From Nymphaea colorata (taxonomy: Eukaryota > Streptophyta > Magnoliopsida > Nymphaeales > Nymphaeaceae): a DNA stretch of 64,000 nucleotides. The stretch's first letter is position 1, and every line of letters begins with the position of its first letter. A model generated the notes under the pieces. That model ran no database searches and had not been told where the DNA came from. It saw only the letters and a program-made list of their open reading frames with translations. The position numbers were made by a program, and so were the translations under genes. This document shows positions 1-64,000 of this stretch, one piece after another. The stretch is from assembly GCF_008831285.2 (NCBI RefSeq), contig NC_045142.1, positions 6,367,608 through 6,431,607 on the forward strand, written 5' to 3'.

Positions 1-1820
1 GGTGGGGTTGAAGAGGAAGACTGCAACTTTTGTGGCTAGGTGGACTCCAAGTCTCTTGTGATATTCCAGAGAAACTAAGGATGACTTGGCTACTTCCCCA
101 CCTAGCAAATTCTCTCTCTCTTTAAATTTCTTTCTCTAGATTTTAATTGAACAGGATGGGCGAAGGTTTTGCAACTAAGGCCAGCTTGCAATTGCCAACA
201 GTTGGGGCGGACCCATCCTAATTAATGGTGCCGGTTGATGTTTAGATGCGAAGATGTTTATGTATTTTGTCCTGACCATTGCACTAACGGACATATTACA
301 GGTGCAGTGGGACCACCCGGTTTGGAAAATAAACTTTGGTGAACATCACTTGCTGGATGGCTAAAGAAGCTTAAGTTCAAATTTTCTTAAAAAAAAACAA
401 AAGGTGTTTTCATCATGTTGACTTAGAAACCCAACATGCCGCAAGGTCTCTTTAGGTTTGATCTCTTTCAATTTCTTGTTTGGGTTCTCACTAGAACTGG
501 TAAATTGTTATTCAATTTAATCTCTAGATTCTGTTGGATTCCAATTTTCACTTTTCTCTTTTTCTCTCTACCACAAGGTGCATAGCATAACTGCTGACAG
601 ACTGGTAAAAGTTCGGTCATCTTTCGATTTCGTGGGTGTTACTCCTTTAAACTGTAATGTACATTCTATAGGTATCTTACTTCCCACCCAGCACCCCCTT
701 CTCTCTTTCTCTTGTCCTTCTTGCCTTGTTCTGTTCGATCGCATGAAAAAGTACAACAGAAAAATTGTCATGAATTTTTTTTTCCTTGGTAGTGTTTGTT
801 TTACCGTGGATTTGAGATACACGGTGATCTCCATGAATTTAAGGTCGGACCTCCTTCCCCTCCTTTTAAATCCATGGTTCTTAATGTTTTGCATGGATTT
901 AAATTCATGATACTGAGATCCTTAGTTAGTTTTAACTACGGACATCTTAAAGCACACCTTTTTATTCGAAACTATCAAATGCAACCTTTATGTTATAAAA
1001 AGTTACAAAAATAAACATATTGATAATTGAAAAGAATAATTATAAAACCAACTTGAAGATTTATGAAAAGCATGGCATGAAAGCCAGACTATATATATAT
1101 TCAGATGATAATCATTGACTTCAAATGCTTCGATTTTTATGTTTATAGATTGAGAGTCTAGATCACCTATGCACTATATATTTCAGATTCTTATCGTGCC
1201 ATGTCCGGATTGGATTTTTCAGTGATCATCAGTTGTCTCATTAGTTAACTCATAGCGACGGATGTGAACAAATCAGATTCGAACCGGATAATACCGTGTA
1301 CCACATCTTATTGGTTGGATGTTCACATATTTACATTGTTCAAATACAAATGAAGCAAAGTCTATAACATATTTGAATATGATATTTAAACTCACGATTT
1401 AAATAAGATCCGGACCCAACTTTTGATTGTACAACTTAATCTGAACCACATTATGATTTTTTAAAAACAAACTTTCAAAATCGAGATATTTATTTGACAC
1501 TAAATCGAAATTGGACCATAACCAATCCGATTTCTTAATAGGATGTTAATTTTTTTCATACTCAGCTTCTAATACTGGGGCAAGATATGATTCCTGTTCC
1601 GGCAATCAATATTTCGACTCCTTCGTTCTTCATAGCTCCTCACATTATTACAGAACCGTACTCGAGAGTTCTTACTGGTTCTGCCAAAAGGGTTTAGAAC
1701 TATTCGGGTGAACAGGATAAAACCTCAAAAACCGAGCCGAAAACCTCTTCACTTTTTTGTTCCTAAGGTTCAGTGCGGCTTCAGGGCATCAATGAACACC
1801 CGAAAGGGTCAAGTTATAAG

Positions 1821-1848
<28 letters not shown>
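1821..1848. repeat. Poly-T run (28 T)
   Basis: Uninterrupted T homopolymer. It could be the reversed poly-A tail of an old retroposon, but no recognisable body is attached. Confidence 0.95.
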
Positions 1849-1851
<3 letters not shown>

Positions 1852-2553
1852 TTTCATTGCAAATTAAAGGAAATGTTGAGCTATTATGAATGTCTTTTAT
1901 GATGATATCTTTATCGTTTTAACCATGACATTAAATTAAATGTGTGCTTTTGGAGAAATAAATACAATAAATATTGATATAAAATCCAATTTCCTTTCTC
2001 AAAACTCCTTGAACATGACCAACATGAATGTGAATGACGGCAATCACTTCAAACAATTAATTTATCGTAAATTATTGACCATATTAATTGGGGAGTACAT
2101 GATGCTTCCTTCCCTAAACTGCGATAAGAACAGCATTTACGAGCAGAAGTCGGCTTTAAAGCCATGGCATAATTTTTGGAATATTCTACTTACGTCCCCG
2201 AATTATGCTTCTTTATACCAAACTAAAAACAAAAGGGTTTTCAGATTTTGCCCAATCGACGCCAACCTTAAAAACGAGTGCTTGTTCCTTTTCTTTTAAA
2301 AAACTCAAACCAAGTTTACAAAAGCTTTTATCAAACAAAAATATGCCATCCATGGTGGCAGGTGACTCCACAAAGTTGATTCGTGGCCTTTCCCTTCAAC
2401 CAAATGTAGTTGAGTGCTTTTGTACACCTACGTAGTAATCTAATATCACATCCCCATTTGGAATAAGGTATATTCTGGTCACATTATGCTAAACATTGCG
2501 ACAAAGATTATGAAAGATGAAACAGTGAATTCACCAGAAAATAGAAAATTGAC

Positions 2554-2554
<1 letters not shown>

Positions 2555-2580
<26 letters not shown>
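2555..2580. repeat. (TA)13 microsatellite
   Basis: Perfect TA dinucleotide run, 26 bp. Confidence 0.95.
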
Positions 2581-2585
<5 letters not shown>

Positions 2586-2676
2586 AGGAAGTGCTTGGGT
2601 ACATACGAGAAAATGTGTTTTGGAGGCCAAAATTCCTTCCTTGACTTGTTTGGATGACTTGAAAACATAATTAAAA

Positions 2677-2916
2677 TTTGATAGAAAAGAAGGAATAGTG
2701 TGTATTTTTCATTGAGGATTTCCTGGAAGAAATCGTCGCATCTTCTTTCGATTCCGTATAAGAGATATCCGTTCGATCAGAATAGAAGTGAAAGAGGGCC
2801 TTTTTCCTCGCCGTGTCCTTTATATGAAAATTGGGGGCCGAGGAGACATTCCATTGACGTCTACCGATGAGAATTTAACTCTACCACAAATTGAACAAAA
2901 AGCTGCCGAATTTTGA
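2677..2916 (+). pseudogene. ycf4: Nuclear plastid DNA: fragment of photosystem I assembly gene ycf4
   Basis: One frame of 80 codons reads as the central and C-terminal part of plastid Ycf4, a thylakoid protein that helps assemble photosystem I. Recognisable pieces in order are [59 protein letters not shown] and [13 protein letters not shown] at 2713-2715 interrupts the frame where the plastid protein has Trp, and homology stops at TGA 2914-2916, short of the normal C-terminus. Both flanks are ordinary nuclear AT-rich DNA, so this is a short plastid insertion (NUPT), not a working gene. Identification rests on my knowledge of Ycf4, not a search. The fragment is too short to carry the N-terminal membrane helices. 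Confidence 0.88.
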
Positions 2917-2929
2917 AAACAGTATTTCC

Positions 2930-4130
2930 TTGAAGGAGTGAAAAACAAAAATACTCCCCTCGGATTATTCATCTAAAAATCAGTTTTTGTAAGCCCACTC
3001 AAACATAAAAAAATGTTTTTAAAACACATTGAACAATAACGTGAGTTCTATCAAAAGCTCATTTTTGAAGACACTCTAAACATTTTTAAACATTTGGAAG
3101 ACACTCTAAAACCAGTTTTTGAAGGCAAAAAGTGGTTTTGCTTTCAAATCGCCACTGAAATGAGTTCTATCAAAACTCGTTTTCAGCAAAAACTTACTTT
3201 TCAAAAGGGAGTGAATAATCTCGTACCCCCGAGGTTATTAATTTTTTTTTTTGACTGTGTCACCCAAATTACCGAAACGTATGCACCAGTTTTTCAAACT
3301 GCTTAAACAACTAATTTTAACAAAACTAGTTATCACCAAACCGGTTTTTTTTGAGTATGTCATCCAAATGCCACCCATTTTTTTACAAACTCATTCTTTA
3401 CTATCGCCCAAAAAATTCTGGTTCCAAAGGGCATCCAAAGGGTTACCCAAGCATTCTTTTGTTTACTTTTGATGATATCACCTTCGTGTAAAACCCCCAA
3501 GGCCATACTTTTGTACCTCTAAGGTTATGGCTTCTTTTCAGACTTGGGTGAACCTACATTTATACATCCTTCAACTTGAATGTTGTGCTTACCAGTGTTT
3601 CCAACGTAAAAGAAATCACACCAAAGCATGACAACAGCCATAAGGTTCGAACCTCCAACCCCTTGAGTGTGAGTTAGCAGCGAAGTTACATATAGGCTGG
3701 TGTGCGCAATTGCTGACGCCAACAACAAAGTATTTATTTATTTACATATTTTTACATAGATTTCTTACAATTATTTACTTTTTTATATATGTTATGACCC
3801 TTCAAAAATGAGAATTTCTATAACAAAGCCCCATAACCAAAACTTTCTAACTATGCCATTGGTGTGAAATACCTTGCCATTCAATTGTTTATGCCCATTA
3901 AAAAATAAATGTTTTTAAGCATATATTTGAGACTATGACTAAAAAAGTGGTTTTGTAAACAAACAGACAAACAAGCGCGTACACACACACACACAATCTC
4001 TCTCTCTCTCTCTCAAAGTCTGGTTGTCATGAATTGGGGAGGGGACCAGAGTGGAGGAACACATCACACATATGATAAAAACACTTGGGCCCATCACTTG
4101 CTCCCCTTTTTTTAACACTCTCCCATGAAA
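2930..4130. other. Intergenic stretch, no gene
   Basis: A-rich sequence with imperfect repeats of a phrase around 'aaaccagtttttgaa' (3,000-3,400), then a short CA/CT microsatellite near 3,983-4,015. At 3,640-3,720 the minus strand carries GGTTCGAACC, like a tRNA B box, but no convincing A box, so I do not call a SINE. Nothing else is supported. Confidence 0.55.
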
Positions 4131-6421
4131 GTTAAAAGATGCCCCACAGTAGTAGAAGGAAGAGGGAAGGAGGGCCGTCTGCCATGGCTTCTTTTGGCTG
4201 GACAGCAGGTCAGGAGAAGGTGAAGGTGATGGTCATATGAAGTGGGTCCCCGGCCCACTCATGACATACATATGGGTGGCCTTGCATCTTCCTTCACTTT
4301 GATTGGCCGTTGCTGGGGAAGGCATGATCATGTCCCCCCACCTCACTGTTTCACTGATTTTATTGCATTCAATTACGCCAGCCACCGCCAACTTTCATCG
4401 AACCATGATCTGGGAACAGGACAAAGGGATTTTCAGTGACGAAATGGTAGAGATAAAAGAGGGATAGAGACAAGGTCCTTTTCGTCGATAAAAAGATTGT
4501 TCTAGGTACATGCACTGGAGCATCACAGCAACAAGGTTGTTGTCCAATTGGACGCTACTGGACAACAGCACTTTCCTCATGAAGAGGACCAATATGCATC
4601 CCCAAGTTGATCCACTCAACTGTTTGAGTTCATGGTGTTGGGCCAAAGAAGCTCATGACATATTGAGACTGGTAAAAATGATCTTGGGCTGCGTGAGATG
4701 CCGACATTGCGGTCCAAACTGTGTGTTGGAGGGTCGAACACACTACCCGAGCTCGATGCCCTCGGCGTGCACCATGTGTCCCTCCCCTGAGGAACAACCT
4801 TTTGTTTTCCCATACCCAAATAGATATGTTTTTATTAGATCGCCGCCAAAACTTCGTCTCCTACCTTAAGGGCATGTTTTTGGGATCCGAGTGAAGGTCG
4901 AAGCCTCTCCCTTCCCTCTCCCCTCTTAAGTCTAGGGCTGCGAAGGAAGGTCACACTCGTTATTCTTCAACTTTAATACTTACTGGTGCCCCTCCTTTTA
5001 CATAACAAAGAGTCGATGTCATGCATGTTCGAAATGGTGATGGACAAACAACCCCTTGCCACCTCCAGGACTGTCCATTGCGCCAACTCCATGGGGAATC
5101 TATCTTAAGGGCATATTTCATTACAGGAACAATGCTTTCAGTGTGTACTTCCACCATAGTGTACTTACACCTTAAAGCTAAGTGATAGAAGTGGGACTGT
5201 TGCCCCACTGACTACCTCCACTGGATATCAAAGTTAAAAAAGTTGTACAGAACGGTAGAAAAAGCTCTTGAACTCTCTCAGCATGTGTTTGATTGTTTTT
5301 TCCGAGTTATTCGACCGACCAAATATGGAGCTAAGAGTGGCACTTTCTCTGTTTTCAGTCATTGTTTTAGGACTTACTTTGGTTCACTCTGTTGTTGATG
5401 ATTCTTTCAAGTCCTCAGAAACTTGTTTGTATGTGGCAGGGACAACATTAATTGACAATTTTGTATTTCTTCCCAAGTGAACTGATCTCTAGACAGAATT
5501 TGCAGGAGATGGAGAATAACAGTTGAAAAAATATGAAACAACCGATGATTTCTACTTAGCCTAATGCAATTTTATACCTTTACAAACGCTGAAATTGCTC
5601 TATTTTTTGTGGAAGAAAAGTGCATTCAAGCAGATCCTGAGTAATTTATGTTGAAAACGATTCCACGTATATAAGAAAATTGAATTCTGATTTCTACCGT
5701 AATCCCAAGTGTGGCTAATTCCAACTAAAGGCATGAGGTATCTTTTGTTTGCCTCTTTCTCTTTTCATTAATGTTATTTAATAAAAGAACCAAAGATAGG
5801 GGGAGAGGTTATGGAAAAATGAGTAAATTTAGTCAATTTGGGACTTGTTTTTCTGGTTCCATCAATCCCAATACTCATTATTTCTAACTACACAGGCATC
5901 TCTTACTTATTTTCCTCCCTTCCTCTTAAATCTAATTTAATAAATGAGCCAAACAGTGGGCTACCTTTGTGGTCTGATGATTTTCAAATTTGTGTTGTTA
6001 AAAAGTGTTGCAAAAGGTGCATTCTGTTGCTAAAAACTGTGGCCAAACAATTGTCATTGCTAAATCACATTTTCCAGATAATTTTTAGCAATACAAAAAT
6101 ATCTCAGTATAGAAGTTAGCCGCTAATTTCAGTTCATATATATATATATATTAATTATAACGGGACATGAGAATTTGGGCATGATTTGTTGCTGGAATAG
6201 GACAAAGACAAGACTGCAAAAGCACGTTGTAATATGTGGGCAGTGTTTTGGCTGGACGAGTAAATGCGAGGGCGGTACTGGCTCACATGTGAAAGGTAAG
6301 TTTGCTTGTGAGCCCATCAAAGTTTCTAGGGACAAATCCTTTATTGCGAGTCTGTGACCCTGCGCTCTGCTTTTTACTGGTTACCACAGGATAAACCCTA
6401 AATAAAGAGCGAGGGAGAGAG

Positions 6422-6610
6422 ATGGGCTTAGACGCAGCCGCGACCTCCACTGGCTCCATGGTCCCCCGCTTTGGCTCTCTTTTAAGATGCACTATCAAAC
6501 CCCCCTTCCACGTTAAACTCGTGGGCAGTGTAGAGAGTGGCCAAATGAAAACTGACCATTTATTAGTGGTGGAGTCAGAAATTTTGACGCAAAAAGTTAT
6601 AAATACCTAA
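6422..6610 (+). CDS. Candidate small ORF, conserved in segment A copy 2
   Basis: An ATG in good context (GAGATGG) follows a leader with the telobox-like AAACCCTAAA. It opens a 62-codon frame starting MGLDAAATSTGSMVP. The paralogue at 42,461 starts MGSDAAAASTGSMVP. The two copies differ by gaps of 16 and 5 codons, both multiples of three, which is mildly suggestive of coding. The C-terminal half resembles nothing known and may be transposon-end sequence. It may equally be the first exon of a truncated gene. No function is assigned. Confidence 0.25.
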   Translation: MGLDAAATSTGSMVPRFGSLLRCTIKPPFHVKLVGSVESGQMKTDHLLVVESEILTQKVINT

Positions 6611-6824
6611 ATTATAATTGCCGAGTACTATATAATTATGTAAATAAGTACGTTTAATAACATAAGGAATTTTACTCATATGTATCCTCGGTGCGGCTGG
6701 ATTTATGTCACAGACTTGTGTTATTGATTAATTTTCAATCTAACTGAAGTTTGTGGAGCTTAATTTAGGTGCTAGATTTAACTATATTGATCTTGAAACA
6801 CAATCGCTTCTTTCACCCTTCATA

Positions 6825-7225
6825 TGTTGATTAAAATGGTCCGCAACTAATGAATCCTGTGTTACCTTTTTCTTTTCTTGAGCCAACTGCTGTTGGCTGA
6901 AGGAAAAGCCGGCTAGCTGCTTTCAAGAGTCGGTCGTAAGTTCGATTCTCATGAGCGATACTTCCCTTTGTTGATTAAAATGGTCTGCAACTAATGAATC
7001 CTGTGTTACTTTTTCTTTTCTTGGGCTGTTGGCTGAAGGAAAAGCCGGCTAGCTGCTTTCAAGAGTCGGTGGTAAGTTCGATTCTCATGAGCGATACTTC
7101 CCTTTGTTGATTAAAGTGGTCTGCAACTAATGAATCCTGTGTTACCTTTTTCTTTTCTTGGGCCGTTGGCTGAAGGAAAAGCCGGCTATCGGTTGTAAGT
7201 TCGATTCTCATGAGCGATACTTCCC
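6825..7225. repeat. Tandem repeat, three copies of about 137 bp
   Basis: Units begin near 6,825, 6,968 and 7,105, each starting TGTTGATTAAA and ending near GAGCGATACTTCC. The third has a short internal deletion. Segment A copy 2 has only one unit (about 42,806-42,930), so the array expanded after the duplication or contracted in copy 2. Each unit contains AGTTCGATTCTC, which resembles a tRNA B box, so a SINE-like origin is possible. Confidence 0.85.
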
Positions 7226-7689
7226 CGCACTGCAAAAAGAATGAGGGAGAGAGAATATGCAAATTTTAGTTTGTGTGTGTGTATGTTTCTGTGTGGACCA
7301 GACACTTACATGTCAAACTTAGAGAGCATTTGATGGCTACAGAAAAAATGCCATGAACTTTCCTGGGAGACCCGTAGAAGTAAGCTTGTTTTTCCCTGGG
7401 TCCGACATTTTACCCCACGCTATTTTTCCCCAGATCCCGAATGAATTTGGGATGAAATTTAGGCGCGCTTGATGTGCCGATATAAAGGTCTGAAATTTCA
7501 GGAAAAAAAGTCTCCAAATGATTTTTTTTGCCAGTGCATCAAACTCCCCTAAAAGATACATGACACTTGATGATGGTTTTTTCCTTTTCAAATATGAATG
7601 ATCAGCTTTAGAGTAAAAGCTCTAGTTGTGCTGGTTTAAGCTGCTATAGTTGTCGTTGCAATGCTGATGCTTGAAAAACCCTAAGATGG

Positions 7690-7820
7690 ACTGTTGAACT
7701 TTGAGAACATTGATGAAGCTTTGCCGGGCCGTCAGGAGCCATAATGGGATTTGAACTTGCAATCTGACTGACGGGCACGTCTTTTAACTTATAGCCGTTA
7801 CCAAATTCTCCTGAATCTTT
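7690..7820 (-). mobile_element. tRNA-derived SINE-like sequence
   Basis: Read on the minus strand, GGTAACGGCTATAAG (A-box-like) is followed about 35 bp later by GTTCAAATCCC, a close match to the RNA polymerase III B box. This spacing is typical of tRNAs and tRNA-derived SINEs. The intervening arms do not form a convincing cloverleaf, so it is not called a tRNA. A paralogue is at 43,390-43,505. Confidence 0.4.
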
Positions 7821-7865
7821 CATCAATGTTAATGAATCAAACTATTACTTTTTCTCTCTCTGTAG

Positions 7866-10485
7866 AAGTTTTTAAAACTGAGTTATGGTTTTTTATGGTA
7901 CTTAACTCACATTTTGAAAATTATTTAAAGCAACGTACTGTAAGATGTTGCACATATAATAAAGAGCACAGTTCCAGCAGAAAGACTTAGTAAGGTTTCT
8001 TTTTCCCTTTTTCTTCTTTTTTTTTCTTTTTTTTTATTGCTAAACAAAGTCGAGTTAGTGAGACTAAATTAATGATTTCAAATGTCCTTAAATAAATTAT
8101 TTTAGTTCCCATACATTTCCATTCAACTGTTCATCTACCATTAATGCCATTAGTACAATATATTTAACTACATTTAGGTTGGCTAGGTGTTTTCGTACAT
8201 ATACCTAATAATTTGGTACTTCTTTTCAAACTGACATGGAGAATTGGGTACGGGCTTTCAATTTGTTTTAGGTGTACATTTTCATAACTCAGGTAATTGA
8301 AATGGCATAAAGGGAGTGTTTGGTTACTCCAAATTTCAAATCTATGACCTGATATGGATTTGATATGTCATGCTTTTGTTGATGTGGCAAAAGATCTATG
8401 GTAAAATCCATGGTTTATGAAACTAAGGATCTTATGTCAGACCAAATGTGAGATTTAAGATCAAAATGAGAATGACTTGAAATTAAATCCATGTTTAGTT
8501 TTCAAATCCTATTGATCTTGAATATGAGACTATCAAATCAAAGGCCCTTACAGTCCTATGGGCCTTTTTTGTGGCAATTTTCCTGCTCATTTGAGGTTGT
8601 TTGGCACCAAACTTTGATTTTTGGGATTTTAATCGAGAGAGAGAGAGAGAGAGAGAGAGATTCTGACAATTCTTTGCTATTGAAAAAGTGTGCATCAACG
8701 AAACTACTGTTCTTCCATCAATAAGATGATGCAGAACATGCATCCTTCTGAAAAAAATAGGAAATGAATAGTTAACAGTGACGATACTGAGAGATTGATT
8801 GGGAAAGAATTAGAACAACCTCTTACGGAGAAGAGCTATTTTCTGAACAAAGTCCAGAGGCAGAATGAAGGTAACAAAAACACAAATCTATTTCACATGG
8901 TGGCCAAAAACAATCAAGTAAAGAAGATTTTTGGAGTATTGTGGTGAATGGTACCAAACTCCAAGTCGGGAGGTGAATCTGCTGAAGTCCCCTGCCATAC
9001 CTTTCAAAGTGCAAAAACAGAAGAGCGAGCAGATTGTTTCTATTCTGAGTTGGAAGGAAGATGCTCTCCTACTGGCATAGGTTATGGTGCGGATTTCAAG
9101 GAGAATGAAGTTGGGATGGGTGAGCTTGAAACTTGTAACAGAGTATCAACATGATTTTTCAAATTTGCTATATTATACCCAAGAAAAACCTTACTGTTTA
9201 AAACCAGTAAACGATATTTGTGACAATGCTTCAGATCCCAGACCTGTGATCAGATCAGCCATTAGTCCTATGTCAAATCCATGACTTTGTCATACTTAGA
9301 TTGTCAAACCATAGGCTTAAGATCCTGACTGTCCTCCAAATTCGTGCATATGGTAAAAGCAAGGGAAGCTAGTGAAAGCTTTGCTGGTGGTAGTACATCA
9401 AGTGTTGTGGGGCTAATTAATTTTTGTCTTTTGAACTGCTGGCCATCTTCAGAGATTATTTCGTTCAAACTGAATGTTTCTCTGAATTGGGCGGTCGAAT
9501 CCGCAGCCTCTAAACGAGCCGAGGTCCTTTCTGTTGTTTTTTGTTTGTTTTTGTTGCTGGCTTATAGACCTTTGATTGAAATAAGTTTGTTCTTTGGTGA
9601 ACAAAGGCAAAAAGACCTCCTTCCCAGCAGGCCGGTTCCATCGGAATAGTTAAAGTGATGACAAACACGTACTTTCCAAATTATACTACCTCATTTTCGC
9701 CTACTAGTATTGGGGATGATCAGGAGAGAGTATATCGGCCTTAATCAGTATTTACTTGTATCTTATATGACTTATTTCTAGTAGGAAAGTGACCTTCTCA
9801 TCTGTACTCGAGGCACTGTCTGCCCATCTTATATGTTCCACACTCTTGCACTTAGGTGTGGCTGATATTCTGTTAGTGTACGTTGGGTTCATTTGGCTCC
9901 TTGCGCTTTGGTATGACGGCGTTGACGATGTGGGTTGCTACGAATGGAAATGGATATGACTTGTGAAAGCTAAGCAAGGGATGATAGTTTTAAGGGCAGG
10001 TAGAAGCAGGGAAAGAAAAGTTATTGGATGGGAAAGCATGAAATGATTGGGGAAAGAATAAAAATGCTTGAGTCTTTGAAATGCCTTGAACACAAGCATG
10101 CATGCAAACTTTGTGCAGATTGACAACTCATTTCCCAACGATTGGGAAATTCAGTTCTATTGTTTCCAATCTAAGGTGATGCATGAACAATTTCCTGTTA
10201 TAAGGAAAGCAGTTTTCCCACGCCATGGGAAAAATAATTCCTCTCAATTTTCCTTTTTCAATTTTGTCGAGACTATGCAATTTATGGTTCCATAAGCAGC
10301 AAAATCATAAGCTCACTTCTAACATTTGGGTGTCTTTTCACATAACTCCCATTATAACATCAGTGGAATTTAGGTAAGGTAAGATGAAAGCAAGTTCTGT
10401 ACGTTGCTCTATATATATAACAAACAAATGCTGAATGTGGACCCTCTTATCAATATTCATATTTATTTTTATGTCCAAACATTAC
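7866..10485. other. Intergenic; one weak candidate exon
   Basis: Contains a (GA)13 run at 8,635-8,660. A plus-strand open frame at 8,948-9,154 (68 codons; CHTFQSAKTEERADCFYSEL visible) has more balanced composition than its surroundings and could be an exon fragment, but I see no splice sites that decide it and no family match. Nothing else is supported. Confidence 0.4.
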
Positions 10486-10489
10486 ATAT

Positions 10490-11251
10490 GCATGTGAATG
10501 AGATAATAAATAGGTTTGAAATAATAAATAAGTATAAGATAAAAAAAAATTATGAGGTATTGAGATAACGGATAAATGTATGAGATAATGCTAAACATAA
10601 ATATGAGATAACAAAAAACTTATGAGATACATTAAACATATATATGAGATAATGTTTATGAGACAATAACATATTTATGAGATAACAAGAGAGCGGATGA
10701 ATGTATGAGATAATGCTAAACATAAATATGAGATAATATTTAGGAGATAGTAAGATAACACTATGAGCGAGACAAAAAAATGAAAAAGTTTTTCTATTGC
10801 TTAGAGAGACATATTGGTTACAAACTGACAAATTTTACTTTTATCGAATCACCAAATCTTTTTTTTGTAGTTTTCGTTTTTTGTCTATATAAAAGTTTTT
10901 TTTGTATTTATCATGAAATTTTTTTGCCATATTAAAATAACACATAAAATTTCATACACGGGGACACCGTATATAAACAGCTTTGAACTACAAGAGAACA
11001 GATGAATATATGAGATAATGCTAAAATAATTATGAGATAATATTTATGAGATAGTGAGATAACACTATGAGCGAGACAAAAACATGAAAACGTTTTTCTG
11101 ACAAATTTTGCTTTTATCGAATCACAAAATCTTTTTTTTGTAATTTTCGTTTTTGTCCCTATAAAAGTTTTTTTTGTATTTATCATGAACATTTTTTGCC
11201 ATAATAAAATAACATATAAGGACAACGTATATAACCAGCTTCGAACTACAA
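10490..11251. repeat. TGAGATAA-rich minisatellite and 300-bp tandem duplication
   Basis: From 10,490 to 10,760 the octamer-like phrase 'atgagataa' recurs about a dozen times at irregular spacing. The block 10,686-10,990 is then duplicated in tandem at 10,991-11,251. Both copies carry ACACTATGAGCGAGAC, a T-rich stretch, a CTATAAAAG TATA-like box and end near CGAACTACAA. The second copy has short deletions. Confidence 0.8.
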
Positions 11252-12660
11252 AGTGCCATGTGTCTTTTTTTCATGAACAGTAGCTTCTCATGAAGCTACA
11301 GCAACAAGTGTCTCTTCTACGTTGGACATTTTTCATTAAAGATTCTTTTTTTTATCTGGTTTCCAGGCCTCCAATTGGGCTCCATTTTGTTATTTTGTGG
11401 CCGTGGCATCTGTCACCTGGCCTGATTTTGTATTCTTGTTTGAGGGCAAGAAGACAAAAGAGGCAAACAGTGATAGATCGATGCTGCTATTCTAGCTACA
11501 ATCTGCAGGTCAAGTTTGGCAGGATCTTATTGTTCTAATCGTTGAGTACATTGCGTTTATCTACCTCTGAATTATTACCTACAACTTGAAAACAAATATT
11601 GTCAGACTGCTTTTTGGCAGTTCATTGCAGAAGATTTACCAACTTCATTGGGTATTTTTCGGCCAAGATGTTAGTCTTGGGTAAATCTCAACAATTTAAG
11701 AAAAAACATAAAAATCATAAAAACGTTAAACATTCAAAAATATTAAATATCAGGAAAAAATCACAAAAAAGTCATGATAAAATCTATAGTTTTTTTTTGT
11801 TTTATTTGATTTTCTTGTATATATCACCAGATTCGAAAATCTTGCGATATCTGTGACAGTGGTTCAAAACACTGCAGGAACTGTTCTAGGATTTAGAAAT
11901 AGACAAATACTCATGATAGTGTTGAATTCTCAAGGATCCTGCCAAAACATGCACAATTATCCTCATGAATAGCAACTTGCGTTACATTAGGTGCCTATCC
12001 TAGAATCAAGTATTTCAATGGCAGAAAATGGTTTGGATTTTGGATGAATTGTCCGCTACATCACATCAAGACAAACTATGTCACGACAAAAGCACTAAAG
12101 AACCCAAGAGGAAAGGCACTGAGTCACGGATATAGGCCTACTAAGCTCGGCCAAGCTTCATCTGCCCAAGCTTGATGCCATCCTTTTGGTTCCTCCTCAC
12201 ATGCATGTTTCCCCAGAAGGACTCAGAAGCCTCTCCGTCCCATGTCATAGTTCTCGTTAGCAAGCAGTGGTCTATTCAAGAACTTGATGAGCACAAATCA
12301 AGCTACTTGAATTTGGCTCGGCCCTAATGTTTTCGATCCTTGTTTCCATCTAACATCAGGAACCTTGAAAACAGATTTATATTGGCGATATGTATATATG
12401 CCCATTTTGGCTTTAGAAAGATAGCTTAAAACTTTAGATTGATTTTAATTAGTTTCGCATTAACACACGGGCCGATATGAAGCAGTACTGCCCAATAAAT
12501 ATAAACCAATATATATAAGCCGACATCAAGCAGTACTTGCCAATATATATATTTCAAGAAACTCAGGTACATTATTTTCATTTCATTAAGCAGTACTCAA
12601 CAATTATACACAATAATGCTCAACCTAAACCAGCACAACCTTGAAGAATTAAACCCCAAA
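11252..12660. other. Intergenic stretch, nothing recognised
   Basis: Short open frames only. A plus frame at 11,599-11,856 turns into lysine/isoleucine-rich low complexity and is not credible as a gene. Some local AATATATA-rich repetition occurs near 12,490-12,560. Confidence 0.55.
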
Positions 12661-12871
12661 CCCTTGAGAGAGAAATCCCGGTAAATCAACATCTCTTTTC
12701 CTTCTCTTCCATTATTCCTATCTCTGCTCATTCATTTGCGACAAGAAATTCCCGGTAAAGCTCCCTGCTTTGGCCAACAGTTCCTTTGCACTCAGTTGAT
12801 TTCTTCCAGCCCCTCTTCCTCCTTAAACTAATCGTCAACAATAGTTGGCATGCATCTCTATCACAATACCA

Positions 12872-13217
12872 TCACTGCCCATGACCGTAAGTTCCTCTAT
12901 CTTCATTGTCTTCTTTAAACAACAACAAAAATCAGAGACAAGAGTAAAAAGAGCAATGATCATGAGCAGAATGCTGGAGCCCAACTAGTAGGCCAGAAGC
13001 TGGCTCTTATGTTATAAAATGCTGTCACTTTGGACTCAACTTGTCTACTCGGCAGGTCAACTTGGTGACTCGGCTGAGTTTTATTAGCTTTTGCTTTTGA
13101 AGAAAAAAACAATATGTAGATTATGATTTAAGCATAAATGAAGCTATACATTGATCTAATTATTTATATAATCGAACAGATAGCAGGAGGTGGCAAAATA
13201 GGGGCAAAAAACATGAG

Positions 13218-13261
<44 letters not shown>

Positions 13262-13444
13262 TATTTTACCGTGGGGTTTGATGCAAAGGAAGCATGCGAA
13301 CATGAAGATGATGGTGACACAATAGAGGGCCACGAGGTGAACAACTTCTTTACCATGGGGTTTGTTGCAAAGGAAGCATGCGAACATGAAGATGATGGTG
13401 ACATAGTAGAGGGCCACTCCGGGAACAACTGCTAGGGGACCCAT
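12872..13444 (-). CDS. Small two-exon membrane protein, copy 1 (internal duplication)
   Basis: Exon 1 is 13,444-13,270 (ATG at 13,444) and exon 2 is 12,912-12,872 (stop TGA). The 357-bp phase-1 intron begins GTAAAATAC and ends TTTAAAG; it contains a (GA)n run. The joined frame predicts about 71 residues. It starts MGPLAVVPGVALYY, with a hydrophobic segment TIIFMFACFLC followed by a basic NKPHG turn. An exact 84-bp (28-codon) tandem duplication repeats the hydrophobic segment, so exon 1 is 175 nt against 91 nt in copies 2 and 3. Exon 2 starts with the family's EDNEDRG, but a small deletion brings an early stop, so most of the acidic tail is lost. Paralogues are at 34.8-35.2, 36.0 and 58.9-59.2 kb. 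Family and function are not recognised. Splice sites are inferred by comparing copies. Confidence 0.5.
13221..13259. repeat. (GA)n microsatellite
   Basis: 39-bp GA run in the intron of the small membrane-protein copy 1. It produces spurious LSLSLS frames on the minus strand. Confidence 0.95.
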
Positions 13445-13522
13445 ATATATACGTCTGTCTGGTGTAGGAGAACTAGACCAGTACCCAGAGAAAAGATGAG
13501 TATGGTAGGGGGATGTCCAGTC

Positions 13523-13523
13523 C

Positions 13524-13565
<42 letters not shown>

Positions 13566-13571
13566 TATATA
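13523..13571. repeat. (TA)n microsatellite
   Basis: Interrupted TA run, followed directly by a short GA-rich stretch. Confidence 0.9.
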
Positions 13572-13829
13572 CGTGAGAGAGAGAGAAAAAGAGAGAGACT
13601 ACCCCACAATGGCTCCGAGTTCTAATTGAGGCTTGAGTTTAAAGCCTCATATATATAATGCCTTGCAGACCGCTTTGCCGAAGAAGATCTAGCGTCCTTG
13701 AGGCACTTGTAGTGTTAATTTATTTCCCGAAGCTTGAATTAAACTACCGTTACTAAAATGACTACAACTGTTCCATTTCTCACGTACGAAGAGCATCCGA
13801 GCTAACCGAAACTACATGACTACATTTTT

Positions 13830-14458
13830 TTTTTCGCTTCTGCATTGAATTTTATACATAGTTGACTAAATAACTCGTTATTCATCATTTTCATAATTCA
13901 TTCGCATAGTAACTCAACATCTCTTTAAATCGATTGGTCTGTCTTCCTATACGTGTCAAACAGATGGAATTGTGTTCAGTAATACAAAGATATGTAATGG
14001 CTGTATCTTTCCTCTTGAAAATGCGGACATAATAGTCCCATGCTATGTCTGACAAATAGTAGAAAACGATAATGGATTGCTATATATGTCTGACAAAGCG
14101 CACATAAAGATAATGAAACTTTTAGTAATAGTAATAATAGTTTGATTGTTTTTTTTGAGTGCCGTGCTATTGCTAGTGATCCATTATCATTTTACACACC
14201 ATGCTATTACTAGTAATGAAATTTCATTATCTTTTTGTACGATTTGTTAAACATAACATGTTATGGCTATGTCCGTATGTCCGAGAGGAAAACTATTTTG
14301 TATTAGTGAACTCTACAATATTCCCACTTGATCGACATGTATAGGAAAAAGGCAACCGATCGATTTAAAGAGTTGTCGATTTCCTATGCGAATTGAGACG
14401 ATGAATAACGAGTTATTTAGTCAGTGAGGTATAACATTCAACGGAGAAATGAACAAAA
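13830..14458. mobile_element. Foldback or MITE-like inverted-repeat element
   Basis: The left arm (about 13,830-14,110) and right arm (about 14,215-14,458) are reverse complements over most of their length. For example GACTAAATAACTCGTTATTC at 13,864 on the left pairs with its complement near 14,402 on the right. Short palindromes near ACTAGTAAT lie between. There is no coding capacity. No clear target-site duplication was found, so the superfamily is unassigned. Confidence 0.7.
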
Positions 14459-14739
14459 AGTAATATTCAGACCAAGGCAGAGCTGGAAAGGGAGCTGGTT
14501 CCAACCTGGAACCGATTGCTGGGCTAAAAAAACCGACCACAGATAGGTCGTATCGGGCACGGGGAAGGAGGCATAGGACCAACTTGGGTCTCATACAAGG
14601 TGAGATGGCTTAACTGCCATCTCTGTTGCAGCAGGTCTGGGTCGGGTTGCAAGTGGCGCCTAGTCCACAGGACTCGTTGCCACAGTTATCCCAAGTAGGG
14701 GTCAACCAATCCCATGAAATTATAGTCAAGTTATTGTCA

Positions 14740-15160
14740 TATTCTTGTTAAAATTTTGAAACTATAGTTCGACCTCAGCCATGAACAATTCCTGGCTTCG
14801 CTTTTGATCCCAACTAAAATGATGACTGCACCTATCAATGTGCCCCTGTGCCTTCATGCCTACGTACTTCAAGGTTGTTATTTCGTTCCTACGGCACCAC
14901 AGCAGCAGTGTCTTCTTGCCACAATAATTTTATAGTGAACTATAGTTATGTTACGGTCTTGTTCTTGTTAAAATTTTGAAACTATAGTTCGACCCTACAT
15001 TGCTCATCGCAAGTATGATGGTGACTGGAGGGGTCAACCTGTCAATGTGCGTGCCTCTGTGCCTTGCCTTCATGCCTGCGTACTTCAAGCTTGTTGTTTC
15101 GTTTCTCCAGCACCACAGCAGTCCTGTTCTTTCAGTGTCCTCTTGCCACAAAATTTTTCT
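14740..15160. repeat. Tandem duplication, about 210-bp unit
   Basis: Two diverged copies both contain AAATTTTGAAACTATAGTTC, then a phrase near TTCATGCCT..GTACTTCAA, then GCACCACAGCAG and CTTGCCACAA. The second copy overlaps the 3' side of the retrotransposon gag remnant. Confidence 0.75.
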
Positions 15161-15417
15161 AGTGCCGCAAATCTCTTTTCTTCCTTGAGCATGCCTTTTA
15201 GGGTTTGATGGCGTTTCTTTGATGTTGCATCTATTCCTTCCATCCTATCGGCCAATATCTGCACCTTTTCTTCGACTACGCTCATGTTTTCCTGTATTTG
15301 GATGAACCTCTTCGTCGTTCATTCTTGCATTGTGACGAAGAAATCCATGAACAAAGCAATCTGATCTCCAATGCTCCTCACCCTGCCCCTCTCGGGACTC
15401 TTCTTTGGACTGTGCAT
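15085..15417 (-). pseudogene. LTR-retrotransposon gag N-terminal remnant
   Basis: Downstream (on the minus strand) of a primer-binding site and LTR, an ATG at 15,417 opens a 32-codon frame that is stopped by TGA at 15,319-15,321. In the same frame, 15,285-15,085 continues with a charged, heptad-like stretch (EEKVQILADRMEGI, KKRHQTLKGMLKEEK). A coiled-coil N-terminus of this kind is typical of Ty3/gypsy-type gag proteins. No zinc knuckle, protease or pol follows, since the element is replaced by the tandem duplication at 14.7-15.2 kb. It is a solo 5' fragment and not functional. Confidence 0.5.
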
Positions 15418-15448
15418 CAAAGCGATCAATTTGGGAAAATAAACAAAC

Positions 15449-15460
15449 GCTTTGATACCA
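15449..15460 (-). other. Retrotransposon primer-binding site
   Basis: The minus strand reads TGGTATCAAAGC, a common plant variant complementary to the 3' end of initiator tRNA-Met. It sits 3 nt from the inner LTR border. Confidence 0.7.
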
Positions 15461-15463
15461 AGT

Positions 15464-15755
15464 TGAGTAGTGAAAGAGGGAGATTTCTCCTCTAACCTAT
15501 GATCAACACCTAACTAATCTAGGAAGGAATTGAAAGAGATGCAAAGTAGAACAAAATTGTCTGGAAACAGAAAGGAAGCACCAATAATCATTAGGGTTTT
15601 AATTAACTCAAGATCGATTACAAATGAGGGCTAACACCCTTATATAGAGTAAAAGAGGTTCTACAGATCTGGATCCAAAGAAGAGAATAACAAATAAAAT
15701 TCAAAATATGAAAATAGATCATGATGCTCCACTCCTACAACAAAAATGCTCAACA
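15464..15755 (-). mobile_element. 5' LTR of a truncated retrotransposon
   Basis: About 292 bp. On the minus strand it begins TGTTGAGC and ends ACTACTCA (TG...CA). It has a CTCTATATAAGGG TATA box near 15,637-15,650 and lies 3 nt from the primer-binding site. No partner LTR is seen to the left, so the element lost its 3' half. Confidence 0.65.
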
Positions 15756-16061
15756 AGTTATCTTCGAGTTTAAAGTAGATTGCATATGGCCGTTCTATTC
15801 TTCCTGATTTACTATGTCAATTACAAGTAGGCATCTGTGGAGTCTTGAGCTCTCTCTTCAATCAAATTTCATATTTTGCTTGGTGTAATGTCCTCTGACC
15901 ATTTCCTTACTGCATAAGTACGCTCCTGCACCTTCGTTTCTCATAGTTTAAATGGGCTTCTAGGGGTACATTGAAGCACTTAAACTGGTTAAACGACAAC
16001 TTTATATTCAAGGAAATAGCTAGAACATAATGGATACACTATTTGGCATGATTGAGTGAAC
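15756..16061. other. Intergenic, nothing recognised
   Basis: Unique AT-rich spacer between the LTR fragment and the next element. Confidence 0.6.
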
Positions 16062-16070
16062 CACATAAAT

Positions 16071-16515
16071 AGGGATGTACAACGAGCTAGTCAAGCTCGA
16101 CCTCGGTCAGCGTGAACTCGATTCAAGTCCCATATACTCCACTCGATTCGACTCGAGCTTTATGAGGTGAGCTTGAGCTCGACTCGCTTAACCAAGTCCA
16201 AGCTTGAGCTCAACTCGCTTAACCAAGTCCAAGCTTGAGCTCAACTCGTTAAAATTTTCACAATCTTGTTTAAGTCATTTTACGTTTTTGTACAAAAATA
16301 ATGATTAATGTTGAATGAGTCTAATAGAGTCGAGTTCATCCAACTCAAACTCGACTCATTTACAAACTCGAGTTATCAATTAAGCTCGAACTCAATTCGT
16401 TCAACTTATGAATTAAACTCGAGTAGAGTTTAATTGATTGAGTTCGAGTCGAGTAGAGTTTAATTGATTGAGTTTGAGTCGAGCCAAAGTTTGCTTAACT
16501 CATTGAACATCCTTA
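16071..16515. mobile_element. MITE with 9-bp target duplication (Mutator-like)
   Basis: A 445-bp non-coding element rich in GAGCTCGA/TCGAGCTC-type palindromic phrases. The ends form imperfect inverted repeats: the left end is AGGGATGTACAACGAG and the right end, complemented, is TAAGGATGTTCAATGAG. It is flanked by the direct repeat CACATAAAT at 16,062-16,070 and 16,516-16,524. A 9-bp duplication is characteristic of Mutator-like elements. A 31-bp phrase is duplicated in tandem inside it (about 16,190-16,250). Confidence 0.75.
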
Positions 16516-16524
16516 CACATAAAT

Positions 16525-17855
16525 GATGAGTAAGCTAGCAGGTAGATGGACTAATGCCGAAGACATGACTTCTTAGTTAGGTAGATATGTCCAATAAAAT
16601 ATGCCCAACGAGCCTCAATGGTAATTATCAATTTGATAGAGTTATTTTTTTTCAAAAAACGAACCATAAAAAGAACAATTCAGGAATTTTTTCATTTCCT
16701 TTAAGCACCTAAAAAAAGCCTGAAAGCCTTTTCCATCTACATCCTTGGTTTCCGACCACTGTTTTTATTGAATAAGTTGCAATAGAACACATTTTCAAGT
16801 ATGTTAGGGCTGGCACAATGTTTGTAGTGCACTAGCTGAATTAAAACAGATCATTAGTACCACAGATCTTCTGAATACCAGCCAAACTTGTATAAGAGAT
16901 ACATTGTCTCTCTCCCTCTGGTTACCTCACACCAAACACCGGTTTCTTCCCGCAAACAGTGGAGAGAGAGAAAGAGAGATTGAGAGAGAGAGAGGACAAG
17001 AACCAGAGACTCCACAATGGCACTCCTAATCCAAGAACAATATTCTTCAACAATACTACCAAATAGCACCCTACAGGACTTGAACCAAGGATGTGATTAC
17101 TACACGCGAACTTGATTGGTTGCGGAAACCATCATTTGGTGGGTCTATGTTTGTGAGAGAGAAGAAAACTAGAGTTTTAACTTTCAATATTCATTGAAAC
17201 GTAAAACGCCATCCTTTTATATATATATATCTTTTGTGATCTAACCTTATCGATATGATCTTAAGAATAAATTGATGCAAAACATACATGAAATTGATCA
17301 TTTGTTGGAACTTTAATAGCATCAACATTTTGACAATAAAAAAATCCACATTTTTCATAAAAACAACTTGAATAAAAATGTATTTTATATCAAAATATTT
17401 TTTATAAATATATTAAGATGTTTATACTTATTTAAAATATTTTTTTTAGCAAAATATTAAAAGAGACTGGTTTTTATTGTTGACCTGTTTCTACCAATCT
17501 CTCTCTCTCTTTCCACCATTGTTTATCAGGATATTTGACATGACAAGATTTTTTTTTTTTTTTTTTTGTTTTGTTTTTCTTATGCTTCCCTTTTCAAGTT
17601 TCAACTAAATGATACGTTGGATGTAATAATCTGCTTTATTTTTCAGGGACAACATTTAATGAAGAGCAAAAGAAATTCAGTTGTCATGGTTTTACAAAAT
17701 AACTTCTATTAATGTCAAATAATTTGGAATTAATATAAATAACTTGTATTAATATATTAACTTGACAACTGCCATTAATTAAGAAATCTGTGTTCAATCG
17801 CTGATCCACATGCACGAAAGGGAAGAAATTAACCACAGTACCAATGACCCGTGCA
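16525..17855. other. Intergenic stretch, no gene
   Basis: Contains CT/GA-rich patches near 16,908 and 17,497 and a T run at 17,550-17,566. A minus-strand frame at 16,854-17,069 is mostly GA-repeat translation and is rejected. Confidence 0.55.
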
Positions 17856-18073
17856 AGTACCTGAAGGGCAACGAATCGCTCGGTTTGTTGCAGCTGTGTC
17901 TGTAAATGGGGTGATGTCCTGGCCTGAGAAGGAGGGTATTTCTCCAGCCACCACGTTGGGCGTCGCCGGAATCTGGCAGGCGGGAGGGTATGAATATCAG
18001 CGTCCTTGCCGCCGTTCCCTCCAATAACTTGTGAAGCAGTTGGTGGTGGTGGCAGTGAGCTACTTTGCGGTCC
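17855..18073 (-). CDS. Candidate orphan exon, unrecognised
   Basis: A GC-richer island on the minus strand holds an uninterrupted frame with PPPPTASQVIGGNGG, PTWWLEKYPPSQARTSP and QTQLQQTERFVALQ, followed by a good donor CAG|GTACTTG near 17,855. The composition contrast and donor suggest a real exon, perhaps captured by the adjacent transposon. The frame has no nearby ATG and no acceptor I can fix. The duplicate of this region (from 45,845) starts just beyond it, so there is no paralogue to compare. Function unknown. Confidence 0.3.
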
Positions 18074-18084
18074 TCATGAGGTTT

Positions 18085-18560
18085 CAAGATTAAAGTAGTT
18101 TGCATTAGTGCTGTTTTGAGTATCAACACATGAAAGTCAGGTCCATCTTCTCCAAACTGTACAATTGATTAGTCGTTATATGTATAATTAATTATTATTC
18201 AAATAGAAATATGAAATCAAAATAATGTCAAACTATAATTTAACTCTTTGCTTTAAATCGTGCCAAGCTCTATGTACCTATGGCATCTTGGTACCGCAGT
18301 TGCACACGGTTTGAAGTATTCTTTTCAAAAACTTTTTGTAAATCATACATAATATGTGTTATTACATTGACTTATACTAAAATCTCTTGTACAAATTAAT
18401 GCTCACCGAATTTGTCGATTTTTTTTGTTCTCTTCACTAAAATTCTTTGTCATAGATTCTAACTGATACATCTAGAATTGCTTATTGAGAAGTTGGGTTT
18501 TATAAGCTTATAAAGTTTGAAAATGTTTGCGTACTTTCCTCAATTCATGCCTCCACAACT
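18085..18560. repeat. Segmental duplication B, copy 1
   Basis: Matches 45,845-46,320. Shared landmarks are AGTTTGCATTAGTGC and CATGAAAGTCAGGTCCATC. No coding capacity. In the second block this segment lies inside the CACTA element. Confidence 0.85.
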
Positions 18561-19555
18561 GAAGAGACGTGCGTCTTCCTGAAATACCTTCTTGTGCATG
18601 GCCAGCTTATGCACATTAGGAACATCAAACTTTTCTTGTTTTAAACACATAAAACTAGGTATAACTATGAACAAATAGCATGTAACATTCACCCATTAAA
18701 ATTTATGAAGATAATATTAATGACATACACATGTTTTCAAAAATATATTTTAAATGAGTTGGGCAATTTCGACCACCTGTGACAAATCAATGGCATGCAT
18801 TTTGGGACTCATGATAGCATTTCGATATATGTTGTCAAGAATTATGTTTCTCTACAAATTGGTTGTTTGAGGATGTTCACACGTAGTTTATGTTTATGGC
18901 CTTGTCTCAAATTTGCAATGGCAAGAGCTCAACCATTGGGTGGTTCTTGGTGGGGGTGCTGCAAACAAGTGGATATATGTATGAATAAGTGTTAGTAAAT
19001 AAAAACTTTAGTGATTGTAAATATTTATAATTGATGTACAATGTTACTTGAACAAGCTTCATCGTATATGTCATCTTCTGTAATCTCATATGCCGATGAG
19101 ATATATTGTTGCTAGAAAGCCATCTAAAAAAACATATTGTAACATAATATTAGATGTAAAACAAGTGTAGATGTATGAACAACATAAATGAATATTAGTA
19201 TTAAAAAATGTAGATTAACAGTGTCTTGTTTTAACAATGCAAAATAGTGGCATCATTTATCAATGTAAAATAACATAAAAAGGATACCATGTCAATCCAT
19301 AGAAAAATATCTAACACTAGTAAACAATAATATATGTGTGAACCATACTGACTATCTTTGGCAAAATGATTAACCACAAAGTATTGTACATCCTCTGTAA
19401 CCCAAGTCACAATATTTTTCACATTATCAACATTAGCAATTAACACGTTATAGAAGTGTAGATCAATATCACAATCATTATTACTGTCAACCACTTCTCT
19501 TCCTAAAATGACAAACATATCTCTAGGTTTTAATTTATTAACATGTCAATAATTT

Positions 19556-19960
19556 TCAATCAGCTCTTCTACAAAAAAAAAAAAAATCATGTTGCTCTTG
19601 TGACGTTATGGTGAAAGGTTCATCTTTCATACATCTGAAGTTGGTGTTGCTGCACGTGAATCCAAATTGCTTTGGTTTTTTGTCATGCCTGTGTGAACTA
19701 ATTACATCATACCATTCATATTTAAATAAAACAAACTTCAAAGTCTTTGTATTAGTGACCTCCATAATGTATGTGTCAAATCCATAGTATACAACTTCAC
19801 TAATAACAAGATTCGTATCTCTTGAACTGGAGAAACTAGAGGTCAGTGCAATAATGAGTATATCACTATTCTGGCACTTTATGCAGATTTCTTTGCCCTT
19901 TACATGAAATTTAAACCCATTAGGTATGAAGCTCTTGTATTGCAATATAATTTTTCTAAG
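19556..19960 (-). pseudogene. CACTA transposase C-terminal region (DUF4216-like)
   Basis: The minus frame contains a pattern I recognise from the DUF4216 region found in CACTA transposon proteins: NSDILIIALTSSFSSSRD, VISEVVYYGFDTYIMEVT, LKFVLFKYEWYDV and KQFGFTCSN. In intact elements this follows the TNP2 transposase and DUF4218 regions, and that order is preserved here. A second minus frame at 19,231-19,518 (95 codons) may be its diverged continuation. No search was run. Confidence 0.65.
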
Positions 19961-20559
19961 AAGCTAAGACAACCATAAAATATCTTCTAGTATATGTTGA
20001 CTTTGATGGTCACATTGTCGACCAATCTATCACATAAAAAATATGAATAATAAATGTAATATATAGATTATTTGTAGAGCGAGTCAGTGGACTTCTATGA
20101 TACCAACACAAGTGTGAACTTGAAACCAATATGGAAATGTTGCTTGAATAAGTACACATAGGTTAAAGGGAACATGAAACCCACATATAATAAATTAATG
20201 AATATATCTAGCTGCCTAAAGGAATACTTATGCAAGATATCATTCCACTTCCAGATGATTTAATAATATGTACATATTCACCTGTTGGGGTTAAGGTGTC
20301 CAATAACACTACCATGCTTAATGGACGGCCTACTAGATTTACAATAAATTCATCTTCTCAATTCCCAAAAACATGTTTGTTGTTTCTTTTGGACCTATTG
20401 AATCTTGTTTCAAAGCTATGAAAATATGTTGAATAAAATGTCATGTACTCATCTACCAAATACCCTAGTACAATAGAACCTTTTGGTTGGCTCTTATTAT
20501 GTATGTAATCTTATGTTTCAATAAGCACCTACATAAAGATGGACCTAAATGTGTATGCA

Positions 20560-20690
20560 CAAATAATAAGTGTGAGATAATAGAATTACACATATATCAA
20601 TAGGATACATCCGACGATGTTGCACAAGCCCACCCAAATGAGCCTCATGAGTTAAATGGATCGTGAAATATATCATGATTTAAAAAATGA
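20560..20690 (-). pseudogene. CACTA transposase DUF4218-like fragment
   Basis: The minus strand reads YFTIHLTHEAHLGGLVQ followed by HRRMYPID in one frame, closely matching the conserved HL..EA.LGG.VQ.RWMYPIER block of DUF4218 in plant CACTA elements. Frames on either side are broken by stops. Confidence 0.7.
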
Positions 20691-20944
20691 TGGTTTGAAT
20701 ATCATCACATAATGTGATTTCTATTTGTTCTTCCGTTTATGGCAATTCATTATTTGGTATAGCCTTCAAATATAACTTTATAAAAAACTTGCACAGTTTA
20801 AGTAACTTAAAGTTGACTTTTTTTTTTGTAATGACCTATGTACAGCCATTCATATTAAATGTACTAGGAGCAGTTGGTCCATGTATGTATATGGTCACTT
20901 CATACACAGAGTTTTGATTGACTTTTTTTCTCCTTTTTAAATGC

Positions 20945-21700
20945 ATTTGTAGTACATTGTTCTAATGTGTCTTTCCACCGTGACACACCACGTTTGTTGC
21001 ATGTATGTTTTGACATAGGCTCTTTCTGATATAACATGAAATTAATGAGGCACATATCTATTGTTTCATTGTAAACTCTCAATCATGTGATGCTCTTCTC
21101 GGCCTTGTACAAAGTCTTTGGTAACTGGTTTCAGTAGAGAAAACTTCATACAATATATTAAGTAACATACTGAAGGACTTGTTGCTCCACCCGCATAAAA
21201 TCTTGATACAAAACAAGTGGTTTAAAAAAAATTATTTTTTGTATGTCTACTACTGCAGCCTAGATAAAGTTAATCTTCTATGTCTCTATTCAGTCTTTCA
21301 TACATGTCAAAATGTTCTCCTTGTTTGATAACATGGTTGATAGGCCTAGCTAAAGCTGGTTCATCTTTATGCATGTGACATCATCTAGCATTTTGTGCAT
21401 GTCTTCAAAGTCTGTCGATGGGTGGTTAACTTCCAGCAAAGGTGGCAAAACTAATTTCCCATGATAATGCCACCAAATATAAAACTAACTGAATCAACGG
21501 CAAACAATATGATATAATGCATCAAACACATTTTGAGATCTAAAATTATTGCATTTCACACATGGACTTCTCATTCTTCCATTGATAATAACTTTATTAG
21601 CACTCACAAAATTAAATAAATAGTCCACACCATTGAAATATTGTACAATATATCTTCTTTCCATGAACTAACCTCAATCATCCATATCGTCATAGCTTCA
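20945..21700 (-). pseudogene. CACTA TNP2 N-terminal fragments
   Basis: At 21,440-21,690 a frame beginning MERRYIVQYFNGVDYLF continues with VIINGRMRSPCVKCNN, matching the Transpos_assoc zinc-binding-like domain at the start of CACTA TNP2 proteins. Its right end is broken by stops. At 20,945-21,090 the motif IDMCLINFMLYQKE followed by GVSRWKD matches the start of the tnp2 transposase domain (ID.C...C.LYRKE...C..C..SRWK). The two cysteines of the first pair are lost. The catalytic core between here and the DUF4218 fragment is missing, so this is a dead internal deletion. Confidence 0.7.
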
Positions 21701-22139
21701 ATCTAAATAATCACACACAGATACATCGAGATAAGCTAGCTGTCAACAAAAGATCTAATACTAAGATAACCATAGATTAATGCATATAATAGACATTCAA
21801 GAATATTATGATATGTAGGAAAGTCAATTAACCAAGATAAACAGTTGCATGCATATATGGGCATTCAAGTACTATTTCTAGCTCACTCAAAAACATTGAA
21901 GTAGGTGAACTACCAAACCATTGACCAGTTGAAGTTTTGATTTTTCAAGTTCTATATTTAGATATAGATGTCAGTATTCTATTTTTATGTTCTTTTTTTC
22001 TTTGGATGTGCTTCATTTTTGCTATATTCTAGCTAATATGTATGTACGTTGAAATATGTACTTGATAACCAACTGATAGCTATATTGATGCATGGAAAAA
22101 ATATCATATTTATGCACACACACACATAGAGACACACAC

Positions 22140-22144
<5 letters not shown>

Positions 22145-22195
<51 letters not shown>
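22145..22195. repeat. (GA)25 microsatellite
   Basis: 51-bp GA run after a short CA run. The orthologous position in block 2 (46,808-46,873) is CA plus GA of a different length. Confidence 0.95.
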
Positions 22196-22197
<2 letters not shown>

Positions 22198-23107
22198 GAT
22201 AATTGGTACGATCTTAAAAATCACAATTCAGAAAGCACGTATTCTCTAAGTTGCTTAAGAATTCTTCTTCAAATTAGTGCTTATATATTCATTCAGCCTC
22301 TAATGGTGGTTAATCTCAAAGAGAAGTTAGGCAATTCAGTTAGAAATATTTCAAGAAAAGTCAAGCCGTAAACTTGAATTTTAGATAAGTTAAGGGAAAC
22401 TGTCATATTTCCTGTGGCTTCTTGGAATTCACATACATTCTTCTCTGCCTGCTTGAGATCAGATATCAGTCTAAATCTCATATTGAGGACCAGAATGATG
22501 GGGGAACACGTAGCTATGGACAATGTGCATATCATCAAACAAAAGCCACAGCTTTGAGCATGATATGAGCTTTTTACATCCTATTATCACCTTTTTGTTC
22601 CTGCTAAACCCTTTTTTGGATCCTGAAGTTATATGACAGGTGATAGGCATATCAACCTACTTGTGTTTTTGATGACTACATGTTTTGTCTTCTGGGCAAA
22701 ATTAACATCGCCAAAAAATGTTATAAATTCGACCTGCTACACGGTTATAGATTAGTATTGGAGATAATAGAATGTCCTCATTGAGATGTGGTGAACTATG
22801 TGTGTGATCTTAAGACTGATTTTCACGAAATTTGAGGACAAATTAAATGAGGTTAATCCTCGAAAAGCGATGGAAAATATAAGCAGGGATACTTCAGAGA
22901 TAGCAGAGGGTCCCAGTTTGTAGAACATAACAAATCAAGTGAGGGGGAGGGCGCATCAAATGACTCATCCACATGTCCTGTAGAAGGGCCGCAACCCAGA
23001 TAGGTTTGTAGAATCCTCCGTCTGATTTTTTAACTTCATTTCATAAGCTTCGTTAGCTACTTGAGCAATTTATTTACTTAAAGAGAAATCTAAAGCTTGG
23101 ATCATCT

Positions 23108-23128
23108 CCTAGGGGAAAAATGAAGAAT
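23108..23128. other. Empty site matching the copia insertion point
   Basis: Here the sequence runs through AAGAATATCACACTAAAATG without interruption. In block 2 the same place reads AAGAATAGCA, then the copia element, then TAGCACACTAAAATG. This is the paralogous pre-insertion site, with one mismatch in the 5-bp target. Confidence 0.9.
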
Positions 23129-23719
23129 ATCACACTAAAATGGAGGAAACATAATGTGATCAAGGCACCCAAGTTTTTCAAATTTCATGGGTGCGCTGTG
23201 ATCACACACAATATAAAACAAAGGAAGACCTTCCTCTACGAAATGCTGAGTCGATGAGATCCTGCACGTAGATAGTAGACGTCTCATCCATCTTGAATCT
23301 ATGGACGATGAGGCTCTCATGTTGCCTAACATCAGCTCACCCATTAGTCAAACAAAGAGAGAGAGAGAGACTGAATCAAATGGAGATGAAAAAACCCTCG
23401 ACCAAGAAGTAGGTGAGCAATGGGATTCGATGACACAGCCAAAGTGCGCCTCAAAGACTACCGGGATGGAGAAGGGGGAAACCGACGAAGATTTTGGGGT
23501 GGAAGACTGGCAGTAGATGGAGAAGCAGGAAGTGGACGGAGATTTGGGGGCAGAGAGCGAAGAGGAAATGGGAAAGGGGGTCTGGTTTGGGAAAGTAAGG
23601 GCAACCTTTGATGCGAGAAGAATAACCGATGGTCAAATTTCATCATTACCGACATCATGGCAGCAAATGAGTAAAGGTAGCTATGTCGATGGCATCTAAA
23701 CACCATCCATAGTAATCAG

Positions 23720-24209
23720 ATCAATAGTGACGGCCGAGAATAGCCGTCAGCTAAAAATCTGAATCCCCACTGACGTCCTTAACATATGTTAAAGTATCTA
23801 TGCCTGTGCATACAGGGAAGGCTCACCATTTCTTACATGCGCTGCGCAGATCAGTAATGATCATACAAACAACGATGGGTAATTTGGAGGAATGTTAGTA
23901 TTAATAATTAGACAAACGTTCGATGGAATGTTCCAGTAATAATCGACAATAATGACGGTCTGACGGGATGCCAGAGACATTCTATCTCATCCGTTAGCAC
24001 ACGTCTAGTCTTAATTTATCGACATGTCCCTCCTCACTATCAGTAAACACGAACCTCACTGTCAGTAAATGAGAAGCTTTTCTAACGATCTCTTCTAGTC
24101 ATCGGTAAAAATCTGCTATACTATCATATTGTCTGTCTCGTCAGTGAAATTTAACTTTTACTGACGGTTTACCTTCTTCTTGTCAGTCAAAGTCGGATCT
24201 TTCATAGTG
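23720..24209. repeat. CACTA subterminal repeats and right terminus
   Basis: About ten TGACGG/CCGTCA/TCAGTAAA motifs lie in both orientations within 490 bp and end at CATAGTG (24,203-24,209). The arrangement is typical of transposase-binding sites near CACTA ends. The block 2 counterpart is 53,030-53,550. Confidence 0.75.
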
Positions 24210-24828
24210 GACACTCACTCACTCTCTTTTCTCTTTATTTATGTCCTCCCTTTCTCTCTTAAATTTTCGGGGAGTTGTGTTGCTTATTTAAACGACTCTG
24301 GATCAACTTAAAGTTACCTATTTCCTGATACTAGTTTAATAATAAAAATAAGGGGCAGCATCGGGGCAGATTAAGTGGTGGCATAAAAGATTAATTAGAG
24401 TTCTTTTTCTTTTCTAAAAAGAGTTTTCTGTGACCCAAGACATGCTTTTTATGTTGATAGCGTGTCAACTTAAAATTGCATTATTTTGTTCAATATTAAC
24501 CAAACTGAGTGAGGCCTTTCGGGGATTTCGAGCACAAGATGGTGGAAGCTATGTCTATCCATGAGAAGCGTGACTGGGTAATTAGACAAACTTGCTTCAT
24601 GCATTCGTAGTTGGAAGCCTATCAAATCTATGTCAGGATTTGGCTGTGACTTGGATAAATGTGATGCATGAAAATTGATCTAATTTTTTGTGGGCAGTTT
24701 CAACTTTTAAGAGAAACTGTTTATACATAGTAAAATGGAATATCAAGAACCATTCCTAGTTTGCAAAGAAGCGCCATACCACCTTACGGAGTTGTCCTAA
24801 AATCCGCTTCCCATTTCTATAAACATTA

Positions 24829-25530
24829 GAGTGAATGTGAAAGCTTGCTTTTGAACCCCGTTTAATCATACATGAGTACCAATGCATGCCGCTAAAAATT
24901 CTTAACAATGTCGTGATTGAATGATTGTAAACTTGGTTTTGTCAAAAACTCAATTTCAATAAAAATTATATTTCCAAAATGGAGAGAATAATTATAAATT
25001 AGAAGTAATTAAGCCAAAAATATATTTTTTATTTTTCTATTGTTGTGTTCACATTATCTGTCATTTTCTGGATTGACCATTTCTCTCTAGTAGCTTGTAA
25101 GTTATGGCATATTCTAAATCTTTCCTGTGTTTGGTTTACGGTAAATTTCTGTTTGAGATGAGAAATAATCTAAATGCAAGAAGTGGAAGGGTTAGAACAC
25201 ATGATTTCACTTACAGCACACACGCATCGAGGCTGAGAATTTATGCTTTGGGACCAGAACCCATAAATTGTTTGTCCTAGCTCAAAATGACTTAAATGCC
25301 TTAAAAAGAGACCGATTAATGTGGGAAAAAATGAAATGATGGGGATGATTACTTTACAAAATAATTAAAAAACCCTCTTCTATTCACCAAGTTGGCAACA
25401 ACCGTATTTCTCTATGGTGACACTCTTTCATGTACTGTTTCTTGTATAAGTATGAATGTGTTGTTGAAGAGAGAGACATTCGTAGAAGTGTAAACTCATT
25501 TGATCTTGTACTCAAGATAGAGTACTTTTT
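24829..25530 (-). repeat. U-arm repeat, inverted copy (block 1)
   Basis: Reverse complement of 27,025-27,850 over most of its length. Shared landmarks include a phrase near ATTTCTCTATGGTG on this side pairing with CATCACAGAGAAATG on the other. Together the arms bracket about 1.5 kb. Confidence 0.75.
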
Positions 25531-25539
25531 ATTTGCTTT

Positions 25540-27020
25540 GATAGTGAAAGTAACATGTTGCCACTAGCTGAAAATCCGACATTTTTAGTATTTAAAGTAA
25601 ATATATCAGTGCGTTCATATGCTGAGAGACATGGATGCTGGCTTCAAAGTCCATACAATAGCTAGTCCTGCCAAGGTTACATAAAGTTAAATCCAACAAT
25701 GAAAAGGAAATAGAAAAAGATCCACCGCCAACAAAAAGGAAAAATGATCTGAACAATCAAACTAATCATTAGAGACTTGAATGTGACCTCAACATAAAGG
25801 AGAAGTTCCCAAGCCCAATGAACAACGTAGAGTTGTTTTAAAAATCCTTGAACTAGTTCAGGAGCTCTTTTTCCCTGCAGTTACCATGTCCCTTTGAGGG
25901 CCACGTTCATCATTAAAACATTTGAAACTGTTAAAAATTCTCATGAGAACTCTAAGGCAGCATTGCTATTGGCTTAGAATACCATGCTGATATTGGCATC
26001 AGAGCAAGGCACAGTCGGAAAAGGGCAGAGCTCTTTAGTATATCTAGCAAACTTGGCTCTCTCTTCCTGCATCCAAGATAATAAGAATATCACATTAATT
26101 GGTAACTTTCGTATTTTGTACCACCCACATAGAATAAGAAAATTTCGGTTGACTGCTGGAATCATAGTTTCATGGAATGCATACACAATTCAGGTGTTCC
26201 AGCATGTGTATGTTTGGAAACTAACAGAGCTAAAAGACAATGTCTGCTCGTGGTTATAAATTAACTTGTAATAAAGAAGTTTGTTCAGTAATATTCTTTT
26301 TCTTGCTTTCTTTACTTTTTTTCTTGGAGTTTTGTTGGGAGGAAACCGCCTGATTGAGCGACTTTTTTGGCTGGCACTGGGCATAAAATTTCGCCGAATC
26401 CAATATTCAAATACTGCTCCTATGGTCTTGATATGCAACGGCATTAGTAAAGGGAGGTATTATTAAGATTTAAATCAATGACTGGCCACTTATCAACCAC
26501 TAGCCCAATACATCTTTCTGGGCAAGTCTGCTCAGTGTTCTGGTTCGGGCTTGGGAACATATTTTACATCTCAACCTAGCGTTGATTCTTATTGTCTCGC
26601 TGTAGAATGATATGGAACTGCCATTGACTTAATTGAAAATTAGTGTATCATTTTTCATTTTTCCCTAAGGGACCGGATGGGCTTGGGTCTATGGTACCAG
26701 TTGTTCCTTCATTTCATTGCCCTCCCTGGAATGGGTCGGTGCCCCTTGGCCAAAGTGCAGATTTCAAACCTATCATGGAAACCACAAAAGCAACATATAA
26801 AAGGAAAAACTTCCTTATCCCTTTGAATTTCAAAGCCTTATCCCTTTGAATTTCAAAGCCCTCTTCTTTGGAACAAATATACAAGTTTTTAATGTTTCGA
26901 AAAGTACTTCTATTGAAGTAACTCTCATGCAAAAAGCGTAGCATTGATCAATTTAGTTTAAATACTAAAAGATGATCAGATTTTCAACTAGTTACCTTCT
27001 CCTTCACATAATACTATCAC
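25540..27020. other. Insert between U arms; gene-fragment-like pieces
   Basis: On the minus strand an acceptor-like TTGGATGCAG precedes a short frame EERAKFARYTKELCPFP that ends at a stop near 25,974. The block 2 copy (near 55,330-55,430) is disrupted. A plus frame at 26,643-26,849 (MVPVVPSFHCPPWNGSVPLG visible) is partly shared with 56,102-56,344. I recognise neither. A 23-bp phrase is duplicated at about 26,815-26,860 only in this block. Confidence 0.35.
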
Positions 27021-27024
27021 TATT

Positions 27025-27850
27025 GAGGCAAATGAAAATGACTATCTTGAGTACCAAATCAAATTGAGTTTAAACTTCTAGCGGACTGACTCTCTCTCTC
27101 AGTCTTTCTCTCTCAAGTACACAACAATCATATGGATAGTAAAAACACAAGAAAGTCTACCATCACAGAGAAATGCAATGGTTGCCAAGTTATTGAACAA
27201 AAGGAGTAATTCAATTATTATAGAAAGGGGTATTTTAGTCATTTTGATAAATAAACATCCCCACCAGTCTATTTTTGCCCTTATAAGTGGATATCTTTTA
27301 TCAATTAGAATGGCATTTGGGGCAAAGACAAACATATCGCATGTCATAGCTAGCTTCAATATATAACTCTGAACATCAAGTCGAGTATGTTGAAATTGAA
27401 ATTACATGTTTAAGCCCTTTCACTTCTTGCATTTGTGTTCAGTCATAATTCCAAATGTAAATTGAACTGAAAACCATATACAATAAAGCTTCTATATATA
27501 TCATAAACTTACAAGCTACAAGAAAAGTATTGGTCAATCCAGAAAATAGAAAATAATGTGAAATATAATATAAAAAAATAAAAACGTACTATATTTTTAG
27601 CTTAATTACTTGTCATTTGTTAATATTCAGTTCCATTTGGAAATATCATTTGATCAAAATTGAGTTTTTTGACAAAACCAACTTTTGACGGTCACCCACA
27701 ACACACCTTAAACAACATTTTGTCTTTAAAGTACCATCTTAAGGTGTCATTTAATCATGCCCTTGAGAATTTTTAGCAACATTTGGAGCTACGTCTGATT
27801 AAACATGGTTCAAGTTCAAGCTTTAAATACGTACTCACTTTAATGTTTAT
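27025..27850 (+). repeat. U-arm repeat, direct copy (block 1)
   Basis: Partner of 24,829-25,530. Related copies in the same orientation lie at about 37,440-37,870, 40,540-40,880, 56,430-57,290 and 63,000-63,400; inverted copies lie at 33,290-34,010 and 54,240-54,860. Confidence 0.75.
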
Positions 27851-30353
27851 GTAAATGAGAAGCGAGTTTCAGGACAACTATGCAAGGCGGTATGCTACTT
27901 CTTCACTGAAAAGATAAAGGGTTTAGATCTTTCATTTTTTAATGTTTAAGCTATCAGTCTTGGAAGTTGAAATTTCCCACACAAAAAAGGATCAAATTCC
28001 CATTTATCATTCATCCTAGTTGCAGCTATACCCTAACGTAGATTTGATACTTTTCTAACTCCAAACACATGGAGCGAGTAGGTCTGATTACCTAGTCATG
28101 CTTTTACTTAGTCACAATTATTACGTGGACGGACATTTCTTCCACCATCTTGTGCTTGAATTCCCAAAGAAACACCATTTAATTTGGCTAATATGGTAAA
28201 GACGGAATTTTGATACTTGTGTATCGTTTCAGGAAGTACATATCAAGGATATTAATGAGGAAAGAACTATTTACTCAAAATAACCTATAAGAAATGAAAT
28301 TTTACACTTAATTTACCACCAGCACATAATAAATTAGAGTAATCAATAATGGATAAATATATTATAGCATTTGTCCCAAAAAGTCAAATGCACATTGTAG
28401 GAATCGGGTTGAGAGTCACATTGGGTTCTAAATCACATTGGAATCCTAATGGACAAAGTTCTTGGGCTGTTCCATGCAAATTTGTATTCGGAAATCCATT
28501 TTTATGTTTATTATCCAACAGAACTTCAAATATAAAAGTCACACTTGGATCTAACTTAGATTTTAGATTCAGAAGTAGGATTCATGGTCATTAAATTATG
28601 TTTCCCAGAAAAGAATTTGCTTAAAAAGCCAGTATGTAGCATGACTTTCCTTTGAAAATTTAGTTTTGCACCTACCATGGAGAAGAAGTTCTCTCTTCTA
28701 AATAGCTATAAATAAATAGAGAAGACATGCAAAGAGCCAACAAGCCAAATTCCAAGGCCGAAAGTTTGCACTAGAGTTGGGAAAGACCCTAACCGTGCTA
28801 TGCTCCTTGGTGAGAAAGGGCCCCTTGGCCATTTTGTTCGACTTAGTTCAGTTTTGAGTTCAGCTTTAAGGGTTTAGATCATATTTTTTGTTTTGTTTTC
28901 TTTTTTGTTTTTTGTTTTTTTTTTCCAGCCGTCCGTTTCCCTCCACCGTTTCAATTATGTCTTCTGCCGGAGGGATCTAACCGACTGATTTTCTTTTTCT
29001 CCTTATTTCCTCTTTCCCTGTTGGGTCTTCTTCTTCAACCCTCTTCCCTTGTTTCCTCTTCTTCTTCGTCCCTCTTCTTCTGTTTCATTTTGTAATCGCC
29101 CCATCTACCGTCGGCTTCATCTGATGGATGTCAGGTTCTATTTTTTCAGACTTGGTTATTCTATTACTTACTGTATGCATCCCTTTTCACAAATAATGAG
29201 CTTCTTCTACATAAAGCCGACACACTTGCTCCTTAGCATATCAAATGGCAAGTCTTAATGGCATAAAAGAAAGTCATGCATATGATCTTCAGCTAGTTAG
29301 ATCAAAATAAGAGTTGCATATAAGAATAAAAAAGCAATATATAACAGAGCATGCCAAAGCAGCCTGGAGCTTCGGGCATGGGGAGTGGCAGAGCCTCAGC
29401 GTCTTGTTTTTTGGCCAGAATCAGGTGCAAAACTTGTGGAAGCACATTTGAAAACAGGATACAAAATTTTGCATAAGATTCATCTATTGTCTTATTGTGT
29501 TTCTCTTTTCCTTTTAGATCTGGATCGTTCTCTAGTACTGTTTTTGGTGGATCCGGTCTAGTTACTATTGTTCCCAACAAAAACTAGACTCCTAAAATTT
29601 TGGAAAGCTGCATATAATATGTATGTAGATATTATGAAAACTTTTTTGTTAGTCTAACATTTCTTTTCTCAAAAAGGCCTCAAAAAGAGGCTTGATATGT
29701 ATGGCGATGGAGGAACATAAAATTAAGTAGCTATGTCATCTTCAGTATGTGGGGGCAAAGTATATAACTCAATAATTTGAGAGCGACTGAGTTGCTGTTG
29801 TCACTTTTGTGTTATATTCCCACGCAAGTGCTTGTTTGGTACTTGCCTTGTTGTTTGCTTCTTTAATAGAAAATGGCGTAAGCTAGGAAGACTCTTTTTA
29901 GTGACAAGCACGTGTTCGTGTTCGCACAATACGTTATAAAAGTTTCTATTGCATTGGCATCATAAAAGTTCTCTTTAGATTTATGAAGTTATAAACATTT
30001 ACACAATACACATACCTCTGCATTTGCCAAGGAAAATATATAATTGGTATATCTGGAAACGATGTCAACCTGACTGGCGATCCAGTAAAATGTAACTAAT
30101 TTAAACCCATTCAACTTCAAATATATCTACAGAGTGTGAGAGAATACTATATGTTTTAAATAAAGGAAATAAGAGGGGCAATGGAAATTCTTTATTTTTA
30201 TGTAAAATCATTTTACCGAAATTACAACTTGTATCGTTTTATGAATTTTGAAGATGACATGCCGTGTCATACTTTGAATGACAAAGCAATGCTTGTTGGA
30301 ATAGTTGAATGAGAAGTTTATGGGATTTTTTTTTTCTAATAACACAAGAAAAA
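27851..30353. other. Tail of segment C, no intact gene
   Basis: A minus frame at 29,302-29,580 (DPPKTVLENDPDLK visible) is shared, inverted, with 60,337-60,546, and with the minus strand at 57,409-57,762. Its N-terminal side abuts a (TA)n-GCAG acceptor-like sequence, so it may be an exon fragment. I do not recognise it. Pyrimidine-rich DNA at 28,880-29,080 resembles a plant 5' leader but is not tied to a gene. Confidence 0.4.
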
Positions 30354-31869
30354 TGTTAATGACGTTTTGTAAACGGGTTGGGTTGGCCGAGCCCGGCTTG
30401 ATGCCTGATTAAAATATCATTATTCAAAAATTTTATAAAATACAAGTACATTTACACGTAAGTTTTTAAATATATTTTTTAAAGGGGGCGAAGGCCCATG
30501 AGAGCTCCCCTTAACTCCGCCCCTTGTTTTGCTTTTTTTTTTTTTTTATTGGAAATTGTATGTCCCTGCCATATGTGGTCATAAGTGAAACGATATTTTT
30601 TAAAATCTCTCGCTCGTTAACTCTTCTCTTGCTTTGATGCAAAACCACCACGTTAATGGCACTGTTCCATCGGAGTTTTGGCGTCAGCTGCCACGCGCTT
30701 GCGTTCTTTTCGCCGGTCATGGCTCCAGAACTCAGCGGCAGTTTGGCTAGTTTCTCACGGTTTCGCTTGTGTGGACAATTGCCCATACTCAACCACACAA
30801 TTTAGTTAAATGTCCAGTAGTTATTTGCTTATTTACATGAGGCTTTAACCGTAGATTTTTTGAAAGGTGACCCTTACTCACAAACTTTTGGCTCTGCCAC
30901 AGCCTTCTATTGTCGTCCCGTGTTTGCAGTGCCTTCAATCGTCATAAAGGACGAATTTTGCTGCATTTTGTTCACCGTATCTTAGGATGCAAGTCGCTCA
31001 CTTTTTTAGAGTAATCTACAAGCTTGAATCTATAACATCTTTGGCATTTCGCACTTTAAAAAATTGAAGTGATGTATGTTAAGAGCTTGTTCGATTGGAG
31101 GAACATTGGCTTTTTCACAATACTATCGCTCTCGCTGCTGAAGGTGGGGCGCGACCTCTTTTTCCACTTCATACATACAGAATGCATGATGAATCTATTC
31201 TAAAGAAACATTTTTATATGCATTCCTCTCACTTCACATCTCACAATGAACAATGGGTCTACAGTCATATTCTAGTCTTCAGTTCTCTGGGTAAAGCATC
31301 AATTTTTAGGGAATAATCTCAAGAGATTTATAAAGGGGTGGTTTTAGTGATTGGTTATCCTGTTCCCAGTATTTTTGAAGCTAAAACTTAAGCTACCATG
31401 GGTTTGGTTTGGTCTGGACATTACATTTGTATCAAAGCTGGTTCAATACTTAGACCTGAGGTCCATATATGTAGACACATATACCTTAATGGGGCACTTT
31501 GTTTGTCCTTCTAAGTGAGTACGATCCCAAGGACCGTCGGATTTAGTTTGCTTTACATTACAAGTCACCGTTGGGAGCCTCGATCTTCTTAGAAAGGTAA
31601 AATTTTCACATTTTCACCTTTGTCCTTATGGGAGGGTATCCTTAATTTTCTCACGTGAGGGTATTTTTTGCACCGGCGACAACGTGATTCGTCAATGGAG
31701 AGTGACAACAGTCCAGTGATGTGATGAAATGACGCCAGTCATGCGCCTTGAATCCCTGTAGTGGTTTTTTCTTTTTTCTTGGTGGGGATTTTATCTTTCT
31801 CTGATGGTTTTTAAGGTCAGCAAGAGAAGTCCAAGCAATTCTGCTTGTAATTCAATTCTATAAAAACTA
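30354..31869. other. Intergenic stretch, no gene
   Basis: Contains a T run at 30,531-30,547. A minus frame at 30,511-30,798 (95 codons) has balanced composition but no recognised motif. At 31,430 GTATCAAAGCTGG resembles a retrotransposon priming site, but it lacks an LTR beside it. Confidence 0.45.
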
Positions 31870-32515
31870 ATTTTGATTTGCATTGGCAAAATGATCAATT
31901 CCACATATAGTCTGACCCTAGTGCGTCAGTTCTTTTGCTTCAATTGCTAACTGGTTGTCAATTGTTTTTTCTGTAAAGCAATATAATGTGGCCCTTCCTC
32001 CTGCCATTTTTGCTGAACTTTATCTTGTCTGTAAAGCAATATAAATGTTCTTTCTCCAACCTTTGCAGAAGCACCAGCCTAGTGGTATATTGGACATTGC
32101 AAACACACTAAATGTTTGTTGTCTTGTTTCTCTTTTATATTTCCAATAATCCAACAGATATTCAGTTATTTGCATCACCATTTACTGCTTCAGCATATGG
32201 TGGATGTTGTTTGTTTGTGAAACTATTAACTAGTTTTATTGTTGGATTGTTCAAAATAAACAACCTAAGTCAAAGATAATACAAGCAATTCTCACGTTTA
32301 CTTAACTGTACCATAACATTGGCCAGTTATAAGATTTAAAATGTTGTGCCATTCTTTGTTCAGTATCCGTTTTATACTGACATTATTTTGACAGTTGCAT
32401 TGCGTGATGAAGCATAGTCACCTTTTGGTTCAAATGAGGCTGCAGGCCTAGCTGATTTCTGGGAAGAAGAATTTGAAGAACTACATGCAAATTATATGAG
32501 ACAGAGGTATGTATG
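31870..32515 (+). pseudogene. Unrecognised multi-exon gene fragment (E), copy 1
   Basis: Plus-strand exon-like pieces: SVKQYNVALPPAIFAELYLV (about 31,970-32,030), a TTTGCAG acceptor at 32,062-32,068 before KHQPSGILDIANTL, and 32,393-32,513 with SPFGSNEAAGLADFWEEEFE ending at a good donor, AGAG|GTATGT. The first piece is a membrane-like helix. A TAG replaces a sense codon just before SPFGSNEA, and the first exon runs into a stop after a deletion, so this copy is dead. Two minus-strand copies (37,868-39,066 and 61,085-61,928) preserve other parts. I cannot name the family. Comparison of copies shows intron/exon structure typical of a host gene, not a transposon gene. Confidence 0.5.
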
Positions 32516-32599
32516 TTGTTTAGTTTGACATGGCTTCTTGATTGTCATAGCTTTACATAGTGTCTTCATTGTCATATATTTGGCGATGAATTAAGAGAA

Positions 32600-34010
32600 G
32601 CCACCTGAGATCACTTTACTCTGGGTTTCATATATATATATATATCCATTATTGGTTACTCCAATTTATTATGTGTAGGTAATTTTACGTATAAATTTCA
32701 CTTCTTATAGATTATTTTGAGTATATAGTTCTTTATTCTTTAATATCCATGATATATGCTTCTTGAAAATATATACAAGTGCAAAACCTTCATGTTTACC
32801 ACAGAAAACAAAGATTTGAAACTCTGAGCTCGCACTCGCAGACACACGCACTCTCTATCTTCTCTTTTTCTCCTGGATTTTCGGAAAATTTCACTCTTTA
32901 TTAAATGACAGTATTTCATATTTAAATTGTACCAATTTTCTAATATGTCTAATAATAAAGGGCAGTGGCGGGCAAAGTGTTGTCATAATATCTTATATAT
33001 ATATATCAGAGTTTTGAATGGCTCAAGTCATGCATTTTATATTGTCATCATACCGACTTAAAAATAGATCATTTTGCTCAAGGTCAACCAAACTAAATGG
33101 TGCCCATTTGGAAATTCGAACATAAGATGGTGAAAGAAAGGTCCCTCCACGCGCTAATTGTGACTCAGCAAAAAGCATAACTAGGTAATTGAACCTACTC
33201 TCGTTGCATGTGGTTGGAGTTGGAAAACAGACAAATCTGCATTAGAATTTGGCTGCAACTTGAATATCTCTAAACATTAGTTGTCCTGAAACTTGCTTCT
33301 CCTTTCTACAAACATTAGAGAGTGAGTATCTAAAGCTTGCACTTGAGGCCCATTAAATTAGACAGAAGTCCAAATGCTGCTAAAAATTCTCGTGGGCATG
33401 ATTGAAAGACACCTTAAGACGGCGCTTTGGAGGCAAAATATGGTTTAAGGTGTGTTTGGGATGACGTCCAAAAGTTGGTTTTGGATTGACCAATACTTTC
33501 ATATGGCTGGTAAGTTTATGAAATATATAGAAGCTTTCTTGTGTATGGTTTCAGTGAAATTTCTATTTGAAATTAGGACTAAACAAAAATGCATGAAGTG
33601 AAAGAGCTAAAATACATAATTCTAATTTCAGCATACTCGACTTCATGCTCAAAGTGATATGTTGGGTCTAGAACATGCGAGTTGTTTGTCTTAGCCGAAA
33701 ATGCGCATCTGATTTAATAAAGAGAAGCCCACTTATACGGCAAAAATGGAAGGAAGGGTATGCTTATTTGTCAAAATGACTAAAATACTCCCTTTTTATA
33801 ATAATTGAAACACTGCTTTGCACTCAGCAACTTGGCCACCATTGCATTTCTCTATGGTGGTAAGCTTTCTTCTTTTTCTACTATCTATATGAATGTGTAG
33901 TTAAAGAGAGAGGGGGGACGGAGAGCGAGAGAGAGTGAGACGGTCGGAGAGTAGTTCGGTAAACTCATTTGATTTAGCGCTCAAGATAGTCATTTTTTAT
34001 TGAAAGGATA
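32600..34010. repeat. Diverged copy of 24.2-25.5 kb lacking the CACTA element
   Basis: Parallels 24,240-25,530 and 53,580-54,860. Around 32,765-32,860 it appears to join sequence similar to the left flank (44,470-44,549) and the right flank (from 53,551) of the block 2 CACTA element with nothing between, consistent with a pre-insertion site. Confidence 0.55.
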
Positions 34011-34319
34011 GACTGGTGTTTGAGAGGTCAATCGCCGGGGTTGTTGAAGGTGAATTTGTGATGCTCGGTGTACCTAGAAATTCGAAATTCTTGGAAAAAG
34101 AACTAATGGTCCACCCTTTATTAAAATTGTACTCCCTATCTAATTCCACATAAACTAAAGGCCGTCAGCCATGTAGATTGTTCTCTCACATCTGATTAGG
34201 CATGTAAGTTCCAGGTTTTGATCGAACAAAATGCCTGTTTCGGTAGTTTGAATGCATGTTCTAAAGGAAGATGCACTTTACATTTGATATCTATGCATAT
34301 TAATCTAAATGTAAGCAAC

Positions 34320-34838
34320 CCATTGTCTGATCTTCCTACCTACCTGTGTTCTATTCCCTGGACATTCTTTCTTGACCGTTCTTCTCTTTTCCCAATTTTT
34401 CTAATTTCCCCAATGATTTAGTCGGAGGCGTTAGGAAATTGACAAATAAAATGATGCTCCACCTTGATGTGGAACTGAGGAAAACAATTTTTCTCTTAAG
34501 GGTGAACTTCTCTTTGTCTTCATTTGCATCGCGCTCCTTATTAAATTTAATTTCTCCAAGCACCAAACCTTTTAAATATAGGCTGCACTGACGACTCTAA
34601 CTTGATCAGCTACTAATTAGTTCATGAGATGTTGGGGGCACTCGAACAACGACTGAACTTTCTCAATTTAATATATATTACTCAAAATCATCATTCAATT
34701 TAAACATAAGTAACATTTGGCTTTGAACTCTAACAGGAAAACAGAAAAATAAGCATGTTATAATTAACTATTGGTTGGCCTTGAAAGGCTATCAGCACTC
34801 CCTAAAAGGTTTTAAACCCCACACAAATCCAGGTACAA
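34320..34838. other. Spacer with a third copy of the TATA-box region
   Basis: Mostly unique sequence. At 34,548-34,605 it holds a diverged copy of the promoter-like phrase (CCTTTTAAATATAGG) also found at 35,411 and 36,695. From 34,605 it becomes segment D, matching 58,668 onward. Confidence 0.55.
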
Positions 34839-35158
34839 TCAGTGTGCGCTCAATCCGTTGGCTTCTTCCTCCTCAAACCGAGTAGTTGGCATCTCTATCA
34901 CCATCACACCATCACCGCTAGCTCCTCCATGACCATCAGCTCCTCGATCTTCATTATCATCTTTAAGCAACAACAAAAGTCAGAACCAATAAAAAGAATT
35001 CCATGAATGAGGTCAAGCATGTTGCAGGTCGTGGGTTCCAGAAAAAGAGAGAAAGAGGGTACTTTACCTTATGGTGCGTTGCAGATGAAGCACACAACCA
35101 TGAAGATGATGGTGGCGCAGCAAAGGGTCAGGAGGACAACAAGTACGAGGGGACCCAT
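34839..35158 (-). pseudogene. Small two-exon membrane protein, copy 2 (premature stop)
   Basis: Exon 1 is 35,158-35,068: ATG, then MGPLVLVVLLTLCCATIIFM and VVCFICNAP, a single hydrophobic segment of about 23 residues. Codon 30 is TAA (35,071-35,069) where other copies have TAC, so translation ends at the splice junction. The 107-bp intron (35,067-34,961) starts GTAAAG and ends TTAAAG, identical in length to copy 4. Exon 2 (34,960-34,839) remains open in frame: DDNEDRGADGHGGASGDG, MVIEMPTT, then an acidic run, ending at TGA sooner than copy 4 because a stretch is deleted. Either this encodes only the 29-residue membrane peptide, or it is a pseudogene. Confidence 0.5.
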
Positions 35159-35410
35159 ATGTGTACAACGTCTGGTTGGAGTAGTTGGAGTACTTTACGG
35201 ATATCCAAAGTAAAATGAGGTGTTGAGATTAACAAACATCTGATGGGCATAAAATTCTTTGAAAACAATCAAAGAAGAAAACATTCGCACGCTAAAACAT
35301 GAAGTAAAAAAGAGACGAATCGCCCAAAGTAGCTTAGGTATATACGGAGTACCTTTTTGTCTAATCAGCTGCTTGATCACCTTATTAGTTTAGTTTATCC
35401 AAGAACCAAA

Positions 35411-35425
35411 CCCTTTAAATATAGG
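35411..35425 (+). promoter_or_regulatory. TATA-like box, left arm, pointing into the palindrome
   Basis: CCCTTTAAATATAGG, conserved in four places (also 34,566, 36,695 complement and 59,928 complement). By comparison with copy 4, transcription would start about 30 bp downstream and run into the left arm. The motif is nearly symmetrical, so direction is inferred from context. Confidence 0.35.
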
Positions 35426-36006
35426 CCACTCCGACGGCTCTAACTTGATCCCCCGACACTCCTTTCTTACAAGGCCTCCATTTGATACCTTCACTTCACT
35501 CGCTGCAGATGCTGCACGCTTGAGTAGGTAACCCTTCCTCTCCCTCTCCCTCTCTCTCTCTCTTGTCATGCTTTGCCTTCATTACAAAGCAATTCTCTCT
35601 TCCTCTATTCTTCTTTTTTCAACGAAGACTGATGGTTCTATCCCTCTAAGGAGGTCGTTCTTCAGAAGTAAATTGCTGTGGCGTCACAATTTTATTCTGT
35701 GATTTTGTTGAGCACCCGACGTGAGACAACAGAGAAACCTGTCCTGGTTCGGCCAGACTCCTCCCAAAGTTCGCCAAATTATGGGGAGCTTTTCAAGCGA
35801 TTTCAAGAACCAAGGCAGCTGAAGCGGAAATCAGTCTTTTGTTGGGTTCCGTATATACCTAAGCTAGTTTGGGCGATTCATCCCTTTTTTACTTCATGTT
35901 TTAGCGAGCGAATGTTTTCTTCTTTGATTGTTTTCAAATAATTTTATGCCCATCAGATGTTTATTAATCTCAACACCTCATTTTGCTTTGGATATTCGTA
36001 AAGTAC

Positions 36007-36097
36007 CGTATGATGTGTTGCAGAGGAAGCACACAACCATGAAGATGATGGTGACGCAGCAAACGGTCAGGAGGACAACAAGCACCAGGGGACCCAT
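36007..36097 (-). pseudogene. Small membrane protein, copy 3: exon 1 only
   Basis: ATG at 36,097. The 91-nt exon encodes MGPLVLVVLLTVCCVTIIFM followed by VVCFLCNTSY and ends CATACG at 36,007, the same phase-1 boundary as the other copies. Immediately beyond, at 36,006, the sequence switches into the left arm of the palindrome: the donor GT is formed by GTACTT of the inverted arm, and intron and exon 2 are absent. Upstream, the right arm supplies the normal 5' region. It therefore has a promoter and first exon but no tail. A transcript reading through would fold back on itself. Confidence 0.6.
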
Positions 36098-36694
36098 ATG
36101 TGTAGAACGTCTGGTTGGAGTAGTCGGAGTACTTTACGGATATCCACAGCAAAATGAGGTGTTGAGATTAACAAACATCTGATGGGCATAAAATTCTTTG
36201 AAAACAATCAAAGAAGAAAACATTCGCACGCTAAAACATGAAGTAAAAAAGGGACGAATCGCCCAAACTAGCTTAGGTATATACGGAACCCAACAAAAGA
36301 CAGATTTCCGCTTCAGCTGCCTTGGTTTTTGAAATCGCCTGAAAAGCTCCGCATAATTTGGCGAACTTTAGGAGTCTGGCCGACCCAGGACAGGTTTCTC
36401 TGTTGTCTCACGTCGGGTGCTCAACAAAATCACAGAATAAAATTGTGACGCCACAGCAGTTTACGGCTGAAGAACGACCTCCTTAGAGAGATAGAACCTT
36501 CAGTCTTCGTTGAAAAAAGAAGAATAGAGGAAGAGAGAACTGCTTTGTAATGAACGCAAAGCATGACAAGCGAGAGAGAGAGGAAGGGTTACCTACTCAA
36601 GCGTGCAGCATCTGCAGCGAGTGAAGTGAAGGTATCAAATGGAGGCCTTGTAAGAAAGGAGTGTCGGGGGATCAAGTTAGAGCAGTCAGTGTGG

Positions 36695-36709
36695 CCTATA
36701 TTTAAAGGG
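36695..36709 (-). promoter_or_regulatory. TATA-like box, right arm, pointing into the palindrome
   Basis: Complement of CCTATATTTAAAGGG, the mirror image of the box at 35,411. On the minus strand it faces copy 3 exon 1, about 600 bp away, in the same arrangement as the box at 59,928-59,942 upstream of copy 4. Confidence 0.35.
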
Positions 36710-36787
36710 TTTGGTTCTTGGAGAAACTAAATTAATTAGGTGATCAAGCAACTGATTACAAATAAAAGTACTCCGTATATACCTAAG

Positions 36788-37104
36788 CAAACTCCTAGTG
36801 CCTTCTTCGTTTTATGTGACTTTTTTTCGCCTTTTTTGTTTTTTTCCATCGACCTTTTGCTGCGTGCTTTCCTCAGTTCCACGAATGGCAGGAGATTTTG
36901 GTTGGCAGAATTGCTTGGACTTCTTTCTTCAAGTCGCGAAAGCCCGCCTGCCAATGAGGCCGCACATCAGAAGCCTTTTTTCTACTCCTGTTGTACACCC
37001 TCTTTGGTCGCATAGATAAAACAAATATAGTGGGCAACTATGCTCAAAGGCATGCAGCCTCTTTGAGAGGTGAAGGTTGGTTGCTTTGTATCTTTCAGCA
37101 CATT
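36788..37104. other. Unique spacer in the nested inverted repeat
   Basis: A plus-strand open frame runs through 36,740-37,015 (RRFWLAELLGLLSSSRESPP visible), with overlapping open frames in other phases. No family is recognised and no paralogue is seen. Confidence 0.4.
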
Positions 37105-37867
37105 TCAATGAAATTAGATTAATATGCATAGATATCAAATTTAAAGTGCATCTTCCTTTAGAACATGCATTCAAACTACCAAAGATACATTTTGTTCGAT
37201 CAAAACCTGGAACTTACATGCTTAATAAGATGTGAGAGAACAAACTACATGGCTGACGGCCTTTAGTTTATGTGGAATTAGATAGGGAGTGCAGTTTTAA
37301 TAAAGGGTGGACCATTAGGTCCTTCTCCAATGAATTTCGAATTTCTAGCAACAACCGAGCATCAGAAAATTCACATCCTACAACCACGGCGGTTGACGTG
37401 ACGTCTCAAACACCAGTCTATCCTTTCAATATCGAGGCAAATGAAAATGACTATCTTGATTACTAAATTAAATGAGTTTAAACTTGTACCGAACTACTCT
37501 CTCTCTCTCTCTCTTTAACTACACATTCATATAGATAGTAGAAATGATTGAAAGCATACCACCATAGAGAAATGCAATGGTGGCCAAGCAACTCGCGTGT
37601 TCTAGACCCAACATATAACTCCAAGCATCAAGTCGAGTAAGCTGAAATTAGAATTATGTATGTCAGCTCTTTCACTTCTTGCATTTGTGTTTAGTCCTAA
37701 TTTTGAATAGAAATTTAACTGAAACCATCCACAAGAATTTCATCAACTTACAAGCTATAAGAAAGTACTGGTCAATCAAGAAAATGGCAAACAATGTGAA
37801 CTCTAGTATTAAAAAAAACTATATTTTTAGCTTAAATTGCTTGTCATTTGTTAATATTCAGTTCCAT

Positions 37868-39066
37868 CAAATTCTTCATCCCAGAAATCAGCTAGGACTG
37901 CAGCCTCATTTGAACCAAAAGGTGACAATGCTTCACCATGCAATGCAACTGTCAAAATAATATCAGTATAAAACGTATACTGAACAAAGAATGGCACAAC
38001 ATTTTAAATCTTATAACTGGCCAATGTTATGGTACAGTTAAGTACACGTGAGAATTGCTTGTATTATCTTTGACTTAGGTTGTTTATTTTGAACAATCCA
38101 ACACTAAAACTAGTTAATAGTTTCATAAACAAACAACAACCACCATATGCTGAAGCACAAAATGGTGATGCAAATAACTGAATATCAATCGGATTATTGG
38201 AAATATAAAAGAGAAACAAGACAACTAACTTTTAGTGTGTTTGCAATGTCCAATATACCACTAGGCTGGTGCTTCTGCAAAGGTTGGAGAAAGAACATTT
38301 TCTCTCTCCCGAGGAACTCTTAACAATGTGGGCAGCAATCACTACATAGACAAGATAAAGCCCAGCAAAAATGGCAGGAGGAAGGACCACATTATATTGC
38401 TTTACAGAAAAAGCAATTGACAACCAGTTAGCAATTGAAGTAAAAGAACTGGCGCACTAGGGTCAGACTATATGTGAAATTGATCATGTTGCCAATGCAA
38501 ATCAAAATTAATATTTATAGAATTGAATTACACGCATGTCTATACATTCTCAAGGACTGCATGAAACCCTTTTCTTTTTCTTTATAAAGTAACCATAGTT
38601 TTGAGCACCCTACCCCAATTCTCATAAGATTACAACCTAGCTAATTGGTATTTAAAGCACGTTTTTCAATTATAATATAGAAAGAAGCTTATGTATATAT
38701 GTCTTTGCTAAGAACTGTCGAACAGAAATTTTAAGTTAAATTGTTGTCACTAAGTTAAAAATGTATGCATATTAACTACTATACATATAGTATTTATCAA
38801 TTATTTGCTTTTACGACAAAGTACAACAGGATTTTGTGTTTGTTTATGTTACATTTACCTCATTATTATAATAAAAGGTACTGAAGATCTGAAACATTAC
38901 AAGATAACTAGAGCTACTGAAGATATATATGCAGGAAACAGGTCACTAGTGCTGCCATTTTGTTGGGAAATGTTGTCTTCAGCTTGATCGTTCATCCTGG
39001 TTTTGACAGCGAGCTGGTTCTCATAATTGAGATGGAAATATTTCAAACCTGGATTATGTATGTTCC
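37868..39066 (-). pseudogene. Unrecognised multi-exon gene fragment (E), copy 2
   Basis: Minus-strand pieces in transcription order: 39,030-38,930 with LNYENQLAVKTRMNDQAEDN and ISQQNGSTSDLFPAYIS; about 38,435-38,280 with the membrane-like helix NVVLPPAIFAGLYLVYVVIA followed by AHIVK; then KHQPSGILDIANTLK before a GTTAGT donor (about 38,275-38,230); then 37,945-37,868 with SPFGSNEAAVLADFWDEEF, where homology stops abruptly at the U arm. The acceptor of the first piece is TTTTCAG in copy 3 but damaged here. This is the best preserved copy. Product not recognised; possibly an integral membrane protein, to judge from the helix. Confidence 0.5.
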
Positions 39067-40440
39067 ATTGACAAAAATTCGTTCGCCTAAGATCCCCGTG
39101 CATCAATAAAGCATGATGTTGCCAATCCCACAAGAAGTTAATTTGGAAGAACCACCCAAAAGAAGAGAGATTGATGTTTTTTCTCATTCTCTTGTTTTAC
39201 AACTAGTAGCGTTATTGAGATATTACAGCACTGCAGTGATAATGACAATTACTTTTTGTAAGTTGTATGGACATTTAGTTCGTCCACTAAAAAACTCATT
39301 CTGCAAGGCAAGGCAGTTTGCAAAAATTGCTGCTGGTTTCAGCTAACAAAACAACCCCTTCAATACTTGACTCTGGATCACTACATCTTACCTTACATCT
39401 ACAGAGCTAGGTTAAATGTAAAAGATGGTCAGCACATGCTTTATGAAAATTGCAGGGTCAAGTGTGTGGTCGCTTTACGATGGTCATACATGCTTTCAGA
39501 GACCCAAATTTGGATTTTGGCTGGAAGTCAGCAATATTATAGGTGAGCATAAAGAAGAAAAGAGGGACAACTTTGCTAAGCATGTCATGAAAGCGAGCTA
39601 ATTGGGTTGTGGCAGGATCTTAGTACAGTAACTTGCACTTCCAACATTGCAAAAGGCATTTTCAAATATCTTTTTGACATCATATTAATATATGTGTACT
39701 AATTAATATACATATATTATTCATTATTCGCTTTTGGTGCAAAGAATAATAGCATTTTTTGTTTAATTTATAGGTTTCAAAATTGGTTTAGCAAGTGGCA
39801 CCACATTGCCCCTGGGATATTTAATTCCAGATATGTCCTTCTCAAATTGTTAGAAAAAATTATGATGGGAATTTGGAAATGAGGAAAATTCGCATGATAG
39901 AGATTGAATTTTTTTCTTGAAATGCATGACGCAGTTCCATACCATGCATTGTATTTGCATATGTCACAAACTCATGAAGTCCTGCAGGTTAGGAAACCAA
40001 CAACCTTCCCCCTTCTAGTCTAATTCCTTTATCCACTATTTTCTTGCCTTCTTCATCTTTTGTACACGTCCTTTTGAGTGCAATGTCAAATGCAAGAACT
40101 AAGACTTCAGCCCTTGCACGTACATCTTGTAAGTTAAATTTGGATGCAGTAAAGGAAGTTACTGATAAGTGAAGAATCTTCCTAGATTATTTCTCTCTTC
40201 TGATCATTTGTTTGGATTTTTAGTTTGTTTCTTTGTTTGGATGCAAAGTCTTGTGAAAATCATGTTAGGTCATGGCCTGGGGTGAGCCCGTGGAATGCGA
40301 CCCATCACATGCAAATGAGTCCCAAGGCCCCTAATTTCGTCTGACTTTAGGGTCCTAGGATGCATCTGCGTCAATGATGAGAGTAGTCACAGCTAGCTTT
40401 AACTTAGTTACTGTGACCTACCGTTTAAGATGCAGAGGCA
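39067..40440. other. Intergenic stretch, no gene
   Basis: Short open frames only. In the third block the corresponding stretch is missing: segment E joins segment A directly at 61,928. Confidence 0.55.
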
Positions 40441-40879
40441 TAGCACCTAAGGGTATCAAAGCACAATTTTAGCTATACTATGCACCTTGAGGCTAGTAAT
40501 CATGCCTCTTAGCACATGAACGACCCTTTTGGTTTAAATGCTAAAAGAATATCATATTTTCAACTAGTTGCCATCTCCTTCACACAATGCTTTCACCATA
40601 GGCAAATGAAAAGGATTATCCTAGGTATTAAATCAAATGAATTTACACTTTTAATGTTCTCTCTCTGTCTCTCTCTTTTCCTTCCTCCCCCACCCCCCCT
40701 AACCACAGTCACACAGATAGTAGAAACACATGAAGGACTGACACCACAGGGAAATGCTATGGTTGCTAAGTTGGTGAATATAGAGGGGCATTACAGTTAT
40801 TATAATAAAATAGGATATTTTAATAATTTTCCAACATAAATACCCCTTATTTCATTTTTTGCCTTGTAAGTGGAAGATT
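40441..40879 (+). repeat. U-arm-related repeat preceding segment A copy 2
   Basis: Shares TTTAAATGCTAAAAGAATATC and the GAGTTTACACTTTTAATG and CACAGATAGTAGAAACAC landmarks with 62,726-63,400 and, more distantly, with 26,945-27,290. Contains a CT-rich tract and a C run. Confidence 0.75.
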
Positions 40880-42158
40880 AAAAGATGCCCCCACAGTAGT
40901 AGAAGGAAGAGGGAAGGAAGGCGTCTGTCATGGCTTCTTTTTGCTGGACAGCAGGTCAGGAGAAGATGGTCAGCACGCACTGAGGCACTTTCCACATGAA
41001 GAGGACCAATATGGATCCCCAAGTTGATCCACTCAACTGTTTAAGTTGGTGGTGTTGGGCCAAAAGAAGCTCATGGCATATGGAGACTGGTAAAAATGAT
41101 CTTGGGCTGAGCGAGATGACAACATTGTGGGTCCAGAGTGTGTGATTGAGGGTCGTACACACTACCCGAGATCGATGCCCTCGGCGTGCACTCTGTCACC
41201 CTCCCTACCTTTTGTTCTCTCATAACCCTACCTGAGCTCGACTCCTTCAACATGCACCACGTGTTGGAGCAAATCTTGTTTTAGCGCCAGAACTACCTTA
41301 TTTTGTTGTAATGTCTGGCCCTTTTTTCATCATTTCATAGATAAATTTGTCATATTGATCTAAGAAAGATGCATGAGGGTGGAACATATTACCATCTTTG
41401 CCGACACTTGATCTACCCCCATAGATATGTTTTATTAGATCACCGCCACAACTTCGTCTCCTACCTTAAGAGCATCTTTTTGGGATCCGAGTGAAGGCCA
41501 AACACTCTCCCTTCCCCCTCCCCCTAAGTTTAGGGTTGCTAGACCCCCTGCCAGCCCCCAGCCGGTCCATTGCGCCAACGTCTTGGGGGATCTATCTTAA
41601 GGGCATATTTGATTACTGAAACAATGGTTTCAGTGTGTACTTCCACCATACTGGACCTACACCTTAAAGCTAAGTGATAGAAGTGGGACTGTTGCCCCAC
41701 TGACTACCTCCACTGGATATCAAAGTCAAAAAAGTTGTACAGAACGGGTAGAAAAAGCTCTTGAACTCTCTCAGCATGTGTATGAGTGCTTTTTTAAAGT
41801 TATTCGACCGACCAAATATGGAGCTAAGAGTGGCACTTTCTCTGTTTTCAGACATTCTTTTAGGACGTCCTGTGGTTCACTCTGTTCTTGATGATTCTTT
41901 CAAGTCCTGGGAAACTTGTTCGTATGTGGCAGCGACAAGATTAGTTGACAATTTTCTAAACGAGCCAAACAGTCGGCTACCTTTGTGGCCTGATGATTTT
42001 TCAAGTTTCTGTCGTTAAAAAGTGTCGCAAAAGGTTCATTCCGTTGTTAAAAACTGTGGTCAAACAATTGTCATTGCTAAATCACATTATCCCGATGATT
42101 TTTAGCAATACAAAAAATAAAAAACCATCTCAGTATAGAGGTTAGCCGCTAATTTCAG

Positions 42159-42162
<4 letters not shown>

Positions 42163-42198
<36 letters not shown>
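42163..42198. repeat. (TA)18 microsatellite
   Basis: Longer than at the paralogous place in copy 1 (6,137-6,151). Confidence 0.95.
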
Positions 42199-42200
<2 letters not shown>

Positions 42201-42460
42201 CCGGACATGAGAATTGAGCATGATTTGTTGCTGCAATAGGAGAAGGACAAGACGGCAAGAGCACGTTGTAATATCTGGGCAGTGTCTTGGCTGGACGAGT
42301 AAATGCGAGGGCGGTACTGGCTCACATGTGAAAGGTAAGTTTGCGTGTGAGCCCATCAAAGTTTCTAGGGACAAATCCTTTATTGCGAGTCTGAGAACCT
42401 GCATTTTGCTTTTTACTGGTTACCACAGGATAAACCCTAAATAAAGAGCGAGGGAGAGAG

Positions 42461-42601
42461 ATGGGCTCAGACGCAGCGGCTGCCTCCACTGGGTCCATGG
42501 TCCCCAGCTTTGGCTCTCTTTTAGAAAGTGGTCATTTATTAGTGGTGGAGCAAAAAATTTTGGCGAGAAAAGTCTCAAATACCTATATTGTTAATTGCTG
42601 A
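42461..42601 (+). CDS. Candidate small ORF, paralogue of 6,422-6,610
   Basis: 46 codons starting MGSDAAAASTGSMVPSFGSL, with the same AAACCCTAAATAAAG leader and start context as copy 1. Lacks 16 and 5 codons relative to copy 1 without shifting frame, then ends at TGA. May be a first-exon remnant or chance. Function unknown. Confidence 0.25.
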   Translation: MGSDAAAASTGSMVPSFGSLLESGHLLVVEQKILARKVSNTYIVNC

Positions 42602-43389
42602 ATACAAAATAATTATGTAAATAAGTACGTGTAGTTTGCTAAGAAAGTCGACTAGTATATTTCCTTGGCATGGCTGGACTTATGCCACGGACTTGTGTCA
42701 CTGACTAATTTTCACTTTAACTCTAATTTGAAGTTTCTGGAGCTTTATTTAGGTGCTAGATTTAACTGTATTGATCTCAAAACACAATTGCTTCTTTCAC
42801 CATGATATGCTTATTAAAATGGTCCGCAACTAACGAATCCAGTGTTAACTTTTTCTTTTCTTGGGCAGTTGGCTGAAGGAAAAGCCGGCTAGCTGCTTTC
42901 AAGAGCCGGTCGTAAGTTCGATTCTTATGACCTGTTCTTATAGGTCGTAAGTTTCTGTGTGTGTGTGTGGACCAGAACACTTAATATGCCAACTTAGAGA
43001 CCATTTGATGGCTACAGAAAAAATTCCATGAACTTTTCGCTAAGGAAAAAGTTCCTGGGAGACCCGTAGAAGTAAGCTTGTTTTCACCTGGGTCCGACAT
43101 TTTACACCATGCTATTTTTTCCCAGATCCCGAATGAATTTGGGATGAAAATTAGGCGCGTTTGATGTGCTGATAAAAAGGTCTGAAATTTCAAGAAAAAA
43201 AAAAAAGTCCCCAAGTCGTTTTTTTTTGCCATCCCCTAAAAGATACATGACACTTGATTATGGTTTTTTCCTTTTCAAATATGAATGAATAGTTTCAGAG
43301 TAAAAGCTCTAGTTGTGCTGGTTTACGCTGCTATAGTTGTGGTTGCTATGTTGATGCTTGAAAAAACACTAAGATGGATTGTTGAACTT

Positions 43390-43505
43390 TGAGAACATTG
43401 ATGAAGCTTTGCCGGGCCATGAGGAGCCATAATGAGATTTGAACTTGCAATCTGACTAACGGGCACGTCTTTTAACTTAAAGCCGTTATCAAATTCTCCT
43501 GAATC
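43390..43505 (-). mobile_element. tRNA-derived SINE-like sequence, copy 2
   Basis: Paralogue of 7,690-7,820. The B-box-like element reads GTTCAAATCTC here, one base further from consensus. Confidence 0.35.
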
Positions 43506-43660
43506 TTTCATCAATGTTAATGCATCAAACTATTACTTTTTTTCTCTCCGAAGAAGTTTTTAAAACAGAGTTATTGTTTTTTATGTTACTTACTCACATT
43601 TTTATAGTCATTTCAGGCAACGTACTGTAAGATGCTGCACATATAATAAAGAGTTGACAA

Positions 43661-43908
43661 TTATCACCACTCTCAATGGACCCCGTCTTTTGGACGGCCT
43701 TCAGTTCCAATAATGGATTGCTGGGAGGTAGGCTCCCCAACTCTCTTGGACGACCTTCAGTTCCTTGCACAGAGAAGATTTTATCTTTCTCTATCTCTCT
43801 CTCCCTCGGTTGGTCGCTGCCAGTCAACAATGTCTGACCACAACCGACAGCCATAGCCTCTCCTAGGCTCTTATTTTCATATTGCTTATTGCAAATGATG
43901 ACAACTAA

Positions 43909-43945
<37 letters not shown>

Positions 43946-44549
43946 GTTGGTATGGCTGGCATCCTTCGCCTACCCTCTTCCTTTTTTTTCTAAATTTTTG
44001 CCAAGGTTATATATATATATTGAAATTCTTCTCTTGGTAGAGCTTACTTTATCCCATATTATGAGATTATATGTTTCATCATAATGTGTTATTGTGTCTG
44101 GTAGTCGGCTATAAGAAGAGTGAGAGCCATTCTAGTTTTGTTATATTTAGCTTTTAACTGTCTATGTGTTCGCGGTATCCAATGAATTATGTGATTTTCT
44201 ATTGTATAGTGTGTTAGGTGATAGTTTATAAGTTGTTCAGTTATGAGCTATGAACGACAGTCAACACAAGTTAAATATACTCTTATATTGTTCTTGCATA
44301 TTTGTCATTTTAGTTGTTTTTCATTTTTTTGTATTATTTTATGGATATTATATACTTTATAATTTTGGTCCAAAAAGCTTATGCTTTGCTTCTCTTCGCA
44401 TCACTTTGCCTTGCTTTATGGGCTTAGCACTTCACTTTGCCTCATACCTTAAATATTTACATTGTACACAAGTGAAATTCCACTTTTACCACATAAGAAA
44501 CATCCTATACGCTTAAAACACAAAATTTTGAAACTTCGAGTTCTCACAT
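43661..44549. other. Intergenic; (CT)n at 43,914-43,943
   Basis: Holds a 30-bp CT run and a short (TA)n near 44,010. The last 80 bases form the left flank of the CACTA element and resemble 32,765-32,830. No gene recognised. Confidence 0.55.
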
Positions 44550-45010
44550 CACTATAAAAAATATTAGTTTTATTGACAGTCTGTAAACGTCAGTAAAAAT
44601 TGCAAAAACATGGGTATATGTATTACTGACGGCAGACACATTCTGTCAGTGTCAATGGTTTTGCTGAAGAGTTCACTGATGGTTCTACAAACCGTCAATA
44701 TATGTGCACTTACACTGATGGCACCTTATTATCAACAAACTCCAAACTTTTAGTGACAGATTATTCATGTTGGTAAAAATTCGCTCTATATTAACGTAGT
44801 GCTTTCATCTCCAATCTTTTGCTGATGGATTCTTCACCACCTTTAAAGTCATTTTATACTAACATTCTTTGTTTGTCAGTCATTACCATTTTACTAATCG
44901 TAATCATCCTTTCCTAAACACACCCTTTCCTATTGACGTGCAAATAGGTTGTCAGTAATGGTGTGTTTTATCGATGGTGCAAAAACATCAGTAAAACCAT
45001 CTAATATTAT
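44550..45010. repeat. CACTA left terminus and subterminal repeats
   Basis: Repeated motifs ACTGACGG, GTCAGTAAA, ACTGATGG and GTCAATA in both orientations over 460 bp, starting at CACTATAAAAA. Confidence 0.75.
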
Positions 45011-45399
45011 ATTATATTATATTACGTACAATTCAAATAATGAGAATACAAAAAAATACATGCAATCAACATGTAAAAACCAAAGCTGCAATTAATGCGT
45101 ACAAATGAATTGTTGTTATCTTCATTAAACCAAAGAAAGTTTTTGATAGTCACATTTCCATATTAAAGTGGTACTTGTACGTGACATTCAATACATTAAA
45201 CAAATTATAATAATGGAGACTTCAACTTTGGTCTAGAAACATCAAAGGAGGAATCGGGAGGTGTAGGCAAACCTGCATAAAAAAACTAACAGATGTTACA
45301 AAAAATGGAGAAAATATAATATATTTAAAACACAACTGAATGGTCCCCCAAGCAAAGCCATGATTTGATTTATACGATGTTCGAGCATATGCACCCTTG

Positions 45400-45760
45400 C
45401 CCATCTAGCCTCTAGCTCAAGGACCCTAACATAGGTGACCACCAGGTTAGGTACTCTAGCACGTCTCTTTGAGTTCATTATATTATACACATTTCTCCTC
45501 AAGCACACTCAGCTTTCCTTGTAAAATATGACTTGTTTTCTTAATGATGCATTTTGTACTTGGAGTTGACACTTGTGTGTTTTCTGGTAAAAAAACTATA
45601 AAGGTTTCAGACATACTATTCCCATTGTGGCTACCCAATGGTGTCTATCTTCTCCCATCACTTTAAAGAGCACATCACTGCTGCCAGGCGAATCGATTAA
45701 TGCACCTTCGAGAAAAGTAACAATCTTTCCTTTAGTTTTTCGTAATGCTTTACATGAAAA
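45400..45760 (-). pseudogene. CACTA second-protein (TNPA-like) remnant
   Basis: The minus strand reads IVTFLEGALIDSPGSSDVLF, KVMGEDRHHWVATMG and, after a break, RVPNLVVTYVRVLELEARWA. The pattern 'D.L..VMG.DR......G' followed by a charged coiled-coil resembles the C-terminal region of plant Ptta/En/Spm accessory proteins. Stops separate the pieces. Confidence 0.4.
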
Positions 45761-45844
45761 CAAAGTTAGTATACAGTAACATATCTAGTCTTGTGTGAAT
45801 AACATAATATACAACACTTATTATAATACTATCTGTTTAAAGAT

Positions 45845-46320
45845 GACAATAGTTTGCATTAGTGCGGCTTCAAGTATCAATAAACATTTCAGCACATGAA
45901 AGTCAGGTCCATCTTCTCCAAACTGTACAGTGGACTGGTCGTTAGATGTACAATTAATTATTATTCAAATAGAAATGTAAAATCAAAATAATGTCAAACT
46001 ATAGTTTAACTCTTTGCTTTTAATCATGTGAAGCTCATATACCTATGGCATGTTGGTACTGCAGTTCTGCAAGGTTTTGAATATTCTTTTCACAAACTTT
46101 TTTTTGTAAATCATACATAAGATATGCTATTACATTGACCTATACTGAGATCTGTGGTACAAATTAATTCTCACCGAATTTATCCAATTCAGACTGTTTG
46201 CCCTTTCAATTGAAATTCTTTGTCATAGATTCCAGCTCATACATACAAAATTGTTTATTGACAAGTTGGGCTTTACAAACATCGAAAGTTTGAAAACGTT
46301 CATGAACTTCCCATCTCACG
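45845..46320. repeat. Segmental duplication B, copy 2
   Basis: Matches 18,085-18,560. Inside the CACTA element. Confidence 0.85.
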
Positions 46321-46806
46321 TAGTGTTGTCCATAATCCAATGGTATTTGTTGTAAGATTGTGTTAGTTGTTCCTGATTTTTAGAAGTCTTTAATATAACA
46401 TTTCTGACATTTCTTAAAATTTCAAGCGGGCCCCTTTGTCGCCCACCCATTTCTTAACATTTATTAAAAGTCCCCCCAGCTTACAAGATGTAGGAATTTC
46501 AATGAACCATGACAATTAGAGATACATGCATGTATAGGCATTCAAGTACTATTTCTAGCTCACGCAAAAAATAGAAGTAGGTGAATTACCAAGCCATTGA
46601 CCAGTTGAAGTTTTGAATTCAAGTTCTACATTTAGACATAGATGTCAGTATTCTATTTTCATGTTCTTTTCTTATCTGGATGTGCTTTGCTTTTGCTATA
46701 TTCTGGCTAATGTGTAGGTATGTTGAAAGGATATATGTATGTATATGATAGCCAAATGGTAGCTAGAGTGATACATGGAAAGGATATAATATGTATGCAA
46801 ATGTAT

Positions 46807-46807
<1 letters not shown>

Positions 46808-46873
<66 letters not shown>
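46808..46873. repeat. (CA)n(GA)n compound microsatellite
   Basis: CA run to 46,840, then GA run to 46,873. Confidence 0.95.
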
Positions 46874-46875
<2 letters not shown>

Positions 46876-47795
46876 TGATAATTGGTACGATCTTAAAAAT
46901 CACAATTCAGAAAGCAATATTCACTAAGTTGCTAAGTAAGAATTCTACTTCACGTTAGTGCTTATACATTCATTCAGCCTCTAATGGTGGTTAATCTTAA
47001 AGAGAAGTTAGGCTATTAAATTGGATATTTTAAGAAAAGTCAATCCTTAAACTTGAATTTTAGAGAAACTAAAGGAATCTATTTATTTTTCCTGTGGCTG
47101 CATGGTATCCAAATATATGCTTCTCAGCCTGCTTTAGGTTAAATACCAGTCTGCATCTCATATCGAGGACCAGAATGATGAGGGCCATGTACATATCGTC
47201 AAAGAAAAGCCACTGCTTTGAGCATGATATGAGCTTTTCACATCCTATTATCACTTTTCTGTTCCTGCTAAACCCTTTTTGGGCTCCTGAAGCAATATAA
47301 CAGGTGATACGCATATCTACCTACTTGTGCTTTTAATGACTATATGTTTTGCCTTGTGGCAAAATTAACATTGCCAAAAAAATGTTATAGATTCGACCTG
47401 CTACACGGTTACAGATTAGTATTGGAGAGAGTAGAATGTCCTCATTAAGATGTGGTGAACTATGTGTGTGATCTTAAGACTGAGTTTCACTAAATTTGAG
47501 GACAAATTAAATGAGATTAATAGCCAAAACGTGATGCAAAATGTAAACAGGGGCACTTCTAGAGATAGCAGAGGGTCCTGGTTCGTAGAACGTATCAAAT
47601 CAAGTGAGGAGGAGGCGAGTGTATCAAATAACTCATCCACATGTCCTGTAGAAGGGCGGCAACCCAGACAGGTATGTAGAATCCTCCCTATCTGATTTTT
47701 TAACTTCACTTCATAAGCTTCGGTAGCTACTTGAGAAACTTATTTACTTAAAGGAAATCCAAAGCTTGGATCATCTCCTAGGGGAAAATGAAGAA

Positions 47796-47800
47796 TAGCA
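47796..47800. repeat. Target-site duplication of the copia element (left)
   Basis: TAGCA, repeated at 52,510-52,514 directly beyond the other LTR. The paralogous empty site in block 1 reads TATCA. Confidence 0.9.
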
Positions 47801-48106
47801 TGAAGGAAGTCTTTCTAACTCCCTCACCAAACAACACTACAAAAGGGCACGTTAAAATAAAACTTGAAAAGACCTCAACACTTTCATTCTTTTTTTCACT
47901 ACCTGATTACTCGCATGGAACAACTATTTAAAGAAAAAAAGAAAAGAGAAAAAACTACCCACTAAAGCCACTTGCCAAAACCAACCTCATTTTGTGGACA
48001 CGTAACCACTATCCTATTCTTATGGCTAAAGAAAAGAAAACAAAAAAAACCCCATCACCACACGTTCACACTATCTCAACTTCATACACGTTCACATTAA
48101 CTAACA
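47801..48106 (-). repeat. copia 3' LTR
   Basis: 306 bp. The plus strand starts TGAAGGAAGTC and ends CTAACA. Near-identical to 52,205-52,509. Confidence 0.97.
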
Positions 48107-48118
48107 TTTCTCCCCCTT
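48107..48118 (-). other. copia polypurine tract
   Basis: The minus strand reads AAGGGGGAGAAA directly abutting the 3' LTR; it primes plus-strand DNA synthesis. The last bases overlap the end of the pol frame. Confidence 0.9.
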
Positions 48119-51100
48119 AATGTGAAAAATCTTGTACTCCAATTGCTTCTCGAAAATTGAAAAACTTTGATGGTGGTAGTGCTTTTGTAAAACCATCCGC
48201 AACTTGCTCTTTTGTGAAACATTGCTTCAACTCAATTTCTTCTTTCTCAATCACGTCTCTAATAAAGTGATAACGTAACTCTATATGTTTAGTCATTCCG
48301 TGAAATGATGGATTTTTTGCCATGGAAATAGTAGATTTGTTATCACAGTATAACTGAGTTGGATTCTCTTGCATCAATTGAAGGTCTTCTAAAATACGTC
48401 TCATCCATATCGCTTGACATGCAGCAGCAGTAGCAGCAATATACTCAGCTTCCAAAGATGATAAGGCTGTTGAACTTTGTTTCTTTGAGCACCACGACAC
48501 AACACTTGAACCAAATTCAAATACAAAACCACTTGTACTTTTCCGATCATCAACAGAACCTGCCCAATCACTATCAGTATATCCAAGTAAACCAAAGTTA
48601 GTCACAGGTTTACAAAAAATTCCATAGTTGAGTGTAGATTGAATGTAACGAAGAATTCTTTTTGCTGCACCAAGATGTTGCACTGAAGGATCTTGCATGA
48701 ACCTTAATATCAAACTCACTGAAAACACAATGTCAGGTCTGGTATGTGTAAGTACATCAATGCACCGACCATGCTTCTGAAATATTTTTCATTTACTTTT
48801 GCCATTCCATCATCTGCATTCAGCTTTTCGTTGGTGTTCATGGGAGTTGCACAACCATTACAATTCATCATTTTAAACTTTTTCAGAGTATCTAATGCAT
48901 ATTTTCCTTGCGATATAAAGATTCCTTCATCACTTTGTACTACTTGAAGACCAAGAAAGTAATGCAACAATCCCAAATCAGACATTTCAAACTCCCTCAT
49001 CATACAATTTTTAAATTCTGCAATAAGGCTAAAAGAAGTGTCAGTATAGATAATGTCATCCACATAAACACTTACAATAAGTAAATGATTTTCACTCACT
49101 TTGACATAAAGAGTTGGCTCACTATCACTTCTTTGAAAGCCATTTTGATGAAGAAATTTATCAAGACGACTATACCAAGCACGAGGAGCTTGTTTAAGTC
49201 CGTATAATGCCTTTTTAAGTTTATAAACCTTGTCTTCTTTTCCTTTAATTTTAAATCCAGGTGGTTGATCAACATACACTTCTTCATTCAAATAGCCATT
49301 TAGGAAAGCAGACTTGACATCAAACTGAAAAACTTTCCATTTAAATTGAGCAGCAATAGAAAGAACCATTCTTACTGTCTCAAATCTTGCAACAGGTGAA
49401 AACGTCTCAGTAAAATCAATTCCATATACTTGCACAAAACCTGTAGCAACCAGCCTTGCTTTATATTTTTTCACGTTACCTTTAGCATCATACTTCACTT
49501 TATAGACCCATTTTACTCCAATTGGTTCCTTTCCCGACGGCAACTTAGAGAGCTCCCATGTGTCATTCTTTTCTATGGTTTGTATTTCCTCTTTCATAGC
49601 ATTCATCCAATTTTTGTCTACACATGCTTCATCAAAAGTTGAAGGTTCTATAACAGCAAAAGCAAATGCACACTTATAAATGTCATTTAAGGATCGTACC
49701 TTTCTTGGAGGAGTTTCTTCAGAAATGGATTCAATACCTTCATTGATCGTCTCCTTCATGGCTTCATCTTTCTCCTTTGGTTCTTCGTCAATATTATTTG
49801 GATTCACTTCTGCCCCATCAACTTGGAGTTTCATGGTTTCATTCTTAACCCAATCCCAACAAGCTTTTTCATCAAATATAATGTCTCTTCTTATAATCAT
49901 CTTCTTAGTGATAGGATTATAAAGACGATAACCCTTAGTTTCACTACTATAACCAATGAAAATGCATTTTTCACTCTTCTTATCCAACTTGCTTCTTTCA
50001 CTATGATCAATTAATGCATATGCAACACATCCAAAGACTTTTAACATACTTACATTTGGTTTGCGATTCCACCATGCTTCGAATGGAGTTTTGTTTCTGA
50101 CTGCCTTTGTTGGAGAAATGTTGAGAAGATATACTGCCGTATGGATTGCTTCAGCCCAAAATTCACTTGGTAATTGTTTTTCATTTAACATGCTGCGTGC
50201 CATTTCCACTACTGTCCGATTTTTCCTTTCGGCCACACCATTTTGTTGTGGGGTCTTCCTTACTGTAAACTGTCTACGAATGCCATGATTTTTACAAAAT
50301 AAACCAAATTCGTCAGACAAAAATTCTCCCCCTTTATCCGTACGTAGTATATTTATTACATTCCCACTTTCTTTTTCTGCAAACATTTTAAACTCTTTAA
50401 ATTTATCCATTGCATCAGATTTGCGACTGAGAAAATATACCCAACTCATTCTAGTGTAATCATCAGTAAATTGCAAAAAATACTTGCTACCATTTAATGA
50501 AGAAGTTTTCATTGGACCGCATATGTCAGCATGAACTAATTGAAGCGGTATTTTAGCTCTCCATGATTTTCCAACTTGAAATGGTAATTTATGTTGTTTA
50601 CCATAAATACACCCTTCACATACATCATCATGACAATTAATAGATGGCAGTCCGTATACCATACCTTTTTGATGTAAGAGTTTCAACCCATTAAAATGAA
50701 GATGTCCATATCTCACGTGCCATAGCTTGGAATCATCAATTTTTGTCATAAAAGCATTTGTCTCAAGAGGAAATATTTTATTTCGAACCATATTTACTTT
50801 CGCAAGAACTACACCACTTTTATTTTTAATTTCACAAGCATCATTTTCAAATAAAAGTGTGTACCCTTTTTGAACCAGCTGCCCAACACTAAGCAAATTT
50901 TGAGCCAACCCGAAAACGTAATACACATCATTAATAAATTTTTTCATACCTGTTTCTGATTTGATGATAGCAGTTCCTTTGCCCTTCACACTTATTCTAT
51001 TATTGTCTCCAAGCCATACATCCAACTGTATAGTCTCATCAATATCTTTGAAAAAACTCTTGTTACCAGTCATATGATTACTGCAGCCGCTATCTACAAA

Positions 51101-52090
51101 CCAAACTTCACTCTTGCAACGGTTAGCATCCATAGTTGTAAGAAATAAATTCTCATTTTCTTCTACAAAACTAACTTGTTGTTTTGCCTTTTCAAAACAT
51201 TTAGCTTCTATATGACCAAACTTCTTGCAAAAGTTACATTGTTTTCCTCTAAAGTACTGATTTTGATTACCTTTTCCTGTTGTGTCATGTGTTTTATGGA
51301 AATTTTCATGGAATCTTCCACGTCCTCTACCATAACCACGAGTGACTCCTCTATAGCCTCCTCGTCCTTGACTCCTTCCTTCATTTCTTTGATCATAGCT
51401 TCCATTATTCTCTTTTGAAAACTCTATCTTTGTTTGGGAAACTTGCTCTATTCCTTTTTCTGTTGAACTGTTCATGCGTTGCTCATGTGCTAAAAGAGAC
51501 CCTATTAGTTCATCAATAGAATAAATAGACAAATCCTTGGATTCTTCTATTGCAGTGACAACATGATCAAATTTAGAAGGAAGACTTCTTAACACCTTTT
51601 CAACCACCTTTTGCTCGGTTATGGCTTCACCGAAACTCTTCATTTGATTTACAATAGTAAAGAGTCTAGAAAAATAATTTTGAACGGACTCACCAGTTTT
51701 CATGCAAAATGTTTCAAACTCTCTCCTTAAGATTTGGAGCTTAACTGTAGTAATCTTCTTATCTCCATGAAATTTTTGTTTGAGTTATAGCCACGCTTCA
51801 CTTGACTTTTCTGCACCAGCAATAGTTGGGAAGACAGTCTCTGATACAGCCTGCTGCAATACTGAGAGTGCCTTTGCATCTTTCTTCCGAAATTCCTTAA
51901 CATCAATTTTCTCTATTGACTTTCCTGTTGCCTTTGATACTTCAGTTTCTGCATAACCATTCTCAACTAACTCCCAAATATCTTGTGAAATGAAGTAAGT
52001 CTTCATTTTGATACTCCAAAACTCATAGTTCTCACCATTAAAAATAGGCACTAAGGATTGGGATAAATTGAGAGTATTTGAATTAGCCAT
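48117..52090 (-). pseudogene. copia gag-pol polyprotein, interrupted by one stop and one frameshift
   Basis: ATG at 52,090 (an earlier in-frame ATG lies in the LTR) opens gag (MANSNTLNLSQ), halted by a TAA at 51,785-51,787; the same frame then continues unbroken for over 1,000 codons. Counted from the Met at 51,703: zinc knuckle C156-x2-C159-x4-H164-x4-C169; protease DSG at 204-206; integrase zinc motif H329/H334/C362/C365; catalytic D393, D456, E492 (D-x35-E); reverse transcriptase from about 714, with YVDD at 880-883. Near 48,716-48,760 a single-base loss shifts the frame. RNase H continues in another frame (48,728-48,117) with YTDSDWAG and SSLEAEYIA, and ends beside the polypurine tract. 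All catalytic residues are present, but the copy cannot make a full polyprotein. Confidence 0.95.
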
Positions 52091-52188
52091 ACCAGCTTTC
52101 AAAAAATAACTCTTACCAATAGCACGCGATTTGGAGTTCCTTGCTTCTGCAATGCTCCATGATACTTGAGATGCCCACGCAACCTGGC

Positions 52189-52200
52189 GCTCTGATACCA
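52189..52200 (-). other. copia primer-binding site
   Basis: The minus strand reads TGGTATCAGAGC, complementary to the 3' end of plant initiator tRNA-Met, 4 nt inside the 5' LTR. Confidence 0.95.
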
Positions 52201-52204
52201 AGAT

Positions 52205-52509
52205 TGAAGGAAGTCTTTCTAACTCCCTCACCAAACAACACTACAAAAGGGCACGTTAAAATAAAACTTGAAAAGACCTCAACACTTTCATTCTTTTTTT
52301 CACTACCTGATTACTCGCATGGAACAACTATTTTAAAAAAAAAAGAAAAGAGAAAAAACTACCCACTAAAGCCACTTGCCAAAACCAACCTCATTTTGTG
52401 GACACGTAACCACTATCCTATTCTTATGGCTAAAGAAAAGAAAACAAAAAAAACCCATCACCACACGTTCACACTATCTCAACTTCATACACGTTCACAT
52501 TAACTAACA
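52205..52509 (-). repeat. copia 5' LTR
   Basis: 305 bp. Promoter-side LTR for the minus-strand element. The target duplication TAGCA follows at 52,510-52,514. Confidence 0.97.
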
Positions 52510-52736
52510 TAGCACACTAAAATGGAGGAAACATAATGTGATCAAGGCACCCAAGTTCTTAAAATTTCATGGGTGCGCTATGATGACATACAATATCAAA
52601 CAAAGGAAGAGCATTCTTTATAAAATGCTGAGTCGATGAGATCCTGCATGTAGAGAGTAGATGTTTCGTCCATCTCGAATCTATGGACGATGAGGCTCTC
52701 ATTGTCGCCCAACTTCAGCTCACCCATTAATCAAAC

Positions 52737-52740
<4 letters not shown>

Positions 52741-52779
<39 letters not shown>
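52741..52779. repeat. (GA)n microsatellite
   Basis: 39 bp. Only about 14 bp long at the block 1 counterpart (23,357-23,370). Confidence 0.95.
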
Positions 52780-52781
<2 letters not shown>

Positions 52782-53029
52782 CAAAAGGAGATAAAGAAAC
52801 CCTCGACCAAGCAGCAGGTGAGCAATGGCATTCGATGACATAGCCTGAGCGCTCTTCAAAGACAACCAGCGGAAGTAGATGGAGCAGGGGAAACCGGCGG
52901 AGATTTTGGGGTGGAAGTAGAAGGAGAAGCAGGAAGTGGACGGAGATTTGGGGGCAGAGAGGGAAGAGGAAATGGGAAAGGGGTTCTGGTTTGGGAAAGG
53001 AAGGGCAACCTTTATTGGGGAGAGAAGCC

Positions 53030-53550
53030 GTCCGTAGTTATTTTATTGACAGCCACGATAGCCGTCAGCAAAAATCTGAATCCTTACTGACGTCCCTAAC
53101 ATATGTCAATGTATCTATGCCTGTGCATACAGGGAAGGCCCACCATTTCTCACGTGCACTGTGCACATTAGTAATGATCATACAAATACTGATGGTAATT
53201 TGGAGGAATGTTAGTATTAATAATTAGACAATCACTGACAGGTTCAATGGAATGTTGCAGTAATAATCGACAAACACTGACGGTTCTGGCGGGATGCCAG
53301 AGACATTCAAATTAATACTGGTGGCTATCTCATCCGTTAGCACATGTCTAGTGTTCATTTATCGGAGTGTCCTTCCTCACTATCAGTAAACACGAGCCTC
53401 ACTATCAGTAAATACAAAGCTTTTCTAACGACCTCTTTGACTCATCCTTAAAAATGCTTTACTATCATATTGTCTGTCTCGTCAGTGAAATTGAACTTTT
53501 ACTGATGGTTTACCTTCTTCTGGTTAGTAAAAGTTGAACCTTTGGTAGTG
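53030..53550. repeat. CACTA right terminus and subterminal repeats, block 2
   Basis: Counterpart of 23,720-24,209. Ends TTTGGTAGTG at 53,550. Confidence 0.75.
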
Positions 53551-54239
53551 CACACTCACTCTCTTTTCCCTATATCAATGTTCTCCTTTCTCTCTTAAAT
53601 TTTTGGGGAATTGTGCTTCTTATTTAAATGACTGTAGATCAACTTAAAGTTATACCTATTTCCTGATACTAGTTTAAAAATAAAAATAAGGGGCAACATG
53701 GGGGCAAATAAAAATAAAAGATTAATTAGAGTTCTTTTTCCTTTATAAAAAGAGTTTGCTATGACCAAGGCATGTTTTTTATGTTGAAAGCGTATCAACT
53801 TAAAATTGTATTATTTTGTTCAATATTAACCAAACTGAATCTACATGAGGTCTTTTGGGTATTCGAGCGCAAGATGGTGGAAGAGATATCTATCCATGAG
53901 AAGGGTGGCCCGGTAATTAGACAAACTTGCAGCATGCATTCGTAGTTGGAAGCCTATCAAATCTAAAGCAGGATTTGGCTGTGAGCCTGTGACTTGGATA
54001 AATGTGATGCATGAGAATTGATCTAATTTTTTGTGGGCAGTTTCAACTTTTAAGAGAAACTGTTTATACATAGCAAAATGAAATATCAAGAACCAGTTCC
54101 TAGTTAGCAAAGAAGCGCCACACCACCTTACGGAGCTCTCCTAAAATCCGCTTCTCCTTTCTATAAACATTAAAGTCAGTGTTGAAGCTTGTATTTGGAT
54201 CCCGTTCAATCATACATGAGCACCAATGCATGCAGCTAA

Positions 54240-54860
54240 AAATTCTTAAGTGTCATGATTGAATGATTATAAACTTGGTTTTGCCAAAAACTTAATTTCA
54301 ATAAAAATGATATTCAAAACGGAGTCAATAATTATAAATGAGAAGTAATTGAGCCAAAAATACTGTTTTATTTTTCTGTTGTTGTGTCACATTATTTGTC
54401 ATTTTCTGGATTGACTAATGCTCTCTGCTAGCTTGTAAGTTTATGACATGTAGTAAATCGTTTTTTTTTGTTTGTTTTTGGGTGAATTTCTGTTTGAGAT
54501 GAGAATTACTCCTAAATGCAAGAAGTGGAAGGGCTAGAACACGTGATTTCACTTTCAGCATACATCCATCGAGGCTGAGAACCCATAAATTGTTTGTCCT
54601 AGCACAAAAGACCAAAATACCCTTCTAATTTAAAAAGAGACTGATTAATTTGGGCAAAAATGAAATTATGGGGATGATTATTTTGAAAAATAACTTAAAA
54701 ACCCTCTTCTATTCATCAACTTGGCAACCATCGTATTTCACTATGGTGGCAGTCTTTCATGTACTGTTTCTAGTATCAGTATGAATGTGTTGTTGAAGAG
54801 AGAGTTTCGTAGAAGAGTAAACTCATTTGATTTAGTACTCAGGATAGTATTCCTTTTTAT
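54240..54860 (-). repeat. U-arm repeat, inverted copy (block 2)
   Basis: Reverse complement of 56,430-57,290; paralogue of 24,829-25,530. The pair brackets the same gene-fragment-like insert as in block 1. Confidence 0.75.
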
Positions 54861-55936
54861 TTGCTTTGACAGTGAAAGTAACATGTTGCGACTAGTTGAA
54901 AGTCCGACCTTTTTTAGTATTTAAAGTAAATATATCAGTGTGTTCACATGCTGAGAGACATGAGTGCCGGCTTCAAGGTCCAAAGTATGGCTAGTCCTGC
55001 CAGGCTTACATAAAGTTCAATCCAACAATGAAGAGGAAATATAAAAAGATACATCACCAACAAAAAGGAAAGATGTTCTGAAATATCAAACTAATTATTA
55101 GAGACTTGAATGTGATCTCAACATAAAAGAGAAGTACCCAAGCCCAATGAACAACATATAGAAGTTTTAAAAATTCTTGAACAAGTTCAAGAGCTCCTTT
55201 GCCCGAGTTACCTTGTCCTTTTGAGGGCTATGTTCATCACTAAAACGTTTGAAACTGTTAAAAATTTTCGTGAAAACTCTAAGGCTGCATTTCTATTGGT
55301 TGAGAAGACCATGGTGATATTGGCATCATAGCCTTCTTAGATGTAGAGGAGGTAGCAAGGCATAGTCAGAAAAGGTCTGATCTTTTTCGTATATCTAGCA
55401 AACTTGGCTCTCTCTTCCAGCAACCAAAAAGATAAGAATATTACGTTAAATTGGTGCATTTGGTATTTTGTACCACCCACATAGTAGAAGAAAATTTCGG
55501 TTGACTGCTGGAATCATAATTTCATGGAATGCAGACACAATTCAGGTCTTCCAGCATGTGTATGCTTGGAAACTCACACAGCGAAAAGATAGTGTCTGCT
55601 CGTGGTTACAAATTAACTTGTAATAAAGAAGTTTGCTCAGTAATTTTCTTTTTCTTTCTTTATTTATTTATATTTTTTTGGAGTTTTGTTAGGAAAAGAC
55701 CACCTGATTGAACGACCTTTTTTGGTTGGCCCTGGGAATAAAATTCCCCCAACTCCAATATTCAAGTTCTGGTCCTATGGTCTTGACATGCAACGGCTTT
55801 AGTAAAGGAAGGTATTATTAAGATTTCAATCAATGACTGGCCGCTTACCAACCACTAAACCAACACATATTTTCAGGCAAGTCTTCTCAGTGTTCTGGTT
55901 CAGATTTGGGAACATATTTTACATCTCATCCTAGCG

Positions 55937-56144
55937 TTGATTCTCATTGTCTCGCTGTAGAATGATATGGAACTGCCATTGACTTACTTGAAAAATAGTG
56001 TATCATTTTTCATTTTTCCAAAAAAAAGTGCTCAAACTAGTTGATTCTCATTGAATCGCTGTAGAATGATATGGAACTGCCATTGACTTACTTGAAAAAT
56101 AATGTATCATTTTTCATTTTTTCGAAAAAAAGTGCTCGAACTAA
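55937..56144. repeat. 104-bp tandem duplication
   Basis: Two copies, both starting TTGATTCTCATTG and containing GTAGAATGATATGGAACTGC. Block 1 has a single copy (about 26,583-26,665). Confidence 0.9.
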
Positions 56145-56429
56145 GGGAACGGGCTGGGTTTATGTCTATGGTACCAGTTGTTCCTTCATTTCATTGCTCG
56201 CCCTGGAGTGGTCGGTGCCCCTTGGCCAAAGTGCAGATTCCAAACCAATCATGGAAACCACAAAAACAACATATGAAAGGAAAAATTCCTTATCCCTTTG
56301 AATTTCAAAGCCCTCTCCTTGGAAACAAATATACAAGCTTTTAAAGTTTCGAAAAATACTTTTATTGAAGTAACTCTCATGCAAAAAACCTAGCATTGAT
56401 CAATTCAGTTTAAATATTAAAAGATGATC

Positions 56430-57290
56430 AGATTTTCAACTAGTTGCCTTCTCCTTCACATAATACAGTCACTATTGAGGCAAATGCAAATGACTATCTT
56501 GAGTACCAAATCAGATGAGTCTAAACTTCTAGAGAACTAACTCTCGTTCTCCCTGTTTCTCTCTCTAAGTACACATTCATATAAATAGCAAAAACACAAG
56601 AAAGTCTACCATCATAGAGAAATGCAATGGTTTCCAAGTTATTGAATACAAAGGAGTACTTCAATTTTTATAGAAAGGGGCGCGTTAGTCATTTTCATAA
56701 ATAAACATCCCCATCAGTTCATTTTTGCCCTTACAAGTGAATCTCTTTTATCAATAAGAATGGCATTTTGGTCATTGTGGGCAAAGACAAACAAATCGCA
56801 TGTACTAGCTAGCTCCAATATATAACTCTGAACATCGAGTCGAGTATGTTGAAATTGAAATCACATGTCTAAACCCTTTTCCTTCTTGCATTCGTGTTTA
56901 GTCCTAATTCCAAATGTAAATTTAACTGAAGCCATATACAAGAAAGCTTCTGTATATTTCATAAACTTACAAGCTACAAGAAAGTATTGGTCAATCCAGT
57001 AAATAGAAAATACTGTGAAATCTACCCAAAAAAAATAAAAAAGTACTATATTTTTAGCTTAATTACTCGTCATTTGTTAATATTCAGTTCCACTTGGAAA
57101 TACAAGTTGATCAGAATTGAGTTTTTGACAAAACCAACTTTTGACGGTCACTGCGAACACATCTTAAAGAACATTATATTGTCTCTAAATTACCATATTA
57201 AGGCGTCATCTAATCATGCCCTTTAAAATTTTTTAGCAGCATTTGCAGTTGCGTCTGATTAAACATGGTTGAAGTTCAAGCTTCAAATAC
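56430..57290 (+). repeat. U-arm repeat, direct copy (block 2)
   Basis: Paralogue of 27,025-27,850. Confidence 0.75.
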
Positions 57291-57635
57291 GTACTCACTC
57301 TAATGTTTATGTAAACGAGAAGCGAGTTTCAGGACAACTACGCATGGTGGTATGGTACTTCTTCACTGAGAAGATAATGGTTCGCTCTTTCATTTTTTTT
57401 TTTTATGTTTAAGCTACTTCTCTTGGAAGTTGAAATTGCCCACACAAAAAAGGATCACATTCCCATGGATCACTTATCCTAGTTGCAGCTATATACGGAT
57501 CAGATTCATATATTGTCTTATTGCGTTTCTGTTTTCTTTTTAGAACTGGATCGTTCCCTAGTACTGTTTTTGGTGGATCCGGTGTAGACACAATTGTGCC
57601 CAACAAAAACTTGACTCCCAAATTTTTTGGAAAGC

Positions 57636-57638
<3 letters not shown>

Positions 57639-57724
<86 letters not shown>
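57639..57724. repeat. (AT)43 microsatellite
   Basis: 86 bp of perfect AT. The matching place in the inverted arm (60,300-60,319) has about 10 units, and block 1 has none. It accounts for IYIYIY frames. Confidence 0.97.
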
Positions 57725-57728
<4 letters not shown>

Positions 57729-58895
57729 ACTTTTTTGTTAGTCTAACATTTCTTTTTCTCAAAACGGCCTCAAAAAGAGGCTTGATATGTATCGCGATGG
57801 TGGAACATAAAATTAAGTGGCCATGTCATCTTGAGTATGTGGGGGCAAAGTACACGGGGGACACCCTCAATAATTTGAGAGCGACTGAGTTGCTCATGTC
57901 ATTTTTGTGTTATATTCACACTCAAGTGCTTGTTTCGTACTTGCCTTCTTGTTCGCTTGTTTAATAGAAAATGACAAACTCTGAAGACGCTTTTTAGTGA
58001 TAAGTTCGTGTTCTGTTGCCTTCTTGTTACAATACATTATAAAAGTTTCTATTGCATTGGCGTCATAAAAGTTCTCTTTAGAATTATGAAGTTTTAAACA
58101 TTTACACAATACATACACCTCAGCATTTGCCAGGGAAAATATATAATTGCTACATCTGGAAACGATGTCAACCTGACTGGCGATCCTGTAAACTATAACG
58201 AATTTAAACCCATTCAACTTCAAATATATCTACAGAGTGTGAGAGAATACTATAGGTTTTAAGTGAAGGAAATAAGAGGGGCAATGGAAATTATTTATTT
58301 TTATGTAAAATAAATTTTACCGAAATTACAACATGTATTGTTTTATGAACTTTTGAAGATGACGTGCCGTGTCATACTTTGAATGACAGAACAATGCTTG
58401 TTGAAATAGCTGAATGAGAAGTTTGTTTATGGGATTTTTTTTTTTCTTTTCTAATAACACAGGAAAAGGTGCTCACGCTGCCTTAATAACTGGAAACGTC
58501 GATGGTGGAAAAGCGCGTCTCAGGCGTTGTCAAAGTTCCAGTGATCAATGGTGGTATTGTATATTTTGAGACAGCTCGTGTGCAAGAAAGAGTAAAGCAG
58601 AAACATGGTGTCTTCGTCGTCTTCTTTAAAAGGCAATGTAAAGTTGGCCGCCGTCATTTGAACCAGAATGAGATGTTGGGGGCACTGGAACAAGGACCGA
58701 ACTTTCTCAATTTAATATACATTACTCAAAATCATCATTCAATTTAAACATAAGTAACATTTCGTTTTGAACTGTAACTGGAAAACAGAAAAATTAAGCA
58801 TGTTATAATTAACCATCAGCTGGCCTTGAAAGGCTATCAGCACTTCCTGAAAGGCTTTAAACCCAACACAAATCCAGGTACATCACTATGTTCTA

Positions 58896-59245
58896 CTATT
58901 CCTCCTCCTGCCTGCTCAACTGTGCGAAGAAATGTTCTATAAAGCTCTCGGATCTGGCGAACAGCTCTTCTGCGCTCAATCCGTCGCCTCCTTCCTCCTC
59001 CAACTGAGTAGTTGGCATCTCTATAACCATCGCACCATCGCCGCTGGCTCCTCCATGACCATCTGCTCCTCGATCTTCATTATCTTCTTTAAGCAACCAG
59101 AAAAGTCAGAGGCAATAAAAAGAATTTCAAGAATGAGGTCAACCATGTTGCAGGTTGTGGGTCCAAGAAAAAGAGAGAAAGAGGGTACTTTACCGTATTG
59201 TTTGTTGCAGAGGAAGCACACAACCATGAAGATGGTGGGACCCAT
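58896..59245 (-). CDS. Small two-exon membrane protein, copy 4 (best preserved frame)
   Basis: Exon 1 is 59,245-59,194 and exon 2 is 59,086-58,896 (stop TAG). The 107-bp intron 59,193-59,087 starts GTAAAGTACC and ends GCTTAAAG. The spliced frame is 243 nt, 80 residues: MGPTIFMVVCFLCNKQY, then EDNEDRGADGHGGASGDG, MVIEMPTTQLEEEGGDG, LSAEELFARSESFIEHFF and AQLSRQEEE. So a very short hydrophobic N-terminus is followed by an acidic tail with an amphipathic C-terminal helix. Relative to copies 2 and 3, exon 1 lacks exactly 13 codons of the membrane segment, still in frame, so membrane insertion is doubtful. A TATA-like box about 690 bp upstream (59,928) and donor/acceptor-like sites between suggest spliced 5' leader exons. 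Family not recognised; conservation of frame, intron phase and intron length across copies is the evidence that it is a gene. Confidence 0.55.
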
Positions 59246-59420
59246 ATGTGTACGTCTGGTTGGAGCAGTCGGAGTCCTTTATGGATATCCAAAGCAAAAT
59301 CAGGTGTTGAGATTAACAAACATTTGATGGGCGTAAAATTCTCTGAAATCAATCAAAGAAAAAAACATTCGCACGATAAAACATGAAGTAAAAAGGGACG
59401 AATCGCCCAAAGTAGCTTAC

Positions 59421-59636
59421 GAAATACAACTGGAGGCCTGAAAGGCTCGGGTTTTCCGGTGATGGATAGCCAAACAAGTTGATGTTTTCTTCAAATGGTG
59501 CCTGGCCTGAACACAGAACTGACAGTTTGGTTAATTTCTCTAGCGAATGAGGAACTTTTGGCACTTTAGCTTTAACGGAACCCAACAAAATGACTGATTT
59601 CCGCTTCAGCTGCCTGGGTTCTTGAAATCGCCTGAA
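59421..59636 (-). CDS. Candidate upstream exon of segment D, copy 2
   Basis: The minus frame runs FQEPRQLKRKSVILLGSVKA, KVPKVPHSLEKLTKLSVLC, then PFEENINLFGYPSPENPSL and ends at a GTAAGC donor after LQLYF. About 190 bp of it is missing from both palindrome arms of segment D copy 1, where the frame jumps to a different sequence after RKSV. No start codon is fixed, and a single-base loss further upstream breaks the frame relative to the left arm at 35,678. Perhaps leader or pseudo-exon. Not recognised. Confidence 0.3.
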
Positions 59637-59927
59637 AAGCTCCCCACCACAGGTTTCTCTGTTGTCTCACGTCGGGTGGTCAACAAATCACAGAATAAAA
59701 TTGTGACGCCACAGCAATTTACGGCTGAAGAACAACCTCCTTAGAGTGATAGAACCTTCAGAATTCGTTGGAAAAGAAGAATAGAGGAAGTGAGAACTGC
59801 AAAGCATGATACGAGAGAGAGAGAGAGAGGAGGGGTTACCTACTCAAGCGACCAGCATCTGCAGCGAGTGAAGTGAAGGTTTGGAATGGAGGCTTGTAAG
59901 AAAGGAGTATCGGGGGTATCAGTGTGC

Positions 59928-59942
59928 CCTATATTTAAAGGG
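59928..59942 (-). promoter_or_regulatory. TATA-like box upstream of small-protein copy 4
   Basis: On the minus strand CCCTTTAAATATAGG. About 90-100 bp downstream is a good donor, GAGTAG|GTAACC (exon end 59,840), then a CT-rich intron-like stretch. Conserved with 35,411 and 36,695. Confidence 0.35.
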
Positions 59943-60029
59943 TTTGCTTCTTGGATAAACTAAATTAATAAGGTGATCAAGCAGCTGATTAGACAAATAA
60001 AGGTACTCCGTATATACCTAAACTAGCTT

Positions 60030-61003
60030 AGACTAAAAAGCGTCTTCAGAGTTTGTCATTTTCTATTAAACAAGCCAACAAGAAGGCAAGTACGAAACAA
60101 GCACTTGCGTGTGAATATAACACAAAAATGACATGAGCAACTCAGTCGCTCTCAAATTATTGAGGGTGTCCCCCGTGTACTTTGCCCCCACATACTCAAG
60201 ATGACATGGCCACTTAATTTTATGTTCCACCATCGCGATACATATCAGGCCTCTTTTTGAGAAAACGAAATGTTAGACTAACAAAAAAGTTTTCATTTTA
60301 TATATATATATATATATATGCAGCTTTCCAAAAAATTTGGGAGTCAAGTTTTTGTTGGGCACAATTGTGTCTACACCGGATCCACCAAAAACAGTACTAG
60401 GGAACGATCCAGATCTAAAAAGAAAACAGAAACGCAATAAGACAATATATGAATCTGATCCGTATCCTGTTTTCAAATCTGCTTCTACAAGTTTTGCACC
60501 GGATTCCATCTGCCACGCCTCTTGCCCGAAGCTCCAGGGTGCTTAGACATGCTCTGTTATATATTGCTTTTTTATTCTTATATGCTACTCTAATTTTGAT
60601 TTAACTAGCTGAAGATCATACGCATGACTTTCTTTTACGCCATTAAGACTTGCCATTTGATATGCTAAGGAGGGGCAACCTAGCAAGTGTGTCGGCTTCA
60701 TGTAGCAGAAGCTGATTATTTGTGAAAAGGGATGCATGCAATAACCAAACCTGAAAAAAGAGAACCTGACATCAGATGGTAGATGGGACGATTACAAAAT
60801 GAAACAGAAGAAGAGGGAACAAGGGAAGAGGGTTGAAGAAGAAGAAGACGAAACAGGGAAAGAGGAAATAGGAAAAAAAAAAAAATCAGATGGTTAGATC
60901 CCTCCGGCAGAAAACGTAAATGAAAAAGGTGGAGAGAGACAGACGGCTGGAGAAAAACAAAAAATCTGATCTAAACCCTTAAAGCTTAGCTCAAACCTGA
61001 ACT
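60030..61003. repeat. Inverted fragment of segment C
   Basis: 60,030-60,463 is the reverse complement of 57,484-57,990. 60,464-61,003 is the reverse complement of 28,845-29,470, the part that segment C copy 2 lacks. A plus frame at 60,337-60,546 (DPPKTVLGNDPDLKRKQKRN) is the counterpart of the minus frame at 29,302-29,580. Confidence 0.85.
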
Positions 61004-61084
61004 AATTTGCACAAAAGAATTTGACCAATACTTTAACACAATTTTAAGAGAACTGGCTTTTGTTTCTTACCTAAGTTTATGCAT

Positions 61085-61928
61085 AGGTTGGAGAAAGAAC
61101 ATTTTCTCTCTCCCGGGGAACACTTAAAAATGTGGGCTGGAATGTAATGATGAACTTATTTGTCTGGGTCATCAATCACTACACAGACAAGATAAAGCCC
61201 AGCAAAAATGGCAGGAAGAAGGGCCACATTATATCGCTTTACAGAAAAAGCAATTGACTACCAGTCAGCAATTGAAGTAAAAGAACTGACGCACTAGGGT
61301 CAGACTATATGTGAAATTGATCATGTTGCCAATGCAAATCAAAATTAGTATTTATAGAATTGAATTACAAGCATGTCTATACATTCTTAAGGACTGCATG
61401 AAACCTTGTTTTTTTTTTTTTTTTTTTTAAAAAATAAAGTAACCATAGTTTTGAGCACCCTACCCCAATTCTATAAGATTACAACCTAGCTAATTGGTAT
61501 TTAAAGCACATTTTTTAATTATAATGTAGAAACAAGCTTATGTATATATGTCTTTGCTAAGAACTGCCAAACAGAAATTTCAAGTTAAATTGTTTTCACT
61601 TTTGATGACGTGTTAAGTGAAAAATATACGTATATTAGTTACTACACATATAGTAATTATAAATCATTTGCTTTTGCTACAAAGTACAACAGGATTTTGT
61701 GTTTCTTTATATTACTTTTACCTCATTATTGTAATGAAAGGTACTGCAAGATCTGAAACATTACAGTTGAACTAGGAGCTACTGAAGATATATATGCAGG
61801 AAACAGGTCACTAGTGCAGCCATTTTGTTGGGCAATGTTGTCATCCGCTTGGCCATTCTGGTTTTGACAGCAAGCTGGTTCTCATAATTGAGCTGAAAAT
61901 ATTTCAAACCTGGATTGTCTATGTTCCA
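61085..61928 (-). pseudogene. Unrecognised multi-exon gene fragment (E), copy 3
   Basis: Collinear with 38,275-39,066. Keeps the TTTTCAG acceptor before LNYENQLAVKTRM (about 61,890) and the helix YNVALLPAIFAGLYLVCVV (about 61,240-61,180), but has an in-frame stop after DPDK and lacks the SPFGSNEA exon. Ends where segment A begins. Confidence 0.45.
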
Positions 61929-62725
61929 AGTGAAGGCCAAAGACTTTCGCTTCCCCTTCTCCCCTAAGTTTAGGGTTGCTTTTAGTGTGTAGGAAGGTCA
62001 CATCCGTTATGCTTCAACTTGCATATTGGGACCATCATTTTACAAAACAAAGAGTCGATGTCATGCAAGTTGGAAATGACGATGGACCACATGTAAAGCT
62101 AAGTGATAGAGAAGTGGGACTCTTGCCCCACTGACTACCCCCACTTCAAAAAAGTTGTACAGAATGATATAAAATGCGCTTAACTCTCTCAGCATGTGTA
62201 TGAGTGCTTTTTTAAAGTTATCCGACCGACCAAATATGGAGCTAAGAGTGGCACTTTCTCTGTTTTCAGACATTGTTTTAGGACGTCCTGTGGTTCACTC
62301 TGTTCTTGATGATTCTTTCAAGTCCTGGGAAACTTGTTCTATGTGGCAGCGACAAGATACGGAATTTTCAGGAGATGGAAAATAACGGTTGAAAAAATAT
62401 GAAACAAACGGTGATTTCTGCTTAGCCTAATGCAATTTTATACCTTTACAAATGCTGAAACTGCTCTATTTTTTGTGGAAGAAAAATGCCTTCAAGCAGA
62501 TCCTGTCGAGAACGATTCCACGTATGTTTATATATAAGAAAATTGAATTCTGATTTCTACCGTTTATCCCAAGTGTGTTTAAAGTCCAACTAAAGGCATG
62601 AGGTATCTGTTATTTGCCTCTTTCTCTTTTCATTAATGTTATTTAATAAAAGAACCAAAGAACGGGGGAGAGGTTATGGAAAAATGAGTAAATTTAGTCA
62701 ATTTGGGACTTGTTTTTCTTAACAC
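61928..62725. repeat. Segmental duplication A, copy 3 (partial)
   Basis: Matches about 4,890-5,830, including the 5,480-5,830 part absent from copy 2. The join with segment E at 61,928 removes about 2.4 kb present between them at 39.07-41.49 kb. Confidence 0.85.
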
Positions 62726-63118
62726 ATGAAGTTGCTGAACCTTTTGGTTTAAATGCTAAATGCTAAAAGAGTATCATATTGTCAACTACTTGCCAGAAAT
62801 TTTTTTAGGGGTGGACCAAACGATCTGCGGGTCCGGCCAAGAGGAGCAACCGGTCGGGCCAAATTAAAAAAATTTGTTTTTTTTAATGTAATTTTTTTTT
62901 CTTTACGCTCACCTGGGCAATGGCCCAGGCAGCCCTTCCCCCTCCCTCCGCTCCTGACGTCAGCTATATTATGCACCATGAGGCTAGTAATTATGTCTCT
63001 TAGCACAAGAAGGTGCTGACCCTTTTGGGTTAAATGCTAAAAGAATATCATATTGTCAACTAATTGCCATCTCCTGTAAGTATTAAATCAAATGAGTTTA
63101 CACTTTTAATGTTCTCTT

Positions 63119-63195
<77 letters not shown>

Positions 63196-64000
63196 CTTCC
63201 TCCCCCACCCCCACTAACTACAGTCACACAGATAGTAGAAACACATGAAAGACTGACACCACTGGGCCATGCTATGCAGTGGTTGCAAAGTTGGTGAACA
63301 TAGAGGGGCATTTCAGTTATTATAGTAAAATAAAGTATTTTAGTAATTTTGCAACATAAATACCCTTTTTTCCATTTTTGGCATCGTAAGTGGAAGGTTA
63401 AAAGGTGCCCCCACATGGTTCTTTTTGGATGAAACAACATTCACCGTCAAAATAAAAGAAAGCTATCCAGGAGAAACTTATCCCGAATAAATATAACATT
63501 CCGTTAAAATGCAATGTTCGTTGGTGCCAAAAGGAATGCTTGATTACCACATATCTAAGATTGAAGATGATATGGGATTTTAGGATCTTATGTCTTAACA
63601 TTTAAAAAAAAAAAACATAGCCAAATTAAACAAAACATAGCCAAATTAAAAAAAAATTGTTTTTTTTAAATAATTTTTTTTCCTTACGCTCACCCAGGCC
63701 ATGGCCGCGGTGGCCCTGCTCCCTCCCTTCGCCCCTGATGTCAGCTATATTGTGCACCATAAGGCTAGTAATTATGTCTCTTAGCACATGAAGGTGGTGA
63801 CCCTTTTGGTTTAAATGCTAAAGGAGTATCATATTGTCAACTAGTTGCCATATCTTGTAGGTATATATATATATATATACAAGGGCGGAGTTAGGATTTT
63901 TTTCATGGGCGGACCAAACGATGCGCGGATCGGGCCAAGTGGAGCAACGGGTCGGGCCAAATTAAAAAAATTTGTTTTTTTAATATAATTTTTTTTTTCC
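62726..64000. repeat. Tandem U-arm-related repeats with GGGCGGAG-type element
   Basis: TTTAAATGCTAAA..GTATCATATTGTCAACTA recurs at about 62,745, 63,030 and 63,815, so a unit of about 1.06 kb is tandemly repeated. Between copies lies a short non-coding element with ends like GGGCGGAG...CTCCGCYCCTG and an internal palindrome near CCTGGGCAATGGCCCAGG (62,800-62,960, and again near 63,640-63,740 and from 63,882). It looks like a MITE. No gene. Confidence 0.65.
63131..63193. repeat. (CT)n(TA)31 microsatellite
   Basis: Perfect TA run of about 62 bp following a CT run. Confidence 0.95.

Follow-up and report, generated by a model that had tools for sequence, protein, structure and literature searches.

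The palindrome at this locus is, judged by its sequence, a real inverted duplication of gene-derived DNA. We consider it probable that the 5' half of a small gene, here called D, was inversely duplicated within D itself by a copying accident and that the product is now most likely a drifting by-product. The features that carry this reading are collected in Table 1, where the window is the whole 64,000-nucleotide stretch of Nymphaea colorata DNA that was analysed. Start sites, splice sites and exons were inferred solely from the TATA box, a donor-like site and open frames. We refer to the sequence next to exon 2 as B' and to the segment comprising the intron, the presumed 5'UTR exon and the promoter as C.

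Table 1. Palindrome, junctions and copies of gene D, with positions counted from the first base of the window.
Feature	Position	Strand	Description
Left arm	35332-36006 (675 bp)	+	Inverted copy of D promoter, presumed 5'UTR exon, intron and B'
Loop	36007-36128 (122 bp)	-	Presumed D exon 2, open frame MGPLVLVVLLTVCCVTIIFMVVCFLCNTSY
Right arm	36129-36788 (660 bp)	-	Same segments of D as in left arm, oriented as in the gene
TATA-like box, left arm	35414-35425	+	Exact TTTAAATATAGG, pointing inward
TATA-like box, right arm	36695-36706	-	Exact TTTAAATATAGG, pointing inward
Presumed 5'UTR exon, left arm	35450-35527	+	Ends AG/GTAACC; start estimated from TATA box
Presumed 5'UTR exon, right arm	36593-36670	-	Same donor sequence as in left arm
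Insert	35349-36287		939 bp, 17-bp direct repeats on either side
17-bp motif at junction J1	35332-35348	+	GCTTAGGTATATACGGA
Junction J2	36004-36010		Inverted B' meets direct B; 3-bp TAC overlap at 36004-36006, read from alignments
Third inverted promoter fragment	34506-34607	+	Exact TATA at 34571-34582; 81% identity to 36670-36769
Outer inverted repeat	33831-34308		Partner 37114-37588, 91.9% ungapped identity
35-kb D copy	34624-35348	-	Partial copy: presumed exon 2 with a TAA close to its end, truncated exon 3 (C-terminal deletion) and 3' part
59-kb D copy	58668-60025	-	Fullest copy, a whole unit: has the promoter, a presumed exon 2 shortened by an in-frame deletion, and an exon 3 coding for the full acidic tail
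Distant D copy	12700-13560	-	70-77% identity over matched pieces; related frames, interrupted

The open frames suggest that D is a small gene on the minus strand and encodes a small protein. Presumed exon 2 specifies a hydrophobic stretch (MGPLVLVVLLT..CCxTIIFMVVCF) that is found in the loop and the 35-kb copy; an in-frame deletion has shortened it in the 59-kb copy. The acidic tail encoded by exon 3 of the 59-kb copy has SAEELFARSESFIEHFFAQLSRQEEE at its end. For this tail we considered DUF761 (PF05553), which we take to be a family of small plant proteins, but the exon-3 tail had no match to any Pfam family up to E=10. A composite D protein and the frame of the 13-kb copy gave only weak Pfam matches, below the curated cut-offs, the best being PRIMA1 (E=0.036) and Tmemb_185A (E=0.021). 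An inverted C lies directly upstream of the 35-kb copy, which would therefore lack its own forward promoter at that place. No match to the promoter segment C was found for the 13-kb copy, the most distant one, in which the hydrophobic exon carries an 84-bp tandem duplication (13265-13430). On the minus strand of the 59-kb copy, a 105-aa open frame (59352-59666) runs through about 150 bp that are absent from the palindrome copies. It looked leucine-rich by eye, but an LRR-like reading was rejected, as the frame matched no Pfam family up to E=10; a comparison with the PDB gave a single chance-level match (E=1.3).

The original prediction had described a palindrome with arms of about 660-675 bp, about 95% identity and a 122-bp loop, with a TATA-like box near each outer end pointing inward, and both points were confirmed. 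Identical bases occupy 630 of the 660 ungapped columns (95.5%) and mismatches the other 30; the alignment also has two gaps, one of 12 bases and one of 3. The arm-arm BLAST match (bit score 1020, E printed as 0.0) is far above chance. The two boxes are the same TTTAAATATAGG, which recurs exactly at just two further places in the window, 34571-34582 (+) and 59928-59939 (-). Read on the plus strand, the left arm runs from promoter to intron. Since the loop corresponds to exon 2 and the arms to B' and C, the two TATA boxes are, on this arrangement, one promoter of the parent gene that was duplicated. The donor-like AG/GTAACC is present in the left arm, the right arm and the 59-kb copy. Special preservation of the exon was also considered and rejected: a perfect run of 100 bp is not unusual, being reached by a fraction of 0.147 of 20,000 random placements.

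The segments of the locus are ordered A-B-(C B')inverted-B-C. When the insert was deleted in silico, the D unit became colinear with the 59-kb copy apart from several indels, the largest of about 150, 90 and 39 bases, and 1036 of 1118 ungapped columns were identical. Besides its copy at J1, GCTTAGGTATATACGGA occurs at 36271-36287 (+), 35848-35864 (-) and 36772-36788 (-), and these four ends are the only exact copies in the window. A copy with one mismatch marks the outer end of the 59-kb C at 60007-60023 (-), and copies with four mismatches occur at three places elsewhere. At J2, the presumed exon-2 donor reads GTACTT; the 35-kb and 59-kb copies have GTAAAG instead.

The three copies of B' agree against the 59-kb copy at nine sites and therefore form one family; with the 59-kb copy as the one outgroup, these common sites are not assignable to a branch. 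Private differences occur at five sites in the inverted B', two in B1 and one in B2, the second direct copy, and one further site groups the inverted B' with B2. The ungapped identities are alike for B1 and B2 (95.1%), for B1 and the inverted B' (95.0%) and for the two arms. On these similar divergences the inverted and direct copies may well have arisen in a single event, although the site that the inverted B' has in common with B2 does not speak for it. Between GCTTA and CGGA, the palindrome copies have GGTATATA, where the 59-kb copy has about 150 bp instead. With other bases at the inner site of the 59-kb copy, the 17-bp pair is not necessarily an ancestral feature. It may have been created when the outer end served as template for the eight bases of GGTATATA.

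To account for this anatomy, we propose a replication accident in which copying of B arrived at the 17-bp motif and jumped to the inverted copy of the motif at the outer end of promoter segment C. Copying would then have run backward through C and part of B, and a forward switch at a 3-bp match would have allowed B and C to be completed, giving the segment order stated above. The expected product is a 660-bp palindrome with the D promoter at both outer ends and presumed exon 2 in the loop.

A similar organization is found in the DUP-TRP/INV-DUP rearrangements of human PLP1/MECP2, for which there are replicative template-switch models, FoSTeS/MMBIR and ODIRA. In PMC4352052 and PMC10766186, these rearrangements have two junctions, one in inverted repeats and the other with little homology. 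The present locus likewise has an inverted copy between direct copies, the middle of the triplicated segment being the inverted one, and shows the same two junction types, with a 17-bp inverted repeat at J1 and 3 bp of homology at J2. It differs in being only about 1 kb in size, in lying in a plant genome, in being old and diverged, and in using a 17-bp inverted repeat at the locus rather than a long low-copy repeat. ODIRA, with an inverted triplication at the start and later rearrangement, is favoured in PMC10766186. Either ODIRA as described there or a two-step history, with an inverted copy followed by tandem duplication, could produce a near-identical sequence outcome.

Two other origins of the palindrome were weighed against a copying accident within D. 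Palindromes are a known outcome of library or polishing errors, which is the general reason for considering a fold-back chimera in the assembly. Of the 30 arm differences, 25 could be polarised, 13 as changes of the left arm and 12 as changes of the right; three lacked an outgroup base and two were ambiguous. A copy artefact or chimera is not expected to show polarised differences divided in this way, nor arms separated by 30 mismatches and two gaps; we rejected it on the independent mutations in each arm and give it a negligible probability. A foldback or Pack-MULE-type transposon that captured D, formed by the palindrome or by the larger inverted repeat at 31.8-34.3 / 37.1-38.5 kb, is also very unlikely. 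The C segment does terminate in a 17-bp inverted repeat, and the outer repeats share a repeat that is dispersed in the window (at about 24-25, 27-28, 40, 54, 56-57 and 63 kb). With an E cut-off of 1e-3, however, the inner arms have no partners other than the D copies, simple CT/GA repeats and the 34.5-kb promoter fragment, and no inverted pair of outer arms surrounds the 59-kb D, where there are partial matches at 56.4-57.3 and 61.1-61.9 kb. Moreover, removal of the insert regains the whole D unit, and a check by eye for a target-site duplication, for C alone, gave an AAACT match one base out of register.

Further inverted repeats enclose the inner palindrome. One pair, 31842-32476 / 37867-38536, has 94.8% ungapped identity. 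The larger inverted repeat of which it is a part, 31842-34308 / 37114-38536, shares the dispersed repeat, with its copies at about 24-28, 40, 54-57 and 63 kb. The divergence K is 0.054 for the 31842/37867 repeat and 0.086 for the 33831/37114 repeat, compared with 0.047 for the inner arms. By divergence, the 33831/37114 repeat and the 34.5-kb fragment appear older than the inner arms, and the 31842/37867 repeat is not distinguishable from them in age. A younger inverted repeat (57493-57998 / 60032-60465, 98-99% ungapped identity) flanks the 59-kb D, and its 60032-60465 half starts eight bases past the motif that ends C at 60023. This repeat is possibly a third inversion at the same place, and inverted duplication seems to be recurrent at gene D. 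A broader proposal would make the outer end of the D promoter a hot spot of fold-back copying with three separate inversions: the inner palindrome, the repeat at 57.5-58.0/60.03-60.47 kb, and the outer repeats together with the 34.5/36.7-kb fragment. Self-promoting hairpin loci would have been made there repeatedly, and one of them would target promoter/intron DNA of its paralogue, as a proto-siRNA gene whose mode of birth is still legible. We regard that proposal as improbable.

Transcription from either TATA box, as the original prediction stated, would give a long hairpin, which would be near-perfect and has a computed energy of about -1020 kcal/mol. Folding of 1343 nt from the presumed start sites gave minimum free energies of -1023 (plus) and -1041 (minus) kcal/mol. 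The long self-complementary arms that characterize siRNA hairpin loci, able to fold as RNA, are thus present in the computed structures. The two arms have 230 exact 21-mers in common. As the near promoter is not expected to be transcribed, pairing would extend only from the presumed start site onward. Much of one arm would be lost if the presumed intron were spliced out; the GTACTT donor at J2 may favour read-through.

The same prediction had the hairpin matching D copies 2 and 4, which we took to be the 35-kb and 59-kb copies. This holds for parts of both copies and fails for their coding exons. Exact 21-mers matching the arms amount to 61 of 1338 in the 59-kb unit and 81 of 688 in the 35-kb unit, where all lie within 35212-35312. 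None of the 841 in the 13-kb copy match, and with low-complexity words removed no other arm 21-mer match was found elsewhere in the window. The stem covers 35190-35348 of the 35-kb copy and 59274-59419 plus 59566-60025 of the 59-kb copy. The target interval suggested at 34.8-35.2 kb therefore could not be upheld, as nearly all of it is outside the stem, and 35065-35189 matches the loop side and not the duplex. Because the stem consists of promoter, 5'UTR and intron, it has no exact 21-mers in common with presumed coding exons 2 and 3 (0/50 and 0/178 in the 59-kb copy, 0/79 and 0/95 in the 35-kb copy); in the putative 5'UTR exon of the 59-kb copy, 8 of 48 match exactly. The 21-mers that overlap the loop match exon 2 at 12 places in the 59-kb copy and at 8 places in the 35-kb copy, the loop being outside the duplex. 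The absence of stem 21-mers from presumed coding exons suggests that any action would be mainly on promoter, 5'UTR and intron. Exact matches in coding exons matter for the targeting of mRNA, whereas action directed at DNA does not require them.

DNA that has long been methylated is expected to lose CpG and gain transitions. The differences between the arms comprise 12 transitions and 18 transversions, and C>T or G>A accounts for 8 of the 25 changes that could be polarised. We found no excess of transitions in the arms relative to two pooled sets of window duplicates (Fisher p=0.19 and 0.70), in a comparison of low power whose pools held 4 and 7 of 52 duplicate pairs, hand-chosen as larger tandem or inverted duplicates. 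The CpG observed/expected ratios of the arms are 0.69 and 0.79, whereas 660-bp windows average 0.53, with 21% and 10% of them reaching the two arm values; thus no loss of CpG was seen in the arms, again with low power. These values weakly disfavour long-term methylation of the arms.

The base composition and the 21-mer matches both bear on whether the palindrome is an active silencing locus, in which convergent promoters yield a hairpin and 21-24 nt siRNAs that repress a D paralogue, comparable to soybean I and Mu killer. A long duplex with so many exact 21-mers between its arms, together with the exact matches to the 59-kb and 35-kb units, argues for such a function, and MIR163, as described in PMC1790633, is a precedent for a promoter-bearing inverted duplication. 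Against it stand the lack of exact 21-mers in the presumed coding exons of either copy and in the 13-kb copy, the match of 8/48 in the 59-kb 5'UTR exon, the ratio of transitions to transversions, the CpG values, and drift that is equal in both arms. Taken together, an active silencing locus is unlikely. That some siRNAs are made from the palindrome is possible, at a little short of an even chance, and they would perhaps act mainly in cis or on paralogue promoter/intron DNA. Meaningful control of the 59-kb copy by the palindrome is quite unlikely; instead of an established regulator of paralogue mRNA, the palindrome is most likely a by-product. A search of the window for described miRNA families gave 0 Rfam matches at gathering score, and a new miRNA would be absent from Rfam.

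The divergence K of 0.047 between the arms compares with 0.007 between the ends of a Copia element in the window and about 0.07 between the arms and the 59-kb C. Substitution rates of 0.65-1.3e-8 per site per year were assumed, and at these rates the palindrome would be roughly 2-4 million years old.

According to Allen et al., young MIRNA loci reportedly arise from inverted duplication of gene sequence. The palindrome is similar in that its arms derive from a gene family and the parental promoter was duplicated too, as is described for MIR163 in PMC1790633. It is unlike young MIRNA loci in that its arms consist of promoter, UTR and intron, the exon is in the loop only, and two promoter copies converge. 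For maize Mu killer, PMC3440606 describes an inverted duplication of a gene's 5' portion with the TIRA end at both outer ends, to which the palindrome is again similar, whereas the halves of Mu killer are about 1.3 kb, extend from TIRA into mudrA, and silence according to a genetic test. The same paper ties silencing to short antisense transcripts and failed silencing to spliced read-through sense transcripts, a pattern that calls for caution before a working hairpin is assumed. The soybean I locus (CHS1-3-4) is also an inverted repeat of gene copies with paralogue targets (PMC3804491), but it is a 27-kb chalcone synthase cluster with siRNAs and a seed-coat phenotype. If the palindrome works at all, it would by analogy resemble promoter-bearing inverted duplications that seed siRNA/MIRNA loci. 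From its sequence alone, it is an unexceptional example of the inverted duplications that can give rise to siRNA/MIRNA genes, and as a rearrangement it fits a known type. If transcribed, it would be a well-preserved promoter-bearing hairpin with both junctions still recording its birth, and it would connect template switching with the model in which new small-RNA genes come from inverted duplications. Otherwise, it would be an ordinary scar within a duplicated gene cluster.

The window was also examined for other genes and elements. A tRNA scan with the bacterial code found none in the window, and neither did a search for Rfam families. Of 154 listed stop-to-stop frames, 146 were compared with Pfam at E up to 0.01, and the single match, to DUF960, was weak (E=0.0045). 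Five of the other eight were scanned separately, and 13159-13431, 58899-59105 and 59093-59383 were outside the scan as such. The list took in frames of 68 aa or more, other than simple-repeat frames and those with starts at 48.0-52.3 kb, and would therefore have missed short exons. A frame at 19559-19963 (-) resembles DUF4216 (E=8e-7, just under the curated cut-off) and is presumably a remnant of a CACTA transposon. A Copia retrotransposon occupies 47801-52510, with ends (47801-48107 / 52205-52510) identical at 304 of 306 ungapped columns. It has long frames on the minus strand, of which the one scanned, 48719-51784, matches Copia gag, integrase and RT models, and it was inserted into a duplicate of 21.8-30.4 kb, namely the copy at 46.5-58.5 kb. 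The Copia element and the DUF4216-like frame give the window the character of plant DNA. Another segment is present in three partial copies (4568-7966, 40985-43653 and 61925-62719), which indicates that several units are repeated within the window, with pieces of them lost or inverted.
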